The position numbers and the translations under genes were made by a program. A stretch of 64,000 bases of DNA, taken from positions 1-64,000 of the IMG/VR virus record IMGVR_UViG_3300022744_000022; one strand, given 5' to 3'. The notes under the pieces are model-generated. The model made no database searches. It was given only the letters and a program-made list of their open reading frames with translations, and was not told the DNA's origin. The stretch's first letter is position 1. Each line of letters opens with the position of its first letter. This document shows positions 1-64,000 of the stretch, one piece after another. Source of the DNA: a virus.

Positions 1-1053
1 GCGGACAAGCTCAAGCAGCCCTACCGTATCAAAATTATCAGCTCTGCCCGTGGTGATACTCGTAAGGGCGAGTGGATGTACGGTAAGCGTGTAGATGAAC
101 TGGCGGACAACCTTAAGGGTATGGCCAAGAATCTGCGGGATTTGTCCGCGTTTGTGGCGGCTGGTGATAACAGCACGGACAAGCTGCTCAACTACATCTT
201 GGACAACATGACCAGTGTGGTTGCGGGTTGGGATCCTGTGGCTCGCCGAGCTACAACCACGACCAGCACGTTGCGTGAGCAGATCACGCACGACACCGCC
301 ATTTTTGCCGATGACGACGGGGATGGTGACGAGACTGAGACAGAAGAAGCGGTGCCGGAAGTGGGCGACGATGGTTCGCTAGGGGTTACCAAGAAGGACA
401 ACAACGACGAGTTGCCTAAGGGTCTTGGCGCGGTGCAGTTTTTGTACCAAATGGCGGTACCTAACGCTAACGATCAAGAGTACAACACGGATCCTTCTAC
501 GGCCCAAGGGTTCGTAGCAAAGATTGCTCGGTACTCGAAGTTGTCTGAGACCCTGCGCATTGATCCCGAGAAGTGGGAGCGAGATCAGAACAAGATCGCG
601 GATCCTGGGCAGCGTAGGGCGAAGCCTCCAGCTATCACGCTTTCTACGGTACACTCGGTCAAGGGTCTTGAGTGGCCTAACGTTTCGGTGTTGATGCCTG
701 CGGGTAAGTTCCCGCCTGTGCGTAAGCCTCGTCCCGATGAGCCCCCACCTGATCCGGTAGAAGAGGCGGAGAAGCTGAAGGCTGAGCGCAACTTGGCGTA
801 TGTGGCTTTGACCCGCGCTGCCGTGAATCTTGAAGTGTTGTGCCCTATGATGTCGGGTTCGATGCAGGCAGGAATCAGCCCCTTTGTTATTGAGGCTGGC
901 CTCAAGGTTGGGGAGAACGTTCCGAAGGGCGAGGTGTTCGAGTCTGGGGAGAAGACCGCTGCTGTTGAGGCTATGGATCCCCATGTGTTGGAGACCTTAG
1001 AGCGGTTCGCAGATGAGCTGCCTGCCCCGTCGTACGATCGGAGGGGGTCATGA
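1..1053 (+). CDS. UvrD/Rep-family superfamily 1 helicase, C-terminal part (5' end outside window)
   Basis: The frame is open from base 1, so the gene begins upstream. The C-terminal half of an SF1A helicase is visible. Motif V reads STVHSVKGLEW (about 640-675), and motif VI reads AYVALTRA (about 796-820), containing the arginine that contacts ATP. UvrD, PcrA and Rep enzymes unwind DNA 3' to 5' with ATP and serve in repair or replication; phage versions usually serve replication or recombination. An acidic insertion rich in Asp and Glu (about 310-370) separates the motifs. The stop overlaps the start of the next gene (ATGA), so the two are probably co-translated. Motifs I-IV lie outside the window, so activity cannot be judged. 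The family call is secure; the exact role is not. Confidence 0.88.
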   Translation, partial: ADKLKQPYRIKIISSARGDTRKGEWMYGKRVDELADNLKGMAKNLRDLSAFVAAGDNSTDKLLNYILDNMTSVVAGWDPVARRATTTTSTLREQITHDTAIFADDDGDGDETETEEAVPEVGDDGSLGVTKKDNNDELPKGLGAVQFLYQMAVPNANDQEYNTDPSTAQGFVAKIARYSKLSETLRIDPEKWERDQNKIADPGQRRAKPPAITLSTVHSVKGLEWPNVSVLMPAGKFPPVRKPRPDEPPPDPVEEAEKLKAERNLAYVALTRAAVNLEVLCPMMSGSMQAGISPFVIEAGLKVGENVPKGEVFESGEKTAAVEAMDPHVLETLERFADELPAPSYDRRGS

Positions 1054-1448
1054 AGAAGCAGGCCATGGCGGCGACTTACACAGCGATCTCGCTTGAAGAC
1101 ATGGAGACGTTCCTCAAGCGAGCGTTCCGTGCGCTCAAACCTGTCAAGGGGGCGCAAAAAGGTGAGCTGGTGTTCGATCTGTATCTTAGCCCTACGACGG
1201 GTGTCCGCGTTTGGACCTCGATCGCACAGCACGGCACTACGGGTGCTGGGGTTGGGGATGATGCGATTCGGGTGCAGCTCTACAGCTTCGCAAAGAACCG
1301 TCCCTTGATGCCGGGGAAGGCTCCGATTGTGAAGCGTACGCAAGGCTGGCGGGACAACCTAAAGGACCGCATCGAGGACTACATGGAGAAGTACGACTCG
1401 AAAGAGGCTGAGATCGAGGCGGGCAAGTTCATCAACTGGAATGAGTAA
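1050..1448 (+). CDS. Conserved-looking 132-aa phage protein, unknown function
   Basis: I do not recognise this family. It begins at an ATG overlapping the helicase stop by 4 nt, with a good ribosome site (GGAGGG, about 1039-1044) 5 nt upstream, so it is probably made together with the helicase. The protein is a single compact domain of mixed alpha/beta character: a helical N-terminus (ISLEDMETFLKRAF), a central strand-rich part (FDLYLSP, GVRVWTSI, IRVQLYSF) and a basic then acidic helix at the C-terminus (WRDNLKDRIEDYMEKY). It has no signal peptide or membrane segment. Coupling to a helicase suggests a DNA-metabolism accessory role, but that is inference from position only. Confidence 0.75.
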   Translation: MKKQAMAATYTAISLEDMETFLKRAFRALKPVKGAQKGELVFDLYLSPTTGVRVWTSIAQHGTTGAGVGDDAIRVQLYSFAKNRPLMPGKAPIVKRTQGWRDNLKDRIEDYMEKYDSKEAEIEAGKFINWNE

Positions 1449-1496
1449 CATTCCCGCGAACTGTGATTCATTTGTAGGTTACACTACGTAACTGTA

Positions 1497-1847
1497 GTGC
1501 AAAACCAAGCTTGTTCTATATGCGCTGGGCGAGGCCGAGTTCATCTTCCAAGGTGTAGGATCTTTGCCGATCCCGACGCCACGTGTACTTGTGGCCACCG
1601 TCCCTGTCCTTCGTGTGTAGGCCCTGGTGCCCAGCATGGGGGTGCGGGGGACCGCGCTCTTTTGGAAGAACGCTGTGAGGAACTGCTGCGTTACCCTTTG
1701 ACGGATTTGGAGCGGGCTTACGTGCGGGACCTGCGGGCTCGGTTGGGTGCGGGCCATGCCCCTATTTTGGTGGACTGGTTTCGTTCCCGAGAGTTGCTGG
1801 AGAAGTACGCAGGCCCGTCCTTGAACGGGTCCCGCAGACGGCATTGA
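1497..1847 (+). CDS. Small Cys-rich zinc-ribbon-like protein, unknown function
   Basis: The frame opens with a GTG at 1497. The first 45 residues hold CSIC, PRC, CTCGHRPC and CPSC, a spacing that suggests one or two bound zinc ions of the ribbon or knuckle type. The rest is a helical Arg/Leu-rich segment (LLEERCEELLRYPLTDLERA) ending in a basic tail. No clear Shine-Dalgarno precedes the GTG, so the exact start is uncertain. Small zinc proteins of this kind are common in large phages as nucleic-acid binding or scaffold proteins, but nothing here fixes a role. It sits between the helicase pair and a protein preceding the tail tube. Confidence 0.6.
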   Translation: MQNQACSICAGRGRVHLPRCRIFADPDATCTCGHRPCPSCVGPGAQHGGAGDRALLEERCEELLRYPLTDLERAYVRDLRARLGAGHAPILVDWFRSRELLEKYAGPSLNGSRRRH

Positions 1848-1875
1848 TGTTCTTCTAGTGGGTTCCCTGTAGGGG

Positions 1876-2508
1876 ATGCCACCGCTCAAGAAGACACAGC
1901 AGCCGCGTCGCGTGGCTATGGTGACGTTTGGGACCGACGGGTTTGTGGACTACGTGCAGGTCCCGGACGGCCAGCGGTACATGCTGGGTCCGGTTTCGGT
2001 GCTCAAGTTGATCACCGGCTTGGTTCCCACGCGAACCGCTAGGGTGGCGCTCAAAGAATTCGTGTCTTCGCAGCAGGTGATGCTGCCTGTGGACCTCGAC
2101 CGGATGTGGGCAATGCTGCCCTTTCGGCGGGCTCGGTTTTCGTCCACTACTAACCCTCTTATGAGGGGCCCTGATCGTCAGGCTCAGATTGCTCGCTGTG
2201 GCGAGACGGAGAAACAAGCCGCCATGCTCAAGACCGCTTCCTACGATACGTTCACCGCCAATGTGGAACTCGCCGAAGACATCGTAGCCAAGGTTGCGGC
2301 GACGGATGAGGCGATTGAGCGTCTTAAGACCGCTGGTAAGCGGTTTGATTCGGTTCGTGCCAAGGCGGACCTTCACAAGATCGCGTCTCGGGTTGCTGAG
2401 ATTGCTCAGAACGTGGATCTCGCGCAACCGTGGGTTGGCAACGACCTGGCGGATCTCTCTAAGCAGGCGACTGAAATCCATGGGCTGTTCGAGCCTAAGG
2501 AAGTCTGA
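1876..2508 (+). CDS. Unknown 210-aa protein preceding the tail tube gene
   Basis: The product is not recognised. It has a basic N-terminus (MPPLKKTQQPRR), a small beta-rich region (VTFGTDGFVDYVQV, then YMLGP) and a long helical second half with heptad-like spacing (residues about 110-190), so an oligomeric coiled coil is possible. Start choice: an in-frame TAG lies at 1870-1872, so translation cannot begin further upstream. An AGGGG lies directly against the ATG, leaving almost no spacer, which is unusual; ATG 1918 is an alternative but has no better site. It reads into the tail tube gene after a 37-nt gap, so it may be virion-related, but this is only positional. Confidence 0.65.
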   Translation: MPPLKKTQQPRRVAMVTFGTDGFVDYVQVPDGQRYMLGPVSVLKLITGLVPTRTARVALKEFVSSQQVMLPVDLDRMWAMLPFRRARFSSTTNPLMRGPDRQAQIARCGETEKQAAMLKTASYDTFTANVELAEDIVAKVAATDEAIERLKTAGKRFDSVRAKADLHKIASRVAEIAQNVDLAQPWVGNDLADLSKQATEIHGLFEPKEV

Positions 2509-2545
2509 AACCCGCCTCCCCTCTGACCGCTGAAGGAGTCCTGAA

Positions 2546-3256
2546 ATGGCGAACGTATCAACTTCCAACTACATCTACCGGATGGGCACGGCTCCGAATA
2601 CTCGGGCCGCTGTATCCCAGAAGAACAAGATCTACGGCTACACAGTCGGTGTGGGCGGCTTTCAGCAGCTTGGGGTGATCTCGGAGTTCGGCTTCGATGA
2701 GTCGCGTACCATCGATCCGATCCGTGGCGTCGGCTTTGGTGACCAGATCGCTGAGTTGGTGCCGTCAGTCACCGACCCGATGACCCTGACTTTGAACAAG
2801 ACGCTGCTCTACACGGCGAACTTGTATCAGATCCTGGGGTACAAGGGCGGCATCGATGGTTTGGCGCGTTCTCTGCGTCACCACCGTTGGCCCTTTGACA
2901 TCAAGCAGGAGTTGGTGTTCTCGGAGCTGGCGTCGCTCCAAGACCCTAATGGCGTTTCGGTCCAAGCGACGGTCACAACGGGTCCCACGAGTGCGGACAA
3001 CCCGATCGTTACCCCGCGTGCGCTGCTGACGTTCTACGAGGGTTGCTGGATGAACAGCTACTCGGCGAGCTTCACCAGTGACTCGGCGATGGTGGCTGAG
3101 AACTCGTCTGTGACGGTCACAGACATCATCGACGGCGTGAGCCAGTACGGTGAGTTCATCGATACGGGTCTTGCGCCGGTATCGGCGAATGGCGGTCCGG
3201 GCAAGGGCTTCTCCCTGAGGTTCGCCAACAACAGCAATTCGGTCGTTCCGGTCTGA
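2546..3256 (+). CDS. Probable tail tube (inner tube) protein
   Basis: The product is 236 aa with a strong ribosome site (GAAGGAG, about 2532-2538) 7 nt before the ATG. The early part (GYTVGVGGFQQLGVISEF) is followed by strand-rich segments such as DPMTLTLNKTLLYTA. The length and beta character fit the inner tube of contractile tails (gp19 type), which polymerises into the rigid DNA channel. Position supports this: a hairpin follows, then two probable tail-assembly genes and the tape measure, which is the usual order. No sheath gene lies upstream in the window. The call combines fold impression and context; another major tail protein is the alternative. Confidence 0.68.
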   Translation: MANVSTSNYIYRMGTAPNTRAAVSQKNKIYGYTVGVGGFQQLGVISEFGFDESRTIDPIRGVGFGDQIAELVPSVTDPMTLTLNKTLLYTANLYQILGYKGGIDGLARSLRHHRWPFDIKQELVFSELASLQDPNGVSVQATVTTGPTSADNPIVTPRALLTFYEGCWMNSYSASFTSDSAMVAENSSVTVTDIIDGVSQYGEFIDTGLAPVSANGGPGKGFSLRFANNSNSVVPV

Positions 3257-3261
3257 CCAGG

Positions 3262-3283
3262 TAGCCGCCCTTTAGGGCGGCTA
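3262..3283 (+). terminator. Perfect hairpin after the tail tube gene
   Basis: A 9-bp perfect stem (TAGCCGCCC / GGGCGGCTA) with a TTTA loop begins 6 nt after the tail tube stop codon. It has no run of T after it, so it is not a textbook intrinsic terminator. It could instead trim or attenuate transcripts, giving the abundant tube protein a more stable or separate mRNA than the genes downstream. Confidence 0.6.
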
Positions 3284-3308
3284 GTTCATGGGTGACAGCG
3301 GTTGAGCT

Positions 3309-3378
3309 AGATGTACATCAAACCAGATCAAACCAGATGTGAATTTTAGGTCGTAGGTAGTCGCACTAGACCCAGATG
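3309..3378 (+). promoter_or_regulatory. Repeat-bearing leader upstream of the tail-assembly genes
   Basis: This non-coding stretch holds a perfect 10-bp tandem direct repeat (ATCAAACCAG at 3317-3326 and 3327-3336). It also holds three related copies of an AGATGT word (about 3309, 3335 and 3373), two of them preceded by CC. It is more AT-rich than its neighbours. No convincing -10/-35 pair was seen. The best reading is a control region for the operon starting at 3437, possibly a phage-specific promoter or binding site, but this is inference. Confidence 0.35.
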
Positions 3379-3409
3379 TAGATCCCGTTCGATTTAATTC
3401 AGCGCTGTC

Positions 3410-3433
3410 ATCCTCACCAAACAAGATGAGGAT
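3410..3433 (+). promoter_or_regulatory. Hairpin covering the ribosome site of the 3437 gene
   Basis: ATCCTCA at 3410-3416 is complementary to TGAGGAT at 3427-3433, with a 10-nt loop. The right arm contains the likely Shine-Dalgarno (GAGGATG) for the ATG at 3437, so folding would hide the ribosome site. This would lower or regulate initiation on the first tail-assembly gene. Confidence 0.4.
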
Positions 3434-3436
3434 GAG

Positions 3437-4498
3437 ATGAGCACGTTATCAGCAAAGAAACTCAATGAGGCCCTATCCAAGGCCAAAAATGTTGGCCTTG
3501 TCGAAGAGAGCTTCACGATTGAGGACTGCGAGCTAACGCTTCGCAATCTGCGCCCAGCCGAGTACGCGGACGTTCTTCAAGACTGCTCGGGTCTTGAGAG
3601 TGTGGAGTATCTGAACGCCTATCAACGAGGGCATCTGGCTCGTTCGATAGTGGCGATCAATGGGATTGATCTGCACTCAACGGACTTCGTAGAGGTCGAA
3701 GAAGACGACCCTAAAAAGCCCGGGCAAGTCCGAACGGTGAAGCTAGAGCTTCATACGTACTTGAACAAGCACGTGCTCCGCACGTGGAGCAAAGAGGCCG
3801 TCTACACGGCTATGCGTAAATTTGGGGATGTGGTCGCAGCGGCTGAGCGCAAAGCTAAGGATGGGATCACTTTCGTGGTCGCTGACGAGACTCCGGAAGA
3901 GAAGTACCGTCGTTTATTGCTAGAGGCCAAAGAGTGCGAGGACGAGATCCCCGCCACTATGTTGGACAGCATTCTTGACGACATGGGCTTCATGCGGAAG
4001 TCCACTGCTGACGAGATCAAAGCGGCGATGGCCAGAACGGATGCTTTGGCTCGCGAGCAGGAAGTCCAAGCCCCTACCCCGGAGCCCGTTCCAGTCGCTC
4101 CTGAGCCGGTGGTATCGAGGCCCATTGAGCCCGAGCCCGAAGCCCCACAGGCGGCTAGGCGGCCTTCTGTGGCAGACCCGCATGTAACGCTCCAGCAGGC
4201 GATTGCAGCCCGTCAGGCCCCTGTCCCAGCCCCAGCTACGCCAGTCGTTCAAGCAGCTCAAGGCGAAAGCCCTGCCGTAAGCCGTACCTCCGAAATTGCT
4301 GCCCTAGAGGCCGACTTGCCGACCTCTTTACCAGGTAGTCATGGGCCGATTGAGGTGTACCGTCCGGAACAACGTCCGGAGCCTGTAGAGCTGCGCCAGC
4401 GGCAGCAACCGTTTGATGCTTCTGCGGCATCTGCGATTCTTGACAAGCCCCCCGCAGCCGGGATCAACCCGAGGTTCCGTCCTCCGCCCAAGGTCTAA
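3437..4498 (+). CDS. Probable tail assembly chaperone or accessory protein, 353 aa
   Basis: The N-terminal 200 residues form a compact domain (ELTLRNLRPAEYADVLQ; later ELHTYLNKHVLRTWSK) like the short adaptor-type domain seen in tail assembly proteins. From about residue 210 to the end the chain is low-complexity and Pro/Glu/Ala-rich (repeated PEP/PEPV), hence disordered. It lies between the tail tube and tape measure, where tail chaperones that coat the tape measure during assembly are normally encoded. Unlike classical G/GT pairs, the next ORF is in the same frame, separated only by TAA and one codon, so no frameshift is needed. The assignment is mainly from position; a structural role is possible. 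Confidence 0.5.
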   Translation: MSTLSAKKLNEALSKAKNVGLVEESFTIEDCELTLRNLRPAEYADVLQDCSGLESVEYLNAYQRGHLARSIVAINGIDLHSTDFVEVEEDDPKKPGQVRTVKLELHTYLNKHVLRTWSKEAVYTAMRKFGDVVAAAERKAKDGITFVVADETPEEKYRRLLLEAKECEDEIPATMLDSILDDMGFMRKSTADEIKAAMARTDALAREQEVQAPTPEPVPVAPEPVVSRPIEPEPEAPQAARRPSVADPHVTLQQAIAARQAPVPAPATPVVQAAQGESPAVSRTSEIAALEADLPTSLPGSHGPIEVYRPEQRPEPVELRQRQQPFDASAASAILDKPPAAGINPRFRPPPKV

Positions 4499-4501
4499 AG
4501 T

Positions 4502-5785
4502 ATGTCTGGTGCAGCTCAGACATACGAGGCAGAGCAGAAGAAGCTCCAGGCTGAGTACAGTGGGCAGCCTCAGGGGGACATCCACATCACGGTTCCGAAA
4601 GAACCGGAGGTCAATCCTGAGGTCTACAAGGACGTGGAACCCATGCTGTACCGTGGGTTCCTTACGGTACAGGCCGAGATCAACGGGGTCTACTTCGTAT
4701 TCAAAAGCTTGAACCACCACGAGCTGGAGCTACTCCGTTTCAGTGGTGGCTTTCGTGGGGATCGCGTCACCGCCAAGTTCTGGGACATTTTCCTGGCCTA
4801 CGGTGTGTTCATGGTCGATGGGGTCAACATCCTCGCTGAGCGAGACAGGTGGATCCCTAAGTTAGCCGAGACGTTTGGGGGCCTGCCTAAGGAAGCACGT
4901 TCAATGATCGTCCGGCATGTGGGCGAGGTGAACAGGCGGTCTTCTAACGCGGTGGCTCTCACGGAAGCGTATGCAATGGAGGCGATGTCTCGTTACCGTT
5001 GGATGCAGCTCAAGGGTCTGGATTTGTCTTCGCCTGCGGTGACTGGGATCGAGGGAACGCAGCGGTTGGGCCTCAACTGGGCGCAGCATCTTTGGCGGGC
5101 TCTAAACCATGCCGAGGATCGAAATGAGCAGCACGAACGGGAGTGGGAGAACGCCAAGTTCGTAGGGTCTTGCTTCGCGGGTAAGGGTATCTCGAAGGTC
5201 TACAACCAGGACAATGATCGTCGGCGTAAGGACAAGGAGGAGCGTCTTTCGCGTAAAGACAAGGTGCTTCGCGAGATCGTCCTGGGGGAGAAAACGGAAG
5301 CCCACACTCTTACGATTCCTGGGGCTGTGATCACAGCTCCGAGGACGGTCGAGGAGCTTGCGTCGCAGTTGGAGAAGGATCTCCGGGGCGACAAGGATTG
5401 GCACGACAAGGTGATCGAAGCCCATGAGACGAAGATCCGGAATCAATACGGTGAACGTCAGGCTCAGCTTGAGGTCGTGGCAAAGGAGAACGCGGTTCAA
5501 TTCGGCGACCGCAGTGTAGTGGGTGGTTCCGACGTACAGGGTCTGACGCCCGAAGAAGTTGCTGCGCGAGTGGAGAGGCGTAAGCAGCTTCAAGCGCAGG
5601 AAGCGGCTCGGAGACAGGTCCATCCCGAAATCCAGGATGAGAAGACGCAGAACTTCCTGAATAAGTGGGGCGTTCTCGGGCCTGAGGTTGCGACCGAAAT
5701 TTCTACTACAGATCAGGATATATCAGGGGCTGTTCCTTTACCGACAGTGCGGGCTCCGGCTACCCCGTTCCGAAGAAAGACGTGA
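4502..5785 (+). CDS. Probable second tail assembly protein, 427 aa
   Basis: The product is not recognised in detail. Residues about 35-210 form a globular domain (NGVYFVFKSLNHHELELL, AYGVFMVDGVNIL) with a helical second half. From about residue 215 the chain is highly charged and helical (DNDRRRKDKEERLSRKDK), then mixed and flexible to the end. It starts 3 nt after the previous stop, in the same frame, and is followed after 3 nt by the tape measure gene, again in the same frame. This run of three same-frame genes suggests re-initiation and tight stoichiometry. Position makes a tail assembly chaperone or completion factor most likely. Confidence 0.5.
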   Translation: MSGAAQTYEAEQKKLQAEYSGQPQGDIHITVPKEPEVNPEVYKDVEPMLYRGFLTVQAEINGVYFVFKSLNHHELELLRFSGGFRGDRVTAKFWDIFLAYGVFMVDGVNILAERDRWIPKLAETFGGLPKEARSMIVRHVGEVNRRSSNAVALTEAYAMEAMSRYRWMQLKGLDLSSPAVTGIEGTQRLGLNWAQHLWRALNHAEDRNEQHEREWENAKFVGSCFAGKGISKVYNQDNDRRRKDKEERLSRKDKVLREIVLGEKTEAHTLTIPGAVITAPRTVEELASQLEKDLRGDKDWHDKVIEAHETKIRNQYGERQAQLEVVAKENAVQFGDRSVVGGSDVQGLTPEEVAARVERRKQLQAQEAARRQVHPEIQDEKTQNFLNKWGVLGPEVATEISTTDQDISGAVPLPTVRAPATPFRRKT

Positions 5786-5788
5786 TCC

Positions 5789-8700
5789 GTGGCTTCTGAA
5801 AAACCCGAAGTAGTCAATTTCAAGTTTGCGGTTGAGTCCAAGACTGCAATCGCGGAAGCGACTCGTTTTCAGAAGGAGCTGACCAAGCGGCTCAAGTTGG
5901 TTGAGAAGACCGAGAAGGACCTGAACAACGGACTCACGAAGTACCTCTACAAGATGGGCCGGGCCAAGCAAGTGGTGGGCCCCACTTTGCAGAAGGAATT
6001 GAAGTCTCGCAAAGCGATCCGGGATACGATCAAGAACACCGCTTCTTCGCTCACGCAAGTCACGGCGGTGGCGACCAAGACTTCGGCAGTCGTTGAAGAA
6101 CTCAAGTCGCGACAGCTCAACGCTGAGAAGGAATTGGCTGCCCTCCAAAAGGAGGCCGATGCCGCCAGTAGGCAGCTTGTTGAGGACAAGCGGAAGGGGT
6201 TGGCGGTTGACGCTGCCGCTGTAGATGCTGCAAAGAGTAAGGTAGCTGCGGCTAAGGAAGGTCTTGCAGACATCAAGGCGGTGGTAAAGGAGCAAGAGGC
6301 TGCTCTGAAAGGGGCTCAAGACATTGTTGGGGTCAAGAAGGAGGAACTGGCAGCCCTCAAGGAGCAGCAGAAGGCGTCCCGAGCCTCTGGGATGAAAGAG
6401 AGTGCAGGGGCTCGTGCTGATTCGAGCCTAGAGGGTATCGTCAAGAACCTCTCCACGGCCGTGCGTGAGTCTGGCGAGGATTTGGTCAAGCCCTTCGAGG
6501 CGTTTGCCCGCAAAGATCTGGCGGGTGTCATGGAAGAGGGTGGGACGCTTGCCGGTAAGGCGTTCCGTAAGACCTTGGTGATGGCCCAGATGGGTAAGGC
6601 CATGAAGAAGGACCCCTCGAAGGCTGAGGGGATGGGGACGGTTCTCAAGGGGGTGGCCACGATGGCGGGCAAGATGGCCCCCGTCTTGGACATCCTTGGC
6701 AAGATGGCTCCGGCCATTAGCCTAATGGGCACCGCGATGATGAGCCTCGTCAAGATGTTCATCGACGCTGAGGCATCGGCGACCGAGTTCAACAAGGAAA
6801 TCTTGGCCTCCAGCAGCTCATCCGGCTTCATGATCGACAACATGCATGACGTTGGGGCTGCCGCTGCGGATGCCTCTAAGTTCTTGCGTGCTTCGATGCC
6901 GGACATAGAGGATTGGCGAAACGTCCAGCGGGGCGTCACCAAGGATATGGTGGCGTCAACCACGGCGGCTCTGGGTGCTGAGGGTGTAAGTGTTACGATG
7001 CTGCGCAAGCAGCTCGACGGCCTTGCTTCGTCTACGGTGGACGGCGCTAAGGACATGCAGAATCTGAATGACGTGACGTGGATGTCCACGGCCTTCTCTC
7101 GGCAGTTCGGCGTAAGTCTCAGCGAGGTCACTCAGCTTCAAGGCGAGATGATGACCGAGATGGGCGCGAATCTTACGAGTGTCGAGACTCAGTTTCAGAA
7201 CATGGATCGCTCAGCGGAGCAGGCGGGCGTTGCGTCCAACAAGTTCTTCGGAATTATCCGCAGCTTCTCGTCTGACATGTCCTTGTTCACGCTCCGTATG
7301 GAGGACCTGACCAAGGTCATGATGGTGCTCGGTAAGACGATGAGCCCTCGTAACGCTCAGAAGTTCTTGCAGACGGTGACCCAACAGTTCAAGGGGGCCA
7401 GTCTCATGGATCGTACCCGCTCAGTCCTTCTTGGGGGTAAGGAGGAAATGAAGGGGATTGCGCAAGAAGGGGCAAAAGGACGAACGGCAGCGTTGGGTGT
7501 TGACTTGAGTAGGACCGTAGGACGGGACATCTCTGAGGAAATCAAAACGTTGGTTGCTGGGGGTAGTTCGGAGTCGAACACGAGAGAGATTACAGCGTTC
7601 CTGGCACAGTTCGGGGACAAGCTGACTGGGGCACAGCGGGAGGCTGTTCTAGATGCTGCTCGTATGCAGGGTAAGCTCAACTCCGATGATACAGTAGATA
7701 TCGCTTCGGCCATCAAGGATGCGAGCCCTATCGATGCTATCAAGATGTTGCAGCAGATCTCCGAGCGGAGATTTGGCAAACCTCTTGAGGAGTTGACGGG
7801 GATCCAGAGGTTAGCCATTGAACAGATGGCCAACATCAATGATGAGCAGATCGATCAGATGTACAAGATGAAGGCGGGTCTTATGCAGACCCAAGAGGAT
7901 CTGATCGCTAAGATTGGTAAGTACCAAGCGGCTATCGCAGGCGGCGCTACTCCTGCTGATGCTAAGAAAGCCGCTGGGTTCACCGACGCTGAACTCACGA
8001 GTCTGACCAACTTGGGTACGTCGATCGATGACCAGGGTGCCGCTGCGACAGTTCGTGCCAAGTCCGCAGAAGATATCTGGAATAGCATGGACGCCACACA
8101 GCAAGAGCTGCTGAAAGGCGTGGACGAAACCAAAGCATTCCAAACGCAGATGGGTTCCCTACAGACGAGCATCGCCGACAAGATGGCGATCGTCGTGGAC
8201 TTGCTCACTACGTCTATCTACAAGGCCCTGATGGCCATGTACGACGCCCTTATTGGTTTGTGGGACGGCTTCATGGGTCTCTGGGGTGATTTAGGTAGTG
8301 GTAAGATTGGTGCAATGCTCGGTCTTAGTGGGCCCGGTGAGAAAGAGAAGCAGAGGAAAGCTAACCGTTTTGGTGCCGACATTGACCCTGCGGCGGAGGC
8401 AGCTCGTGTGGCGGCTAAGGGGCAGCAGACCTCAGCGGCGGAGTCTACTGCGTTAATGTCGGTAGACCCCGGTGACGCCTCGTCTCAACCTATCGTAGAG
8501 CAACAGAGCGCCACTACCGAGTCCGTAGATACCGTCAACAAGACGTTGAAGAGGGGCATCGTTCAAGGTCGTCCGACGCAGGCGTATAACGCTGCCACCG
8601 AGGACGCCACTCTCAAGGCGATCCGTCAGGGACTCTTTGAGTATTACCTCTACTCCCAGTTGAACCCTGCCGATGTGATGTCTGCCATGGGCCAGGGTAT

Positions 8701-9040
8701 GGACCCCATGAGCATGGTCAGCGGTATGTCGGCAGGGGTCTCGCAAACGGGCAGCACCGATGCAGCGTTTCAACTGCTGCGACCCCACGCCACAGGCGGC
8801 GTGGTGACGGGTATGTCCGGGAACATGGCGAAGGTCAACAGCTTCCCCCCAGCCCCTCCTGGTGAAGGTTGGACTTCTGTGGGTCGTGGGGAAACGATCA
8901 CCCCCGCTGGGGGTCGTGGCGGCGGTGGTGGGGGTGGCGTCAAGGTTGAGCTGGAGTTGAAGGGCGACTTACGGCGCTTCATTGACGCTCGTGTGGTTGA
9001 TGGTGCTGCACAGTTCGAGCGCAATAAGCGCCTTCGCTGA
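5789..9040 (+). CDS. Tail tape measure protein
   Basis: The product is 1083 aa from a GTG start 3 nt after the preceding stop. Residues about 10-210 are a long charged coiled coil rich in Lys, Glu and Ala. A hydrophobic stretch follows at about 281-328 (MAPVLDILGKMAPAISLMG) and another near 790-835 (IYKALMAMYDALIGLW). The C-terminus has a poly-Gly run (about residues 1045-1052) and a short charged end. Coiled coil plus hydrophobic segments in the longest gene after the tail tube is the tape measure signature: its length sets tail length and the hydrophobic part may enter the host membrane during DNA delivery. No lysozyme or peptidase motif was seen inside it; muralytic activity is encoded downstream at 9728-11536. 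Confidence 0.85.
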   Translation: MASEKPEVVNFKFAVESKTAIAEATRFQKELTKRLKLVEKTEKDLNNGLTKYLYKMGRAKQVVGPTLQKELKSRKAIRDTIKNTASSLTQVTAVATKTSAVVEELKSRQLNAEKELAALQKEADAASRQLVEDKRKGLAVDAAAVDAAKSKVAAAKEGLADIKAVVKEQEAALKGAQDIVGVKKEELAALKEQQKASRASGMKESAGARADSSLEGIVKNLSTAVRESGEDLVKPFEAFARKDLAGVMEEGGTLAGKAFRKTLVMAQMGKAMKKDPSKAEGMGTVLKGVATMAGKMAPVLDILGKMAPAISLMGTAMMSLVKMFIDAEASATEFNKEILASSSSSGFMIDNMHDVGAAAADASKFLRASMPDIEDWRNVQRGVTKDMVASTTAALGAEGVSVTMLRKQLDGLASSTVDGAKDMQNLNDVTWMSTAFSRQFGVSLSEVTQLQGEMMTEMGANLTSVETQFQNMDRSAEQAGVASNKFFGIIRSFSSDMSLFTLRMEDLTKVMMVLGKTMSPRNAQKFLQTVTQQFKGASLMDRTRSVLLGGKEEMKGIAQEGAKGRTAALGVDLSRTVGRDISEEIKTLVAGGSSESNTREITAFLAQFGDKLTGAQREAVLDAARMQGKLNSDDTVDIASAIKDASPIDAIKMLQQISERRFGKPLEELTGIQRLAIEQMANINDEQIDQMYKMKAGLMQTQEDLIAKIGKYQAAIAGGATPADAKKAAGFTDAELTSLTNLGTSIDDQGAAATVRAKSAEDIWNSMDATQQELLKGVDETKAFQTQMGSLQTSIADKMAIVVDLLTTSIYKALMAMYDALIGLWDGFMGLWGDLGSGKIGAMLGLSGPGEKEKQRKANRFGADIDPAAEAARVAAKGQQTSAAESTALMSVDPGDASSQPIVEQQSATTESVDTVNKTLKRGIVQGRPTQAYNAATEDATLKAIRQGLFEYYLYSQLNPADVMSAMGQGMDPMSMVSGMSAGVSQTGSTDAAFQLLRPHATGGVVTGMSGNMAKVNSFPPAPPGEGWTSVGRGETITPAGGRGGGGGGGVKVELELKGDLRRFIDARVVDGAAQFERNKRLR

Positions 9041-9047
9041 GATCTAA

Positions 9048-9725
9048 ATGCCTCACATCCCTTCCGCCAATCCTGATTCTGACTTGTTGCAGGTTCCGTC
9101 CACGAACCCCAACTATCAGCACGGTCTTGAGCAGAGGAAGTCGTTCATTCCGATGGCCTTCCAGGTCACGAGCCCCTTCAACAGTCGTCGCGTCCTACTT
9201 CCTCATGCGTTGGTGATGCACATCAACCCTCAGAACTACTCGGAGAACCACACGAAGAAGGTTGAGCGCATTCAGACCCGGGGCGGTTTCGTAGAGCAGC
9301 ACTGGGGTGACGACCTGACCGAGATCACGGCCGATGGCTCCACCGGCGCGTTCATGAACATCTACACGGGGCTGTCCTCGGTGATGCGGCACAAGACTAT
9401 CGCGTGGGATCGTTACCGAGACCTGCACGACCTTTACCGCAACAACGGGAGCGTCTACGACCCTTACGGTAACATTGTGCTGCAAGGCAATGTGATGCTC
9501 ATGTACGATCGGGGCACGTACATCGGGTACTTCCGGAGTTTGGAGATCGAAGAAACGGATGACCAACCGTTTGCTTTTCGTGTGTCTTGGACCTTCAAGG
9601 TAGAGGAAGAGATCATGAAGATCCCGGGTATGAGCATCAACCCGGAGTCTCGCGGTAAGTCTAACTACCTAAATGTCCCTAACTTCCAGAAGCAGAACAA
9701 TACGCCTGGGGGCCCGCAGGTCTGA
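9048..9725 (+). CDS. Baseplate protein, tail-proximal, paralogous to the C-terminal domain of the next gene product
   Basis: The product is 225 aa. The core domain has a set of motifs (HINPQNYSENHTKK, HWGDDLTEI, LYRNNGSVY, MYDRGTYIGYFRSLEIEE, FRVSWTFKV) that recur in order in residues about 390-545 of the 9728-11536 product (LVNPQSFRVSAEK, HWGESQDKI, YKNNGGVW, YYDGILYVGSFDNFSLTE, LEYSFSFTV). The two therefore share a fold. Location directly after the tape measure fits an inner baseplate or tube-end protein that joins the tube to the hub; gp53-like or LysM-type adaptor proteins are candidates, but the exact family was not recognised. Confidence 0.65.
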   Translation: MPHIPSANPDSDLLQVPSTNPNYQHGLEQRKSFIPMAFQVTSPFNSRRVLLPHALVMHINPQNYSENHTKKVERIQTRGGFVEQHWGDDLTEITADGSTGAFMNIYTGLSSVMRHKTIAWDRYRDLHDLYRNNGSVYDPYGNIVLQGNVMLMYDRGTYIGYFRSLEIEETDDQPFAFRVSWTFKVEEEIMKIPGMSINPESRGKSNYLNVPNFQKQNNTPGGPQV

Positions 9726-9727
9726 AT

Positions 9728-11536
9728 ATGGCGAACGAGAATTCAGACTCCAGGATCTACGAGCAGATTGAGAAGTCGGCGGACTTCTACCAGCCTGCTG
9801 TCTATGAATTGCTGTCGTTCTACCACTCGTTGGAGAACCAGGAAGAACCTCTCGATGGGCAGTTCATCCCGCTCACAACGGTTCAGTCCCGTAGCGCGCA
9901 AGAGACGAAGATCTTTGCCGTTGGGTTGATCCCACCGTCCTCTAATGTGACAGGGCGGTTACTGGATCGGTCGGCCTCGGTGCAGGCTCTTGAGGGTAGT
10001 AACGACACCCTGCTCGAAGAGAATCCAGATGTCGGATCCTCATCCACGGGTGACCTCCCAGGGGAAACGGGTGGTATTGCAACGAGCACTACGCAACCCA
10101 TAGGCCCCACGCAGTCGGACAACCCGGATTTCTGGGTGCAATACGTTACGATGTGCAATCGCTTAGGGTGTCAACCTGAAGAACTTGCTCGTGTGATTCA
10201 GTCGGAAAGTGACTTCAACCCAGCCGCAGGGGCAAAGAACAAGGCGGGTGTGGTCACTGCCAAGGGTCTCATTCAGTTGGTGCATGGGACAGCCATAGGC
10301 ATCGGTATGACCGAGGATGAGTACGCCAACTTGCAGAGCATGAGCGCCACAGATCAGCTCAAGTGGGTCGAGCGTTTCTACCAGAACCGATCAAAGGGTC
10401 GGAATGCCTTTCAACTCAAGGCCATCACGTTAGGTGGGTACAACAACCCAGATGGTTCGGTTTACAACAGCCTAGCTACGCCTCCGGAGTTTAGGCAGCC
10501 CGAACGTCAACGGCAGGCGTACCTTCGTAATGCTCAACTGGATGGCCCACCACCTAAAGGCTACATAACCCCAGAAGACCTTGCTGCGAGGCTGGCTCGA
10601 CGCCCTTTGAGTAGGGCCACTAAGGCTCAGATTGATCGGGCCCGTAGAGCCCTAGGGATGTCTACGAACTACACCCCTTTTCAACCCGACGGGTCAGCGA
10701 CGCCCCGGTGGGCCAAGGGTGGGGCGGCAAATGCCAACCAGGCGTCTCGGACAGCCAGCTTGGTTGCCAACAAAGACCTGAACCAGACCAACCTGGGGAA
10801 GGAGTTCCAGGCTCAACAACTGGCCACGATCAAGGCGATACAAGCGGCCTTAGATCAGATGGCCAAGACTCCGCCTCTACGGATGCTGGTCAACCCGCAG
10901 TCTTTCAGAGTCTCGGCTGAGAAGATCATCTCGGATGGGAACTGGGGACGTAGCGGACCCATCATTGAACACTGGGGTGAGTCCCAAGACAAGATTGAGG
11001 GTTCCGGGAAGATCGCGGCGTTCTACTCAATGGACGCTCAGAACGCTAACGGGCCAGGGCTGACTCGTACTGCCAGGCAGTTCTCGGTGAGCTACCAGAA
11101 CTTCTTGGCTTTGTGGCTCATTTACAAGAACAATGGTGGCGTTTGGTTGCCCGACCCGATTGTGACCTCAGGTTCTCGGGCCAAGAACCTGTCCGTGGTG
11201 GGGTCAGTATACATCTATTACGACGGGATCCTGTATGTGGGGTCGTTTGACAACTTCAGTCTGACCGAGGCGGAAACGGCCCCCTACTCACTAGAGTACA
11301 GCTTCTCGTTCACAGTCCGGTCTTGGTATCTTTTGGATCATCAAGATGATCCTCAGTACATGTACGGCAGACCTGGAGCGCCCGCTCCGACGATTCCGAC
11401 GGGTACAGGGAACAGTCCGACTACCGGGGGTAACAACCCTCAACCGAGCCCGGAGGTTGCGCTGCCTCCTGCCGCCACTATCGCGAACGACTCACTAGGG
11501 GATTTGAACGACCCCAACAACCTCTTGGGGATCTGA
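9728..11536 (+). CDS. Baseplate protein with lytic transglycosylase (SLT) domain
   Basis: The product is 602 aa. Residues about 150-250 carry the SLT lysozyme-like pattern: QSESDFNPAA with Glu160 as candidate catalytic acid, then AKGLIQL, and later ITLGGYNNP in place of the usual AYN motif. Such domains cleave peptidoglycan so the tail tube can cross the wall. Residues about 390-545 duplicate the fold of the 9048-9725 product, so the enzyme is anchored in the baseplate. The N-terminal 140 residues are a flexible, Ser/Gly-rich arm. The C-terminus is Pro/Asn/Gly-rich. The stop overlaps the next ATG by one base. The SLT assignment is strong from the motif order; the baseplate part is inferred. 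Confidence 0.8.
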   Translation: MANENSDSRIYEQIEKSADFYQPAVYELLSFYHSLENQEEPLDGQFIPLTTVQSRSAQETKIFAVGLIPPSSNVTGRLLDRSASVQALEGSNDTLLEENPDVGSSSTGDLPGETGGIATSTTQPIGPTQSDNPDFWVQYVTMCNRLGCQPEELARVIQSESDFNPAAGAKNKAGVVTAKGLIQLVHGTAIGIGMTEDEYANLQSMSATDQLKWVERFYQNRSKGRNAFQLKAITLGGYNNPDGSVYNSLATPPEFRQPERQRQAYLRNAQLDGPPPKGYITPEDLAARLARRPLSRATKAQIDRARRALGMSTNYTPFQPDGSATPRWAKGGAANANQASRTASLVANKDLNQTNLGKEFQAQQLATIKAIQAALDQMAKTPPLRMLVNPQSFRVSAEKIISDGNWGRSGPIIEHWGESQDKIEGSGKIAAFYSMDAQNANGPGLTRTARQFSVSYQNFLALWLIYKNNGGVWLPDPIVTSGSRAKNLSVVGSVYIYYDGILYVGSFDNFSLTEAETAPYSLEYSFSFTVRSWYLLDHQDDPQYMYGRPGAPAPTIPTGTGNSPTTGGNNPQPSPEVALPPAATIANDSLGDLNDPNNLLGI

Positions 11537-14500
11537 TGGCACGCGGACCTTTTCAAGGCACTTTCAATCCGAACGTCCGGCCCACTGTGGTTACGGCTCC
11601 GGATGCCATTGTCTACATCAACGGTGAGCAAGAAGTCCTTGGTTGCCCGCAGTGCTCTCGCTCGTTCGATTTTAACAAGTACATCACGGCGGTGCAGACA
11701 GACCTAAGTGTGGATTCGGCCCCAGGCAGCGCGTCCGTTACGTTGTCCATCCCTCGGCACACTATTGATGACTTCTACTTCGATGGTAACGCGGTCATTA
11801 CCCCGATGATGGAGATCGAGATCTACGCCAAGGGTTACTACTTGGTGGAGGGTCTGGCTCAATACTACCCGATTTTCTGGGGCCTTGTGACCGAGGTGTC
11901 CGACAACTACTCGGGTGGGGAGCACACAGTCAGCATTCACTGCGCAGACATTCTCAAATGGTGGGAACTGTGCAAGATGAACATCAACCCTGCCTACACG
12001 GTCCCGTCGGGGCAGCAGGGACGCAACATTCAGGGCAACGTATTTGCGCAAACGAACCCTTACGACATGATCTTCACGCTCGCCTTACAATCGTTTGGCG
12101 ATGTCGTCGTAGGAACTGGCAGTCTTCAAAACCTGGTTCGGGAATCAGGACAAAAGGCCACGTTCAATGCGGCTCTGACCGATTTGATGGCGTACTGGGA
12201 GAAGCGCTTCTCTCGTATGCGCAGCAACCTTGTGCTGTATGGCACGCAAGGGGTTGCCGTACGCGGGGACACCCTGTATCGAACGTATTCTCGGGACAAC
12301 CCCTCGGGTACGGTACCTAAGAAAGCCTTCGCTTCACAGGCCGTAAGTCAAGCTAATGGGGGTTCAGAGGGCGGCCAGATGGTGTTCGACCCTGCATCCC
12401 CTAACGTAGCGGCTTTCCGCTTCGTTATGTCCAATGCGGGTCAAATTGACCTGTGGCAGTCAGAGTTCCAAACGAAGCTAGAATTGGCGAACGCCGCCAA
12501 GGAGGCCGTTGGGTTCGAGTTCTACATGGATGTCACGGGCGACATCGTGTTCAAGCCGCCCTTCTACAACTTGGACACGTTGGGCAACAAGCCTGTCTCG
12601 TGGATCCAGGACATCGATATCATTGACTGGGACTTCTCCGAGTCGGAGGCAGAGGTCGTTACGCAGATCGTGTTGCAGGGGTCTTTTGGAGGGACCACGG
12701 ATTACGGTACCCCAGCAGACATCTCCCCTTTCACTTCGGTCACCGACTACCACTTGCTACGAAAGTACGGGTGGCGTTCACAGAACTCGAATTCTGAGTT
12801 CCTGTCGAGCCCGCAGCTCATGTTCTACCATGGGCTCGACACCCTGGACCGCATCAACTCAAAGCGTCATCGGGGTAGCGTAACGATTCCGATGCGTCCC
12901 GAGTTACGTCTAGGTTTCCCCATCTACGTCGCCCCTAAGGACCAGATGTGGTACGTCTCTGGGATCAGCCACAGTATCTCGTTCGGTAGTCGGGCCACGA
13001 CCTCTTTGACGCTGACTGCTAAGCGCTCGAAGTTCATTGCCCCTAAGGGCATCGGGGATCTCAAACTTACGAGCTACAACAAAATACCGGAGAGCACGAC
13101 TGACGGGATGCCGCGTTCGTTTCGATACAGCTCTCGGCAGCTCTCCACACACGGTCAGTTTGAGTTGAAGGTTGGATCAGCCGCTTCATTACCCCCCGCC
13201 CAGGAAGCCTTTACAGCACAAGCGGGTGCAGACAATCCGTATGAACCCCTAATCCTGCGTCACCCGAAGACAGGCCGCATCGTCGGGTATCCGAATGTCG
13301 TGATGGCGTACACGCGACCGTTTGCACCGGCGGATATCAGCGCTCAAGCGGGACAGAAGTCACCTACGCAGGTCAATCCTAACGTCGCCCAGGCTCAACA
13401 AGCTAGGGCGCAAGCAGTGCTGGCTGAGACACTCACTACTGCACAAGCTAGAAACCAGGCTAACGCGGAAGACGCTATGGTCGATAAGTATACGACCAAC
13501 CGCTACCAGTATGGTTTGAACTCGGCAGGGGTTTACGTCTACGCCCGGGACTCATCTAATGGGGGCGGCGTAATCAGCGAGATTCTCACACTACCGTCAA
13601 AGAGCGTTCACGTCACTCCTGCGGATTCCGCCTTGGATAACTTACGAGGCAAGACGGCAATGATCCGTCCGGTGAGTGACGAACGGGGCTTCGAGGTGAT
13701 CGGGCACTTTCAGTACGGGCGTCGTCTGTTCTTGAAGGATGGGCGTCTGATTACCAATGATGCTGGGAATCAGACACGGGCAAAGGTTGACCTCCAACTT
13801 GCGTTGTCCGGTGGTTTGAGCGAGATGCTCACGGCGCAGTCTCAGGGGCTAACGACCACTTCTGCGGGGTATTCGGATCCGGCGGTAACGTTAGCGACCC
13901 TAACTCCAGAGGATCGCCAGACCGCTGCTGTTCTGAGTCCCGACACCGGCACCCCTGAGTTCATTGACGTGGGCGACAACTTTGTGGACGCCGCCCCTTT
14001 GGGCTCCCCGCAACAGACAGGCTCACCTGAAGTAGAGGCGTCTCAATTATCCAGAGCATTGACGTTGGCGGAGATGTCCGTGAAGGATTCACAGACACGT
14101 AATGATGAGAACTGTGTGTGTCTGACGGGGCGACAAGATCTCGCGTTCATTAACGCGGGGTACCAGATCGAGATCCTGACCTCTACCTCTGCGAGTGCAA
14201 ACGACAGGTCCGGACTCTTTTCTTCGTTGGATGCGATTGGGGTTACGGGTGGGCCCATTACGGGTGGGGCGCTTGAGACTGCTCAGGCGGAGGCTGATCG
14301 TTTACTGGCCCAACTGCAAGAAGCCTACGTGCAGTTGGCCGAACTACAGGCCGAGGCGGTGGCTGAGTCCGCTGGTGAGCCCACATGGTTCGCGAAGCAC
14401 CAAGCTGTAACTGATCAGGAAGGGGTTGTTCGGGCCCTTGAAGAACAGGAAGAAGCGGCTCGTTCTGTGGTTGAAGTGATGCAGATGGAGTACAACGCGG

Positions 14501-15045
14501 GGTCGGCGGGCAACGTCCCATCCTCATCCAAACCTAACCAAGAGCTGATCTCGAAAGTGGACCAGTTTTTGGTTGGTCTGTACCAAACCCTCGATACGCC
14601 ACATCAGGAATTGGAGCAGGCGCTTCGTGGGGATCTCTTGCCGGGCCAGGCGGCGGACACCTCCGGCCTTAACGCGAACAAGACCAACCCACCCTCGGAG
14701 TTTGCTCCACCCTTCTCGGCACCCAATCGTTTCATGCTTGGCGACCCGAAGGCTGATGTGGGGGCTGTTCAGACCAATGCTGAGGGCATTTCTCAAGCGT
14801 GGAGCAGCTTCGGCAAGAACCTCAAGGCTAACGCTGAGAAGACCAAGTTGAGTAAAGAGATCAGCCAGGATCAGGCGAGTATCGCCCGCTTGACCGCTAC
14901 ACGAACTCAGCTTGTGCAGCAACAGAACTCGTCGGCTGTTGTGATTGGTGTAAACCTACAGAATTCTATCGACACCATTGACAAAGAGATCGAGAAGCTT
15001 CGGCGCGAGATCTCTAGGAACCAGCTCAAGCTCAACGAACTTTGA
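11536..15045 (+). CDS. Baseplate hub protein, gp27/gpD-like, with long C-terminal extension
   Basis: The product is 1169 aa. The N-terminal 500 residues resemble hub proteins (gp27/gpD/gp44 group): a CPQCSRSF pair of cysteines near residue 35, strand-rich repeats (SASVTLSIPRH, MMEIEIYAKGYY, YPIFWGLVTEV, EHTVSIHCADIL) and a second barrel about 320-490 (VGFEFYMDVTGDIVFKPP, LGFPIYVAPKD). Hubs form the trimeric base on which the spike sits. The extension from about 550 is unusual: a flexible region, then coiled coils at about 914-985 and 1095-1169. These may trimerise the hub or reach into the spike or wedge. The gene overlaps the upstream gene by 1 nt and is followed by the spike gene after 6 nt, the expected order. 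Confidence 0.72.
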   Translation: MARGPFQGTFNPNVRPTVVTAPDAIVYINGEQEVLGCPQCSRSFDFNKYITAVQTDLSVDSAPGSASVTLSIPRHTIDDFYFDGNAVITPMMEIEIYAKGYYLVEGLAQYYPIFWGLVTEVSDNYSGGEHTVSIHCADILKWWELCKMNINPAYTVPSGQQGRNIQGNVFAQTNPYDMIFTLALQSFGDVVVGTGSLQNLVRESGQKATFNAALTDLMAYWEKRFSRMRSNLVLYGTQGVAVRGDTLYRTYSRDNPSGTVPKKAFASQAVSQANGGSEGGQMVFDPASPNVAAFRFVMSNAGQIDLWQSEFQTKLELANAAKEAVGFEFYMDVTGDIVFKPPFYNLDTLGNKPVSWIQDIDIIDWDFSESEAEVVTQIVLQGSFGGTTDYGTPADISPFTSVTDYHLLRKYGWRSQNSNSEFLSSPQLMFYHGLDTLDRINSKRHRGSVTIPMRPELRLGFPIYVAPKDQMWYVSGISHSISFGSRATTSLTLTAKRSKFIAPKGIGDLKLTSYNKIPESTTDGMPRSFRYSSRQLSTHGQFELKVGSAASLPPAQEAFTAQAGADNPYEPLILRHPKTGRIVGYPNVVMAYTRPFAPADISAQAGQKSPTQVNPNVAQAQQARAQAVLAETLTTAQARNQANAEDAMVDKYTTNRYQYGLNSAGVYVYARDSSNGGGVISEILTLPSKSVHVTPADSALDNLRGKTAMIRPVSDERGFEVIGHFQYGRRLFLKDGRLITNDAGNQTRAKVDLQLALSGGLSEMLTAQSQGLTTTSAGYSDPAVTLATLTPEDRQTAAVLSPDTGTPEFIDVGDNFVDAAPLGSPQQTGSPEVEASQLSRALTLAEMSVKDSQTRNDENCVCLTGRQDLAFINAGYQIEILTSTSASANDRSGLFSSLDAIGVTGGPITGGALETAQAEADRLLAQLQEAYVQLAELQAEAVAESAGEPTWFAKHQAVTDQEGVVRALEEQEEAARSVVEVMQMEYNAGSAGNVPSSSKPNQELISKVDQFLVGLYQTLDTPHQELEQALRGDLLPGQAADTSGLNANKTNPPSEFAPPFSAPNRFMLGDPKADVGAVQTNAEGISQAWSSFGKNLKANAEKTKLSKEISQDQASIARLTATRTQLVQQQNSSAVVIGVNLQNSIDTIDKEIEKLRREISRNQLKLNEL

Positions 15046-15051
15046 TGCCCT

Positions 15052-17205
15052 ATGTCTGACTTCCGACCAAAGAACCCCTCGGGGTATGTTCCGGGGAAAG
15101 AGTTTACCGACACAGGTGAGCCCTATGGGCTTAAGGTCGGGATCATTACTCGCGTCGATGAGTTGGAGTTGAAGTGCGATATCAAGGTGCTCACGGGTGG
15201 TGGTGAGCGCTTTGAGGTTGATCTGACTCAAGGACTGGCCGGGCCGCGAAGCTTCTGGGGCGGTGTCCCCGAAGTGAACTCGATGGTGATCATTGGGTAC
15301 CGTCGTCGGCATAAGCAGCTCTACGAGGCAATGATCCTCGGGTATCTTCCGACGGGTAAACGATCGGCCATGCGGTTCGATCCTTTGTCCTCGTCAGATC
15401 CTTCGGAAGTTACCCCCGAGGATGCTGAGCTTTACAGTAAGATTTTCTCTCCACAGACTCGCTACAAGCGCCTCATGCTCAGTCCTGGGGACGTGGGCGG
15501 TATGTCGTCTTCGGGCGCAGAGTTCGCGTTGACCAAAGACGTGAAGATGGTCAATCGGGCGGGGGATCTGTTCGAGCTGCGGGATTCTGATCGCACGCTT
15601 GTCGCCCAATCGATCCACCGGGTCGAAAACGAAGCTGGCGTCCTCAGGATGTCGGGGCCAGCTCGCCGCAGCGGCTTCTACCTGCCGCAGGACATCTTCT
15701 CGTCTGGTAAGACGCTCAAGACTTCGGAAGACCGCTACTTCGGGGACACAATTCTCAAACGCTTCACCGTGAGTGAGAACACGGTCTTCGATGTAATCAA
15801 CAACGCGGCGCAGTTCCCGCCGGTCACATACTCAAACGGGCGGCAAGCGCACTACCCTGTGACCTTCCCTGGCGTTGACTTTGAGAGCCCCGATGGGGCC
15901 GGGGCAGAGCCCTATACAGAAGACCGCTTGGAGATGACGCACACCACGGATTTGACTCAAGAGGTCCGGGAGGAAATCGACGGTTTCCAGATGTACCGGC
16001 AGCCGCTCTACATCGAGCGCGTCTTGGGGACCTTGGTGGGTAACGACACGTCATCCGACACAGGGATGCAGCAGTACGGGCAGTTGCTGCGCCCCAAGAT
16101 TTTCGATGAGTTCAGGTCTACGGGTCCCGGCAACTTCACTACCGAGGTCGTGCCCCGGTCTGCACTTGATGACAGCGAGGCATACACGACAGCGGGTGCC
16201 TATCTGCTTCGGATCATTCCGCCCCCGAGTCCAGCGGGCCGCAATGAGACGATCAGTGCGTTCGCGATGGCGGTGTCCAAGCAGGGCAAGCTGTTCGTGA
16301 ACATTCCGGGATCTCGGGTTGAGGAGTACCCGTCTGGGGCCAAGAACGTCTCGGCTGAGGTCAACATGGACGGTGCCCTTAAGATGCGGTTGGGGGCCAG
16401 CACCCCGGACAACATCTCGCTCTACCTGTCGATGGAGGGCGGGGCGGTCTTTGACTTTCGTGGTGGGGCCTCAGGGGCGGGTCTGACGTTCAAGACGCAC
16501 TCGTCCTACGTGGTTGAGGCCCAAGGAGTCCCGGACAACAACAACGTTGCGTACTCGGAGAGCCTGCAAGGCAACCGTGAAGCGTTCACGTCTGCCGATA
16601 GCACTGAGAACGTGTTGGGTGCCAAGATCACGACCGTCAATGGCGGGTACTCGATAGGGGCGGATCGTTTCAGTGTGCAGGCTCAGTCGGGCTTCGGGTT
16701 GAATGCCGGGGGTATCGATGTCCTCAGCTCGGGCAAGAGCCAGTACCAGTACGCGCAACAGGTCTTGGAGACCATCGTGACTGGCGGCAAAGTGTCCACA
16801 ATCCTTGCGGGCGGGCTCATCGAGAACCTGGTGGTGGGGGCTCGTGCGATCAACGTACTGGGTGGTGCCATGACCACCAACATTCCGGCAGGTGCCTATT
16901 CGGTGACCGTGGGCTCAGGGGCCATCAGCCTCGCTACCGCAGCAGGTGCGCTGTCCTTGTCGGCGGCAGCGGGTGCGGTGTCGATCACGGCTGGGCTTGC
17001 AGTGGCCATTACGGCCGGACTCGCAATGAACTTGACGGCCCCCACGCTGATTGCTCTCACGTCGGCTCAGGTGCTTGTTGGGGCACCTGTGGCCCCTCTT
17101 GGGGTATGTCGTGGTGCTCCTATGATGCCCCCAGGAAGCCCGTCGTTAGATTGGATAACCGGCCTGCCCTTGCAAGGGGCTGCCTTGTTTAGGTCGGCGC
17201 TCTAG
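15052..17205 (+). CDS. Central baseplate spike protein (gp5/gpV-like)
   Basis: The product is 717 aa. Residues about 25-110 look like the OB-fold of spike proteins (YGLKVGIITRVDE, KCDIKVLTGGG, VPEVNSMVIIGYRR, AMILGYLP). A long middle part follows. The C-terminus is a run of short Ala/Gly/Thr/Ser-rich beta repeats (about residues 605-685: AYSVTVGSGAISLATAAG, then AAGAVSITAGLAVAITAG), as in the intertwined beta-helix of membrane-piercing spikes. It needs no Shine-Dalgarno gap before the next gene: its TAG is directly followed by the ATG of 17206 in the same frame. The spike pierces the outer membrane when the sheath contracts. No lysozyme domain was seen here; the muralytic domain is in the gene two upstream. 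Confidence 0.8.
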   Translation: MSDFRPKNPSGYVPGKEFTDTGEPYGLKVGIITRVDELELKCDIKVLTGGGERFEVDLTQGLAGPRSFWGGVPEVNSMVIIGYRRRHKQLYEAMILGYLPTGKRSAMRFDPLSSSDPSEVTPEDAELYSKIFSPQTRYKRLMLSPGDVGGMSSSGAEFALTKDVKMVNRAGDLFELRDSDRTLVAQSIHRVENEAGVLRMSGPARRSGFYLPQDIFSSGKTLKTSEDRYFGDTILKRFTVSENTVFDVINNAAQFPPVTYSNGRQAHYPVTFPGVDFESPDGAGAEPYTEDRLEMTHTTDLTQEVREEIDGFQMYRQPLYIERVLGTLVGNDTSSDTGMQQYGQLLRPKIFDEFRSTGPGNFTTEVVPRSALDDSEAYTTAGAYLLRIIPPPSPAGRNETISAFAMAVSKQGKLFVNIPGSRVEEYPSGAKNVSAEVNMDGALKMRLGASTPDNISLYLSMEGGAVFDFRGGASGAGLTFKTHSSYVVEAQGVPDNNNVAYSESLQGNREAFTSADSTENVLGAKITTVNGGYSIGADRFSVQAQSGFGLNAGGIDVLSSGKSQYQYAQQVLETIVTGGKVSTILAGGLIENLVVGARAINVLGGAMTTNIPAGAYSVTVGSGAISLATAAGALSLSAAAGAVSITAGLAVAITAGLAMNLTAPTLIALTSAQVLVGAPVAPLGVCRGAPMMPPGSPSLDWITGLPLQGAALFRSAL

Positions 17206-17784
17206 ATGCCCTTGAATCCGCCAGCACTTGCGGCAGCGTTCCTCACCCCAAACCTGCTTTCCACAGGGAACATCGGGATGGGTGTGCCTAAATTCGCAAT
17301 GGGCGTTGCGGTGGGGGTGTGCCAGTACCTTACGGTACAAGCCAAGGTTGCGACGGTGGACGCTGGGGTCCTTGGTGTAGGGACCTCAATCATGCCGCTG
17401 CTTGTGGTCCCTACGTTGCTTCAAGGCGGTCTTTACGCTGGCTTTTCCTCCATGGGGATCTTGGGCCCCCTGTCCCCCTTGCTGATCACGGGTCTCACGA
17501 ACGGGCTTGTGACTGGTTGGACCGCCCTTGCGCTCTTGCAGACAAACCACCCGGGGATCGGTGTGGGGGCTGGGGTGGCGCGTATCACGGGCCCTTCTGC
17601 GGTTCCTGCGATGCTTGCTGGGTTTGCTTCAATGGGAATGACTGGTGATGGGCCGGTCAAGACTGCTACGGCGATCGGGATTGCCCTGGACATCACGTTT
17701 GCGGCTTTTGTGGAACCGATCCCAATCGTGGGCACGCCTTCCATTGTGGGTGGTGCAGGGGTTGGCTTCGGGTCGGTGATCTAA
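17206..17784 (+). CDS. Small hydrophobic Gly/Ala-rich protein immediately after the spike
   Basis: The product is 192 aa and almost free of charged residues. It is dominated by Gly, Ala, Val, Leu, Ile and Pro, with repeated short motifs such as IGMGVP, SMGILGP, SMGMTG and VGAGVARITG. This could be a membrane-interacting protein or a tightly packed beta structure such as a spike tip or needle. PAAR-type tip proteins occupy the same slot in contractile systems; I cannot see the PAAR metal ligands, so that is only an analogy. The ATG begins on the base after the spike stop, in the same frame, so both are probably made in similar amounts. Function unknown. Confidence 0.6.
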   Translation: MPLNPPALAAAFLTPNLLSTGNIGMGVPKFAMGVAVGVCQYLTVQAKVATVDAGVLGVGTSIMPLLVVPTLLQGGLYAGFSSMGILGPLSPLLITGLTNGLVTGWTALALLQTNHPGIGVGAGVARITGPSAVPAMLAGFASMGMTGDGPVKTATAIGIALDITFAAFVEPIPIVGTPSIVGGAGVGFGSVI

Positions 17785-17786
17785 AG

Positions 17787-20700
17787 ATGGCTTTCGAGAT
17801 TTCAGGTTACGTTCTTGAGCCCATTCGCGTGGGGCAGGCCAATTCGCCCTTCACGCAGACCCCTGACAACCTGATCTCGGATCAGGGTACGTTCGATGCC
17901 GCGTACCCTTCTGCTGAGACGGTCTCCAGGACAGACTACTTGGTCGTGGTGACTTCTGAGGGAACCCCGCACGCTGGGTTCCTTGTGGATGCTCAGTTTG
18001 GTTGGACCAAGAACGAAGGCACGAGCAACCTTGGGCCTGTCGTCCAACGGTTTGCCTACGCGGCTCAGCAAGGGCGTTTCAAGCCTCTGCCCGGGGCTGC
18101 CATCACGGTCGTTGGTAACCTCGCGGCGGACTCCAACACGAATCGGTTGAAGGTTCGGGCACCTGTTCAGGTTGCCGTGGTTCCGGATGCCCCGTACCGC
18201 CTCTCTGTGGGCTCTACGGGCTCCGGTGTGGACTGGGCCGTTACGGTCGTGGCTCTTGACGTGGACTTTGGGTCCCCGCCCCCTGGGACCGCTGAGCTGT
18301 CTCTAGAGACAGGTAACCTGAATTGGAATGCCAGTGACCTGACCACGGAAGCGGGCAAGATTGTTCGGTTCCAACAGCAGCAGTTTTTCGACTTCACTGA
18401 ATCCACGGGAAACGTGGGGCACGCCCCCGTCAGCTTGACGGACCCGCTCATCTTGTTGAACCCCAAGCCTGGCACCGGGCAGTTTCCGTTGCTCCGCTTT
18501 GGCTTTGGTTTCTACCTCCAGACCATCGAGGTTGCGACGGATGCGGGGTTGACCCCTGCTCCGGCGTCCGGTTTCGTGAAGTGGTCTTTGGCAACTGGCC
18601 GTCTGGCGTTCAACGCAGGGGATGCTGCCGTTAACGCTGGGATCCCGGTTTACTACGACGGGGTGCTGTTCGCGACGGGTCTGACGTTGCCTCGTCAAGT
18701 GCTGGGGGACATCGCGACCCCGGCGGCCATCGTGGGTTTGCCCCCTGTGGGCGTGGACCTGATCTTCTCGCTGCCCTCAGCCCCCACGTACTACCAGTTC
18801 CCTCGCTTCAAATACCTGCCCAGCGCTTCGTTTTCGCCGTCCGGAAAGGTGGGGGAGGTCCAGGTAGACCCTTTGACGGGTGTCGTGAAGTTCTCGACCT
18901 CGGATCAGGGTACCTACGCGGGTGAGTCGGTCACTCTGGTGTTCGGGGACTTGCCGATCGAGCGCGGTATCTCGATGCGGCTCTTACGGACCCCGGTGAA
19001 CCTTGACGGCAGCCAAGCGTTCAAGGATGTGACGGCGATCTACGAGGTAGAGGGGGCCACTTGGGCCGACCCCATCATCGGGTCCCCGCAAGTCTTCTTG
19101 CCCTCGACTCCGATTCAAGACCCTGTGTACCCGTTGACGGTCAAGGTGTTTCAGGGGCAGGGGTCGTTCACCAGCAACGACTTCCCGGACCTTTCTTTGG
19201 TTGTGGCTGGCACGAGTACGACGTTCACAGGTCCGACTCTCACGGATCCGTTGGCTAGCTTTATCACGGCTGGGGTCACTACTGGATCTCTGTTGCAAAT
19301 TCACACGACTGTGGCCAAAGGGCTCTACACAGTTGTCACCGTCACCCCAACGACCTTGACAACTAACCCTCCGGCACCTTCGGCTGTCGTGGGGGCCACC
19401 TACAGCATCTACCCGGCGAGCAACCTTGGGTATTACATCGACTTCGATGCGGGGACGTTGTTCTACGCCCAACGTAAGAACCTGACGATCGTCCCGATCA
19501 CACAGCGCACATCCGATGTGCTGCTTCCCGACCCCTTGGTACTTTCGGGTAATGCCCTACTGGAGCTTGAGACGGGGCCGGGCACAGGGCTTTACGACCC
19601 GCTTGTCTTGGGTACCGATGCCTTGTTCGATTCGACCTCGGGCGTTGTGTCTCTCACGACGAATGCGGGGCAGATTGTTGCACAGGGAACCGCAGCCTCG
19701 TTCTCGGGCACAGCCTTCACGGATCTGACGGCGGACTTCCTTACGGCGGGGGTGCAGCCAGGGTATCTGATTGAGATCGACACGACCGCTGCCAAGGGGG
19801 TTTATACGGTTCAGGCTGTGGTGTCGGCTACAGCTCTCACTACGGATGTACCGTCGCCCTCGCCTGTTTCGGGTGCCCAGTACAGTGTTCGGGTCAATCG
19901 TGAGGTGCTCGCGGATCGCTACTTTGATGAAGTGCAGTTGGTGGACCCCTCCACCAAGGTCGAGCGTATCCGAGAGTTAGGCGTGGCCTCGAACGGCCCA
20001 CGTCTCAACATCCCAATCGCCTACGTGAACAGCTCGGGGTTTCGTTTTGGACCGGCTTCAGGCGGGCAGTTCGCTACGGTCGTGGTGGTGCCTAACAACG
20101 GCGCTTTCACGGCACCCCCGACGGGTACCGTGCAGGTGAGTGCAGCTTCCGGCGACTTGAACTTTGCAGCCGCCGACCTTGGGACCACCGTGTACTGGGC
20201 CAAAGCTCTGGTCCCTGACGTGGACTACATCATGTCCCCTGGGTTGGGTTTGATCCAATTCACGGACCGCATGCTGACTCAGGAAGAAGTCCTGATCACG
20301 TACACGACGCAGCCGCCTTCTACGGATCCTCCGACGCCAGCCGGACCCCCTGTCACCGAGTACGCTCGGTTTCTGATCCGCAAGGAAGTCACGCAAGACC
20401 ACCCTACCCCGACCTCTACGTTGACGTTCAACGTCGCTAGTCCGGGTAGGCCCGTTCTTCCGGTTGCTTCCGATCCACCCCCAGCCGTCTTTCGTGGTGG
20501 GCGACCGCAGAAGCTCGGGATTCAATGCGTGGTGGATACGGTTGCCTCCACCATCACATTCCTGGCCGACTCGATCATCTCGGATGCTCTCCCCCACGGG
20601 GCGATCATCAATCCTAGCGAACGAGTCTACATTGACTACTACGTGACGCAGGCTGTCGGCGGTGAAAAGACCACGACGGTCCTGCACCCGCCGATCCAAA

Positions 20701-23700
20701 CGGCTACCGTCAACATTCAAGAGACGGATCAGAACGGTAACCCCAACAACAAGTTCACGATCACGGGTGGGGACTACACAGCGAGCTTTCCAACCGGGTA
20801 CTTGCTGCGTATCGAGAAGGAGCAAGTCTACCTGATCGGCAGCTCGACCTATGCCAGCGGCATCACGACGGTCACGTTGGAGGGCACTCAGGTCTTCCAG
20901 GACACGTTCAACGATCCCAAGCTCTACGTGTCGTCAGGGCCTACCCCCATCACGAGTGCTCCGCTGGTACCCGCGTACTTCACCTCGGAGATCCAGGCGT
21001 TCGAGGCCATCGCTCGGGGCAGCAACACGCTCTTGATCGCGGGGGATCGAACCCTCTCGTACCGTACCGGCACAGTGCTTTTGTTCACGGATGGCGGGGC
21101 AACCTTCACGGACTTCCTGCAAGTCTCGGGGGCGAGCTACGATCCTGATACGGACCGTACGACGGTCATGTTGTCGGCGAACGCTTTGCGCCAGTACGTG
21201 CAGGGGACGCAACTTCTGCTCTACTCGGTTCGGCCGATCTTCGAGCCCCCAACTCTTGAAGTCCAGACCAGCCAGATCCCGGTTCTGACCCAAACCACTA
21301 TTGTGTATCGCAGGGTTACGGGCCAACCGGGCGTTCTCCTGAATTCGCCCACGGACTACAAGATCGATGACACAGGGCGCGTGGTGTTCACGACGGCTCT
21401 CGCCCCGTTGGAGGAGTTCTCGATCTTCTACACGGGGCTCAGGGTAGTCTCGCCCGGAATCAACCTGCGGGCCTCCTACACGAGCCAGATTGCCCCCAAT
21501 GCTAACAACGGGCTTCTCGGCCAGGTTTTGTTGGCGGACTACTTCATCCAGTCTCCCGATACGTTTTACTACCGTGTCGAGACGATGACGAACTTCCGAG
21601 GCGAGTATGCCAAGGAACTTGAGTCCGAAGCGAGCAGCGGCTCATCGGGACCACAGACCTCGAACGCTTCTCAGCCGCAGCTCTTTGAGCAGGGTCGTAA
21701 GTCCCTGTACTTCGATGAGAAGCACTTGGCGAACCAGGACATCATCGCCAGGTCTAGCCTGCTGTTCTACAACAACTCGGTCAACCTTCTTGAGGCCTAT
21801 CTGAGGGCGCTTGATGGTCGGGTCATCGGCAACAACGATGGGCCTCTCTTGTTCGATGGGACCACAGGTGCTGTACATCCCCCGGGCCCTGTGACAAATC
21901 AGATCGATGACGTGATCCAGGTGTCACCGGCACCGTACTCAATCACGTTCCCGCCCTTCGCCGTGACTTCGATTGGGACGTTCCGGAAATACTACATTCC
22001 GGGGTCGTTGAGTCGGTTCTACCCGACCTCGAAGAATTTCTTCGCTGTCTCTGCCGTGACCCCTACTTCAGAGACGGGGGACGAAGTTTTCGATACCCGG
22101 GCCACGAACGTCACCCTCGTGTCCGACCTGCATACGCGGCTAGCTTGGGGCGTTCTCACCGAGTCTACGGCTTTCTCAGGAAACTCAATCCTCAAGGTTG
22201 ACTTTGCGCTAGGTACGGAACCCGGGTTTTCGGACCAGGCTGAGAAGTATGCCCGTCCGCCGTTCAAGAACGGTATGAAGTGTGTGGTCCAACGGCGGGA
22301 TGGGACGTTCATCAACACGGCGGCGAGCCCCGTCACAGTCACTGCTGTGGCGGCCAATCAGTTGACGGTCTCGAATCTAGCGGGCGTTGCTGACGTTGGG
22401 ACCACTGTATACCGCTCCCCCATCGATGACTCGGCGCAGACGAATGAGAACGAGCTGATCTACTATGTGCTGAGCCGCGACTACTCCTTCAACGGGGACA
22501 GCGGTCAAGGCATCTACATCGCGGAGTTTACGCCTTTGGCGAACACCCCGCTTGTGGAGGCACAGGCTCTCTCGGGCAAGATCAATCTCGTCAACACCCT
22601 AACCTCGCCCCTTCAGTTTCCAGCGCTCTACGGGGGCATTGAGGACGACGACGGGGATCTGAGCTTCCCGATCCAAACTCCGGATCCCAACAGCGAGTTG
22701 AATGGCTACCTCTATACCGAGGACAAGCTCATTCATGCCGTGACGGGGTTCATTCGGACCGCTACGACTCCGCCTTATGTGGCGACGGGCGACTGCACTG
22801 CAAGCATCATCACGAATGTGGGTGGTCCTTGGCCTGCCCCAGCGCCACAGGTCAACGATTTGGTTCGTATTTTGACAGGGCCCAATGGACCCTCGACTTT
22901 CCGTCGCATTACTGTAGTGGGTGCGAGCACCATTACAGTAGCAGGCACGCCCTATACGCCGGACGTGGGGTTCACATTCGAGGTGACAGTGAGTCCGGTA
23001 CTAGCCGGTACTGTGGCGGGTACGAGCACAGTTACTCAGCTTGATGCGCTCACCGGGTCTTTTGCGACGGCTGCCGTAGGGCAGACGGTAATCTTTGGTA
23101 CGGTCCCAGGACAGGCGGAGCGTCGGCAGATCTCTGAGATTTTGAGTGGCACATCACTCACGTTCACACCTGCGTTGACTCTGGCACCTCTGCTTGGTTC
23201 AGCTTGGAGAATCAGCGATTCGTTGGCGACCTACGGCGGCACCTCGGGCGATCACATGACCGAGTTGAGTGCAGCGCTGGCTGGGGAGATCTTGCTCTAC
23301 CCGGATGAGCAGCAGTACATCGAGGACTTCCTCGATCAAGTCTTCACGAACGTGACGACCGGAACAGGCTCCACTAGTGCAGCGGTGCTCACGGACCTAC
23401 TTGCTACGTTCCTAGACGATGGGGTATCGGCGGTCAATTACGTCTACATCGAGACAGGGTTGAACGCGGGCATCTACCCCGTGCAAGCAGTGACGCAGAC
23501 GCAGATCACAGTGACAGCACCCTTCCCAGTGGTGTTGGGTGGCGTCGCTTACCGGATTGTCTCCCTGTTTGGGGCCTCGGAAGCTTCGGTGCAAGCGCTC
23601 TTTACACTCCATCAGAGCATCGCGGCTTTGCTCAGTAGTGCAACGGCTTTCCAGACCTTGATCTCGACTCCTGTGTCAGTGACCCGGACCCCGACGGCGG

Positions 23701-23984
23701 ACACCACATCGTTTGCTAGAGCGACGTTGACCACGGATTTGGATGCTCGGGACTGGGATGTGGACGCTCGTCTTGCAGCGATCCCCACGGATATTGAGAC
23801 GGTCCAGAATGTGTTGGCCAACACGGATAGGTTGTACGACACGCGGTACACGTGGGTTGACGCGAGAATCAACTTGGAAAGTGGCTTGGTTGTGCAACAG
23901 GCCACCGCCACCGCGAATCGGGTCAAAGAACAGGCCAACATCTACAAGCAGTTGATCAAGTTGCTGGCTGTGGAGGCCCCATGA
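17787..23984 (+). CDS. Giant repeat-built virion protein (2065 aa), baseplate or fibre
   Basis: The product is almost wholly strand-rich. Two repeat classes are visible. Class A (about 35 aa, pattern TGxLxFNAxD...AGxxV) occurs near 18289, 18574, 18853 and 20128. Class B (about 65 aa; FTDLTADFLTAGVQPG, then IEIDTTAAKGVYTVQAV, ending SGAQYSV) occurs near 19213 and 19696, with more divergent copies near 22777, 23011 and 23356. Class B also recurs in three other giant proteins of the window. The last 200 residues are helical (LEAYLRALDG-type and LDARDWDVDARLAAI segments), which may anchor or trimerise the protein. It lies between spike and wedge genes, so it is probably a baseplate-attached structural protein. 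No enzymatic motif was seen. Confidence 0.7.
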   Translation: MAFEISGYVLEPIRVGQANSPFTQTPDNLISDQGTFDAAYPSAETVSRTDYLVVVTSEGTPHAGFLVDAQFGWTKNEGTSNLGPVVQRFAYAAQQGRFKPLPGAAITVVGNLAADSNTNRLKVRAPVQVAVVPDAPYRLSVGSTGSGVDWAVTVVALDVDFGSPPPGTAELSLETGNLNWNASDLTTEAGKIVRFQQQQFFDFTESTGNVGHAPVSLTDPLILLNPKPGTGQFPLLRFGFGFYLQTIEVATDAGLTPAPASGFVKWSLATGRLAFNAGDAAVNAGIPVYYDGVLFATGLTLPRQVLGDIATPAAIVGLPPVGVDLIFSLPSAPTYYQFPRFKYLPSASFSPSGKVGEVQVDPLTGVVKFSTSDQGTYAGESVTLVFGDLPIERGISMRLLRTPVNLDGSQAFKDVTAIYEVEGATWADPIIGSPQVFLPSTPIQDPVYPLTVKVFQGQGSFTSNDFPDLSLVVAGTSTTFTGPTLTDPLASFITAGVTTGSLLQIHTTVAKGLYTVVTVTPTTLTTNPPAPSAVVGATYSIYPASNLGYYIDFDAGTLFYAQRKNLTIVPITQRTSDVLLPDPLVLSGNALLELETGPGTGLYDPLVLGTDALFDSTSGVVSLTTNAGQIVAQGTAASFSGTAFTDLTADFLTAGVQPGYLIEIDTTAAKGVYTVQAVVSATALTTDVPSPSPVSGAQYSVRVNREVLADRYFDEVQLVDPSTKVERIRELGVASNGPRLNIPIAYVNSSGFRFGPASGGQFATVVVVPNNGAFTAPPTGTVQVSAASGDLNFAAADLGTTVYWAKALVPDVDYIMSPGLGLIQFTDRMLTQEEVLITYTTQPPSTDPPTPAGPPVTEYARFLIRKEVTQDHPTPTSTLTFNVASPGRPVLPVASDPPPAVFRGGRPQKLGIQCVVDTVASTITFLADSIISDALPHGAIINPSERVYIDYYVTQAVGGEKTTTVLHPPIQTATVNIQETDQNGNPNNKFTITGGDYTASFPTGYLLRIEKEQVYLIGSSTYASGITTVTLEGTQVFQDTFNDPKLYVSSGPTPITSAPLVPAYFTSEIQAFEAIARGSNTLLIAGDRTLSYRTGTVLLFTDGGATFTDFLQVSGASYDPDTDRTTVMLSANALRQYVQGTQLLLYSVRPIFEPPTLEVQTSQIPVLTQTTIVYRRVTGQPGVLLNSPTDYKIDDTGRVVFTTALAPLEEFSIFYTGLRVVSPGINLRASYTSQIAPNANNGLLGQVLLADYFIQSPDTFYYRVETMTNFRGEYAKELESEASSGSSGPQTSNASQPQLFEQGRKSLYFDEKHLANQDIIARSSLLFYNNSVNLLEAYLRALDGRVIGNNDGPLLFDGTTGAVHPPGPVTNQIDDVIQVSPAPYSITFPPFAVTSIGTFRKYYIPGSLSRFYPTSKNFFAVSAVTPTSETGDEVFDTRATNVTLVSDLHTRLAWGVLTESTAFSGNSILKVDFALGTEPGFSDQAEKYARPPFKNGMKCVVQRRDGTFINTAASPVTVTAVAANQLTVSNLAGVADVGTTVYRSPIDDSAQTNENELIYYVLSRDYSFNGDSGQGIYIAEFTPLANTPLVEAQALSGKINLVNTLTSPLQFPALYGGIEDDDGDLSFPIQTPDPNSELNGYLYTEDKLIHAVTGFIRTATTPPYVATGDCTASIITNVGGPWPAPAPQVNDLVRILTGPNGPSTFRRITVVGASTITVAGTPYTPDVGFTFEVTVSPVLAGTVAGTSTVTQLDALTGSFATAAVGQTVIFGTVPGQAERRQISEILSGTSLTFTPALTLAPLLGSAWRISDSLATYGGTSGDHMTELSAALAGEILLYPDEQQYIEDFLDQVFTNVTTGTGSTSAAVLTDLLATFLDDGVSAVNYVYIETGLNAGIYPVQAVTQTQITVTAPFPVVLGGVAYRIVSLFGASEASVQALFTLHQSIAALLSSATAFQTLISTPVSVTRTPTADTTSFARATLTTDLDARDWDVDARLAAIPTDIETVQNVLANTDRLYDTRYTWVDARINLESGLVVQQATATANRVKEQANIYKQLIKLLAVEAP

Positions 23985-24172
23985 GCGACGAAACCCCGCC
24001 CGAAGAAACCCCCAAGGACGAGACGCCTCCTAAGCCTAAGGGCGCTTGGGAAAAGCGTGAGTTCGCGATCAATGGGCGTATGAAAGAGATCTGTCGCCTG
24101 AGTGCGGCGGCCACAGAGGCTGAGATTGCAGGCCTCAAGCGCAAGCTAGCTAAATTGCAGTACGGAAGCTGA
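23981..24172 (+). CDS. Small acidic/basic helical protein (63 aa)
   Basis: The ATG overlaps the stop of the giant upstream gene (ATGA), which indicates translational coupling. The N-terminal 23 residues are Pro/Glu/Lys-rich and probably disordered (TPPEETPKDETPPKPKG). The remainder is a charged helix (GRMKEICRLSAAATEAEIAG), so it may be a small coiled-coil partner of its neighbours. It has no signal peptide or membrane segment. The function is not known; a structural accessory protein is the simplest reading. Confidence 0.6.
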   Translation: MSDETPPEETPKDETPPKPKGAWEKREFAINGRMKEICRLSAAATEAEIAGLKRKLAKLQYGS

Positions 24173-24178
24173 ATCTGA

Positions 24179-26344
24179 ATGGCCACCACCGCAAATTGGG
24201 AGTCGCTTTCAATCCAGATCCCTGGGCAGGATCTTCTGGAGAAGGCGAGGAACGTCCTAGAGACCTTGATGGTCTACCTGGAGGTTCTCAAGGCTATCCT
24301 CGAAACCGTAAAGGTCTTCCTGGTTGACTTCGGCAACCCGATCAAGGCGTTGGTCGAAGCGCTCATCCAGTTAATTATAGACCTGTTTGAGTCTCTCAAG
24401 CGCACGGGCATCTACGGTTGGTTTGACATCCCCAACCCGTTGGTCGATCCCAACTTCAATTTGCATGTCGGCGGGTACCAGGCGTTCACGACGCGCTTCA
24501 AGGCGGGGCTCTACGATTCTAGGGATCCGAACCGTCCGCAGCCGATCTCAGGCCTCACCAACAGCGGGTTCACTATCATTGTGGCTGACGCAGAGAGCCC
24601 CATGGCTCTGCTTAAGTTCATTCAGGTCTTGCTTCGCTTCCTGGGTAAGGAGTTCTTGACGCCGCAGTACGCGGCCCCCGCCAACTTCAAAGTGCTGCCT
24701 CTGGGTTCCAGCGGGGATCCCATCTTATCTGTTGTCAAGCTGTTCCAGGACCAACCTAAGTCAGTTGTGGTCGAGTGGTCACTACCTCCGGCTAAGAACC
24801 CCGGTGATCCAGGGTTCTCGGACCTGATCCAAGCCTTCTCAACGGACTTCATCCCCCCTCGGTTCCTGATCGAGAAGAGTGAGATCAACCCGGCTGTCGG
24901 CGAAGTCAGCGCGCAAGACATGGGCGACCCGGAAGCTGCGGGTCAGGTCGTTGAGACGCTGCCCACAGAGTTCAGGGCCCGAGGGCTTGGTGACAACATT
25001 GAGCGTAAGGTCAGGTTGAACGACCAGTACGGCGACCCGTTTCTCAAGTTCCAGAAGTACATCATCATCGATACCTCGAACAACACCTCAACGTTCTTGT
25101 TGGGGCAGCTCGGCACGTTCCGCTACATTGACAATGATGTAGAGCTGAACAAGACGTACTACTACCGAGTTCGTGCGTACAGCGGTGACTTGAAGGTTTC
25201 AGGCACGTCCCTGGCTTTCGAGACTGCCCCTAAGTTTGATTCGGTAAGCGGCAACTTTTTTATCGAGTGGCCTGGGGACGATCCTATCATGGGCAAGGCT
25301 TCCCCTGTTGCCCCCATCATGATTCCGGAGTACCCGGACAAGTTCGATGTGATCGAGAACTTGAGGCGTCTATTCCAGACGGCGTTCTCGCTCAACTTCC
25401 ACTTGCCGCTTCCGATTGATCCCGACACAGGGAAGCTGTTTGACCCTTTGCTTGATCAGTGGATCGGTGAGGGCTCTCTTACGTCGATGGCAGGGCCCCT
25501 CACGTCGTTTCAGGCGGTGCCCTTGGTGGGGGACGCCGTATCTAGCGTCACGGATGTGACGGCTCAGTTCCAGCCTTCCCCGGTAACGGGGAAGCTTCCT
25601 GTGCCCCCGTGGTGCGAGGCAGGTGTCCAACGGAACGCCTCTAGACTCGCAACTATTGTGGCGGGTGCGATGCTTGAGGCGAACTCAGCGGTAGCGTTCA
25701 AAGCGTTGATGGAAGGGCCTTACCCTAAAGGCACACCGAGTGTTCCTAAGTTGACCGCCACTACGATCTCGGAGCTGGTGTTCGAGATCACCAAGGTCCA
25801 GGATCCTCAGTTAGCGGGTCAAGGGGCGGTCCAGGCGGCTGGTGTGTTGTACGGGGGCGCGTTCCCCAACAAGCAGGTCCGCGAAAACGTGCTGGCGGCT
25901 GTGGAATTCTGCAAGTCGTTCACACTCGGAGGCACGCCTCCGGACTGGATCCAGGTCAGCTTCTTGCGGGACATCGTGCCCTGGTCGGGACAGTTGCTTT
26001 ACGACCTGTTGGCTAAGATGCAGGCGCTTTTGGATGCCTACAAGGGTGTGATTGACGAGATCAAGGCGTTCATCGACCTGATCATCCGGAAGATCGATAC
26101 GCTTGAACGCTTCTTGGAGTACCTGATCTCCATCCTGGACTTCATCGAGAGCTTGTCTCTTGGGTTCTACATCCTCTCGGTGCCGTCCACTGGCGGGGAC
26201 GTGAACGAGTGGGTGTCTATCATCGACAGTGCAGGGGGGACTAAGCCACCCAGCGGTCCGGGTGGGTACACGGCGGGTGTTGCGTTTGCTTACGTGGCTC
26301 CCGATGTGACCGCGTTTGCGGAGGCGTTTGGGCTGATCTTCTGA
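24179..26344 (+). CDS. Large structural protein with amphipathic helical ends (721 aa)
   Basis: The family is not recognised. Residues about 15-80 are long hydrophobic/amphipathic helices (LETLMVYLEVLKAILETVK; ALIQLIIDLFESL). A similar helix set closes the protein (about 615-670: LLYDLLAKMQALLDAY, IKAFIDLIIRKIDTLERF). Between them are strand-rich segments, among them a fibronectin-III-like stretch (KTYYYRVRAYSGDLKVSGTS, near residue 330). The symmetrical helical ends suggest a protein that bridges two baseplate components or a trimer with a helical bundle. It sits 6 nt after the small 63-aa gene. A wedge or connector role is inferred only from context. Confidence 0.6.
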   Translation: MATTANWESLSIQIPGQDLLEKARNVLETLMVYLEVLKAILETVKVFLVDFGNPIKALVEALIQLIIDLFESLKRTGIYGWFDIPNPLVDPNFNLHVGGYQAFTTRFKAGLYDSRDPNRPQPISGLTNSGFTIIVADAESPMALLKFIQVLLRFLGKEFLTPQYAAPANFKVLPLGSSGDPILSVVKLFQDQPKSVVVEWSLPPAKNPGDPGFSDLIQAFSTDFIPPRFLIEKSEINPAVGEVSAQDMGDPEAAGQVVETLPTEFRARGLGDNIERKVRLNDQYGDPFLKFQKYIIIDTSNNTSTFLLGQLGTFRYIDNDVELNKTYYYRVRAYSGDLKVSGTSLAFETAPKFDSVSGNFFIEWPGDDPIMGKASPVAPIMIPEYPDKFDVIENLRRLFQTAFSLNFHLPLPIDPDTGKLFDPLLDQWIGEGSLTSMAGPLTSFQAVPLVGDAVSSVTDVTAQFQPSPVTGKLPVPPWCEAGVQRNASRLATIVAGAMLEANSAVAFKALMEGPYPKGTPSVPKLTATTISELVFEITKVQDPQLAGQGAVQAAGVLYGGAFPNKQVRENVLAAVEFCKSFTLGGTPPDWIQVSFLRDIVPWSGQLLYDLLAKMQALLDAYKGVIDEIKAFIDLIIRKIDTLERFLEYLISILDFIESLSLGFYILSVPSTGGDVNEWVSIIDSAGGTKPPSGPGGYTAGVAFAYVAPDVTAFAEAFGLIF

Positions 26345-26346
26345 AC

Positions 26347-26369
26347 GCACTTTTCTCTTGTGAAAGTGC
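26347..26369 (+). terminator. Short hairpin between structural genes
   Basis: GCACTTT (26347-26353) and AAAGTGC (26363-26369) form a 7-bp stem with a 9-nt loop directly after the stop of the 721-aa gene. There is no T-tract after it. It may be an mRNA processing or attenuation element rather than a full terminator. Confidence 0.35.
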
Positions 26370-26384
26370 CAGATCGGGCCAGTC

Positions 26385-27116
26385 ATGAGCTTCGACTTCC
26401 AAGGCACATTCACAGCCAGCCAGTTCGCCCGGTTCAAGACTTACGTCCAGAACCAGGTGCAGCTTATCGATGCCCGAATCGCGCATCTTAAGGCGGAGCG
26501 GGCTCGGGTGGGCGACTTGGCGTTTGCCTACGATTCCGGGGGTGCCCCCACAGGTTTGGAGAACGATCCGCCCGACACGTACTGTGGCAGGCTTTTCGGG
26601 GCCTATGAAGCCCTGGGTGGGGATGCGGAGTTTGACCTTCAGGTCCGAAGCACGAGCCAGCCCGTGTTTCGTTTAGCCGGGGATGAAACGCAGGCGGCAC
26701 AGCTCATGAGCAACGGTGAGGTGCTGAGTGTGTTGGGCCTTTCCGACGCGGAATCCTCCCTTGCAATGCAGAGTCTACGGGGGTGGGTCTCCGAGGACCT
26801 TCAACGGAGACGCAATTCACTAGAGCGCAAAATCCGACGCGCTTTGGACTATGCGGAGCAGCTCGATGCCGAGATCTCTACCTTAGAGAGGATGAAAGGT
26901 AGTGTTGATACCAACGGATCACTGGCCTTCTTGTTGAACAGCATCGCCAATCTTACTGCGGACGGGCAGTACACTGCCATTACGCAGGACAACGCGGCCG
27001 ATCCTCACGGTAAATTCGCACGTGCTCCTGTGGCCGGTTACATGCCGGGTCCCGAGGGGGCGGCGGCAACTACGTACGAGAGAACAACCAACGGCCTTGT
27101 GAAGCCAACAGAGTAA
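26385..27116 (+). CDS. Unknown 243-aa protein in the baseplate cluster
   Basis: The protein is not recognised. It is largely helical with charged coiled-coil segments (TYVQNQVQLIDARIAHLKAE near the start; LQRRRNSLERKIRRALDYAE at about 140-165) and a strand-poor middle. Its C-terminal 40 residues are flexible and Gly/Pro-rich. It begins after a short hairpin and lacks an obvious Shine-Dalgarno. The coiled-coil pattern and its place before a gp25-like wedge gene suggest a wedge-associated bundle, but no family evidence supports a specific name. Confidence 0.6.
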   Translation: MSFDFQGTFTASQFARFKTYVQNQVQLIDARIAHLKAERARVGDLAFAYDSGGAPTGLENDPPDTYCGRLFGAYEALGGDAEFDLQVRSTSQPVFRLAGDETQAAQLMSNGEVLSVLGLSDAESSLAMQSLRGWVSEDLQRRRNSLERKIRRALDYAEQLDAEISTLERMKGSVDTNGSLAFLLNSIANLTADGQYTAITQDNAADPHGKFARAPVAGYMPGPEGAAATTYERTTNGLVKPTE

Positions 27117-27120
27117 AGTC

Positions 27121-28251
27121 TTGTCCTTCGATCGCCAAATTGACCAGTTGTGCCCGCATGCCGTTTCCGAGGAAGCGCTCTTTGTCGCGTCCGATCGGCT
27201 AACTGTGCGCCCCTTGCGTCCAATTTCGTCGGCGGCTTCGGTACAGGTCTACCTCAACAACGCCATCCCAGTACCGTCCCAAGGGGTCTTCCTGCCCGCC
27301 AAGTCCTCTGGGACTCGCAGGGGTCCCTTCACAGTGACAGCGGGGGTCAACGATACCCTACAGCTCACCGTGAATCAGGGGGCGGTGCAGACCGTGGTGC
27401 TGCCTGCTTCACGGAACACCCCCGCCACGAGGGTTGCTGCGACGTTGAACCAGCAGTTTCAAGGCGTGGTGTTCTCGGTGGTGAACGACCGTCTTGCTTT
27501 CACCTCAAGGGAAACGGGACCAGCCGTCAGCATCTTCTTGAAGGGCACTAGCACAGCCGCCAGTCTCTTTGGGTTCACAGCCAATCACGAGTACCGGGGA
27601 CAACAGAACGTGCCTGGGTGGACGCTTGTGAGCGATCCCACGACGCTGGAGGACCGTCCAGCCCGACTCATCGTTTTTGATGAGCCCCTTCGGAGTGGCT
27701 CAGACTTCGTGGAGATCTCGTACGTCACGCTCCGTGAGGAATGTCGGCGGTGCGGGGGTACGGGTGTCGAACACGACTGGCGTTACGACATCAACGGTAA
27801 GCTCATCGAGATCAGGGATGAGGGGCTACTCATCCAAGAGCTTCAGAAGGACTTCTACACAATCCGGGGCACCAACCCATTCCACACTTGGTATGGCACG
27901 GGACTCATTGAGGCCATCGGTAAGAAGCTGGTTGCGGGTGGTTTCGCTCAAAACCTTATCGTGGCGGATATCTACCAAGCGTTCAATCGTTGGCAATCCG
28001 TCAAGCGGCAGCAAGAGGATGACGTGGGGCAGGTCGTGACGGACCGCGAGTACCCTTTCCGGTTGCTCTCGGTGAACTTGCAGCAAAGCTCCCAGGATCC
28101 CACCGTTATTTTCGTGACAGTGACCGTACAAAACAGGTCGAACGATCCTATTCAGCTCACTCGTGGGCTCAAACTTCCGCAGTCGCTAGAGCTGGTTAGC
28201 TCAACGGGTACGATCAGGCAGTCTCTTAGCAGCTCGGTTCTCTCGGGTTGA
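27121..28251 (+). CDS. Probable gp25/gpW-like baseplate wedge protein with extra N-terminal domain
   Basis: The product is 376 aa from a TTG start 4 nt after the previous stop. Residues about 1-200 are a strand-rich domain of unknown type. Near 205-215 is a zinc-knuckle-like CRRCGGTG. The C-terminal 150 residues match the general layout of gp25-like wedge proteins: a helix with LLIQELQKDFYTI, the GTNPFHTWYGTGLIEAIGKK segment, then a helix (ADIYQAFNRWQSVKRQQ) and closing strands (LLSVNLQQ; FVTVTVQNRS). Wedge proteins of this type help trigger sheath contraction. The next gene is gpJ-like, the normal neighbour of a gp25/W protein. The assignment is moderate because the typical Arg/Glu core was not checked by alignment. 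Confidence 0.55.
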   Translation: MSFDRQIDQLCPHAVSEEALFVASDRLTVRPLRPISSAASVQVYLNNAIPVPSQGVFLPAKSSGTRRGPFTVTAGVNDTLQLTVNQGAVQTVVLPASRNTPATRVAATLNQQFQGVVFSVVNDRLAFTSRETGPAVSIFLKGTSTAASLFGFTANHEYRGQQNVPGWTLVSDPTTLEDRPARLIVFDEPLRSGSDFVEISYVTLREECRRCGGTGVEHDWRYDINGKLIEIRDEGLLIQELQKDFYTIRGTNPFHTWYGTGLIEAIGKKLVAGGFAQNLIVADIYQAFNRWQSVKRQQEDDVGQVVTDREYPFRLLSVNLQQSSQDPTVIFVTVTVQNRSNDPIQLTRGLKLPQSLELVSSTGTIRQSLSSSVLSG

Positions 28252-28262
28252 GGTCCTTCTGA

Positions 28263-31200
28263 ATGGCGCAAGCTCCCCAAATAGCTCTTCGTGACGGTAG
28301 CGGGTTCACTACGAACCTCGTGTTCACTACGAACGAGGAAGCGATCTACATCACGGGCACCGTGGACGTGAACACGGTTTCGGTGCAGCTCTCGGTGAAT
28401 GGTGGGGCATTCGTCTCGGACCCTAACCTCGTCAGCTTCGTCCTACAAACGTTCACGATCCCCAACCTATCGGTCTACCCCACGGGGCTGCCTCTAGAGT
28501 TCGGGGTCAATACGATCCTCATTCGTACGATCGATATCGTCGGCGGTGTGTCTGCTACCTCGTCTGTGCTCGTGACTCGTGTGAGTGACGTGGATATGAC
28601 GGGGACACAGATCCCAACGGGTATCCGTGTCCGGCGTTACCGCAACTTCATAGAGATCCTGGCAGCTAAGCCGCAGCCCATCACGAACGTTGTGCAAACC
28701 GACTCGGGAGAGTCGGTTTTGGTTACGATCGACACCTCGACCTTCATGGGCTTCAACGTCTATGCTTCGGTAGAGCCCGCAGGCGTCTCCGGGTACTATA
28801 GGGTTAATGAAAAGCCCATCACCAGTCCGGCTGAGTTTGAAGAAGACGACATCACATCGTATGACGATCTAGCGGTTTGGGATGTCAGCTCGGCCAAGAC
28901 ACTTCGTGTTCGTGTCACTGAGGAAGACGAATTCGGTAACGAGGTAGCGGTTCGCTTGGACTCGTTCCACTCGAATTCAACGTTGGGTGGCAAGATCCGC
29001 CTCAACAGCACCCTCCAGAACTACGAGTTCAACGAGTTCCTGGTCTTCCCGCACACACGTTCGGGGGGCTCTGGGATCATCAACTCAGACCAGTTCATCA
29101 ACGTTCCGGATTCGGATCCTCTCTACTACGTCGTGACGGGCGTGTACTACGACCCGATCACAAACGTTGAGATCGAGACGCCCTATTCGCAAGAGGTCTT
29201 GGGATCTCCGCTCATCCTTGACACTACGATCCGAGATCTACCGGGTCGGACGCAAACGCAAATCGTCACCAGCTACATGCAGGCGGTTGGGCGTGTCAAC
29301 ACCGAGATCTCGCTGCTACCGGGCTCGGTGACTCGTGACGTGGACATCGATCCGTTCGCCTCTGAGGCAGAGCGTATCTGGTTTTTGCTCGATTTCGTGC
29401 ATCGCAGCCAGAGCTTTCTCACGTTGCTCGCAATCGACAACGTGAGCGGGAATGGCACTTCTGATCCTGTGGCGGGTAGCGCCTACAAACAGGCTTTGAA
29501 GGCGGCCCTTGGGTACACGAACGACTCATCGGTTCAAGCTCTCATTGACCAGCAGTTCGACAAGCTGGCGGCTAACGTCAACAAGACTCGTCTGGCTGGG
29601 CGTCAGTCTGTGGGTAACCTCACCCTTTACACGACGACCAAGCCCACGAAGGACTTGCAGGTCCCGGCAGGATCTTTCGCGGCCTCTACGGCAGATTCTT
29701 CGACCGGCACCACGGCCCAACGGTTCCGTATCGGGGGTTCGTATGTGCTTCCCGCAACCAACGCAGAGGCGTACTACAACTTCAACGAGAAGCGTTACGA
29801 GCTGAGGGTTGCTCTCGTTGCTGAATTGGCAGGGGCTGCGGGCAACGTCCCAGCCGGATCCATCAAGACGCTGATCGGCATCAGCGGGTTTCAGGCTATC
29901 AACGAGGCCGCTACCGTCTTCGGCGATGACGTGGAGTCCAACGCGGACTTGGCCTCCAGGGCAATGCTGGGGTTTGCCTCAGTCGATACAGGCACCGAGA
30001 CAGGGTACGCCTCCACCGCCGCTGCTAAGATCGGGGTCATCAAGACCGAGATCGTCAAGAGTGGTGACGCTCTCATGATGCGGGACTACGATGATGTCCG
30101 TAAGAAGCACATCGGCGGCAAGGTTGACGTTTGGATTCAAGGTGTGCAGGAACGTCAGGCCCAGGATAAGTTTGCCTTCTCGTTCGAGATCGCTCGCGAC
30201 ACCCGCTGCCAGATCATCGACCCAATCACCAACCTGATCTTCCGAGTCCTTGACTCTCGCGTTACCCCGACGACCCCGATCATCGAGATCTTGAACAACC
30301 CTTCCCAGGGGTTGGGCGTTCGCAACGCTACCCTTGGCCTTGATTATGATCTGACGGGCGTCTCGATTCTGGACTACCAGACGTTTCAGCTCAACAACAG
30401 TATTGCTCAGCCCCCGACGGCAATTGATGACACCATTCTGGCCGACTACCGTTTCCGTGTCGTGAACCAGTTCTTCATGACGCTGCAACCTGTGCGTCGC
30501 GTCGTCTCTGTGGTGGGCGAGGTGTCGGGTGCCCTTGACCCTTCCACGCATTACGAGTTGTTCAAGACCGACGATCCCTTGCTCGATGGTGAGAGCACGA
30601 TTGCCCGGGACTACGTGGCCATCACGCCCTCGGGGGGCACCCCCAGTGGCGATACGATCACGGTCAACAACGAACTGCACGTCATGATCGGGTTCGAGCA
30701 AGAGCCCTTGGATTCAATCGGCATCAACACCGCTACGATTCGGGTGTTCAACGAACAGCGCACCATTGAGTTCGAGCCTCCGGGATCTTTGGCCCCCGAT
30801 TACGACATCATTCAGGGCACGCCGACAACCCCCGTGCGTATCGTCCTGACGACCGCTTCTCAAATCGCCAGTGGTCAGGAAGTCTCGGTGGACTACGTTC
30901 ACGATGAGAACTTCACGGTCACCTATGTGATCAATGAACTCTTGCAGCAGTTGCAGGCCATCTTGGACAACAAGCGGCACGTGACTGCCGACGTGCTGGC
31001 CAAGCAAGCGATCCAGAACGACATCGACATCGAGACCACGGTGCAGCTCAAGAAGGGCTCTACCAAGGCCAAGACTGATCCGGTGATCCGCAACAACGTT
31101 TCGCTGGACCTCAACAAGAAGGTGATCGGCGAAGGTGTGGCGCAGTCCAACGTGGACGCTGCGATCAACGATTCGACGGGTGTTCAGTTCAACGTCTTGC

Positions 31201-31742
31201 CGATGGCCAAGATGGCGTACGCGGATGGTTCGCAGAAGTTGCGTGAGTCCGTGCTCTCGACGTACCAACACCTAAGCTCTCTCGATGTCGGCGGCAACAT
31301 CGTGTACATCCTGACCAACGCTCTGGAGTACCCGACCACCGATGGTGGCGGTCTCGCTACGGAGCACAAGGGCGTCTTCCAGGACGATGAGTCCATGGCT
31401 CTTGCCGCCGACCTCACCTTGGTTGGCTTTGTCACCAACCAGGCGTTCATCATCGGATCCGGCGGTGCGATCATTGCAGGGTACTCGGACGACGCTACCT
31501 TGGCGGGTGAGGGATTCCTTCCCAACGAGTATGCGCAGGAGCGCCTCCGCAGAACAGCCAACCACATCGTGGTGTCGTTGCTAGGTACCGGACTGCCTCC
31601 AGACAACCCGGAGAACCACTCGTACGCGGTCAGTTATATCGTGCGTGGGGACTCGGGCTCTCACGACATTACAGTGGCGCAGATGGAAGTGATTGACCTC
31701 GGGGTCTTCACGGTCACGTACCGCGAGTTCACGGAGGGCTGA
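28263..31742 (+). CDS. Baseplate wedge protein, gpJ/gp6-like
   Basis: The product is 1159 aa. Residues about 519-582 hold the characteristic J-like stretch: GAAGNVPAGSIKTLIGISG, then VFGDDVESNADLASRAM and later TGTETGYASTAA. In the family this domain forms the ring-making core of the wedge dimer that joins to the sheath initiator and to fibres. Before it lie strand-rich domains (about 1-330). After it is a long C-terminal region (about 700-1159) containing many strands and a helix (INELLQQLQAILDNKRHV). A GAGGT ribosome site is 8 nt upstream. The protein is much longer than short J proteins and closer in size to gp6 types of large phages. Its stop overlaps the start of the next gene by one base. 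Confidence 0.8.
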   Translation: MAQAPQIALRDGSGFTTNLVFTTNEEAIYITGTVDVNTVSVQLSVNGGAFVSDPNLVSFVLQTFTIPNLSVYPTGLPLEFGVNTILIRTIDIVGGVSATSSVLVTRVSDVDMTGTQIPTGIRVRRYRNFIEILAAKPQPITNVVQTDSGESVLVTIDTSTFMGFNVYASVEPAGVSGYYRVNEKPITSPAEFEEDDITSYDDLAVWDVSSAKTLRVRVTEEDEFGNEVAVRLDSFHSNSTLGGKIRLNSTLQNYEFNEFLVFPHTRSGGSGIINSDQFINVPDSDPLYYVVTGVYYDPITNVEIETPYSQEVLGSPLILDTTIRDLPGRTQTQIVTSYMQAVGRVNTEISLLPGSVTRDVDIDPFASEAERIWFLLDFVHRSQSFLTLLAIDNVSGNGTSDPVAGSAYKQALKAALGYTNDSSVQALIDQQFDKLAANVNKTRLAGRQSVGNLTLYTTTKPTKDLQVPAGSFAASTADSSTGTTAQRFRIGGSYVLPATNAEAYYNFNEKRYELRVALVAELAGAAGNVPAGSIKTLIGISGFQAINEAATVFGDDVESNADLASRAMLGFASVDTGTETGYASTAAAKIGVIKTEIVKSGDALMMRDYDDVRKKHIGGKVDVWIQGVQERQAQDKFAFSFEIARDTRCQIIDPITNLIFRVLDSRVTPTTPIIEILNNPSQGLGVRNATLGLDYDLTGVSILDYQTFQLNNSIAQPPTAIDDTILADYRFRVVNQFFMTLQPVRRVVSVVGEVSGALDPSTHYELFKTDDPLLDGESTIARDYVAITPSGGTPSGDTITVNNELHVMIGFEQEPLDSIGINTATIRVFNEQRTIEFEPPGSLAPDYDIIQGTPTTPVRIVLTTASQIASGQEVSVDYVHDENFTVTYVINELLQQLQAILDNKRHVTADVLAKQAIQNDIDIETTVQLKKGSTKAKTDPVIRNNVSLDLNKKVIGEGVAQSNVDAAINDSTGVQFNVLPMAKMAYADGSQKLRESVLSTYQHLSSLDVGGNIVYILTNALEYPTTDGGGLATEHKGVFQDDESMALAADLTLVGFVTNQAFIIGSGGAIIAGYSDDATLAGEGFLPNEYAQERLRRTANHIVVSLLGTGLPPDNPENHSYAVSYIVRGDSGSHDITVAQMEVIDLGVFTVTYREFTEG

Positions 31743-32557
31743 TGGCACGTTTTGTCTTCGGCTCTAATCGTCTCAACTCCACCATCGAGCAGCGGGGTAA
31801 AGAGTATAATTTAAGGTTGATGCAGAGGGCGCAGACCATCTTCTCAACCCTCTTGAACTTGATGCCGTCGAACTACGTGTCGGCGATCCAGGGTCCCAAC
31901 TATACGCAAGCCCTCAAGGCAGTGGCGGTGGAGTTGGCTCGCCTGGAACTTGCGCTTGAGGACGTGGACCGGGACCGTGCGTTCGCCACCACACGGTCGG
32001 ATTTTTTGTGGTCTATCGTAGGTTACCTGGTGCTGGTGAACAGCAAGATCCCCGACCTAGGTTTCTCGGACGAGGAGTTCCGCAGCTTCTTCCTCAACCT
32101 GGTCCGCATCTACTTCCAAGGGTCTGTGCCCGAGTCAATGTCGGACGTGGTGAAGCTGTTCATCTCGGGAGACGTGCAGGTCACCGAGCAGTTCTTGCTC
32201 GTCCGTAAGGGCGCGAGCGGCCTCGACATCTCAGACGAGTTCGGCTTCACCATCGATTACCTGGTACCGCCCGGGGGCGGCTTTCCGCCCAACTTGTTCG
32301 AGTCAGACTCCGCGATCAGGCAATTGCTTGATCTGGTGCGTCCGGCCCACACGCTCTATCGCATCAGGTACATCTTTAACGATCGCTACATACCTAATGA
32401 CACAATCGGGAAAATTTTAGACGCCATGCGCTGGAGACTGGGGATCTACCACTACGATGATTTGAGATCTTACTGGACGGGTATTCGGGATCGCGATCGT
32501 TTGGGTAAGAAGGTCAATCAGCAAGAGGTTGGGGAAGTTCACAGCGACGATTTCTGA
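31742..32557 (+). CDS. Probable gpI-like baseplate / fibre-attachment protein
   Basis: The product is 271 aa. It is helical at the start (RLMQRAQTIFSTLLNLMPS; LKAVAVELARLELALED), then has an alpha/beta middle and a C-terminal region with LLDLVRPAHTLYRIRYIF. That last segment resembles the 'PAHT/Y' pattern seen in gpI-type proteins, which connect the J-like wedge to fibres. It starts one base inside the J-like stop (TGATG), and J-I is the classical order. The last 19 bases overlap the 3' end of the antisense HNH gene. Confidence 0.6.
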   Translation: MARFVFGSNRLNSTIEQRGKEYNLRLMQRAQTIFSTLLNLMPSNYVSAIQGPNYTQALKAVAVELARLELALEDVDRDRAFATTRSDFLWSIVGYLVLVNSKIPDLGFSDEEFRSFFLNLVRIYFQGSVPESMSDVVKLFISGDVQVTEQFLLVRKGASGLDISDEFGFTIDYLVPPGGGFPPNLFESDSAIRQLLDLVRPAHTLYRIRYIFNDRYIPNDTIGKILDAMRWRLGIYHYDDLRSYWTGIRDRDRLGKKVNQQEVGEVHSDDF

Positions 32558-33201
32558 CTGTGCGGGCATGTCCCATAGAAGCCTTTAGCCAAGTTGCAGT
32601 TGTGACACAGCACTTGGAACCCTGCCGGGTAATTATTGCGTCTAACCCAGTAGTAAACGTTAGAGGCCTTGATTTCTTGGAGGTGCCGCTTGCCGCCTCC
32701 GTTGATATGATCAATAGCTAAGAACTTGACCTCTCGTTCCCCGCAACAGCGGCATTGAGGGTCGCCGTCGCTGTACGCTTCTAGTGCTTGCTGTCGGAGT
32801 GCTCGATGGCGTTCTATAGAGCGTAGTTTCGCCTTCTCTGCATTATTGGCGTACCATTCTTTCGATTTTTGACTCTGGTACTCCTTTGTTCCGAAGTAGT
32901 GCCCCTTCTTGTACTCCGTTACACAGTGCTTGCACCACGCACATAGCCCGTCAGCGCTGCTTCTATCTTTGCTGAATGCTGCGGCAGCCTTCTGCTCATT
33001 GCACTTTTGGCAGTTCTTCCTAAAGTCGTCTGGCGGTGGGGTGTAGGCTTCAATTCTCTCGTCCCGCAAACGAGCCACCACTTTGGCGTGACAAGTCTTG
33101 CAACGTCCGAGGTAGCCATCCTTGGAGCGACTGTTCCTGTAGAACTGCGTAAGGTCTTTTCGCTCATTGCATGCGCTGCACACCTTGTTCTGAATCGGCA
33201 T
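32539..33201 (-). CDS. HNH homing-type endonuclease with zinc ribbons
   Basis: The product is 220 aa and reads against every neighbour. Two CxxC pairs (C8/C11 and C34/C37) and a second similar set (CQKC, CAWCKHC) form N-terminal zinc ribbons. The C-terminal 70 residues are the nuclease: CRCCGE, then FLAIDHINGGGKRH with the catalytic His, and VLCHNCNLAKG. This is the standard HNH layout of free-standing phage endonucleases that promote their own spread by cutting cognate genomes. The 3' end overlaps the baseplate gene by 19 bases; the start lies about 50 bp before the metallopeptidase gene in an AT-rich stretch (33202-33240), unlike the surroundings. No clear Shine-Dalgarno was seen. Inserted mobile gene is the simplest reading. 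Confidence 0.85.
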   Translation of the reverse strand: MPIQNKVCSACNERKDLTQFYRNSRSKDGYLGRCKTCHAKVVARLRDERIEAYTPPPDDFRKNCQKCNEQKAAAAFSKDRSSADGLCAWCKHCVTEYKKGHYFGTKEYQSQKSKEWYANNAEKAKLRSIERHRALRQQALEAYSDGDPQCRCCGEREVKFLAIDHINGGGKRHLQEIKASNVYYWVRRNNYPAGFQVLCHNCNLAKGFYGTCPHSQKSSL

Positions 33202-33254
33202 ATAGCCATAATAGCATATAAGTAGAAGAAAGCTTCGTTAACTCGACATGTGCG

Positions 33255-34721
33255 GTGACTTCTGAGCACTACACATACCGGCGGGCCGCAGCGTCATCCT
33301 GGGATGCAGCGAAGCAGGCGCTCGACCAATTCAACGAGCTGTATCAGGAAGCACAGAAGCGCTTCAAGTCTGGTATAGGCCCTGACGACCCGGATGCGGA
33401 CGACGCCCTTCTGAAACGGTTTGCGTTCGTGCCAAGTCCGGCGGCCCCCAGCTTCCCTGGTTCCCCCTTCTATGAGTGGCTGTGGTCGGCGTTCTCTGCG
33501 GGAGACGTGCCAGATCCAGAGCAGGTTCGTCCTAAGGGGCGCATGATCGTGCAGATCATCGACGGGCAACGGGACATTCAGGACTTTCTCACTGCTCTAG
33601 ACGAATACCGAGATGCCTTGCAGACAGTGGTTGAGGCGGTTGCACCGGAGCACTTCAGCTACCAGGGGTTCAAGATCTCGAACCCCGACCGCCTCGGGGA
33701 CAAGCAGTGTCGCCGAGTTCTTGAAGGGGTGGACTACCTTGTTGCGCTGTTCAAGAAGCGTGGGGTCCAACCCCTGCTGCACGTCGGGGTGACAGAGGTG
33801 GCTATCGTCACGCAGGCGACCCTAGAAAGGTCTGGAGGTTCTGCTAACTCGGGCCTTGGTCTGTACTTCCCGAACACCCAGAGCATCATGCTGTCCGTGA
33901 GGGCCGTAGGGCTAGGAGTTGGCCGCTTCATGAAGTGGGTCAACGAGATCTTCTTGCATGAGTTCGGTCACTATGTACATCTGCATTACCTTCCGCGTGC
34001 AGCACGGGAAGCTTGGGATGCTTCGTGGGGCGGTGTGAAGGAACGGCAGGAGGCCTTGGAACAAGCTTTCAAGGCTATCTCCGCGACGGATCGGGCTAAG
34101 TTTTTTGACGCCCTGCACTTCGCCAAGTTCGATCCATCGCGGGCTGCCAAACGTTTGGATCCTGTGTCTAGGGTGAAATTTGGGGTTTGGCTCCGAAACC
34201 CGCTTGTTGGGGATCCGCTAATTACGGACAAGCAGTTCCGCTTGACCAAGGCGGGTCAGTACCTGGCCCTGTTCTACTCGGATCGTGAGCGGTTCATGCG
34301 TGAGAACTACGATTGGATGCCCGTCGGATCCGATGAGTACAACCGGCAGGTTGAGGTATCCAGCAAGCGTTTTCAAGACAAGCTGGGCCTTCTGTGGGAC
34401 GGCAAGCAGCCCATCCCGGCCGCAGCCGTTGAGGAGCTGACCAAGGCGGACCCTTCGATGCAGAAGGCGGTGGAGGAAGCACTGGATCAGCTCGAAATTG
34501 TCTCCGACTACGGCCGTAAGGACGAGAAGGAAGACTTTGCTGAGAGCTTCGTGGCGTTCGTTGGCGCACCTGAGAAGCTCACGTCTACGGCGAAGTACCG
34601 GATGCAGCGGACGCTATGGCTGTCCGATTTCTACAGCAAACCCGTGATGCGGCTTGCCGGTGAGAAAGATTCTCTAACCCAGCATGTTGTGAGCCGCTAC
34701 CTCCATGCTCGTCAACAGTAA
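33255..34721 (+). CDS. Zincin-type metallopeptidase in the tail operon
   Basis: The product is 488 aa from a GTG start. It contains HEFGH at residues 235-239 inside NEIFLHEFGHYVHLHYL, the zinc-binding HExxH helix. Downstream is a DEKEDFAESFVAFV segment (about residues 423-436), where Glu426 or Glu430 would be the third ligand as in gluzincin-like phage and toxin peptidases. The rest is helical with no signal peptide. The 3' end overlaps the start of the 1693-aa fibre gene by 17 nt, so it is part of the late structural operon and may be packaged in the virion or process virion proteins. Processing of a fibre, self-cleavage or injected activity against the host are all possible; only the metal site is seen. 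Confidence 0.78.
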   Translation: MTSEHYTYRRAAASSWDAAKQALDQFNELYQEAQKRFKSGIGPDDPDADDALLKRFAFVPSPAAPSFPGSPFYEWLWSAFSAGDVPDPEQVRPKGRMIVQIIDGQRDIQDFLTALDEYRDALQTVVEAVAPEHFSYQGFKISNPDRLGDKQCRRVLEGVDYLVALFKKRGVQPLLHVGVTEVAIVTQATLERSGGSANSGLGLYFPNTQSIMLSVRAVGLGVGRFMKWVNEIFLHEFGHYVHLHYLPRAAREAWDASWGGVKERQEALEQAFKAISATDRAKFFDALHFAKFDPSRAAKRLDPVSRVKFGVWLRNPLVGDPLITDKQFRLTKAGQYLALFYSDRERFMRENYDWMPVGSDEYNRQVEVSSKRFQDKLGLLWDGKQPIPAAAVEELTKADPSMQKAVEEALDQLEIVSDYGRKDEKEDFAESFVAFVGAPEKLTSTAKYRMQRTLWLSDFYSKPVMRLAGEKDSLTQHVVSRYLHARQQ

Positions 34722-37700
34722 CGGAACCACGCTCGAAGTCCTGTTCGGGAGCCCCCTGGGTTTCCAGGGCAGCACCGTTCCGTCCAACTACCGGGTGTTT
34801 GCGGGGCCTGGGGCTGTCCCTGTGGGGGTTCAGGCAGTCACGCCGCTCTACACGGAGTACCAGTCCGGAGTTGGCTTCGTAGGGCATGCGGATGATGGGG
34901 CCCTACGGGGTTCGGCAACCTTTCGGGCTGAGGCGGACTACTTGACGCCTGGTCCCCAAGCAAGGGTTGCCATGCGGGGTTCAGCAACCCTTGTGGCGTC
35001 TCCTGCCTACGTGCAGACGGTCCTGACCCGAAGGTTCACACCAACGGGTGTTTACGCCCCCATCGGTGTGGGCGACTACATTTCCCTCCAGAGTGCCGCC
35101 AACAGCGTTTCATTCGCCCGGGTGCTGGATGTTCACCCTGACGGCACCTTGATCTTAGATCGGGATCTCTTTGCCGTGGATCCCGACAACGGGGCCATCG
35201 CTTGGACCCACACCTCAGCGCTTGAGGGCGTCTCGCTAGAGATCAACAAGCCCACCAACGACGGCGAGTACACCCTTGAAGTTCACGGGCTCCAGGACAC
35301 CTCTGGGGCACCCTACCGGGACACCCAGGACTTCACGGCAGTGTCGGCCAAGCCTCAAGTGGTCGGGGCTGTACAGCTCCCGGAGGGGCAGATCGTCATC
35401 ACGTTCTCGGACACGATGCGGGTGGACTTCGCCCTGCTGAGTCCGAACGAGTATGAAGTCACGGGCCCGTCGCTGGTTCTCGTGAAGACGGTTCAGACTG
35501 TCGCACCCCACCAAGTCATGCTCACCACCGTGGGGATGGCCACGGGGGCCTACCAAGTCACTGTGAACGCGGCGGGGACGCCTCACGACATCGCGGGCAA
35601 CCCAATGGACCCGGTGTTCAACCAGGCCGTTTTCACGGGCTCCCCAGCGCTCGCTTCACGCTCAGTCTACGTGAACAAAGGGCCCATTACGAAGCCCACG
35701 TTGGTGCTCCAGACGGGTGCCACCGCCACGATCAATAGCCCTACGCAGTTGACACTGCCCACTGCCAACATCACGGCGGCTCATGTGGGGCTCTACATCG
35801 CGTTGACCGGATCTACCATCAACGCTGGCACCTTCAAGATCACCCAACGGGTCTCGGCCACGGTGGTCAAGGTGGCGGCCAGTTTCTCGCTTCCTGATCC
35901 CGTGAACGGCACCATCGGTTGGCAGCTCCAAGACCCTCGGAATGGCGAGATCGCCGATAACCCTACGGATGTGGTGGTCCGGGTCAACAGCTTGCCTGTG
36001 GTCCCAGAGGCCGTCATCGGGCTTCTCGGGCAAATCGTGCTTCCTACGGTCCCGTCTCCCACCGACACCGTGGACGTGGACTACTGCTGGGTCTGCAACC
36101 CCGTGGTGGATTTCCGGCGGCTCAATTCGCAAGAGTTCCGGCTCAACAATTGGAACCGTGACAACGGCCGACCTGCTGATTCGTCCAGACACAAGTACCG
36201 CTACAACAACACGTTGATCCAGCCTGACACCTTCTTGAGCCTCAGCCCAGAAGAGCTGACGGGCACCGCTACGTTCCCTACGAGCACAACACTCAATGAC
36301 GTGGGTGGGCAGTTTCTAACGACCATCCAAACAGCGTCGTTTGTGACGATCACCAGTGGTCCCAACAGTGGGGTACGTAGGCAAATTGTCACCGTGTTCA
36401 GCAACACGTTGTTGATTCTGGACGCCCCGCTCTTGAGTTTGATTGGGGGGACCTACCGGATTGATCCTGTGGATCTTCGAGCTGAGGTTGCCCAGCCGCA
36501 GCAACGAGACCTCAAGTACCGAGCCTACGAGCGAGCCTACTCGGTCGCCCTCAACGACCCGAACCTTTTGCTTCTGAATTCACCGAACCACAAGATCGCC
36601 TTCCCGCCGATGGCTCGGCAGCTCCAGAGCACGTTCGTCAACTACCAAGCTACCGTGCTCCCAGAAGCGGATCCCGTGGCTCCGTGGGAACGACACGGCT
36701 CCGGTACAGCCGTCATCGCGGGCACTGACCTCGTGGTGATCGATGCTTCGTCGGGGCCCTCCCCCACGGGCAACCCCATCTTCTGGTCCAGGCCCATTGA
36801 CCTCACGTTCGACCATGTGTTCGCCATCGCGTGGCGGATGATGATCGATGCGGTGCCTTTGGCACAGGGCGTCTGGACGGGCATCGCAGCGGGTTACTCC
36901 GACGACGAGAAGGCTGTGGTGATCGGCTTCTTGGAGGACGCCGGGGTCAAGAAGATCGGTGTCCTGAAAGCGGGCGCTGGGAACGACCCCTCGGACATCA
37001 CGGCATGGACAGGGGGCCTTGACGGCTCGGGTAACCCCACGGGCGTCCCAATGGACCTCGACTGGTCCATCCTGCACAGCTACCGGGTGTTCAGGTCCAG
37101 AACGGGGATCATTACCTTCTACGTGGATGGATCGATCACGCCCTCGCTCCAGGTGGTCCCGGACGACCTTCCGTACCTTGAGGAGTTGAACGCTCCGTTC
37201 AATGAGCTGCAAGGGGCTTTCTTTGGTTCCTTGTCTCGTGAGGCCGAGAACACCTCGACGTGGAGCTTCGTTCGCTACACAGCGATCCCGATCAATCCGA
37301 AGCAGACTGCTCCTTCGATCTACGTCTCGTATGAAGGTACGACGCCTCCGGAGTCAGCCTCTCAGCCTTGGACCCCTGTGGGCTTCCACGGTACCGAAAC
37401 CATCATCGCGTCTGACTTCTTGCTCCTGGACTCAACGAGTGCCACGGACTTGCCCTCATCAAGTGCTGCTGGCTTGATCAGCGGCGATTTCAAAGGCTTT
37501 GCTCGGATCGAGCCTTTGTTGGCCGAGTCTTACGACACGGTTCTGGATGTGAATGTCGCGTTGCGGACGTTCACTCACGGCATCACGCCCAACGCCGTGA
37601 TGGCTGCGGTGGATGACGGATCGCGGCTCATCCAACTGAGCCTGTTCCCGGACAAGGCGTCCCCCAAGTTCAGCTACGGCGGTCGATCCCTGCCCAACCA

Positions 37701-39786
37701 ATTCGCCCCCTACCTGTGGAATCAATCGGGTGGCGAAACCTCAACGATGGTTGGGCAGTACCTGCGGATCGATGATACCTCAGCCCTAGATGGCCTCGTG
37801 TATTACCTGGACGACCTGGAGTTGGTCTCGTCCCCGAACCGTGTCGTGGGATCGCTCACGGACTACGCCATAGAGTTCCGTACGCAGGTCCAGAGCTACA
37901 CGCCGGACATGGTTGGCTACTGCGGCGTCATGACCTCGGTCTATGACAGCTCACGATCCGTAGGGATCATGCTGGAGGACGTGGCAGGCACCCGGTACGT
38001 CACGCTTCACTCGGATGGCACCCCGGTTGTGGGCGGCCAGTTTGCCTTCGACTGGTTCGACGGCAAGTTCCACACGTACCGTGCAGTCAAGGCTACGGTT
38101 GGAAACCTCGTAAGTCTATTCATTGATGGGGCCTTTGTGGGGTCCACGTCCTACGGCAACTTTACGGTCCCCACCCCTTCTCTGACGGGTCTTGTGTCGT
38201 TCGGCTCAGCTACCCCGCTCAGCGTTCAAGCTCGGTCTTCTGCGTTGTGGGCTTACGCTAACTTCTGGCGCATCAACCCAGACTACGCCACGGACCCTGT
38301 GACAGGCTACAGGCGGTACTGCGGCCTTTGGAAGGGCTATGATTCGGATTCGTTGACGGGCTACCACTTGCCGCTTCGTACGGCGGGCCGAATGGCTCAA
38401 GTCGCTGGCAACGTTCTTACGGATCTCAACGCGGACTTTGTGACCAGCGGCGTTGTGGTTGGAGATCGCGTTGTGATCGACAATGGCCCCAACAAGGGCG
38501 TCTACGATGTGGCCTCGGTGGCCCCGACCATCTTGACTGTTTTGGGTGCCTTCCCAGTGCAGCCCGCAGGCGTGGACTACCGGGTAGTGTTAGAGACCGA
38601 TTGGTCTGTGCCGCACCAGTACCGCATCGTGAAGGACCCTGGAGGCGGCGTCTCGGTCTTCCTGGACACGAACACTGCACCGCTCATTCATGCGGACTAC
38701 AGTGCCGTGGACCTGCCCCCGAGCACCGCAGGCGTTGCCTGGACGGTATCGGGTGCGCTGCCTTCGATCTTGTGGGGCGCTTTCGATCCCACCAACATCT
38801 CTCAGACTTCGTGGGATTACGTGCGGCTTGGGGCAGTCCGGTCGGTTTCCGAACTCGGGATCGTCCCGCATCACCAGGTCTTGAACCAGCGCAACGTGAT
38901 GGCTTCGTTCGAGCACCACAGGACGAGCATCCCGCACGCCCACACGGATTTCTGGTCGGAGTCTGAGGGGATCCCGCCGCAGACGGAGCCTGATCTGCTT
39001 CGAGACCCCAATCTCGTGGCGTACACGCTGCTCAACGACTCGACCCCGTTGGTCCCCTCAACGCAGACCTACGAGGTTCGCAGCCCGACTCCTGTGTTGG
39101 TTTCGACCGTAGGGCTCAATCGGCCTGAGGACGTGTTGGGTAGCCAAGCCTTCTTGCTGAACAACGCATCGCAGACGATCCAAATTTTGGTTCCCGACGA
39201 CGTGCTCTACAACTCGCTGCAAGTCATCGAGAGTGCTATCGGGGACCCCGACCTGATCTTCCCGTTCGATGACGAGTGCCAGCCCAGCTTCGGCCCACTG
39301 TTCTTCCAGAAGGAAGTGTGTCTCACCTACGATGGCTCGGTGCTGCCCGAGAATGACCTGACAGCCATCACACCGTGGACCCGAGTCAGTGACGACGACT
39401 CGCACCAGTTCGCCTCTGCCTTCTCGGGCGTCTTGACCTACGGCACCGATGCCACCGGCACCCGGACCACGTACCGGAACAACTCCCCGTTGCCCGACTC
39501 CATCGGGCTCGAAACTGAGGTCAAATTCCGCCTCAAGCTGCTCCTGGACTCAACGGGCGGTCTCGGGGACTCCCAAGTCCGCGTCGGCTTCTCCAGCCCA
39601 GGTGTAACGGTGGGCTTGGCTTTCGTCACGACACCGCTGGGTGAACGTTATGTCCTGGCTGTGGACCTCAACAACGGGCAGACGTTGGGCGGTATCCCCT
39701 TCGATTTCTACGATGGCGCATATCACGACTACCGCTTGGTGCGTACCCCTGGGTTGGACAACATCCGAATCTTCATTGATGGCTGA
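34705..39786 (+). CDS. Giant fibre/adhesin-type protein with concanavalin-like domains, ending in mid-domain
   Basis: The product is 1693 aa and begins 17 nt before the metallopeptidase stop. It is strand-rich and modular. Class B modules occur near 35020, 35707, 36256 and 38396. At least three concanavalin/LamG-like jelly-roll units occur: one near 36800-37290 (VVIGFLEDAG, SYRVFRSRTG, ITFYVDGS), one near 37850-38280 (VGIMLEDVAG, FHTYRAVKA, LFIDGAFVG), and one near 38290-38850 interrupted by a class B module. A fourth unit starts near 39490 and reaches YHDYRLVRTPG and IFIDG, where the other copies continue for 60-80 residues, but the protein ends there. Such domains commonly bind carbohydrate; the protein is probably a receptor-binding fibre. 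The truncation is listed as a finding. Confidence 0.7.
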   Translation: MLVNSNGTTLEVLFGSPLGFQGSTVPSNYRVFAGPGAVPVGVQAVTPLYTEYQSGVGFVGHADDGALRGSATFRAEADYLTPGPQARVAMRGSATLVASPAYVQTVLTRRFTPTGVYAPIGVGDYISLQSAANSVSFARVLDVHPDGTLILDRDLFAVDPDNGAIAWTHTSALEGVSLEINKPTNDGEYTLEVHGLQDTSGAPYRDTQDFTAVSAKPQVVGAVQLPEGQIVITFSDTMRVDFALLSPNEYEVTGPSLVLVKTVQTVAPHQVMLTTVGMATGAYQVTVNAAGTPHDIAGNPMDPVFNQAVFTGSPALASRSVYVNKGPITKPTLVLQTGATATINSPTQLTLPTANITAAHVGLYIALTGSTINAGTFKITQRVSATVVKVAASFSLPDPVNGTIGWQLQDPRNGEIADNPTDVVVRVNSLPVVPEAVIGLLGQIVLPTVPSPTDTVDVDYCWVCNPVVDFRRLNSQEFRLNNWNRDNGRPADSSRHKYRYNNTLIQPDTFLSLSPEELTGTATFPTSTTLNDVGGQFLTTIQTASFVTITSGPNSGVRRQIVTVFSNTLLILDAPLLSLIGGTYRIDPVDLRAEVAQPQQRDLKYRAYERAYSVALNDPNLLLLNSPNHKIAFPPMARQLQSTFVNYQATVLPEADPVAPWERHGSGTAVIAGTDLVVIDASSGPSPTGNPIFWSRPIDLTFDHVFAIAWRMMIDAVPLAQGVWTGIAAGYSDDEKAVVIGFLEDAGVKKIGVLKAGAGNDPSDITAWTGGLDGSGNPTGVPMDLDWSILHSYRVFRSRTGIITFYVDGSITPSLQVVPDDLPYLEELNAPFNELQGAFFGSLSREAENTSTWSFVRYTAIPINPKQTAPSIYVSYEGTTPPESASQPWTPVGFHGTETIIASDFLLLDSTSATDLPSSSAAGLISGDFKGFARIEPLLAESYDTVLDVNVALRTFTHGITPNAVMAAVDDGSRLIQLSLFPDKASPKFSYGGRSLPNQFAPYLWNQSGGETSTMVGQYLRIDDTSALDGLVYYLDDLELVSSPNRVVGSLTDYAIEFRTQVQSYTPDMVGYCGVMTSVYDSSRSVGIMLEDVAGTRYVTLHSDGTPVVGGQFAFDWFDGKFHTYRAVKATVGNLVSLFIDGAFVGSTSYGNFTVPTPSLTGLVSFGSATPLSVQARSSALWAYANFWRINPDYATDPVTGYRRYCGLWKGYDSDSLTGYHLPLRTAGRMAQVAGNVLTDLNADFVTSGVVVGDRVVIDNGPNKGVYDVASVAPTILTVLGAFPVQPAGVDYRVVLETDWSVPHQYRIVKDPGGGVSVFLDTNTAPLIHADYSAVDLPPSTAGVAWTVSGALPSILWGAFDPTNISQTSWDYVRLGAVRSVSELGIVPHHQVLNQRNVMASFEHHRTSIPHAHTDFWSESEGIPPQTEPDLLRDPNLVAYTLLNDSTPLVPSTQTYEVRSPTPVLVSTVGLNRPEDVLGSQAFLLNNASQTIQILVPDDVLYNSLQVIESAIGDPDLIFPFDDECQPSFGPLFFQKEVCLTYDGSVLPENDLTAITPWTRVSDDDSHQFASAFSGVLTYGTDATGTRTTYRNNSPLPDSIGLETEVKFRLKLLLDSTGGLGDSQVRVGFSSPGVTVGLAFVTTPLGERYVLAVDLNNGQTLGGIPFDFYDGAYHDYRLVRTPGLDNIRIFIDG

Positions 39787-39794
39787 GGTAAGCT

Positions 39795-40298
39795 GTGAGC
39801 ACCTATACGTACAAACGGGCCGGACGTTACCTGGAGCTTGACAAGCTTGAAGATGCGTTGAGCGCCCTGGAGATGTTGCAGCGTCAGGCGCAGTACGCCA
39901 AGGCCCCCTCGGAAGCTAGGGATCTGGCTCAGGCCATCGCGCTAGTGAAGAAGACGCAGCCCTTCTTCGAGCAGCAGTCCAAAGGTTTGGAAGGGGCTGC
40001 TCAAGAGCTGGTTATCAAGCTCTCCGAAGCGTTGGAGCGCACAGGTCGAAAGCTGAATCATTCCTGGGTTGAGTACCCGAAGATCACAATCTCGTATGCG
40101 GTCTCGGATATGCCCCGAAACCCGCCGGATGATGATGGACCAGGTGACGCGGCTTTCTGGAATCAAGTCCTGCAAGAACAGAAGGAAGCACTTGCTGTGG
40201 TCAAGAAGGTGACGGACCACGCACGCAATGTCGTGGACGTGGATGTCCGGCGTGCGGACAAAAACATCTTCCACGTTGAAGTTAAGATGGCTGGCTAA
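39795..40298 (+). CDS. Unknown 167-aa helical protein after the giant fibre gene
   Basis: The start is GTG with a weak GAGG about 5 nt upstream that lies over the giant gene's stop. The product is largely helical with long charged helices (LEMLQRQAQYAKAPSEARDL; EALAVVKKVTDHARNVV) and no signal peptide. The family is not recognised. Its position between two strand-rich adhesin genes suggests a fibre chaperone or attachment protein, by analogy with other tail fibre operons, but there is no motif to confirm it. The stop shares a base with the ATG of the next gene. Confidence 0.6.
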   Translation: MSTYTYKRAGRYLELDKLEDALSALEMLQRQAQYAKAPSEARDLAQAIALVKKTQPFFEQQSKGLEGAAQELVIKLSEALERTGRKLNHSWVEYPKITISYAVSDMPRNPPDDDGPGDAAFWNQVLQEQKEALAVVKKVTDHARNVVDVDVRRADKNIFHVEVKMAG

Positions 40299-41527
40299 TG
40301 GTTGACTTGATCGGACCTTACGGTAGTGGCGAGTACGGGGCAGGACCGTATGGTTCTGCGTACCCTCCGTACGGTATCGAGTCGGCGACTGCGCTCTCTC
40401 CAACCCTGGTTCGAGTCAGGTACACAGCGCTCTTTGACGCGGCTTTCCTGCCGCTAGTGTCCCCTGCCAACTACTCGATCTTTCCGGCGCTGACCATCCA
40501 CTCGGTCATCATTGAGAGTGCGCAGACCGTTCTGTTGATCACGGATCCGCAGGACGAGATCGTCTATACGGTTACGATCTCAGAAGCCAAGGGGTACTTC
40601 GGTCAACCCCTGGATCCGAACCTAGACGAAGCGAACTTTCTAGGTGTCCCGGAATCGCCTACATTTTTCGCAGTTGCGACTCGTAAGAACCGCGTCCGTG
40701 CTGTGTTCACGGAAGCGATGCTCCAGAATTCGTTCCTGACTGATCCGTCGCAGTACGTCCTCACAGATCTAGACAACAACCCTATCCCGATTTTGACTGT
40801 AGAGGCGGAGCAGGCCTCGAACGTCCGTTCTACGGTCTTGACGCTCGGAACGGATCTTACGGATGAGCGGCATTACCGTCTCACCACCTTAGGCGGGATC
40901 GTCACAGCTACGCTCAAGATCCTGGTGCCCGATACTTCGGTGTTCCAGTTCGTAGCGAACCCGCAAACTACGGCCATCCCGGTAGGCCAGTTCTCGGGTG
41001 AGGTGCAGAACGGGCTTTACGGGATCCACGGCGGGCTCGTGTTCTTCTCGCCCGCATTGGTCAACTCGGCAGCCAACTCCATCATTCAGGTGGAAGAAGT
41101 CGATGTCTGCACCCGGGCCTACGATGAGTATCACCCGCCGCAGCCCTTGGATCCGCCGGTGCTCTACACGTTCGGGGGCGGCCTTGTTCCGGTACCGGCC
41201 ACGACTCTCAACGCCCCAGCGGTTCTTTGGGCGGCCTTTCCACGGCTTGTGGACGCCACCTTCGAGCTGCGGGACGTGCAGGAAGACACGCTGCCCACCC
41301 CGTTGGACGGGTCCTGCGAACTGACGCTACAGGAGCCTTGGGACCCCACCTATGTGGCGTTGCTCAACAACACGAACTGGAAGCTGTTCGACAACCTGGG
41401 CAACCCTCCTGCGTACTTCATCACGGCGGCAAACCTGGCCCCGATCCCGCCAGGCGGCACGACCTACCACATTCTCAAGATGACATTCCCGGGAGAAGCC
41501 AGCGTTAGCGCCACCGCTACCCCGTGA
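40298..41527 (+). CDS. Strand-rich virion protein with a Gly/Tyr-rich head (409 aa)
   Basis: The first 25 residues are repeat-like (PYGSGEYGAGPYGSAYPPYG), a Gly-Tyr-Pro-rich tip. The rest is built of Ig-like strand patterns (TLVRVRYTALFDA, VVLLITDPQ-type, YTVTISEAKG; later RVRAVFTEAML and STVLTLGTDL), two similar domains that may be tandem Ig-like folds. Such proteins decorate tails or bind surface sugars. It overlaps the upstream gene by one base. After its stop there is a hairpin and the next start, so it may be a separate translation unit. The specific function is unknown. Confidence 0.6.
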   Translation: MVDLIGPYGSGEYGAGPYGSAYPPYGIESATALSPTLVRVRYTALFDAAFLPLVSPANYSIFPALTIHSVIIESAQTVLLITDPQDEIVYTVTISEAKGYFGQPLDPNLDEANFLGVPESPTFFAVATRKNRVRAVFTEAMLQNSFLTDPSQYVLTDLDNNPIPILTVEAEQASNVRSTVLTLGTDLTDERHYRLTTLGGIVTATLKILVPDTSVFQFVANPQTTAIPVGQFSGEVQNGLYGIHGGLVFFSPALVNSAANSIIQVEEVDVCTRAYDEYHPPQPLDPPVLYTFGGGLVPVPATTLNAPAVLWAAFPRLVDATFELRDVQEDTLPTPLDGSCELTLQEPWDPTYVALLNNTNWKLFDNLGNPPAYFITAANLAPIPPGGTTYHILKMTFPGEASVSATATP

Positions 41528-41559
41528 TCGCTGTGGTTTTCTCTTATGGGCTGACTAGT

Positions 41560-41584
41560 TTGGCAAGGGGCTGCCCTTCGCCAA
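41560..41584 (+). promoter_or_regulatory. Imperfect hairpin just before the 41595 gene
   Basis: TTGGC AAGGG (41560-41569) pairs with CCCTT CGCCAA (41574-41584) apart from one bulged C, with a GCTG loop. It ends right at the Shine-Dalgarno of the next gene (AAGGAG, 41583-41588). It could attenuate transcription from the previous gene or affect initiation. Confidence 0.4.
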
Positions 41585-41594
41585 GGAGATGAAG

Positions 41595-42239
41595 ATGAAA
41601 GGGATCGAATCATTCGGGAAGGCTGGCGAGAAAGCCCCCGCGTTTGCTGTACGTAGCGTGAATCAAGAAGACTTCGGCTACTACATTCGCGGCGACGTTT
41701 TCTTTACCCTTCGCGATGGCCAGACCGGCGAGATCCAAGAGGAGCGTGAGCTTCGGAATCTTGTGGTCATGGATGCCTCGATCCTGATCGCCCGGCTCAT
41801 GAAGGACCCGGCGGAACCCCCGCACGGCATCTATGCTCTTGCGGTTGGTACGGGTGACGTGGGTTGGAACCCGATGGCCCCTCCGGCCCCGACGGTGACA
41901 CAGCGGTCGCTCTACTCGGAGTTGGCTCGCAAGACGTTTGCGAATACGCAGTTCATTGATGGGGCTGGCGTCCCCACCGCGATTCCCACGAAGGTCGTGG
42001 ACTTTACCACCACGTTCGCTGAGTCCGAGGCGGTTGGACCGCTCGTGGAGATGGGGCTGCTTGGCGGCAACATCAGCACGAACATGAGCGTGAAGAACCC
42101 GGTGCTTCCTCCGAACGGGCCGTACAACCCAGCGGTGGACCTGACGCTCTACGATACCGAGGTTAACTACCTCACGTTCCCGGTGATCAACAAACCCCCT
42201 ACATCCACCCTCACGATCGTGTGGCGTCTCACGTTCTGA
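41595..42239 (+). CDS. Structural-type protein, start corrected to the second ATG (214 aa)
   Basis: The frame has an ATG at 41589 that abuts AGGAG with no spacer. The ATG at 41595 lies 6 nt after AGGAG, which is normal, so I use it. The product has a strand-rich layout: IRGDVFFTLRDGQTG, then LRNLVVMDASILIARLM, a central YALAVGTGDVGWNP, and closing strands (LTIVWRLTF). A 'no label known' family of phage tail or fibre proteins has this look; I do not put a name to it. It is followed by the 856-aa gene after 21 nt and belongs to the same cluster of surface proteins. Confidence 0.6.
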   Translation: MKGIESFGKAGEKAPAFAVRSVNQEDFGYYIRGDVFFTLRDGQTGEIQEERELRNLVVMDASILIARLMKDPAEPPHGIYALAVGTGDVGWNPMAPPAPTVTQRSLYSELARKTFANTQFIDGAGVPTAIPTKVVDFTTTFAESEAVGPLVEMGLLGGNISTNMSVKNPVLPPNGPYNPAVDLTLYDTEVNYLTFPVINKPPTSTLTIVWRLTF

Positions 42240-42260
42240 AAATTAGGGTGAGGGCTAGGC

Positions 42261-44831
42261 ATGACTAAGAACTTCGGTCCCGCAGTTAGTGGTTACGATG
42301 TCCCGGAAGGTCGGGCTTGGGAGACGGTTGTCTTCGAGTCTGGGAAGCCGGTTCTCGACCGCGAGCTGAATCTCAGCCAGGACGTGGACGGGGGTTCGGC
42401 ACAGGCCGTCTTGCGGCGTTCCACGCCTTCGGGCTGGATCTCCGACGATTTCGTGGGGACCTCTAGTGCGGTGGGGGCTATCTTCTCGCCTTCGGCTGTA
42501 GCGGACACGCTTGAGATCCCCAATGCGTTGGTGGCTCACGTCAACGGTTGGCTACTCAAGATCCAACACACGAACATCACGGGCTCCAATCAAGTCACGT
42601 TGGGTCCAGGTCCTGTGGGGCTCGGGGCACAGCGTACCGACATGGTTGTGCTTGAGGTCTGGCGTCGCCTGATCTCTGCTGCCCCGAGCACCGTGGGCAA
42701 GTCGGCTACGGCGCGTATCTGGCAGCAAGGTAACGTAGCGACCGACCCCGCCAATGACTTGGTGCTGAACTACCCGGATGACCTTCTGGACACGAACGTT
42801 GGCGCAGAGACGACCAAGCGAGTTCAGATCCAATACCGGCTTCGGTGCATTCAGAACGTCAACGTCATCGCGTTTCCCTATGGGCTCAACGACCCGGCAG
42901 TTGTGGCGAACTCCGTGCCTCCGAGTGCAGCTTTTCCGGACGGCACTGCCACGGTTTTCCCCTACGTGAACCAGTCGGCCTCGGGGGATCCGGGCCTCTG
43001 GATCGCCGGTGACGGTAACCCGGCCAACACGCTCGGAACCGTCGATGGGTACATGTACTGCATCCCGCTCTTGGCTGTGTTTCGTCGCAACCAAACGGGC
43101 TTTGACCGTCGGCTCAATCAGAACGGTGGCGTAGCTTCGCCCGGCCCCTCGGACCGCCCGGATGGCCTCTTTCAAGACATCATCGTGGCTGAGGACATCT
43201 TGGATCTTCGGTCGGGTGTATCGCCCTCGGGTTGGTCCCTTCCGGAGCTGCTTGAGAAGAACGTCAATTTCCTGCTCGACAACACGTTGCGCACGGAGAT
43301 CACCGATACCTCACCGGACGGCGGCGGCTGCCGTGGCACCACTGTGTTCGTTGCGAACGAAGTTGGTGTGCTCCCAGGTAACGGCGTCACCACGGGTGAC
43401 ACAGGGGCGGGTCCGTTTTTTGGGCAGTTTGACTCGGTTCGTCGGCGCTTTTCGGATCGTTCGATCTTCGAGACCGTGACGGTGGTGGTTCCGGCTCCTG
43501 GTGGTGGTTGGCTGCCTGGTTCGGTGGTCACCATAGATCCCACGGCACTCGCGCCCTACCCTTACCCAGCGTTCAACTGGTCAGCCTATGCACCAGCCGA
43601 TGTTCGCTTTCTCGATGTGCTGCGCGCTCAGTACGTGGGGGCTGCACCCCCTCTCAAGACTCACGATGCCTTGAATGACATCGATTCGATCGAGAACTTG
43701 GGGGCGGGACCTATCCTGCCTCTGGTCATCACCATGGACACCCCGTCGGGCGGCGTCACAACAGAGCCCCTGCATGTGACCCTAGTGATCGGGTACCCGA
43801 CTGGCGTTGGGTTGGCCACGACTCCAGTGGCGGACTACGGAGCCAATAGCTTCGCGTTCACGACTGCTCCGCCGTCCGCGTTGCTGCCCACCTCTTTCAG
43901 TGCCGTGGCGAACCAGGCTTTTGATTACGCACACCGTGAAGTCCAGCTTGAGTACACGACGGTTTCGATTTCGTTTGCGGGTTCTGCGGACACAAGCGGG
44001 CCCACCACAACGCTCTACTTGCCCGAGCGGGCACAGACCGTAACTTCGATCCTGATCAACGCGGTCCCGGTATTCGGTTCCACATTGGATGTGACAGGTC
44101 GGATCATCACGTTGGCGGCCCCCACGGCACCTGGCGATGACTTTGCGGTCACCTACACGGCTGTGCGTCCGATGCCCCAGGCCAACGTGCAGATGAATGT
44201 GTACTACCGGACCGCTGCCCCGCAGACAGCCCGCAACGCCCTTCTGACCGGCAGTCTGACGGTCGTGCCCAAGGTCACGAGCCCCTTGATGTACGCGCTC
44301 ACGACGGGCTCTGGGTCGCAAGACGAGGGGTATCCGCTGCCCTACGCTTACGTGCAATCCGGCGGCATTTTCCCGAGCAACCTGGCGACGTACTCGGGAG
44401 AATCGGAGCTGTCGGGTCGTGCGGAGATCTCGGTCGCGGATTTCAACGCGGATACCGGCTTGTTGAAGCTCCCGGTCTATGTGCCGATGGTTGCCAACCC
44501 TGAGTCCTTGGTGTTCACCCGGGGTTTGGGTGACGTGGACGTTGAGGGTCGAACGTACTTCAAGACGGTTCCACCCGGGTACGTGCCCAACGCCTACTCG
44601 CAGGACTTGAGCAATTCGGATCGTCACAAGGACATCTACCCGCTTTTAGCGGAGTTGGCGGCGGACGGTCCCCTGGGTTTCAAGGGGCAGCTCGTTCTCA
44701 TCCTACTCATTCGATATGCCGCCTTTGATGAAACCAACGGCGTCTATTTCGATGCTGACTTGAACGCCAACACGACGACTGCAAGCGTCTTCCGCATCAA
44801 GGGCAACTTGCTCAGCAAGAGAGCTTCGTAA
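42261..44831 (+). CDS. Large virion protein, paralogue of the 54590 gene product (856 aa)
   Basis: The start is supported by GAGGG at 6 nt. The N-terminal 330 residues align by eye with those of the 54590-58936 product: MTKNFGPAVSG/MTSNFGPGVSR, GKPVLDRELNL/GKPPTDSALNL, VLRRSTPSGW/VLRGMPSGF, QRVQLQYRIR-type (KRVQIQYRLRC), DPGLWIAGDG/DPGLWRAGDG, LGTVDGYMYCIPL/LGTVDGYTYAIPI and FRRN. Both are therefore derived from one ancestor. The C-terminal part is strand-rich. A cell-surface-binding or baseplate-attached role is inferred from neighbours. Its stop and the start of the next gene overlap (TAATG). Confidence 0.65.
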   Translation: MTKNFGPAVSGYDVPEGRAWETVVFESGKPVLDRELNLSQDVDGGSAQAVLRRSTPSGWISDDFVGTSSAVGAIFSPSAVADTLEIPNALVAHVNGWLLKIQHTNITGSNQVTLGPGPVGLGAQRTDMVVLEVWRRLISAAPSTVGKSATARIWQQGNVATDPANDLVLNYPDDLLDTNVGAETTKRVQIQYRLRCIQNVNVIAFPYGLNDPAVVANSVPPSAAFPDGTATVFPYVNQSASGDPGLWIAGDGNPANTLGTVDGYMYCIPLLAVFRRNQTGFDRRLNQNGGVASPGPSDRPDGLFQDIIVAEDILDLRSGVSPSGWSLPELLEKNVNFLLDNTLRTEITDTSPDGGGCRGTTVFVANEVGVLPGNGVTTGDTGAGPFFGQFDSVRRRFSDRSIFETVTVVVPAPGGGWLPGSVVTIDPTALAPYPYPAFNWSAYAPADVRFLDVLRAQYVGAAPPLKTHDALNDIDSIENLGAGPILPLVITMDTPSGGVTTEPLHVTLVIGYPTGVGLATTPVADYGANSFAFTTAPPSALLPTSFSAVANQAFDYAHREVQLEYTTVSISFAGSADTSGPTTTLYLPERAQTVTSILINAVPVFGSTLDVTGRIITLAAPTAPGDDFAVTYTAVRPMPQANVQMNVYYRTAAPQTARNALLTGSLTVVPKVTSPLMYALTTGSGSQDEGYPLPYAYVQSGGIFPSNLATYSGESELSGRAEISVADFNADTGLLKLPVYVPMVANPESLVFTRGLGDVDVEGRTYFKTVPPGYVPNAYSQDLSNSDRHKDIYPLLAELAADGPLGFKGQLVLILLIRYAAFDETNGVYFDADLNANTTTASVFRIKGNLLSKRAS

Positions 44832-47800
44832 TGCCATCTACAAGAGACCCCGTAGCAGTTGTTCAGCCCGGTCCTGGTCGTCTACCGGCCAATACGGTTC
44901 CGGCCAACGCTTTGATCTTCCCGCCCGGCGGGGGGTCGAGTGCTGCCTTGACGGCGCACATCACGGACCCCGTGGGTGCTCATGCTGCTACCGCGATCTC
45001 GACCACGGCGGGTCCTGCGTGGCTCGATGGTAACCCGAACGCTGCGATCACGGCACAAGCTCGTATCGATGAGATCATCGCTGATCTCATCGCAAATCAG
45101 GGCTCAAACCGTACGGGCCAACCGGGCTTTGCCGGTAACACCTGGAACGTTGCAGCCGGGGCTCTCTCGACAGCGCTCACGGAACTCTTTGAGAGTGCCA
45201 ATGCTCGTCCTGCTTGGGTTCTTGATGCGAACCCGGCAGCAAAGGGTGACTTCGTTGGGCCCAACGCTTTGATCAGTGCGGTGGCTGCTGGCTTCTATCT
45301 GACGGAGCGCCCCACGTTGTTCTTGCGCCCAGGTACCTACAACTGGACCGATCCATCCGCCACTGCGCTTGATGCTGTTACGATCATTGGCGGGAACAAC
45401 GTCACCATTCAGAATCTCGCAGGCAACATGCGCTGTGGTATTCTGACCCGAATCTCTAATGTTCAGATCCAGTTGTCGGGTAACCTCGTGTTCGGCGGGG
45501 CGGGCTTCTGTGAACTACGGAACGTCAATCTACTCGTAGGGGGTGAGGTTCAGGTCAACCCCTCTAGTGTCTTGAACTCTTTTGAGCACGTGTACGGGAA
45601 CTCGCCGCAGTTCTTCAAAGTCGAAGCTCCGCGAACCATGATTCGCGACTACTCGAACTGTCAGGTTCGGCTCCTTCCAACGGCTACGGATTGCGTGGTG
45701 GGCACGGGTTCTGTAGTGGCCGCAGGCCTCAAGTACAACAACCTCCCGGCTCTTTCAGTTGAAAGCGCGCGTAACAGCATCCAAAGCGTGGCGCTATCCG
45801 GCAACCTTATTGCGGGTATGCTCGCAAACTGGGTTGAGATTTCTGGAGACAGCAACACTGTCTCGCAGCTCTCCTTGTTGAATGTGCCTGCGGCGGCGGG
45901 TGGTAATAACGCGATTTGGGTGTCGGGCCACAATAACACCCTAGACGCGGTATCGCTCTCAACGATGAGCGGCTACATCTTCCCGTTGTTCCAGGTGGGT
46001 GGTGGTGTCTCAACGGCAAGCGGTAACGTTGTAACGAACCTGAAACTAGACGCGGTTTCAGGGGCACTCGACGATATCATTCGCTTGGACGGTACTAGTA
46101 ATTCGATTGACGGAATTGAGATCGCCACTGTCACAACCCCAGCGGCGAACCAGCATGCGCTGTTGGTTGTGGGTACCTCGAATAAGGCGACCCAGGTTCG
46201 CTGCACCGCCTTCACAAGCTTCAATGGCGCTCTGGTCAAGATGTCCGGAGTCAACGGTGTGGTGGAAGGCGTCACTGCCTCGTCGATGACGACCCCCGCT
46301 GCGAACTTCTCGGCGGTGGATATCTCTGGGGAAGGCTGCACCGTACGTGACGTGCGGGTGCAGGGGCTCACGTCTCTGCCGTCAACCTCAACGCTATTCA
46401 ACGTGGGCAGTCTTTGTGAAGACTGCCGCCTTGAGAACGTACTGATCTCGTCTTCGATCACCCCCTCTGGCAAGTACCTGGTGCTGGCCGGGGAAGCGAA
46501 CGTCGTAAAAGACTTCAAGGTGTCTTCGCTCGACATCATGCAGGTTGGTTTTGAGTTGATCGCTATGTACGGCGTCAACTGCCAGCTCAGCGGCGTGCAG
46601 ATCGATTCATTCTCGAACAACGCCGGGGCCACCGCTGCGTTCATGACCCTCAACGGTCAGAACATGATGGTCGAAGGTGTGTTCTTCTCAGGCCTGGGGA
46701 CTGCTGCAAGTCTCACTCTGCCTTTGGTGCGTTTGACCGCAAACTCCTCGGGGACTTTGCGTAACGTGCGAGCGGATGGTGGCACGTCTGTGCTGAGGAC
46801 TGCGGAGTTCTTGACCATCGCTCCTGCGGTAACGGTTGGACAATGGTCAATCGAAGACTGCTACGCAGACATGACCGACAATTCTTCCAACGCCATCACG
46901 ATGGTGGGGGCGTCGGCATTTTTCATGGCCATCAAGGACTCTACTTTTAGAGCCCGTGGTGATGGGGCGGTAGGGTCTAGCGCCACGGTCTTCATGCAAG
47001 ACATGGGGTTCGTGGAGTTCCGAAACGTCTATATTGAAGCTACTGAGGGGCATGCCACAGCTTTCCCCAACTGTGCAGTCACCCTGGATAAGGTCGCGAT
47101 CAGTGGCGGTAACGGTGCCCCCAATGCAGGTCGGCAGTTGTTCCACGGGTCTGGTTACGCTGTGACTAACATGGCCGGTACGACAACCAGCCTACCGTTA
47201 GTGTTGCGGGACGTGGTTTTTTCTGTGGGTACGTCAAATGTTAACACTCTGAGTTTGGGTGATCCCACCCTCTTTTTTGGCGGGCAGGGTTCAGCAGCGC
47301 TGTCCAACCACGGGCCTATTGAGGCGACCGGGTTGCAGGTCATGTCAGGGGGTCTCTCGAACTGGAATCGTAGCTCTATCGTTGCTGTTGATCTGGCTTC
47401 TGTTGCTGCGGGTACGGCACCGAGCGCGTTCCAGAACGTGACGATCAATCTGGGCAATCTCAGTTGGGTGGCCTCTGGCACCCACACAGGGGCGTCCACG
47501 GGCAACATCACTGCCTACGCTTTTCCGAACCAGACGATTACTGGGTTGACGGGGATGACCGCTTCCATGGTGGGGCGCTATTTGACCGTCAGCGGGGCGG
47601 CTACGGCGGGTAACAACGGTCAGTTCCTGATCAATAGCTTCACCAATGCTACGACTGTTGTGGTGACGAACAACTCAGGTTCGGGCTCGGACGCCAATGA
47701 CGGCGCTCTTGCGTGGTCTGTAGCTGGATCTCCTTTCCCAGACTCCGCCCCAGCCTTCTTGGGTTCGGCTGCCGCAGTCTTGGATGTTGAAGGTCCTAAC

Positions 47801-49330
47801 GACGCGGGAGATCCAAACCCTGCTTACACAGCTTTCCGTGGCGTCTCCATTCTCAACGTGATTAATGGTGCGATTGCCGATGAACGCAACATTGTGCGGT
47901 TGAAGGGCTGTGCAATTGACGGTCTTCTCGTTGAAGGCCCGTCTGTGGCCACGGGTGCTGGAACGTTTACAATGCCTGTGGTCAATGCTGTGGCGAGTAG
48001 CGTTCAGCACCTCGATATGTACCCTACTACGCAGTCCCTGCGGTTAGGGCCCTCCACAGCCCACGTGCAAGGCGGATTAACGTACTTCCGAGACGGCCTT
48101 TTTCGTAACCCGCGTTTCGGTAACGTGCCTTGGGCGTATTTGCGGGGCTACTTCGCAGTCTTTGACAACTTCAACATTCTGATCGAGTCCTCAGTGGATG
48201 TTGGGGGTGCGGTTGTTGACCTCTTCGGGTACAGCAAGTTCAATAACGGTACGTTGTCTAACGCTTCTTCTCTGATTCCCTACGGTGTCAGTCTTGGTGG
48301 CTTTGGTGGCAATGAGTGCCTCAATAATCGCTTGACCTCAACTGTCACTGTGTCCACTTATTGGCCGGTGTTGGTTGCTGGCGCAGGGAGCACAGGCCGC
48401 AACCGGGTCAGCGGCAACTTCCTGGACAACACCGGATCGCCTACCGGGCAGTACACAGACACGGGTTGGTCGGGAATCGTTGTCTTGGACTCAGATGACA
48501 ATGTGATTACGGACAACCGTATTCACATGTTGGACAACGCCGATCCGTTGGCCGGACACATCGCAGTCATTGGCGGCAACCTAAACGTCGTCAACAGTAA
48601 TGTGATCCACAACGAGCGTTTCCTTTCCGATTCAGATGGCTCGATAACCCCTCCGTTTTTCTCCCCCAACGTGATCTTTAGTATCACGGGACAATTCCCG
48701 AACAACGGTTTGGTGGGTAAGACTATCACAATCACGGGGGCGGCCACTGCGGCAAACAACGGTACATTCCCGATCACATCACGAGCCACCTCGCAGGTCG
48801 TTTACACGAACGCAGCGGCTGTCGTGCCCGACGCTAATAACGGGAGCATTACGTGGGCGCTTAATGACGGGTTCGCTCGCATTAAGTTTACAGCAGGTGG
48901 CGTGGATGCACGATACTGTGCCGCTACAGGCAACACCTTACGTGCCTCTAACCGAGGTCAGGCGGGAGCGGAAATCGTTATAGACGAGGACGACTGCACG
49001 GCCACAGGGAACGTACTGCTCAATGGTTCTACCGCTAGTGGTGCGGTGCTTTGGACTGACTTCAACGGTACAAGTGCCGATATCCTTGCCCCCTCGATCA
49101 CTGGCTTCCTGTGTGAGCTAAGTGGTGCGTCGGGCTTCACCTCAGAAGATGTCGGGGCTACTGTTTATATCGAGAACTCTATCGGAAATAACAACGGCAC
49201 TCACCTCATCATGGCAGTGCTCGATTCTACGACCGTGCAGCTCTACAACGGTAACGCAGGGGTCTTCTCAGCAGACACCAACATGAGTTGGGTGCGTACT
49301 AAGGGTTCCGGTACCAACGTTACGAGGTAA
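44831..49330 (+). CDS. Beta-helix tailspike-like protein (1499 aa)
   Basis: The first 60 residues contain TAHITDPVGAHAATAIS, a motif common in phage adhesin heads. Residues about 190-560 show short strands at regular intervals (about 35-40 aa), for example GDSNTVSQLSLLN, GHNNTLDAVSLST, GTSNSIDGIEIAT and GVNGVVEGVTASS, which is a right-handed parallel beta-helix pattern (pectate-lyase-like). Three class B modules lie near 47503, 48664 and 49096. Between them is further beta-helix-like sequence. Such proteins bind or degrade surface polysaccharide in many phages. I did not identify catalytic residues, so an enzyme is possible but unproven. The ATG overlaps the stop of the previous gene. Confidence 0.72.
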   Translation: MPSTRDPVAVVQPGPGRLPANTVPANALIFPPGGGSSAALTAHITDPVGAHAATAISTTAGPAWLDGNPNAAITAQARIDEIIADLIANQGSNRTGQPGFAGNTWNVAAGALSTALTELFESANARPAWVLDANPAAKGDFVGPNALISAVAAGFYLTERPTLFLRPGTYNWTDPSATALDAVTIIGGNNVTIQNLAGNMRCGILTRISNVQIQLSGNLVFGGAGFCELRNVNLLVGGEVQVNPSSVLNSFEHVYGNSPQFFKVEAPRTMIRDYSNCQVRLLPTATDCVVGTGSVVAAGLKYNNLPALSVESARNSIQSVALSGNLIAGMLANWVEISGDSNTVSQLSLLNVPAAAGGNNAIWVSGHNNTLDAVSLSTMSGYIFPLFQVGGGVSTASGNVVTNLKLDAVSGALDDIIRLDGTSNSIDGIEIATVTTPAANQHALLVVGTSNKATQVRCTAFTSFNGALVKMSGVNGVVEGVTASSMTTPAANFSAVDISGEGCTVRDVRVQGLTSLPSTSTLFNVGSLCEDCRLENVLISSSITPSGKYLVLAGEANVVKDFKVSSLDIMQVGFELIAMYGVNCQLSGVQIDSFSNNAGATAAFMTLNGQNMMVEGVFFSGLGTAASLTLPLVRLTANSSGTLRNVRADGGTSVLRTAEFLTIAPAVTVGQWSIEDCYADMTDNSSNAITMVGASAFFMAIKDSTFRARGDGAVGSSATVFMQDMGFVEFRNVYIEATEGHATAFPNCAVTLDKVAISGGNGAPNAGRQLFHGSGYAVTNMAGTTTSLPLVLRDVVFSVGTSNVNTLSLGDPTLFFGGQGSAALSNHGPIEATGLQVMSGGLSNWNRSSIVAVDLASVAAGTAPSAFQNVTINLGNLSWVASGTHTGASTGNITAYAFPNQTITGLTGMTASMVGRYLTVSGAATAGNNGQFLINSFTNATTVVVTNNSGSGSDANDGALAWSVAGSPFPDSAPAFLGSAAAVLDVEGPNDAGDPNPAYTAFRGVSILNVINGAIADERNIVRLKGCAIDGLLVEGPSVATGAGTFTMPVVNAVASSVQHLDMYPTTQSLRLGPSTAHVQGGLTYFRDGLFRNPRFGNVPWAYLRGYFAVFDNFNILIESSVDVGGAVVDLFGYSKFNNGTLSNASSLIPYGVSLGGFGGNECLNNRLTSTVTVSTYWPVLVAGAGSTGRNRVSGNFLDNTGSPTGQYTDTGWSGIVVLDSDDNVITDNRIHMLDNADPLAGHIAVIGGNLNVVNSNVIHNERFLSDSDGSITPPFFSPNVIFSITGQFPNNGLVGKTITITGAATAANNGTFPITSRATSQVVYTNAAAVVPDANNGSITWALNDGFARIKFTAGGVDARYCAATGNTLRASNRGQAGAEIVIDEDDCTATGNVLLNGSTASGAVLWTDFNGTSADILAPSITGFLCELSGASGFTSEDVGATVYIENSIGNNNGTHLIMAVLDSTTVQLYNGNAGVFSADTNMSWVRTKGSGTNVTR

Positions 49331-49335
49331 GCACT

Positions 49336-49554
49336 GTGACCGTACGTAATCTAAAAGTGCAAATCAGTCTTGATGCCTCGGGTGTCCCGCAGTCAGCGGT
49401 CGCTTCGTACTTGGTTGTTGGCCCTTCAGAGATCCAACAGAAGACGCTACCTATAGCTAACCCGGATTGGACGCTCCCTGCCAAGATCTTTTGGCAAAAC
49501 GCAGCAACATCGGTAGCAGCAATCGAAGCGGTTCCTACTCAAGAAGAGGTTTGA
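49336..49554 (+). CDS. Small unknown protein (72 aa)
   Basis: The gene starts with GTG 5 nt after the previous stop. The product is mixed strand and helix (LKVQISLDASGVPQSAVAS), soluble, with no motif I know. It lies in a run of small genes after the tailspike and may be a tail or baseplate decoration protein. No function is assigned. Confidence 0.5.
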   Translation: MTVRNLKVQISLDASGVPQSAVASYLVVGPSEIQQKTLPIANPDWTLPAKIFWQNAATSVAAIEAVPTQEEV

Positions 49555-49556
49555 TC

Positions 49557-49757
49557 ATGGGGCAACTTCACTACAAAGAGGTGCTGCTTCAGGGTGCGCC
49601 CCATGTTTTGGTCACCGCCACCTTGGTGTACACGTCAACACCTCAGCCAGAAGCTTCTGCTAAACTAGTGATCTCCCATCCGGGGGAAGATCAAAGCGTT
49701 GCCGCTCTCTGTGCCGCCTTGGTGTCTCAAGCTAAGGCAAAAGAGGGCAGCGAGTAA
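49557..49757 (+). CDS. Small unknown protein, start corrected (66 aa)
   Basis: The frame is open upstream, but an AAGAAGAGG (about 49541-49549) lies properly before the ATG at 49557, so this is the likely start. The resulting protein MGQLHYKEVLLQGAP begins 2 nt after the stop of the previous small gene. It is a short mixed alpha/beta protein ending in a helix (VAALCAALVSQAKAKEG). No family is recognised. It shares its style and position with the adjacent 72-aa protein, so the two may act together. Confidence 0.5.
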   Translation: MGQLHYKEVLLQGAPHVLVTATLVYTSTPQPEASAKLVISHPGEDQSVAALCAALVSQAKAKEGSE

Positions 49758-49759
49758 CT

Positions 49760-50377
49760 ATGTCCACCCACTACCTCATCGATCCTTTCACGACCAATGG
49801 AGACATCATCGATGTCTCCACCTCCTTGTTGGGCCAAGTTGACGCCACAGGTGCCACGGTCATCCGGGTTCCCGATGGGGTCGCGATCAACAACTCGCCC
49901 TCAAACCTTGCGGCGTTGCTGACCGAGAAGTATGACAGCCTCTTGGCGAGCTACGCAGGGTTCACCGAGATCGTGGCTGACGCTTGTATGGACCAACTCA
50001 CGGTGGACCTAGCGTTCAGTGAGAAGATCCAGGCGGGTGCGGGGTTCGTCCATCACGGGGTGCAGCCCTCAGGGGCCTTGGTGTCCACGCTCGTGCCGCT
50101 GGCCTTTGCCCCAACTCAATGCGTGCTGGTCTGGGAAGAGTTCTCGTTCACGGACCAGGACGACAAGACGGGACGAATGCAGCGGACCTTCGTTGAGGAG
50201 TCCGGGAACAACTGCTCTTGTGTCGTGAGCTTCGACGGGGGCGGGACGTTCAACTTTGCAGGCAATGGGCAGGTGCTAAACATCCCGGTGCCGAACCAAG
50301 GTAGCTCGTTCGCAATCGGCCTCACAAACCTCTCTGGATCCAGGATCCGCATTGGGTCCTGGGCACTGATCTACTGA
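49760..50377 (+). CDS. Unknown 205-aa strand-rich protein before speD
   Basis: The ATG lies 2 nt after the previous stop. The protein has a helical N-terminal half (SNLAALLTEKYDSLLASYAG) and a strand-rich C-terminal half (CVLVWEEFSFTD; SCVVSFDGGGTFNFAG; FAIGLTNLSGSRIRIGSW). The pattern suggests a small virion protein such as a fibre tip or decoration unit. It is the last structural-type gene before the accessory block. No close family is recognised. Confidence 0.55.
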   Translation: MSTHYLIDPFTTNGDIIDVSTSLLGQVDATGATVIRVPDGVAINNSPSNLAALLTEKYDSLLASYAGFTEIVADACMDQLTVDLAFSEKIQAGAGFVHHGVQPSGALVSTLVPLAFAPTQCVLVWEEFSFTDQDDKTGRMQRTFVEESGNNCSCVVSFDGGGTFNFAGNGQVLNIPVPNQGSSFAIGLTNLSGSRIRIGSWALIY

Positions 50378-50434
50378 GCAAGTTTTTATAGACTCTCTGC
50401 GGGTACTGCAACATTGCTTGGGAGGGTCTGTGAA

Positions 50435-50905
50435 TTGAACACGCACGGTCGGCATCTTCTCGTTGAGTACCTGGGTTGCGACCCCGAGGCGCTCAATAAC
50501 GTGGACCAGATTCAAGCGTTGATGGAAATGGCAGCGATAGCGGCCAAGACCAACATCGTTTTCTCGAAGTTCAAACCCTTCGTCCCGCAAGGCGTCTCAG
50601 GGGTTGTGGTGGTCGAGGAATCGCATCTGTCCATCCATACCTGGCCTGAGTGTGGCTACGCCGCTGTGGACTTCTACACGTGTGGTGAAGGGGATCCGAA
50701 CGAAGCCCATGAGGTGCTTCGGGGTGGCCTTCAAGCTGCAAGCTTCGAGATGCTCTACGTTGAACGCGGTCGTGGTATCGAGGGTCATGGCCCCTGCATG
50801 AATCTCCAGAGCCACACCCGGGATACGTTGCCCCCGCCTACCGTGTCGGTTGAGATGACTGTCGAGTACCCGCTCGGACCGCAGAACGCTCGGGCTGACG
50901 CCTAA
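50435..50905 (+). CDS. speD: S-adenosylmethionine decarboxylase proenzyme family (AdoMetDC, SpeD)
   Basis: The frame opens at TTG 50414, but I prefer the TTG at 50435 because GGAGGG (50421-50426) precedes it by 8 nt. The product is 156 aa, a normal size for bacterial class 1B AdoMetDC. The signature PQGVSG, VVEESHLSIHTWPE and DFYTCG is present. With this start the residues are Ser63 (pyruvoyl-forming, after Glu62), His68 and Cys83, the same numbers as in the Thermotoga maritima enzyme. The family makes decarboxylated AdoMet for spermidine synthesis; some relatives decarboxylate arginine or ornithine instead. No spermidine synthase is seen in the window. It sits directly after virion genes, with the lipoprotein gene convergent 3 nt away. 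Confidence 0.88.
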   Translation: MNTHGRHLLVEYLGCDPEALNNVDQIQALMEMAAIAAKTNIVFSKFKPFVPQGVSGVVVVEESHLSIHTWPECGYAAVDFYTCGEGDPNEAHEVLRGGLQAASFEMLYVERGRGIEGHGPCMNLQSHTRDTLPPPTVSVEMTVEYPLGPQNARADA

Positions 50906-50908
50906 CGT

Positions 50909-53260
50909 TCACGGGTTCACCGCAATCGCGTGGATTGAGGTGCCCACCCAGTACAGGCACTCGTTCACAACCTGCATGGAGTTGAACGAGTAGGAACCCG
51001 AGCCAGTGAAGGTGTAGAGCGGAGTCACAGTGCCGCCGTTGACTGAGACCTTACGGACCTGCTTAGCGTTAGCATCCGCGAAGTAAACCGAGGTACCGTC
51101 GGTCGCGGTGGTGCTTGAGAACCCGTTGCCTGTCCCCACGAGCTTCTGCGCAGAACCGCCTGCCAAGGGCTTCTTCCACACGCCGCTGTTGGCAGGCTCG
51201 ATCCCAACGTAGAGGATGTAGTAGAGGTTGGTGCCATCCGTGGAGAGCGCTGTCATGGTGGTGGCAGCCGTGGGGAAGCTTGCCGAGACATAGCTCTCAA
51301 ACACCGTGGGGGTTCCGCCGTGGATCGGAACCCTAACGATGGGCTTTTGATTGACAGCGCCGTAGTTGATGTAGGTGGCGTAAAGGTACTGGCCATCCGT
51401 GACGAACGGTGCTCCGTACGTGTAAGAACCACCGAGCACGATGTCCGTAGTGGTGGTTGCCCGCCCCCAGTACGAGATGGTCGCGTTATCTTGGCGGCGA
51501 AAGAAGATGTCGGTTGCCGTGACGAGTAAGGCCCGGCCGTTGGCATTTCCGTAGGTGGTCAGGGTCCCGCCGCCGATGGGCTTCGAGAAAACCCCGGGGA
51601 ATGCTGGGATTTGAGCGTCACCGTCCGTGGTCCAGAACACATTGGAGCCCTGCACCGCGACACCACCGATGAACCCGGGCTGATTGGTGGCCAGCGAGAT
51701 GGTTGCACCGCCTGTGCGGGGCTGTTGATTCAGATTTCCGCCTTGGCTCCAGTAGATATTGTTGGCATCCACCGCGTAGTTGTTGGCCAGGATCCCCGAG
51801 TCGTAGACTCCACAAGTGCCTGACCCGCAGGCACCGCCGCAGCAACTGTGGCCGCACTGACCGCAGTTCGCTGAGTCCGAGGTGAGGTCAACCTCACAGC
51901 CGTTGGCCGGGTTGTTGTCGCAGTCATCGTGGTCAAGCTGACAGTCAAACGTGCAGGCACCTGCTTGGCAGTACGAGTCAGCACCCTGCACTGAGGGGCA
52001 GCCTTGAGCCGCTTGCCACTGACCGTTGCTTCCGCAGGTCTGGATCTGTTGCCCCGAGCACTGCTGAGTCCCGGGTTCGCAAACTCCCGTGCAAGCGCCC
52101 GCACTACACACGTACTGACAAGCCGAACCCGAGACCCACTGACCCGAACCATTGCAAGTTCGGGGGGTGTCCCCTTGGCAGCTCGTAGAATTCGGCGTGC
52201 AGCTTCCCGAGCAAACCCCTTCGCCACCGCACACGAAGCTACAAGCCGTCTCCGAGACCCACTGGCCCTGGGCATTGCAGCTCCGAGGCGTGAGCCCCTG
52301 GCAGTCCCGGTCCCCAGGGGTGCAGACACCTGAGCAGGTTCCGGCCCCGCATACGTACTGACAAGCCGAACCCGAGGTCCAGCTACCGCTGGAGTCGCAA
52401 GTCTGAGGAACCAGACCCGAGCACTGCTTGGCACTGGGGCTACACGACCCCGAGCACACCCCCTCTCCGCCGCAAACGTAAGGGCAAGCCGTTTCCGTGA
52501 CCCACTGAGCGGTCGCGTCACAGTGGCGAGGCACCAAGCCCGAGCAATCCCGGTCACCAGGGGTACAGACACCCGAGCACACGCCTTCACCGCCGCAGTA
52601 CAGCGAGCAGGCGGTTTCCTGTACCCACTGACCCGAGCTATCGCAGCTACGGGGGGTCAAGCCTTGGCAGTCCCGGTCGCCCGGTACGCATGCGCCCGTG
52701 CAGTCACCGGCACTGCAAACGAACGAGCAAGCGAGCCCTTGGACCCACTGGCCATTTGAGTTGCAGCTTCTCGGGTTAAGCCCCTGGCAATCCTTGTCTC
52801 CTGGATCGCAGACGCCCACGCATGCACCGGCTTGGCACACGTGGTCGCACACTTCCTGAGCTTCCCACTGCCCTGACACACAGGCGAACCTTTGAAGGCC
52901 CTCACACTTAGTACCGGGGCCTGAACCGGGGCACTCCGGGATCGTGGCATCCGATCCTGAGTCCGTGCCCGAGTCTACGGGGACGGTAGCATCGACCATC
53001 GCGGCGTCTTGACTACCCGCGTCCGTGATGCTGCCTGCGTCCACGCTGGCGGTCATGGCGTCCGCTTGGCTGCCGTCCTGGGGCGCTGCGTCCGAGACCG
53101 GCAGGCTGCCATCCTGAGGGCTCATCCCGTCCACGACGATTGAGTTACCGCCGTCCGTGAAGACACCCGGCATCGAATCCGTGCGGTCCACGATAGGGCT
53201 TCTATCCATCGAACACGCGGCCAAAAGCACGGCGAACACAACAACGAATTGCTTTTCCAT
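50909..53260 (-). CDS. Cys-rich repeat lipoprotein with beta-propeller-like C-terminus (783 aa)
   Basis: The N-terminus MEKQFVVVFAVLLAACS is a lipoprotein signal with lipobox LAAC (Cys16). Residues about 20-110 are a Ser/Asp/Ala-rich stalk. Eight repeats of about 40 aa follow (about residues 110-440), each with a pattern C-PGD-C-G-L-P-C-GQW-C-C-C (for example CVPGDRDCQGL), so probably disulphide-bonded. The last 300 residues have six tyrosine/aspartate-rich repeats (VDANNIYWSQGG; VQGSNVFWTTDG; TDGTNLYYILYV) resembling a beta-propeller. The architecture is common in secreted myxobacterial-type proteins and very unusual among phage tail genes. It opposes its neighbours, so it has its own transcription. 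Role unknown: receptor masking, exclusion of other phages or host fitness are guesses. Confidence 0.82.
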   Translation of the reverse strand: MEKQFVVVFAVLLAACSMDRSPIVDRTDSMPGVFTDGGNSIVVDGMSPQDGSLPVSDAAPQDGSQADAMTASVDAGSITDAGSQDAAMVDATVPVDSGTDSGSDATIPECPGSGPGTKCEGLQRFACVSGQWEAQEVCDHVCQAGACVGVCDPGDKDCQGLNPRSCNSNGQWVQGLACSFVCSAGDCTGACVPGDRDCQGLTPRSCDSSGQWVQETACSLYCGGEGVCSGVCTPGDRDCSGLVPRHCDATAQWVTETACPYVCGGEGVCSGSCSPSAKQCSGLVPQTCDSSGSWTSGSACQYVCGAGTCSGVCTPGDRDCQGLTPRSCNAQGQWVSETACSFVCGGEGVCSGSCTPNSTSCQGDTPRTCNGSGQWVSGSACQYVCSAGACTGVCEPGTQQCSGQQIQTCGSNGQWQAAQGCPSVQGADSYCQAGACTFDCQLDHDDCDNNPANGCEVDLTSDSANCGQCGHSCCGGACGSGTCGVYDSGILANNYAVDANNIYWSQGGNLNQQPRTGGATISLATNQPGFIGGVAVQGSNVFWTTDGDAQIPAFPGVFSKPIGGGTLTTYGNANGRALLVTATDIFFRRQDNATISYWGRATTTTDIVLGGSYTYGAPFVTDGQYLYATYINYGAVNQKPIVRVPIHGGTPTVFESYVSASFPTAATTMTALSTDGTNLYYILYVGIEPANSGVWKKPLAGGSAQKLVGTGNGFSSTTATDGTSVYFADANAKQVRKVSVNGGTVTPLYTFTGSGSYSFNSMQVVNECLYWVGTSIHAIAVNP
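51930..52940 (-). repeat. Eight tandem Cys-rich protein repeats in the lipoprotein gene
   Basis: Within the lipoprotein gene, eight coding units of roughly 120 bp are arrayed head to tail, each encoding a CxPG-type repeat with six conserved cysteines or so. Units 3, 4 and 6 are nearly identical in part (PGDRDC, QWV/ETAC, CGGEGVC), which suggests recent amplification or recombination within the gene. Confidence 0.75.
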
Positions 53261-53371
53261 GCAGGTACTACAAGTGGACGGCAGAAAACTCTAGTCGTCA
53301 AGCCGGTGTAACAGTGCTTTTTGGCGGTGGTGTAGGTGCGGGGTGGGGCCCGCTAAAGGCTTTGTACACTT

Positions 53372-53384
53372 CCCTTAGCAAGGG
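53372..53384 (+). promoter_or_regulatory. Small inverted repeat at the start of the XRE regulator gene
   Basis: CCCTT AGC AAGGG forms a perfect 5-bp inverted repeat whose right arm ends on the base before the ATG at 53385. It could be an operator for the encoded XRE-type protein or a small hairpin that hides the ribosome site. It lies in the 124-bp gap shared with the divergent lipoprotein gene. Confidence 0.35.
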
Positions 53385-53654
53385 ATGCCGAAAGCCGAAA
53401 CTACCGGGGGACTCTTGAAGGGTTTTCGCTTGTCAGCGGGACTCACTCAAAAGGAGCTTGCCCTCAAGCTGGGGGTCAAGGCCGCCCACCTGTCCGAAGT
53501 CGAGAGTGGCCTGCGTAGGGTCAGTGTAGGGAGGGCGGTGCGCTGGGCTCAACTACTTGAGAGACCTGAACTGGAGTTCGTTCGCCTAGCTCTCCAGGAA
53601 GAACTGGACGCTGTTGGGGTCAGGATGACGGTGGAGGTCAAGGATGGGCGCTGA
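53385..53654 (+). CDS. XRE-family helix-turn-helix regulator (89 aa)
   Basis: Residues about 10-65 form a Cro/C1-type HTH: LKGFRLSAGLTQKELALKLG with the recognition helix HLSEVESGLRRVSV. This is close to the classic Q-x3-LA-x6-S-x2-E-G pattern. The family represses or activates nearby promoters, often its own. Start: ATG 53385 has AAGGG abutting it; TTG 53415, with a better-spaced GGGGGA, is an alternative that would trim 10 residues. The gene is divergent from the lipoprotein gene and overlaps the GIY-YIG gene by 11 nt, so it may regulate both. Confidence 0.82.
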   Translation: MPKAETTGGLLKGFRLSAGLTQKELALKLGVKAAHLSEVESGLRRVSVGRAVRWAQLLERPELEFVRLALQEELDAVGVRMTVEVKDGR

Positions 53655-54531
53655 TGGTGCGGGGCTGCCTAAAGGCTTCGTGTACAAGATTCAGAATACA
53701 TTGAACGGTAAAGTCTATATAGGCCAAACGACCCGAGGCATAGACGACCGTTGGCGGGAACATGTACGGAACAGCTACCGGGGTAAGTCTTCCCCACTTT
53801 GTGACGCTATTCGCGAATTCGGCCCGGCAACTTTTACGGTCCAAGAGTTGCCTCACACCAAGTCATTGCGCAGCGGAGAGTACGAGTGGATTAGGTACTA
53901 TAACAGTATGGATCCACGTTTTGGTTACAATGTTGCAGGCAGCGGATCAGAGCACTCCGAAGAGCGCCGACGGAAGATGTCCGTAGCCATGAAAAGAGTC
54001 TGGGCTGACCCTGAAACGCGAAACAAAATTACCAAGGCTATTCGTGGTGCGAACACCTCTGATGCAGTAAAAAAGAGGCGAACTAGGGGGCAACTTGTTC
54101 GGATGTCGCAGCAAGCTGAGAGATCAAAAATCGCTCTGTCTGTGACCGAATCATGGGCTGATCCTTTGACGGCACAACGTCACCGTTTGGCCATCGAAAA
54201 AATTAAGCCAGATCAATCCGATCGGATGCGGCAACGGATGTCAGATCCCGTTACGAAGGCTCAACTCGTGGCCGCCAGTAAACTGGCTTTAGCACACGCA
54301 GATGTGAAGGTTCGGCAGTCGGAACGGATGCGTCGTCGCATGGCAGATCCGAAGGTGAAGTTAGAACACGCCGCAAAGATGAAACTCGCTTGGGTAGACC
54401 CGGAGTCTCGATCCAAAAGGATTGCGGCTATGAAAGACGCACAGTCTGATCCAGCGCTGCGGGCACGTAAATCAGAGGCCATGAAGCGCACTTGGGCCAA
54501 GAAGAACGCTAAGTCGAGAAACTCCCTATAA
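53644..54531 (+). CDS. GIY-YIG endonuclease with C-terminal DNA-binding repeats (295 aa)
   Basis: Residues about 10-100 are the GIY-YIG domain: GFVYKI, GKVYIGQT, RWREHVR with the catalytic Arg, and EYEWIRYYN with the conserved Glu. From about residue 110 the protein is a tandem of short basic repeats with a recurring W-A-DP or MADP element (VWADPETRNK; SWADPLTAQR; MADPKVKLE; AWVDPESRSK), like the NUMOD-type DNA-binding repeats of homing endonucleases. It overlaps the XRE gene by 11 nt, with GGAGG at proper distance from its ATG. It is probably a free-standing mobile gene. Local base composition is more AT-rich than the virion genes. Confidence 0.85.
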   Translation: MGADGAGLPKGFVYKIQNTLNGKVYIGQTTRGIDDRWREHVRNSYRGKSSPLCDAIREFGPATFTVQELPHTKSLRSGEYEWIRYYNSMDPRFGYNVAGSGSEHSEERRRKMSVAMKRVWADPETRNKITKAIRGANTSDAVKKRRTRGQLVRMSQQAERSKIALSVTESWADPLTAQRHRLAIEKIKPDQSDRMRQRMSDPVTKAQLVAASKLALAHADVKVRQSERMRRRMADPKVKLEHAAKMKLAWVDPESRSKRIAAMKDAQSDPALRARKSEAMKRTWAKKNAKSRNSL

Positions 54532-54547
54532 GCCCGCCCATTTGAAC

Positions 54548-54561
54548 GGGGCCGTAGCCCC
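54548..54561 (+). terminator. Short GC-rich hairpin after the endonuclease gene
   Basis: GGGGC CGTA GCCCC forms a 5-bp stem after the GIY-YIG stop, without a T-tract. It sits between ATG 54542 and ATG 54590, which argues against the earlier start of the next gene. Confidence 0.35.
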
Positions 54562-54589
54562 CTCGAAATCGGATCAGAGGGCAATAGCG

Positions 54590-57500
54590 ATGACTTCAAA
54601 CTTCGGGCCGGGCGTGTCGCGTGTTTTGGAAGCTGCGGGCACGCAGTACACAACGGCGATTTGGCAGCAGGGTAAGCCGCCGACGGATTCTGCGCTGAAT
54701 TTGATGCAGCAGTTGGCGACTGGCGCTGTGCAGTCCGCCGTGCTCCGGGGGATGCCGAGCGGGTTCTTGGGTAACGAGTCCAACCCACAGGCGTCTTTTT
54801 TAACTGATAGCCGCTGGTCGAATTTCTTCCAGTTCGGGCCTCAGCGTACCGGCGAGCAACAGGCCATCATGTGGGCCAACGTAGCAGGTTTCCTTATACC
54901 CGTGACGGGCACTCGAACCGGAACCCCGCCTGGAAGCCCCGACAACGTTCGGACCACGAACATCATCGCGCTGGATCCTCCGCCCGCGAACTCAGGTGAC
55001 TTCCGAATCGACTTTGCCTTCCTGGAAGTCTGGCAAGCTCGTGTTCAACCCAACCCCTCGACCACGAACAAGCCCGCAGCGAGTGCCATCTACAAATACG
55101 GCAACGTAGAAGGTGGCGCGAGCTTCTTGGCTGACGATTTGATCGATCCGAGTCTTGGATTCGAGACTGAGCAGCGCGTCCAGCTCCAGTACCGAATCCG
55201 TGTCGTGAAGGGCCTCGTGGGGCTCACCTCGAACCCCGATGGCTTCGACCCAGTGGTGGTCAAGGCGCAGGGTGCTGCCGCTGCTCCGACCGCCTACACG
55301 TTCACGAACATGCGTCAGGCTTTGGGCGACCCGGGCTTGTGGCGTGCCGGTGATGGGACTCAGAATGCCCTTGGGACCGTGGACGGCTACACGTACGCGA
55401 TTCCGATCTCGGCCATCTTCCGCCGCAACTCGGTGGTGTGGGGTGGTAACCCCAGTCAGAACCTCAACGGTGGTTTCAACCGTAACCCCACGGCAGTGGA
55501 TCGCCTTGGGATCAAGACGTTTTCTACGGTTCCTACGCTGGCCGCCGATCTCTCGGCTGCTGCCACGTCGGCAACCCTAGTATCGGCCACCAACTTGCCG
55601 ATGCCCTTGACTCCCGCGACTCCCGTCACGATTCAAATCGGTGACGAGATCATGACCTATAGTTCGATCACGGGCACTACCGTGAACGGCTTGGTCCGGG
55701 GTCAAAATGGCACGCTCGCAGAGGCGCACAAATCGGGCCTCACCATCAAGGTTTTGTCGGGTCGTCCTGATGGCCTGTACTCGGATCAGATTGCGAACTC
55801 CGACATCCTTGACCTGCGGCACCTAGTTAATCCGAACGGGATGGACTTCGACGCGCTGCTCAAGTCGAACCTAGACAAGCTTCTGCGTGGGCAACTTCGC
55901 GCCAACTGGAAGCGTTCCGGCGGCGGCCCCCAGGGCAGCTTCGTCCACTACCAGGATGCCATCCAGTCCGCTGCGGTTTCCTTGGGTGTCACGCAGCTCG
56001 ATGCTCCCGACAACATTCGCATGGTGTTCTCGGATGCCGCTACGATTCAGCCCGTAGAGTTGGTGGCTCAACCCTTCGGCAGCCCCTACGCCGGTCCTGG
56101 TCAAGCCATCAACGCCACTTGGTCCTTGAGTCTTACGGTCAACACAACTCTTCAAACCGTGGGACAACAGTTCACGGCTGGGGACACGATCGTAATCCCT
56201 GTGAACCAGCTCAAGAACGGGCTGCAAGCCGGTGCCACGGATCAGGTTCGTTGGCTCAACGACGGTGTGGTGGGTGCCATCCAGTTGCGCCTGGAAGGCG
56301 AGACGGGCGATCTTCCTTCAAGCATGTACACGGTAACTCCAGCGGTCCCGGGGCCCAATGAGGATCTCACGATTACGTTGGGTGGCACCTTCCCAGCGCA
56401 GCTTTCAACAACAGCCTCTCCGCGTTTGCTGCACATCCGAGCCCACATCGTCTACGGTGCAGGTCGGGGCCTTTCGCGTCGGCCGGACTCGCTGCATTCG
56501 ATCAGTTACCTGAATCCTTCGGCGGATCTGTTGGTTCAGCAGGCTGGTGTCCCCTTGAGCAATAAGGGTTCGAGAGTCTCGTGGGCTCCTTTGTGGAGCA
56601 AGTACCGCAGCAGCGTCTTCAACAACGCTCTGCCGTCTACCGCTGAGATGTACGCGGATCTCGGAAGCAAGACCGTGATCGCCACGCCTTTCCGGCGGGT
56701 CAACTTCACGCAGGGCTTGCTCACGATCGACGGTGACGCAGCTAACCCTCACCCCGACGCGATCGTTGGTGCCCCGACTTCGGGTACAATCGCTGCCGTA
56801 AATTCCCCGACGATCAACGTAGCTTCCACGCTCAACACTGCCGTTGGAAACGCCCTGGTGATCGCCAGCGGTCCGGGAACTGGGCGCTACACCATCACAG
56901 GTCTTGTCGCTAACACCTCCATCACGGTGGATCGCCCGATTCGGGCTAACGCTGTGGCGGTCACCTTCACCATCCATACGGCACAAGGCTGCATGCCCGC
57001 GTTCACCAAGACGGGTGCCGCTAAGTGGGGCACTACAGATCCGTTAGGCATGTTCTGCGGTCAAGGTGCCGGTGGCCCCGCGTACAACAGCATCTACGTA
57101 ACTCTGCCGAGACACTTGGTGCCTGGTTGGGGCGAGCTTCACGTCCCTCTGCTCCACACGGATACGGCAGCTTTCGCCCAAGGCCTCAACTACATTACGA
57201 ACAGTGGGACAGGTTCAAGCTTTTCAGACTCAGACAAGAATTTCGTAAACTACAACCCAAATACGGGTTACACGTATGCAGGGTTCTCAACTCTGAATCT
57301 GAACACCTCCCTTCCCTCCGTTTACAACAACGCCTTCAACTATGTGGGCAACAATTACGCGGGGATGCGCTTCTTCACGGATACCCGGGGACTTGGCCGT
57401 CAAGGTCTGGAGTTGCCTCCTTTCTATGGTGTTGCTCGTTTGTTCGCTGTCTATGAAGTGGCGGACTACCTTGGGGCAGGCGGGTCTGGGTTTGATCCCA

Positions 57501-58936
57501 CAACCCGCATCCCGACTGGCGGTGGGGCAACGAATCTGCTTCGTCAAGCGATGCCTCAAGGATCGGGACCATCCTTCTGGGTTGAGATCGACTCCGACGG
57601 GGACTCCACGTTCATCCTGAACGCCAACGCGATCGACATCACCAAGTCTCCGAACCCGATCGCAAACTTCGGGGCGGGTAACTACGTGATCGAGGCTTCT
57701 GTGTTCGGGTTTGATCGCGGCACTTTCGACCTTGGGTCGGAAGCCCGTCTGGTTTTGACTAACCCTTTTGGTATCGGTGGTAACCCCGGGACTGGGGATA
57801 GTTGGACCAACGTAGGCACGGGGTCTGTGAGCCTAGTGACCCGTTCCAACAACATCAACAAGCTGGTCGCAGGGCCTTCAGCGATCATCCCTGGCCCGGC
57901 CGAACCGTCGGATCAGATCCTCGTCAACTACTCCCGCACTGTCTACCAGGGCGATGCGTGGGGCAGTCAGACCAACTACGCAGACATCCCGTACGCCCCG
58001 GGTCCCCTGACCTCGGGAACCGCGTACCAGATCGATTCCACGGATCTGGATCCCAACGCTTTGACCCGTCCCAACCAGAAGGTTTTGGAGGTGCTCGCCA
58101 GCACGAGCTTCTCCACGGACCTCGGAACGGGCCGTTACTCGGCTGACGCCACTACCACGACCCTGGACTTCAAGGACGTGGGGTACGAGGATCCGACGGT
58201 CTATCCGCCGACCTCGGGTATTGCCGATCGTCCCAAGGTGTTGCCCAACAACTACTCGGCTCAGGATGTGACGAACATCGGAACCGAGTACCTGGGCTGC
58301 ACGGAGCGCTTGCCGTTGGGTGCCTTGTTCCGCGACAAGGACTTCCGAGGGCAGGTCTTCACGTACCTCCCGTCCCCGTTGGTCTACTCGGATCAGGTTG
58401 GTGCAGGTCCCTCTACAAGCCTTGCTCCGAGTCACTCGGGTGATCAGGACGAAGTGTTGCTCACCACCGCATCTTCGGGCGTGGGCTCGCCGGGCGACCT
58501 TCTGGTTCATGTAGATGGTGAGCAGGGCAACTACAACTTGCTCACCAACTTCCGTGTGACTCGTGGCGGCTCTGTGTTCACGGCCTCCGGGGCGAACCCC
58601 GGTGGAACCGTGGCGTTGCAGAACCAGGCGTCGTTGGCTCAAACCAACCACGTCAACGTGCTGCAAGGCCGGGCCATGCTGGTCCGTAACACGGTCACGA
58701 ACGTGGGGGCTACGGAAGTCTCAGCGGGTGATGAGCTGATGCTGCTCATCCTGACGACGGTCCAGCGTCCTGCGGTTGGTACGGTGGACCCCTCAGTGGT
58801 TCTCATCGGCACCAACGGTACCGGCGAAGGCTACTCGGCCGCCGACCTCTACCGTATCGAGGGTCACCCCTTGGTCCGTAACAACGTTCGAGTAAACCTG
58901 GATCCGGCGACCATCCCGCTGGCCAAGAGGGGTTGA
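54590..58936 (+). CDS. Large virion protein, paralogue of the 42261 gene product (1448 aa)
   Basis: The frame is open from ATG 54542, but I choose ATG 54590 because AGAGGG lies about 8 nt upstream and the product then begins MTSNFGPGVSR, matching the paralogue's MTKNFGPAVSG. The N-terminal third corresponds to the N-terminal 330 residues of 42261-44831. It then carries a module with ADLSAAATSATLVSATNLP and IQIGDEIMTYSSITG (near 55540-55760), a class B module (near 56780) and further strand-rich domains. Extra length (about 600 residues) compared with the paralogue indicates domain gain. It is probably a second fibre or baseplate-attached surface protein. No enzymatic motif was seen. Confidence 0.65.
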   Translation: MTSNFGPGVSRVLEAAGTQYTTAIWQQGKPPTDSALNLMQQLATGAVQSAVLRGMPSGFLGNESNPQASFLTDSRWSNFFQFGPQRTGEQQAIMWANVAGFLIPVTGTRTGTPPGSPDNVRTTNIIALDPPPANSGDFRIDFAFLEVWQARVQPNPSTTNKPAASAIYKYGNVEGGASFLADDLIDPSLGFETEQRVQLQYRIRVVKGLVGLTSNPDGFDPVVVKAQGAAAAPTAYTFTNMRQALGDPGLWRAGDGTQNALGTVDGYTYAIPISAIFRRNSVVWGGNPSQNLNGGFNRNPTAVDRLGIKTFSTVPTLAADLSAAATSATLVSATNLPMPLTPATPVTIQIGDEIMTYSSITGTTVNGLVRGQNGTLAEAHKSGLTIKVLSGRPDGLYSDQIANSDILDLRHLVNPNGMDFDALLKSNLDKLLRGQLRANWKRSGGGPQGSFVHYQDAIQSAAVSLGVTQLDAPDNIRMVFSDAATIQPVELVAQPFGSPYAGPGQAINATWSLSLTVNTTLQTVGQQFTAGDTIVIPVNQLKNGLQAGATDQVRWLNDGVVGAIQLRLEGETGDLPSSMYTVTPAVPGPNEDLTITLGGTFPAQLSTTASPRLLHIRAHIVYGAGRGLSRRPDSLHSISYLNPSADLLVQQAGVPLSNKGSRVSWAPLWSKYRSSVFNNALPSTAEMYADLGSKTVIATPFRRVNFTQGLLTIDGDAANPHPDAIVGAPTSGTIAAVNSPTINVASTLNTAVGNALVIASGPGTGRYTITGLVANTSITVDRPIRANAVAVTFTIHTAQGCMPAFTKTGAAKWGTTDPLGMFCGQGAGGPAYNSIYVTLPRHLVPGWGELHVPLLHTDTAAFAQGLNYITNSGTGSSFSDSDKNFVNYNPNTGYTYAGFSTLNLNTSLPSVYNNAFNYVGNNYAGMRFFTDTRGLGRQGLELPPFYGVARLFAVYEVADYLGAGGSGFDPTTRIPTGGGATNLLRQAMPQGSGPSFWVEIDSDGDSTFILNANAIDITKSPNPIANFGAGNYVIEASVFGFDRGTFDLGSEARLVLTNPFGIGGNPGTGDSWTNVGTGSVSLVTRSNNINKLVAGPSAIIPGPAEPSDQILVNYSRTVYQGDAWGSQTNYADIPYAPGPLTSGTAYQIDSTDLDPNALTRPNQKVLEVLASTSFSTDLGTGRYSADATTTTLDFKDVGYEDPTVYPPTSGIADRPKVLPNNYSAQDVTNIGTEYLGCTERLPLGALFRDKDFRGQVFTYLPSPLVYSDQVGAGPSTSLAPSHSGDQDEVLLTTASSGVGSPGDLLVHVDGEQGNYNLLTNFRVTRGGSVFTASGANPGGTVALQNQASLAQTNHVNVLQGRAMLVRNTVTNVGATEVSAGDELMLLILTTVQRPAVGTVDPSVVLIGTNGTGEGYSAADLYRIEGHPLVRNNVRVNLDPATIPLAKRG

Positions 58937-58939
58937 TCC

Positions 58940-59185
58940 ATGCCGCTCATTCGTCGCAGCTACCTAGACCTCTCTCCTGAACAACGTCGTGAAGGTGCAA
59001 AGGTTGTGAGGGCTCGAATCACGGCTGCCTTGGGTAGCCCTGGTTTGGCACCTGATCAAATCCGTCAGCTCCAAGAGCAGATGCACAAGATCTCGATGTG
59101 GGAAGCCGGGACTGTAGGCCAAGCCTCACAGTCCGTAGATCAAGAATTGCTGACGAGTTTCGTGCGACGCTTTTCAGCGAACTAA
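58940..59185 (+). CDS. Small helical protein after the large virion gene (81 aa)
   Basis: The ATG follows the previous stop by 3 nt and has AGAGGGG about 8 nt upstream. The product is helical and charged (LDLSPEQRREGAKVVRARI; IRQLQEQMHKISM). The stop overlaps the end of the antisense gene by 4 nt. Function unknown; a chaperone or connector for the preceding surface protein is possible by position. Confidence 0.55.
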   Translation: MPLIRRSYLDLSPEQRREGAKVVRARITAALGSPGLAPDQIRQLQEQMHKISMWEAGTVGQASQSVDQELLTSFVRRFSAN

Positions 59186-59838
59186 CTTTTCTTGGGCGTA
59201 GGGTCCGTGTTGGACGGGAGCTGCTTGGCGATCTTGTCGGCGATGAGCGTGAAGCGTTTGTGCCAAGCAATCAGCTCTTTGTTGGCAGGGGTCTCGCTGA
59301 CTTCATCAACGTTGAACAAGGCATCGATCTCCTGTTTGGTGCGCAGTGATGCCTCGACCTTTTTGTTCTGTTGGATAGCCAACGGAAGAAAATCGTCAGC
59401 GTCCACTGTGGCACGGACAGCAGCTTCCTCTTTGTAATACAAGAGGTCGCGGTCGTACTTCTCGCGCAGGCTTTTGCGTTGACGGGGGATGGCCTTGCGG
59501 GTCTCCAGCACCTTTTGCCCATCTGCACGCGGCACCGCCGTAAGGGCGTGCAAAATCATCGTGATGTAAGTGTACGGGACTACGACTTTCGGGTAGTGAA
59601 CGGCGAGTTCGTTGAGAACCCAACACACTCGTTCACCGTGACTCTTCAAAGGCGGCGGGACGAATTTCTTCTGGTCCTTGATATCCTTGAGCAGCCTCAT
59701 TTGGGCGGACTTATCCCCCATGAAAACCACAGGTTTCACCTTAGCTTTTGAGGGCTTCGATGCCCGAGGGCTCTCGGCTTTGATCGTCGTCTTAGGGGTT
59801 TCGCGCAAGCGTCGGATGAGTTGTTCTTGTTTCGTCAC
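59182..59838 (-). CDS. Unknown basic protein, third gene of the antisense operon (218 aa)
   Basis: It starts with GTG whose last bases are the preceding stop (GTGA), with GGAGGA about 8 nt upstream, so it is translationally coupled to the J-domain gene. The N-terminal 50 residues are basic and disordered (Lys/Arg/Pro-rich). The remainder is mostly helical (VCWVLNELAVHYPKVVVPYT; KYDRDLLYYKEEAAVRA). It has no motif I know. Being co-expressed with a winged-helix and a J-domain protein, it could be a DNA or nucleoprotein-complex partner, but that is inference. Confidence 0.65.
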   Translation of the reverse strand: MTKQEQLIRRLRETPKTTIKAESPRASKPSKAKVKPVVFMGDKSAQMRLLKDIKDQKKFVPPPLKSHGERVCWVLNELAVHYPKVVVPYTYITMILHALTAVPRADGQKVLETRKAIPRQRKSLREKYDRDLLYYKEEAAVRATVDADDFLPLAIQQNKKVEASLRTKQEIDALFNVDEVSETPANKELIAWHKRFTLIADKIAKQLPSNTDPTPKKS

Positions 59839-60932
59839 GGTAAGGTTCCTCCATGTCTTTCGTGCAGAGCTTTGATGAGAACGAAGGCATCGGAGACGGC
59901 GATATACTTCTCGCTATCACCTCCGCGATCGGGGTGGTGCATGGCCGCGAGGCGCTTCCAGCGGGCCTTGACTAACGGGAGATCAATTATTTCGTCCGAT
60001 TTAGGTGTGATCAGATCGAGGGCTCGGAAAGCGGCACTGACCTCCCGTCGTTCGACAACTGAAATTCCGATTTGGTAACGCTGTACGGCACGTCGAAATG
60101 TGGCGACGAGATTCTTGAACTGCTGTTGGTAGTCTTGACGTAGAGTGATGGCATCAATCTCAGATACGCCTTGGATCTCAGCGTCCATCCATTTGAAGAA
60201 GTTCAGGCGGATCTCAGCTAGCACAGCGTCTTCACCCGGCACGGGTGATGTCTTTGGGGCTCGCTTTCGCGTCGTGTGGGCAGCCTGCGGCTCGGGGCCC
60301 CTGGTTGCGCTACGCACACCTACTTCGCGAGGCTCGGGCTTCTCAGGGTTAGCAGCTTGCGACTTCATACCGATAGCAGCGTTCTCCAGTTCCAGCTTGA
60401 ACTCATCGGACCAACCCCCGGTGCCGTGTCCTTTCTGATGGCGATCAAGGGTGCGCTCCAACACGTACTGAAGGCTAGAGTCCCAACTCATACCCGAGAG
60501 GGTATGGAATCTTTTGGCGTGTTCCAGAATGGCGCATGCCGTTGAAAGACCGTGGGCGGATTTGGTGGGCAAGATCTTCTCATCCAACGCTTGCCACACA
60601 ACGCTGATGTCACGCTCGCCCTTGAGGCGTCCCCGACCTGATCCGCAGTTACCGATAGTGAGCAGGTAATTGTAATCGTGCGAGGTGAGGGACGGGTCAT
60701 AATACCCGCAGATGACATGCGGGAATTTAGTCAGTGACGCCCCCGCCGCCAATGTGCTGGCAAAGTCCTTCCAGCGGTTCAAAAACTTAACTGCCAGATG
60801 ATAGCGGGTTTCGTAGTTGGCTTGAGGTGCTCTCTCTTGGAACTCCTGCACATAAGCCTGCACCTCAGGGGGTAAGAATTTCGGGATAGCGCTAAGGGTT
60901 GATGTTTTGGTGATCTTGCCAGGAGGTATCAT
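59835..60932 (-). CDS. J-domain (DnaJ-like) protein (365 aa)
   Basis: The start is set at 60932, where ATG overlaps the upstream stop (ATGA) with GAGGAGGG just before it; a longer ATG at 60959 lacks a site. The C-terminal 60 residues hold a J domain: KARWKRLAAMHHPDRGGD with the HPD tripeptide (59928-59936) and the closing SDAFVLIKALHE helix. J domains stimulate Hsp70 (DnaK) ATPase and recruit it to complexes. The J domain is C-terminal here, as in auxilin-like proteins, rather than N-terminal as in DnaJ. The N-terminal 300 residues are helical and otherwise unknown. The gene is flanked by coupled genes and may help recruit host DnaK to phage DNA. Confidence 0.8.
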   Translation of the reverse strand: MIPPGKITKTSTLSAIPKFLPPEVQAYVQEFQERAPQANYETRYHLAVKFLNRWKDFASTLAAGASLTKFPHVICGYYDPSLTSHDYNYLLTIGNCGSGRGRLKGERDISVVWQALDEKILPTKSAHGLSTACAILEHAKRFHTLSGMSWDSSLQYVLERTLDRHQKGHGTGGWSDEFKLELENAAIGMKSQAANPEKPEPREVGVRSATRGPEPQAAHTTRKRAPKTSPVPGEDAVLAEIRLNFFKWMDAEIQGVSEIDAITLRQDYQQQFKNLVATFRRAVQRYQIGISVVERREVSAAFRALDLITPKSDEIIDLPLVKARWKRLAAMHHPDRGGDSEKYIAVSDAFVLIKALHERHGGTLP

Positions 60933-61870
60933 GCGCCCTCCTCGAACCAAGCGAACCACCCGAGTTTAAGCAAACGAGACGCTTCCTCCTGCACAACTTC
61001 CCAAGTTCCGTTGTTGCGGGTTTTTAGAATTAACCCCCGTCGAGCCAGAGAGGCGAGAGAGCTAGAGAGGCTGATACCTGGTTTTTGAAGGGCTGCTGCC
61101 AGTTCACTAGTAGTAAACGTGCTAGACTTCACGTTGAGGATGTACAGCACAATTCGCGGGTCTTGTTTGGTGCGCGGGATGGGGTCCGGTGTTCCCGTCT
61201 TAGTTGTCCTAACCCAACGGTTGTCGATGCGGGTCACCCAACCCCAACGGTGGAGATTGGTCAGAGAGCTGCTGATTTTACCTACACCCACTCCCAGGTG
61301 CCCCGCCAGAGACTGACGGTCGATGCCTTCCGGGAAGGTGTCGAGCGCACTAAGGATGCGATCGGTAAAAGGGGATTCGCGGGTCTCCGACCGTATGCCG
61401 ATTGTGTCGGCAGAAATGGGCTTTGGGGCCTCCAGCAGACCCATCTCTGCCAGTAGACGCCCGGCTGGGCTTTCCAGCAGCCCCAGCTCTTCCAGCAGCT
61501 TCTCGGCAACTTGCATCGGGCAGGAAGGGTCGTTCGGTGGTGGGACCGCAGGGTCGTTCGGTGGTGGGACCGCAGCGTCGTTCGGTGGTGGGACCGCAGC
61601 GTCGTTCAAGATCTCAAGAGCGAGGGCCAAGCCGTCCGCTTCTCGCAGAGCTTCGGAGATGTCCAGTAAAAGATCTGAGGGGGCCGAGGGGAGGAAGCGG
61701 CGCAGCTTCAGCTCTGCTTCGACAGCCATTTCACAAGCGGTGTAATAGTTGCTGCCTGCTGCCAGCAGCTCTTTTGCGAGTGCAAGGAGGGCAGGGTTAG
61801 GCGTGGCTCCAAGGGACATGCAAGTACAGAGGTACACCAGGTAACGTCGTCGCGACAAGTCCAATGGCAC
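60929..61870 (-). CDS. Tandem winged-helix protein, first gene of the antisense operon (313 aa)
   Basis: Start at GTG 61870, no strong ribosome site. Residues about 1-85 are helical. A Pro/Asp/Ala repeat segment (NDAAVPPP x3) forms a linker. Two winged-helix-like units follow: about 165-225 (TFPEGIDRQSLAGHLGVG, then LHRWGWVTRI) and about 235-295 (TTSELAAALQKPGISL, then LARRGLILKT). This suggests DNA binding as a repressor, replication initiator or origin-binding protein. It is coupled to the J-domain gene by ATGA. The promoter side faces the repeats at 61889-61920. Confidence 0.7.
   Translation of the reverse strand: MPLDLSRRRYLVYLCTCMSLGATPNPALLALAKELLAAGSNYYTACEMAVEAELKLRRFLPSAPSDLLLDISEALREADGLALALEILNDAAVPPPNDAAVPPPNDPAVPPPNDPSCPMQVAEKLLEELGLLESPAGRLLAEMGLLEAPKPISADTIGIRSETRESPFTDRILSALDTFPEGIDRQSLAGHLGVGVGKISSSLTNLHRWGWVTRIDNRWVRTTKTGTPDPIPRTKQDPRIVLYILNVKSSTFTTSELAAALQKPGISLSSSLASLARRGLILKTRNNGTWEVVQEEASRLLKLGWFAWFEEGA
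61527..61607 (-). repeat. 24-bp in-frame tandem repeat, 3 copies plus partial
   Basis: Three almost identical 24-bp units (61527-61550, 61551-61574, 61575-61598) and a partial fourth (61599-61607) encode an NDxAVPPP linker in the winged-helix protein. One base differs between units 1-2 and unit 3. The in-frame length keeps the protein intact. The unit number may vary between relatives. Confidence 0.85.
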
Positions 61871-61888
61871 TCAGGAGTCTGTTTTTAC

Positions 61889-61920
61889 GCGGAAAGTTTC
61901 CGCAGTTTCCGCAGTTTGCG
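61889..61920. promoter_or_regulatory. Inverted and direct repeats between divergent genes
   Basis: GCGGAAA G TTTCCGC (61889-61903) is a perfect inverted repeat. TTTCCGCAG occurs twice in direct order (61897-61905 and 61906-61914), followed by TTTGCG. The region lies just upstream of the winged-helix gene on the minus strand and about 80 bp before the methylase-like gene on the plus strand. An operator for the winged-helix protein is the natural hypothesis; no core promoter was identified. Confidence 0.5.
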
Positions 61921-62000
61921 TGGTCTAGGCACTTATCAAGTCTGTGCCAGGCGTCTCTCAGAGTTTTTGGAGGGGGTTTCGGCGGGTGTAGCTCAGGGGC

Positions 62001-62543
62001 ATGTGCCCGGGATCGTACCGTGTAGTGGTGAGTCGAGATCTCTTACGACAGACGGATGAACCGTGGTCTGGTTTGGAGCTTCGCGACACGCTGCTGATCT
62101 TGACTTCGAGCAGAGTGCTGTATGGCTTTTTGTTTCGGGTGCCTCTCCGCGAGGACACTGTTGCCGATCAAATCGCAAAGACGGGCAGCGGTGCTTTGGC
62201 GATCGATGCTTGTCGCGTGCTGGGGTCGGGACGCTGGCCGCCAAACCTTTTGCTGGTGCATCACACAACTTGTGGGTCTCAACCTGAGCAATGCCACCCG
62301 ACTTGTCCGGTTCGTAAGCTTGACGCTCAAAGCGGCGTCATAACGAGCGGAAAGGTCGCACCCCACCATCGCCGTAATAACACTATGAACCCAGCAGACG
62401 GCGGGTATCACGGCCACTTTGGGGACTCGCAACTCATCGGGTATGGTGACTCCGGGGGTGCGTCACGGTTTTACCCTCAGTTTAGATCTTTGGTTGAGTG
62501 TGTGACCTGGTTGCAAACTTTGGTGGCTACGCCGCGCGTCTAG
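62001..62543 (+). CDS. DNA-methyltransferase-like protein lacking visible catalytic motifs (180 aa)
   Basis: The sequence matches the part of phage-type DNA methylases between the catalytic and C-terminal motifs: RDTLLILTSSRVLYGFLFR, GALAIDACRVLG, GRWPPNLLLVHH, then GYGDSGGASRFYPQF. I see no DPPY/NPPY catalytic motif and no AdoMet-binding FxGxG. It is therefore a stand-alone fragment, a degenerate methylase or a protein using the fold for something else. Start: ATG 62001 has AGGGG almost adjacent. Upstream sequence begins like the D-arm of a tRNA, but no tRNA folds there. If the gene is truncated rather than normal for its family, it may be a pseudogene. Confidence 0.6.
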   Translation: MCPGSYRVVVSRDLLRQTDEPWSGLELRDTLLILTSSRVLYGFLFRVPLREDTVADQIAKTGSGALAIDACRVLGSGRWPPNLLLVHHTTCGSQPEQCHPTCPVRKLDAQSGVITSGKVAPHHRRNNTMNPADGGYHGHFGDSQLIGYGDSGGASRFYPQFRSLVECVTWLQTLVATPRV

Positions 62544-62585
62544 GCTTCACTTTCTCCTAATCAAATGTGGTTAGGGAGGTGTCGC

Positions 62586-62975
62586 ATGGACGGTATTGCG
62601 GAATTCATCAACACTAACGTACTCCCCCACTGGCCGTTCGTGGCTGCGATGGTGATCTTCATGATCATCGGCGAGGTCACGACGAAGAACATCTTCACGC
62701 GAGATGCGCACAAGACCAACAAGCCCGTGTGGCTGTTCTGGTGGGGCCGTAAGACTCTGGCGCTCCACCCAATCATCGCGGGTATGGTTCTCGGGCTCAT
62801 GTGGCGGAACCCCGAGGCAGGGGTGGATACGCTCGTGGAGTCCATGGCGTACTTTGCGATGGCGGGCGGCTTTTCAGTTTGGGCCTATGAATTTCTGAAA
62901 GGCATGGCCAAGAAGGAAGGGATCGACATCGATCTTCCTGGCGTTGACGACTCAACACCCCCTCCGGCGAACTGA
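62586..62975 (+). CDS. Holin candidate, small three-segment membrane protein (129 aa)
   Basis: The frame is open from 62565, but ATG 62586 follows GGGAGG (about 62574-62579) by 6 nt and is used. The product is hydrophobic in three places: WPFVAAMVIFMIIGEV, LALHPIIAGMVLGLMW and MAYFAMAGGFSVWAYEFL, then a charged, Pro-rich tail (DLPGVDDSTPPPAN). The size and layout fit a class I holin, which makes holes that start lysis. It leads a run of small envelope proteins to the window end. No endolysin gene is visible in the window, so the lysis call is probable, not certain. Confidence 0.6.
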   Translation: MDGIAEFINTNVLPHWPFVAAMVIFMIIGEVTTKNIFTRDAHKTNKPVWLFWWGRKTLALHPIIAGMVLGLMWRNPEAGVDTLVESMAYFAMAGGFSVWAYEFLKGMAKKEGIDIDLPGVDDSTPPPAN

Positions 62976-62976
62976 G

Positions 62977-63552
62977 ATGCCCCAAGCGACCCCTCCCCCG
63001 CCAATGCCTCCGGAACCCACGGCTCCCCCCGAGCCTGGGTTCTGGCAGGTTGTGGGTGCCAAGCTAGCGGCATTTGCCAAGTGGGCAGCTCGGGTGCTTG
63101 TGGCCCCGGGGGTCGCGTTGCTCCTGATCGTGGGGGCCGTGATGCTGGTGGCCCTAGGGCTCAAGAACGTTCAGATCGGCGGCCTGCTCGGGATGCTCTT
63201 TGGTAAGAAAAAGCCCGAGCACACGGCGATCGACACCGCCAACTCGGTGCCTAAGGACCGAGTAGACGACAAGGGCAAGATCATTCCCATCGGTGAGCCC
63301 GACTCGAAGGGGATGACGCAAGCGGTCGTGGTGCCGATCCAGAACCCAGGTATTCTCTCCAATCCTGATCACGTTGTGTTCACGCCGCCGGGCGAGACCA
63401 AGCCGATTGAGATTCAGCTACCTGACGGCGTGAAGGCCAAGGATGTTGAGAAGGTGATCGTCGTGAAGCCCACGAAATTCGTTGTGACGGTGAAGGACAA
63501 GTCTGGGATCACCGGCAAGCATGTCGATGACCTCTTGAAGAAGTACGGCTGA
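62977..63552 (+). CDS. Membrane-anchored protein after the holin candidate (191 aa)
   Basis: The start is ATG 62977, one base after the preceding stop; the upstream in-frame ATG at 62944 is inside the previous gene. A Pro-rich N-terminus (TPPPPMPPEPTAPPEPG) leads into one long membrane segment (about residues 40-65: VLVAPGVALLLIVGAVMLVALGL). The rest, about 120 residues, is soluble and strand-rich (VVVPIQNPG; DHVVFTPPGE; VEKVIVVKPTKFVVTVKDKSG). It looks like an envelope-linked protein with a single anchor, in a lysis-type cassette; a spanin component is possible but no supporting motif was seen. Confidence 0.6.
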   Translation: MPQATPPPPMPPEPTAPPEPGFWQVVGAKLAAFAKWAARVLVAPGVALLLIVGAVMLVALGLKNVQIGGLLGMLFGKKKPEHTAIDTANSVPKDRVDDKGKIIPIGEPDSKGMTQAVVVPIQNPGILSNPDHVVFTPPGETKPIEIQLPDGVKAKDVEKVIVVKPTKFVVTVKDKSGITGKHVDDLLKKYG

Positions 63553-63563
63553 TCGGGAGGCCC

Positions 63564-64000
63564 ATGATGCTGCACCTACTGCCTTGGTTGTTCCTGCTCC
63601 CGATGACGCCGATGCAGGCTGCGGGGCCAGATCAGGTCGTGGTGGTCGAGGAAGATCCGGCCCCCGCACAGCTCTGCCCTGAGGGCTTTATTTGCGTTCC
63701 GCCGGAGGACATGGCGGTGTTCGTTCAGCTCTTGCGGGACCAGAAGTGTCGGGCCGAGACAGAGCCTAAGATCATCGCTGACTCCGTGGTGATCATTGTG
63801 GACCGCCAGGGTCGGGTCTACGGATCAGGTACAGGACCCAAGCCCTACAAGCTGCACGTAGACTGGTGCAACTACCAGCTCGACGCCGAGTCCGAAATTC
63901 ATTTGGATGTGGCGCAACGAGTTGAGCCCACGTGGGGTTTTCGGCTGCGGGTCAAGGCCACCGCTGGTGTACTGGCGGTGGACGCCTTCACGGTCAACAA
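63564..64000 (+). CDS. Exported protein with signal peptide, 3' end cut by the window (145+ aa)
   Basis: ATG 63564 or 63567 follows GGGAGG by 3 or 6 nt; both give the same frame, which stays open to the last base. The N-terminus (MMLHLLPWLFLLPMTPMQAAG) is a signal peptide with cleavage likely after AQA/AAG-type residues. The mature part has three or more cysteines (QLCPEG, FICVPP, QKCRAE) and strands (KIIADSVVIIVDRQGRVYGSG). It is the last of a run of envelope proteins and may be secreted to the periplasm. The family is not recognised. Confidence 0.65.
   Translation, partial: MMLHLLPWLFLLPMTPMQAAGPDQVVVVEEDPAPAQLCPEGFICVPPEDMAVFVQLLRDQKCRAETEPKIIADSVVIIVDRQGRVYGSGTGPKPYKLHVDWCNYQLDAESEIHLDVAQRVEPTWGFRLRVKATAGVLAVDAFTVN

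Follow-up and report, generated by a model that had tools for sequence, protein, structure and literature searches.

Why would a phage keep, among its virion genes, a gene for an AdoMet decarboxylase (AdoMetDC), whose reaction commits a cell to spermidine synthesis, and on what does the enzyme act? The question arises from a 64,000-base stretch of viral DNA (the window; positions 1 to 64,000 of IMG/VR record IMGVR_UViG_3300022744_000022, called G000 here, which spans 208,486 bases in full). An initial annotation, made from the window alone, reported a complete SpeD with no speE visible and offered several roles for it: supplying decarboxylated AdoMet, altering host polyamines, depleting AdoMet, condensing phage DNA through polyamines, or decarboxylating arginine or ornithine after a change of substrate.

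The coordinates, strand and integrity reported for this gene (SpeD1) were right (Table 1). The open reading frame is complete, and its TTG is taken as the start because a strong Shine-Dalgarno-like sequence lies 8 nt upstream; a promoter scan around the gene found no promoter. SpeD1 matches the Pfam AdoMet_dc model over its full length (PF02675, model positions 1-107 of 107; E = 2.7e-34; 118.2 bits, cut-off 25), scores well above the cut-off of the NCBIfam class 1b AdoMetDC equivalog TIGR03330 (125.5 bits, cut-off 75.65) and matches PHROG 3125. The best solved relative is the AdoMetDC of T. maritima (1tlu; E = 1.5e-30; 53% identity over 109 aa).

Table 1. Features of the SpeD1 and SpeD2 loci. 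Positions are those of the window unless marked as record positions or given with another record.
Feature	Position	Strand	Basis
856-aa gene, syntenic upstream	42261..44831	+	synteny
1499-aa repetitive tail-region gene, syntenic upstream of the 205-aa gene	44831..49330	+	synteny
205-aa tail-module gene (tail205), directly upstream of SpeD1	49760..50377	+	five of six SpeD1 records
GGGAGGG, Shine-Dalgarno-like, 8 nt upstream of the TTG at 50435	50420..50426	+	sequence
SpeD1, proenzyme of a class 1b AdoMet decarboxylase (156 aa), from its TTG start (50435) to the end of the stop codon (50905)	50435..50905	+	Pfam PF02675, TIGR03330, 1tlu
Glu62-Ser63 (codons 50618-50620 and 50621-50623), predicted self-cleavage site; Ser63 to pyruvoyl	50618..50623	+	alignment to T. 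maritima; Ser63 role, PMC10407285
His68, processing and catalysis	50636..50638	+	alignment to T. maritima; PMC10407285
Cys83, processing and catalysis	50681..50683	+	alignment to T. maritima; PMC10407285
Putative lipoprotein (783 aa, Cys-rich), its gene convergent with SpeD1	50909..53260	-	homologues in L003, L118, L119, L120; weak in L125
GIY-YIG endonuclease gene, beside the lipoprotein gene	53644-54531	+	Pfam, 1.4e-07
1464-aa tail fibre-like protein, lineage marker	54542..58936	+	L118 homologue matches PHROG tail families; Tunturi_5 'tail fiber protein'
Conserved 202-aa gene upstream of the SpeD2 locus	62944..63552	+	synteny
Gene for a 213-aa protein, immediately upstream of SpeD2, continuing to record 64205	63564..64000	+	synteny
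SpeD2, AdoMet_dc homologue, 147 aa	record 64218-64661	+	Pfam search of the whole record
DnaJ gene after SpeD2	record 64669-65796		position
Short Rossmann proteins, phrog_15480	G128:C1:279256-279534 (L174); G129:C1:141128-141283 (L173)		weak spermidine-synthase similarity

SpeD1 matches the class 1b AdoMetDC family over its full length and is identical to the T. maritima protein (TM0655) at every residue checked, namely F49, V58, E62, S63, H68, T69, W70, P71, E72, A77 and C83; we take F49, W70 and E72 to have substrate-pocket roles in AdoMetDC. The class 1b pattern that the initial annotation had read (Glu62-Ser63, His68 and Cys83) falls exactly at the T. maritima numbers. S63, H68 and C83 are required for SpeD processing and catalysis (PMC10407285). 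Differences from TM0655 are that SpeD1 is phage-borne, has no adjacent speE and ends in a C-terminal tail of ~40 residues that is variable among relatives.

Ornithine-decarboxylating SpeDC proteins are distinguished from AdoMetDCs by Gln, Thr, Phe and Tyr residues (PMC10407285). When this published signature was applied, with alignment positions assigned in the present analysis, SpeD1 had none of the four diagnostic residues. A search for other phage copies found SpeD1 in five further phage records of the lineage; all six proteins keep Ser63, His68 and Cys83, and all six have the AdoMetDC state at Glu62, Trp70, Pro71, Glu72 and Phe49. The six form a single clade (support 100/100) on the AdoMetDC side with T. 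maritima. In three trees SpeD1 stood beside T. maritima, speH_2 of phage MaAM05 and, where these were included, acidobacterial SpeDs, grouping with characterised AdoMetDCs and apart from the known arginine- and ornithine-decarboxylating phage branches. Because the AdoMetDC-state residues are kept throughout and the trees agree, a shift of SpeD1 to arginine or ornithine is unlikely, and these two lines of evidence led us to rule out that candidate. By sequence SpeD1 is an intact class 1b AdoMetDC proenzyme, expected to self-cleave and to decarboxylate AdoMet.

The guess of an arginine or ornithine substrate fits a second gene instead. Searching the whole record with the Pfam model gave another AdoMet_dc match at record positions 64410-64604, within a gene (SpeD2) that begins 218 bases beyond the window end and ~13 kb from SpeD1. 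SpeD2 is above the Pfam cut-off (49.7 bits against 25) and below the TIGR03330 equivalog cut-off (46.5 against 75.65 bits; its relatives score 52-62). We assembled ten SpeD2s, nine of them phage proteins and the tenth encoded on a contig that was binned as Candidatus Sulfotelmatobacter and is perhaps itself viral. S63, H68, W70, P71 and C83 are present in all ten; position 62 is non-acidic in every case (Thr in six, Lys in four), and Leu72 and Val49 invariably replace Glu72 and Phe49. The window phage's own SpeD2 keeps S63, H68 and C83 and carries Thr62, Val49 and Leu72. The close relative from G004 (L016), modelled in place of the window-phage protein, adopts the AdoMetDC fold in a confident model (pLDDT 79; TM 0.81 to 1tlu). 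Where dS was unsaturated, the values indicated purifying selection (e.g. dN 0.33 and dS 1.40 for SpeD2 of the window phage against that of G004).

The ten SpeD2s form one clade (100/98), which in two trees sides with pelagiphage ADC-type and freshwater SpeDC-type proteins (98/96 and 93/83). A recent within-phage duplication of SpeD1 was considered as its origin and discarded, as a single clade of SpeD1 and SpeD2 was rejected (p-AU 0.011). Joining SpeD2 in one clade with the ADC-type group (p-AU 0.157) or with the ODC-type group (p-AU 0.19) was not rejected.

What, then, does SpeD2 decarboxylate? Compared with SpeDC ornithine decarboxylases, the window-phage protein has two of the four diagnostic residues, the equivalents of Gln58 (found in some SpeD2s only) and Thr62, along with a DVFSCK motif, whereas Phe69 and Tyr77 are absent, Trp70-Pro71 is kept and the clades are separate; the full SpeDC signature is thus lacking. 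SpeDA proteins are recognised by loss of a Pro conserved in AdoMetDCs together with a clade shared with known ADCs; SpeD2 keeps Pro71 and its Pro51 region is rearranged, the source leaving open which Pro is meant. With pelagiphage ADCs of the HTVC201P type SpeD2 shares Thr62 (in six of ten), Trp70 and, in several members, a small residue at 69, but it has Pro71 and Leu72 where these have Asp and Glu, and again the clades are separate. Given that Phe69 and Tyr77 are missing and Pro71 is retained, SpeD2 agrees in full with neither known substrate class. Among the proteins compared, phage ADC-type (pelagiphage) and ODC-signature proteins have Thr62 and phage AdoMetDC-active proteins have Glu or Asp62, the activities being those reported in PMC9992855 and the residues being read on the same phages or on relatives. 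Tree position alone does not fix the substrate, since the Sinorhizobium phage phiN3 protein, positioned among ODC-type proteins, is a real AdoMetDC (PMC9992855). From the clade position and the non-acidic residue at 62, as in ADC- and ODC-type proteins, we infer that SpeD2 most likely decarboxylates arginine or ornithine, yielding agmatine or putrescine. A bolder proposal, which we advance tentatively and think rather doubtful, is that SpeD2 represents a phage-enriched subfamily of pyruvoyl decarboxylases (V49, T/K62, W70-P71-L72) that does not act on AdoMet and does not use the known SpeDA and SpeDC pockets, having either a new substrate or a new arginine/ornithine route; huge phages would then retain it alongside a genuine AdoMetDC, the two enzymes together being a minimal means of taking over host polyamine synthesis. 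A residue set matching neither known class makes SpeD2 a good candidate for tracing substrate change in the family.

SpeD2 might instead have no substrate of its own and serve as a regulatory partner, tuning SpeD1 in a prozyme-like heteromer. Activation by a paralogue occurs in trypanosomatid AdoMetDC, whose heterodimer (5tvm) is among the structural matches of the SpeD2 model, and SpeD1 is always accompanied by SpeD2; even so, we consider this improbable, because Ser63, His68 and Cys83 persist in all ten SpeD2s whereas the prozyme is catalytically dead, and because SpeD2 occurs without SpeD1 in G004 and G005. Alternatively, the pair could deplete AdoMet, for example against host methylation, instead of making polyamines. 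SpeD1 by itself would consume AdoMet and the phages lack SpeE, but SpeD2 has lost AdoMetDC-type residues, and a second decarboxylase acting on something other than AdoMet would be pointless for depletion. Moreover, bacterial hosts commonly have SpeE, and we judge the depletion role very improbable.

Scans of viral contigs returned one close relative of SpeD1, in L003/G001 (323 kb, 74% identity), and L016 and L017 as the closest to SpeD2. To avoid selecting records by their SpeD genes, we sampled the lineage by a scan with the DnaJ-like gene beside SpeD2, giving contigs of 25 to 437 kb. SpeD1 and SpeD2 occur together in G000, G001, G127 (398 kb), G128 (416 kb), G129 (411 kb) and G131 (203 kb). 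SpeD2 was found without SpeD1 in G125 (116 kb, near the contig end), G004 (111 kb) and G005 (393 kb), and neither gene in G126, G130, G132, G133 (437 kb), G134, G135 and G136 (407 kb), these absences being soft because the records may be fragments. No lineage record searched had SpeD1 without SpeD2. This distribution bears on the simplest explanation, that only SpeD1 matters, as an ordinary phage AdoMetDC boosting host spermidine in the manner of cyanophages, with SpeD2 an accessory gene that shares the fold but is otherwise unrelated. Lone SpeDs are indeed common in phages, 130 phage records match SpeD, and AdoMetDC activity has been shown for the proteins of S-PM2, phiYS40, phiN3 and P2559s (PMC9992855). 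Against this stand the constant company of SpeD2 in the lineage records with SpeD1 and the pairing of SpeDs in other phages, and we think it unlikely that SpeD1 alone accounts for the locus.

The placement of SpeD1 inside a structural region, noted in the initial annotation, is borne out by the lineage. In five of the six SpeD1 records the gene directly follows the 205-aa tail-module gene, downstream of homologues of the 1499-aa and 856-aa genes, and this shared order indicates that the position is inherited and not accidental. Neither Pfam nor PHROG matches the 205-aa protein itself, so its tail label comes from its neighbourhood. SpeD2 immediately precedes the DnaJ gene and in most cases follows the 213-aa gene. 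For SpeD1 the exception is G001, where it adjoins SpeD2; in the other pair records the two are non-adjacent. An ancestral tandem, as G001 would suggest, was rejected: the placement of SpeD1 after the tail gene prevails in five of the six records and makes G001 the outlier, and the two genes of G001 group discordantly within the lineage, SpeD1 with that of the window phage and SpeD2 with that of G129. These groupings hint at a separate re-acquisition of SpeD1 in G001, or at recombination. A GIY-YIG gene lies at both SpeD loci, beside the lipoprotein gene near SpeD1 and, in L016, directly adjoining SpeD2, suggesting that homing endonucleases may shift genes around SpeD1 and SpeD2.

Other genes of the lineage deserve mention. 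The 783-aa putative lipoprotein has a lipobox (LLAAC) and many Cys-rich repeats, and is conserved in the lineage and unusual in a phage; it may resemble myxobacterial surface proteins. Helicase genes in L003 (15948-18812) and L016 (11653-14826) carry putative intein-like inserts in their translations. The SpeD2 relative on the contig binned as Candidatus Sulfotelmatobacter (Acidobacteriota) lies at L094 5986-6381 (48%; 17-kb contig), and the Acidobacteriota phage Tunturi_5 shares part of the tail fibre-like protein. Together these two observations weakly hint at hosts in or near Acidobacteriota.

The position of SpeD1 directly after a tail gene suggests, if weakly, that it may be expressed late with the tail genes, and late expression would suit a use of the polyamines in condensing virion DNA or in covalently modifying its bases; phage phiW-14 DNA carries putrescinylthymine as a base modification. 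No enzyme of the thymidylate-synthase family was found in G000, G001 or G005 (one is present in G004), however, and no DNA-modification gene was seen adjoining either SpeD, which leaves this use highly improbable. DNA condensation and AdoMet depletion, both raised by the initial annotation, are possible roles, nothing having been found in their favour; its suggestions of decarboxylated-AdoMet supply or altered host polyamines gain support from the sequence comparisons.

The lack of speE noted in the window extends to the whole 208,486-base record, and no spermidine synthase (SpeE) scored over the cut-off in G000, G001, G127, G128, G129, G131, G004 or G005. Weak spermidine-synthase matches in G128 and G129 were dismissed, as these proteins match phrog_15480 methyltransferases strongly. 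PLP-type Orn/Arg decarboxylases (Orn_Arg_deC_N) were absent from G000, G001, G004 and G005, and the arginase/agmatinase family from the seven records checked, so that an ADC-type SpeD2 would need host enzymes. All of these activities would have to come from the host.

Taken together, we favour with moderate confidence a model in which decarboxylated AdoMet comes from SpeD1 and putrescine or agmatine from SpeD2, both serving the host spermidine synthase. The SpeD1 proenzyme would cleave itself between Glu62 and Ser63, as its residues and phylogeny suggest, converting Ser63 to the pyruvoyl group, and the mature enzyme would turn AdoMet into decarboxylated AdoMet, a reaction already established in this family. 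The distant paralogue SpeD2 would process itself as well and convert arginine or ornithine into agmatine or putrescine. Both inputs of spermidine synthase would thereby come from the phage and SpeE itself from the host, so that infected cells would gain spermidine, or a related polyamine, while the phage programme runs. In the cells that they infect, these huge phages probably direct the two committed steps of polyamine synthesis. Phage AdoMetDCs and SpeD-derived phage arginine/ornithine decarboxylases were each known before. A phage lineage that retains the two committed decarboxylases while relying on its host to join their products would reveal where phage growth is limited.

How does this arrangement compare with known systems? 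Phages with a single SpeD are already on record (PMC9992855), and bacteria are known to pair SpeD with SpeDC or SpeDA (PMC10407285). In a 2023 survey of polyamine genes in viruses, just one phage had two or more of these enzymes, SpeD with SpeE (PMC9992855), and we found no account of phage SpeD pairs in the open-licence literature. SpeD1 belongs to the same family as the phage-encoded AdoMetDC of cyanophage S-PM2 and MaAM05 speH_2, but known phage AdoMetDCs usually stand alone, whereas G000 keeps a second, divergent SpeD. Precedents for pairing two SpeDs in phages come from two sources. In L049 (9989-10763) a protein with the SpeDC signature (Q, T, F, Y), and with Asp for the conserved His64, is followed in tandem by an AdoMetDC-like SpeD. 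Microcystis phage MaAM05 (MW495066.1 246315-249093; L015 7965-10743) carries speH_2, speH_1, speE and speB one after another, which apparently make up a complete route from arginine to spermidine, provided that speH_1 encodes an arginine decarboxylase; in speH_1, Glu62 is present and Trp70, Pro71 and Glu72 are absent. MaAM05 and G000 are alike in that each is a large phage genome with a pair of SpeD paralogues. Unlike G000, MaAM05 also encodes SpeE and an agmatinase, holds all of these genes in one cluster, and has in speH_1 a second SpeD that falls outside the SpeD2 clade.
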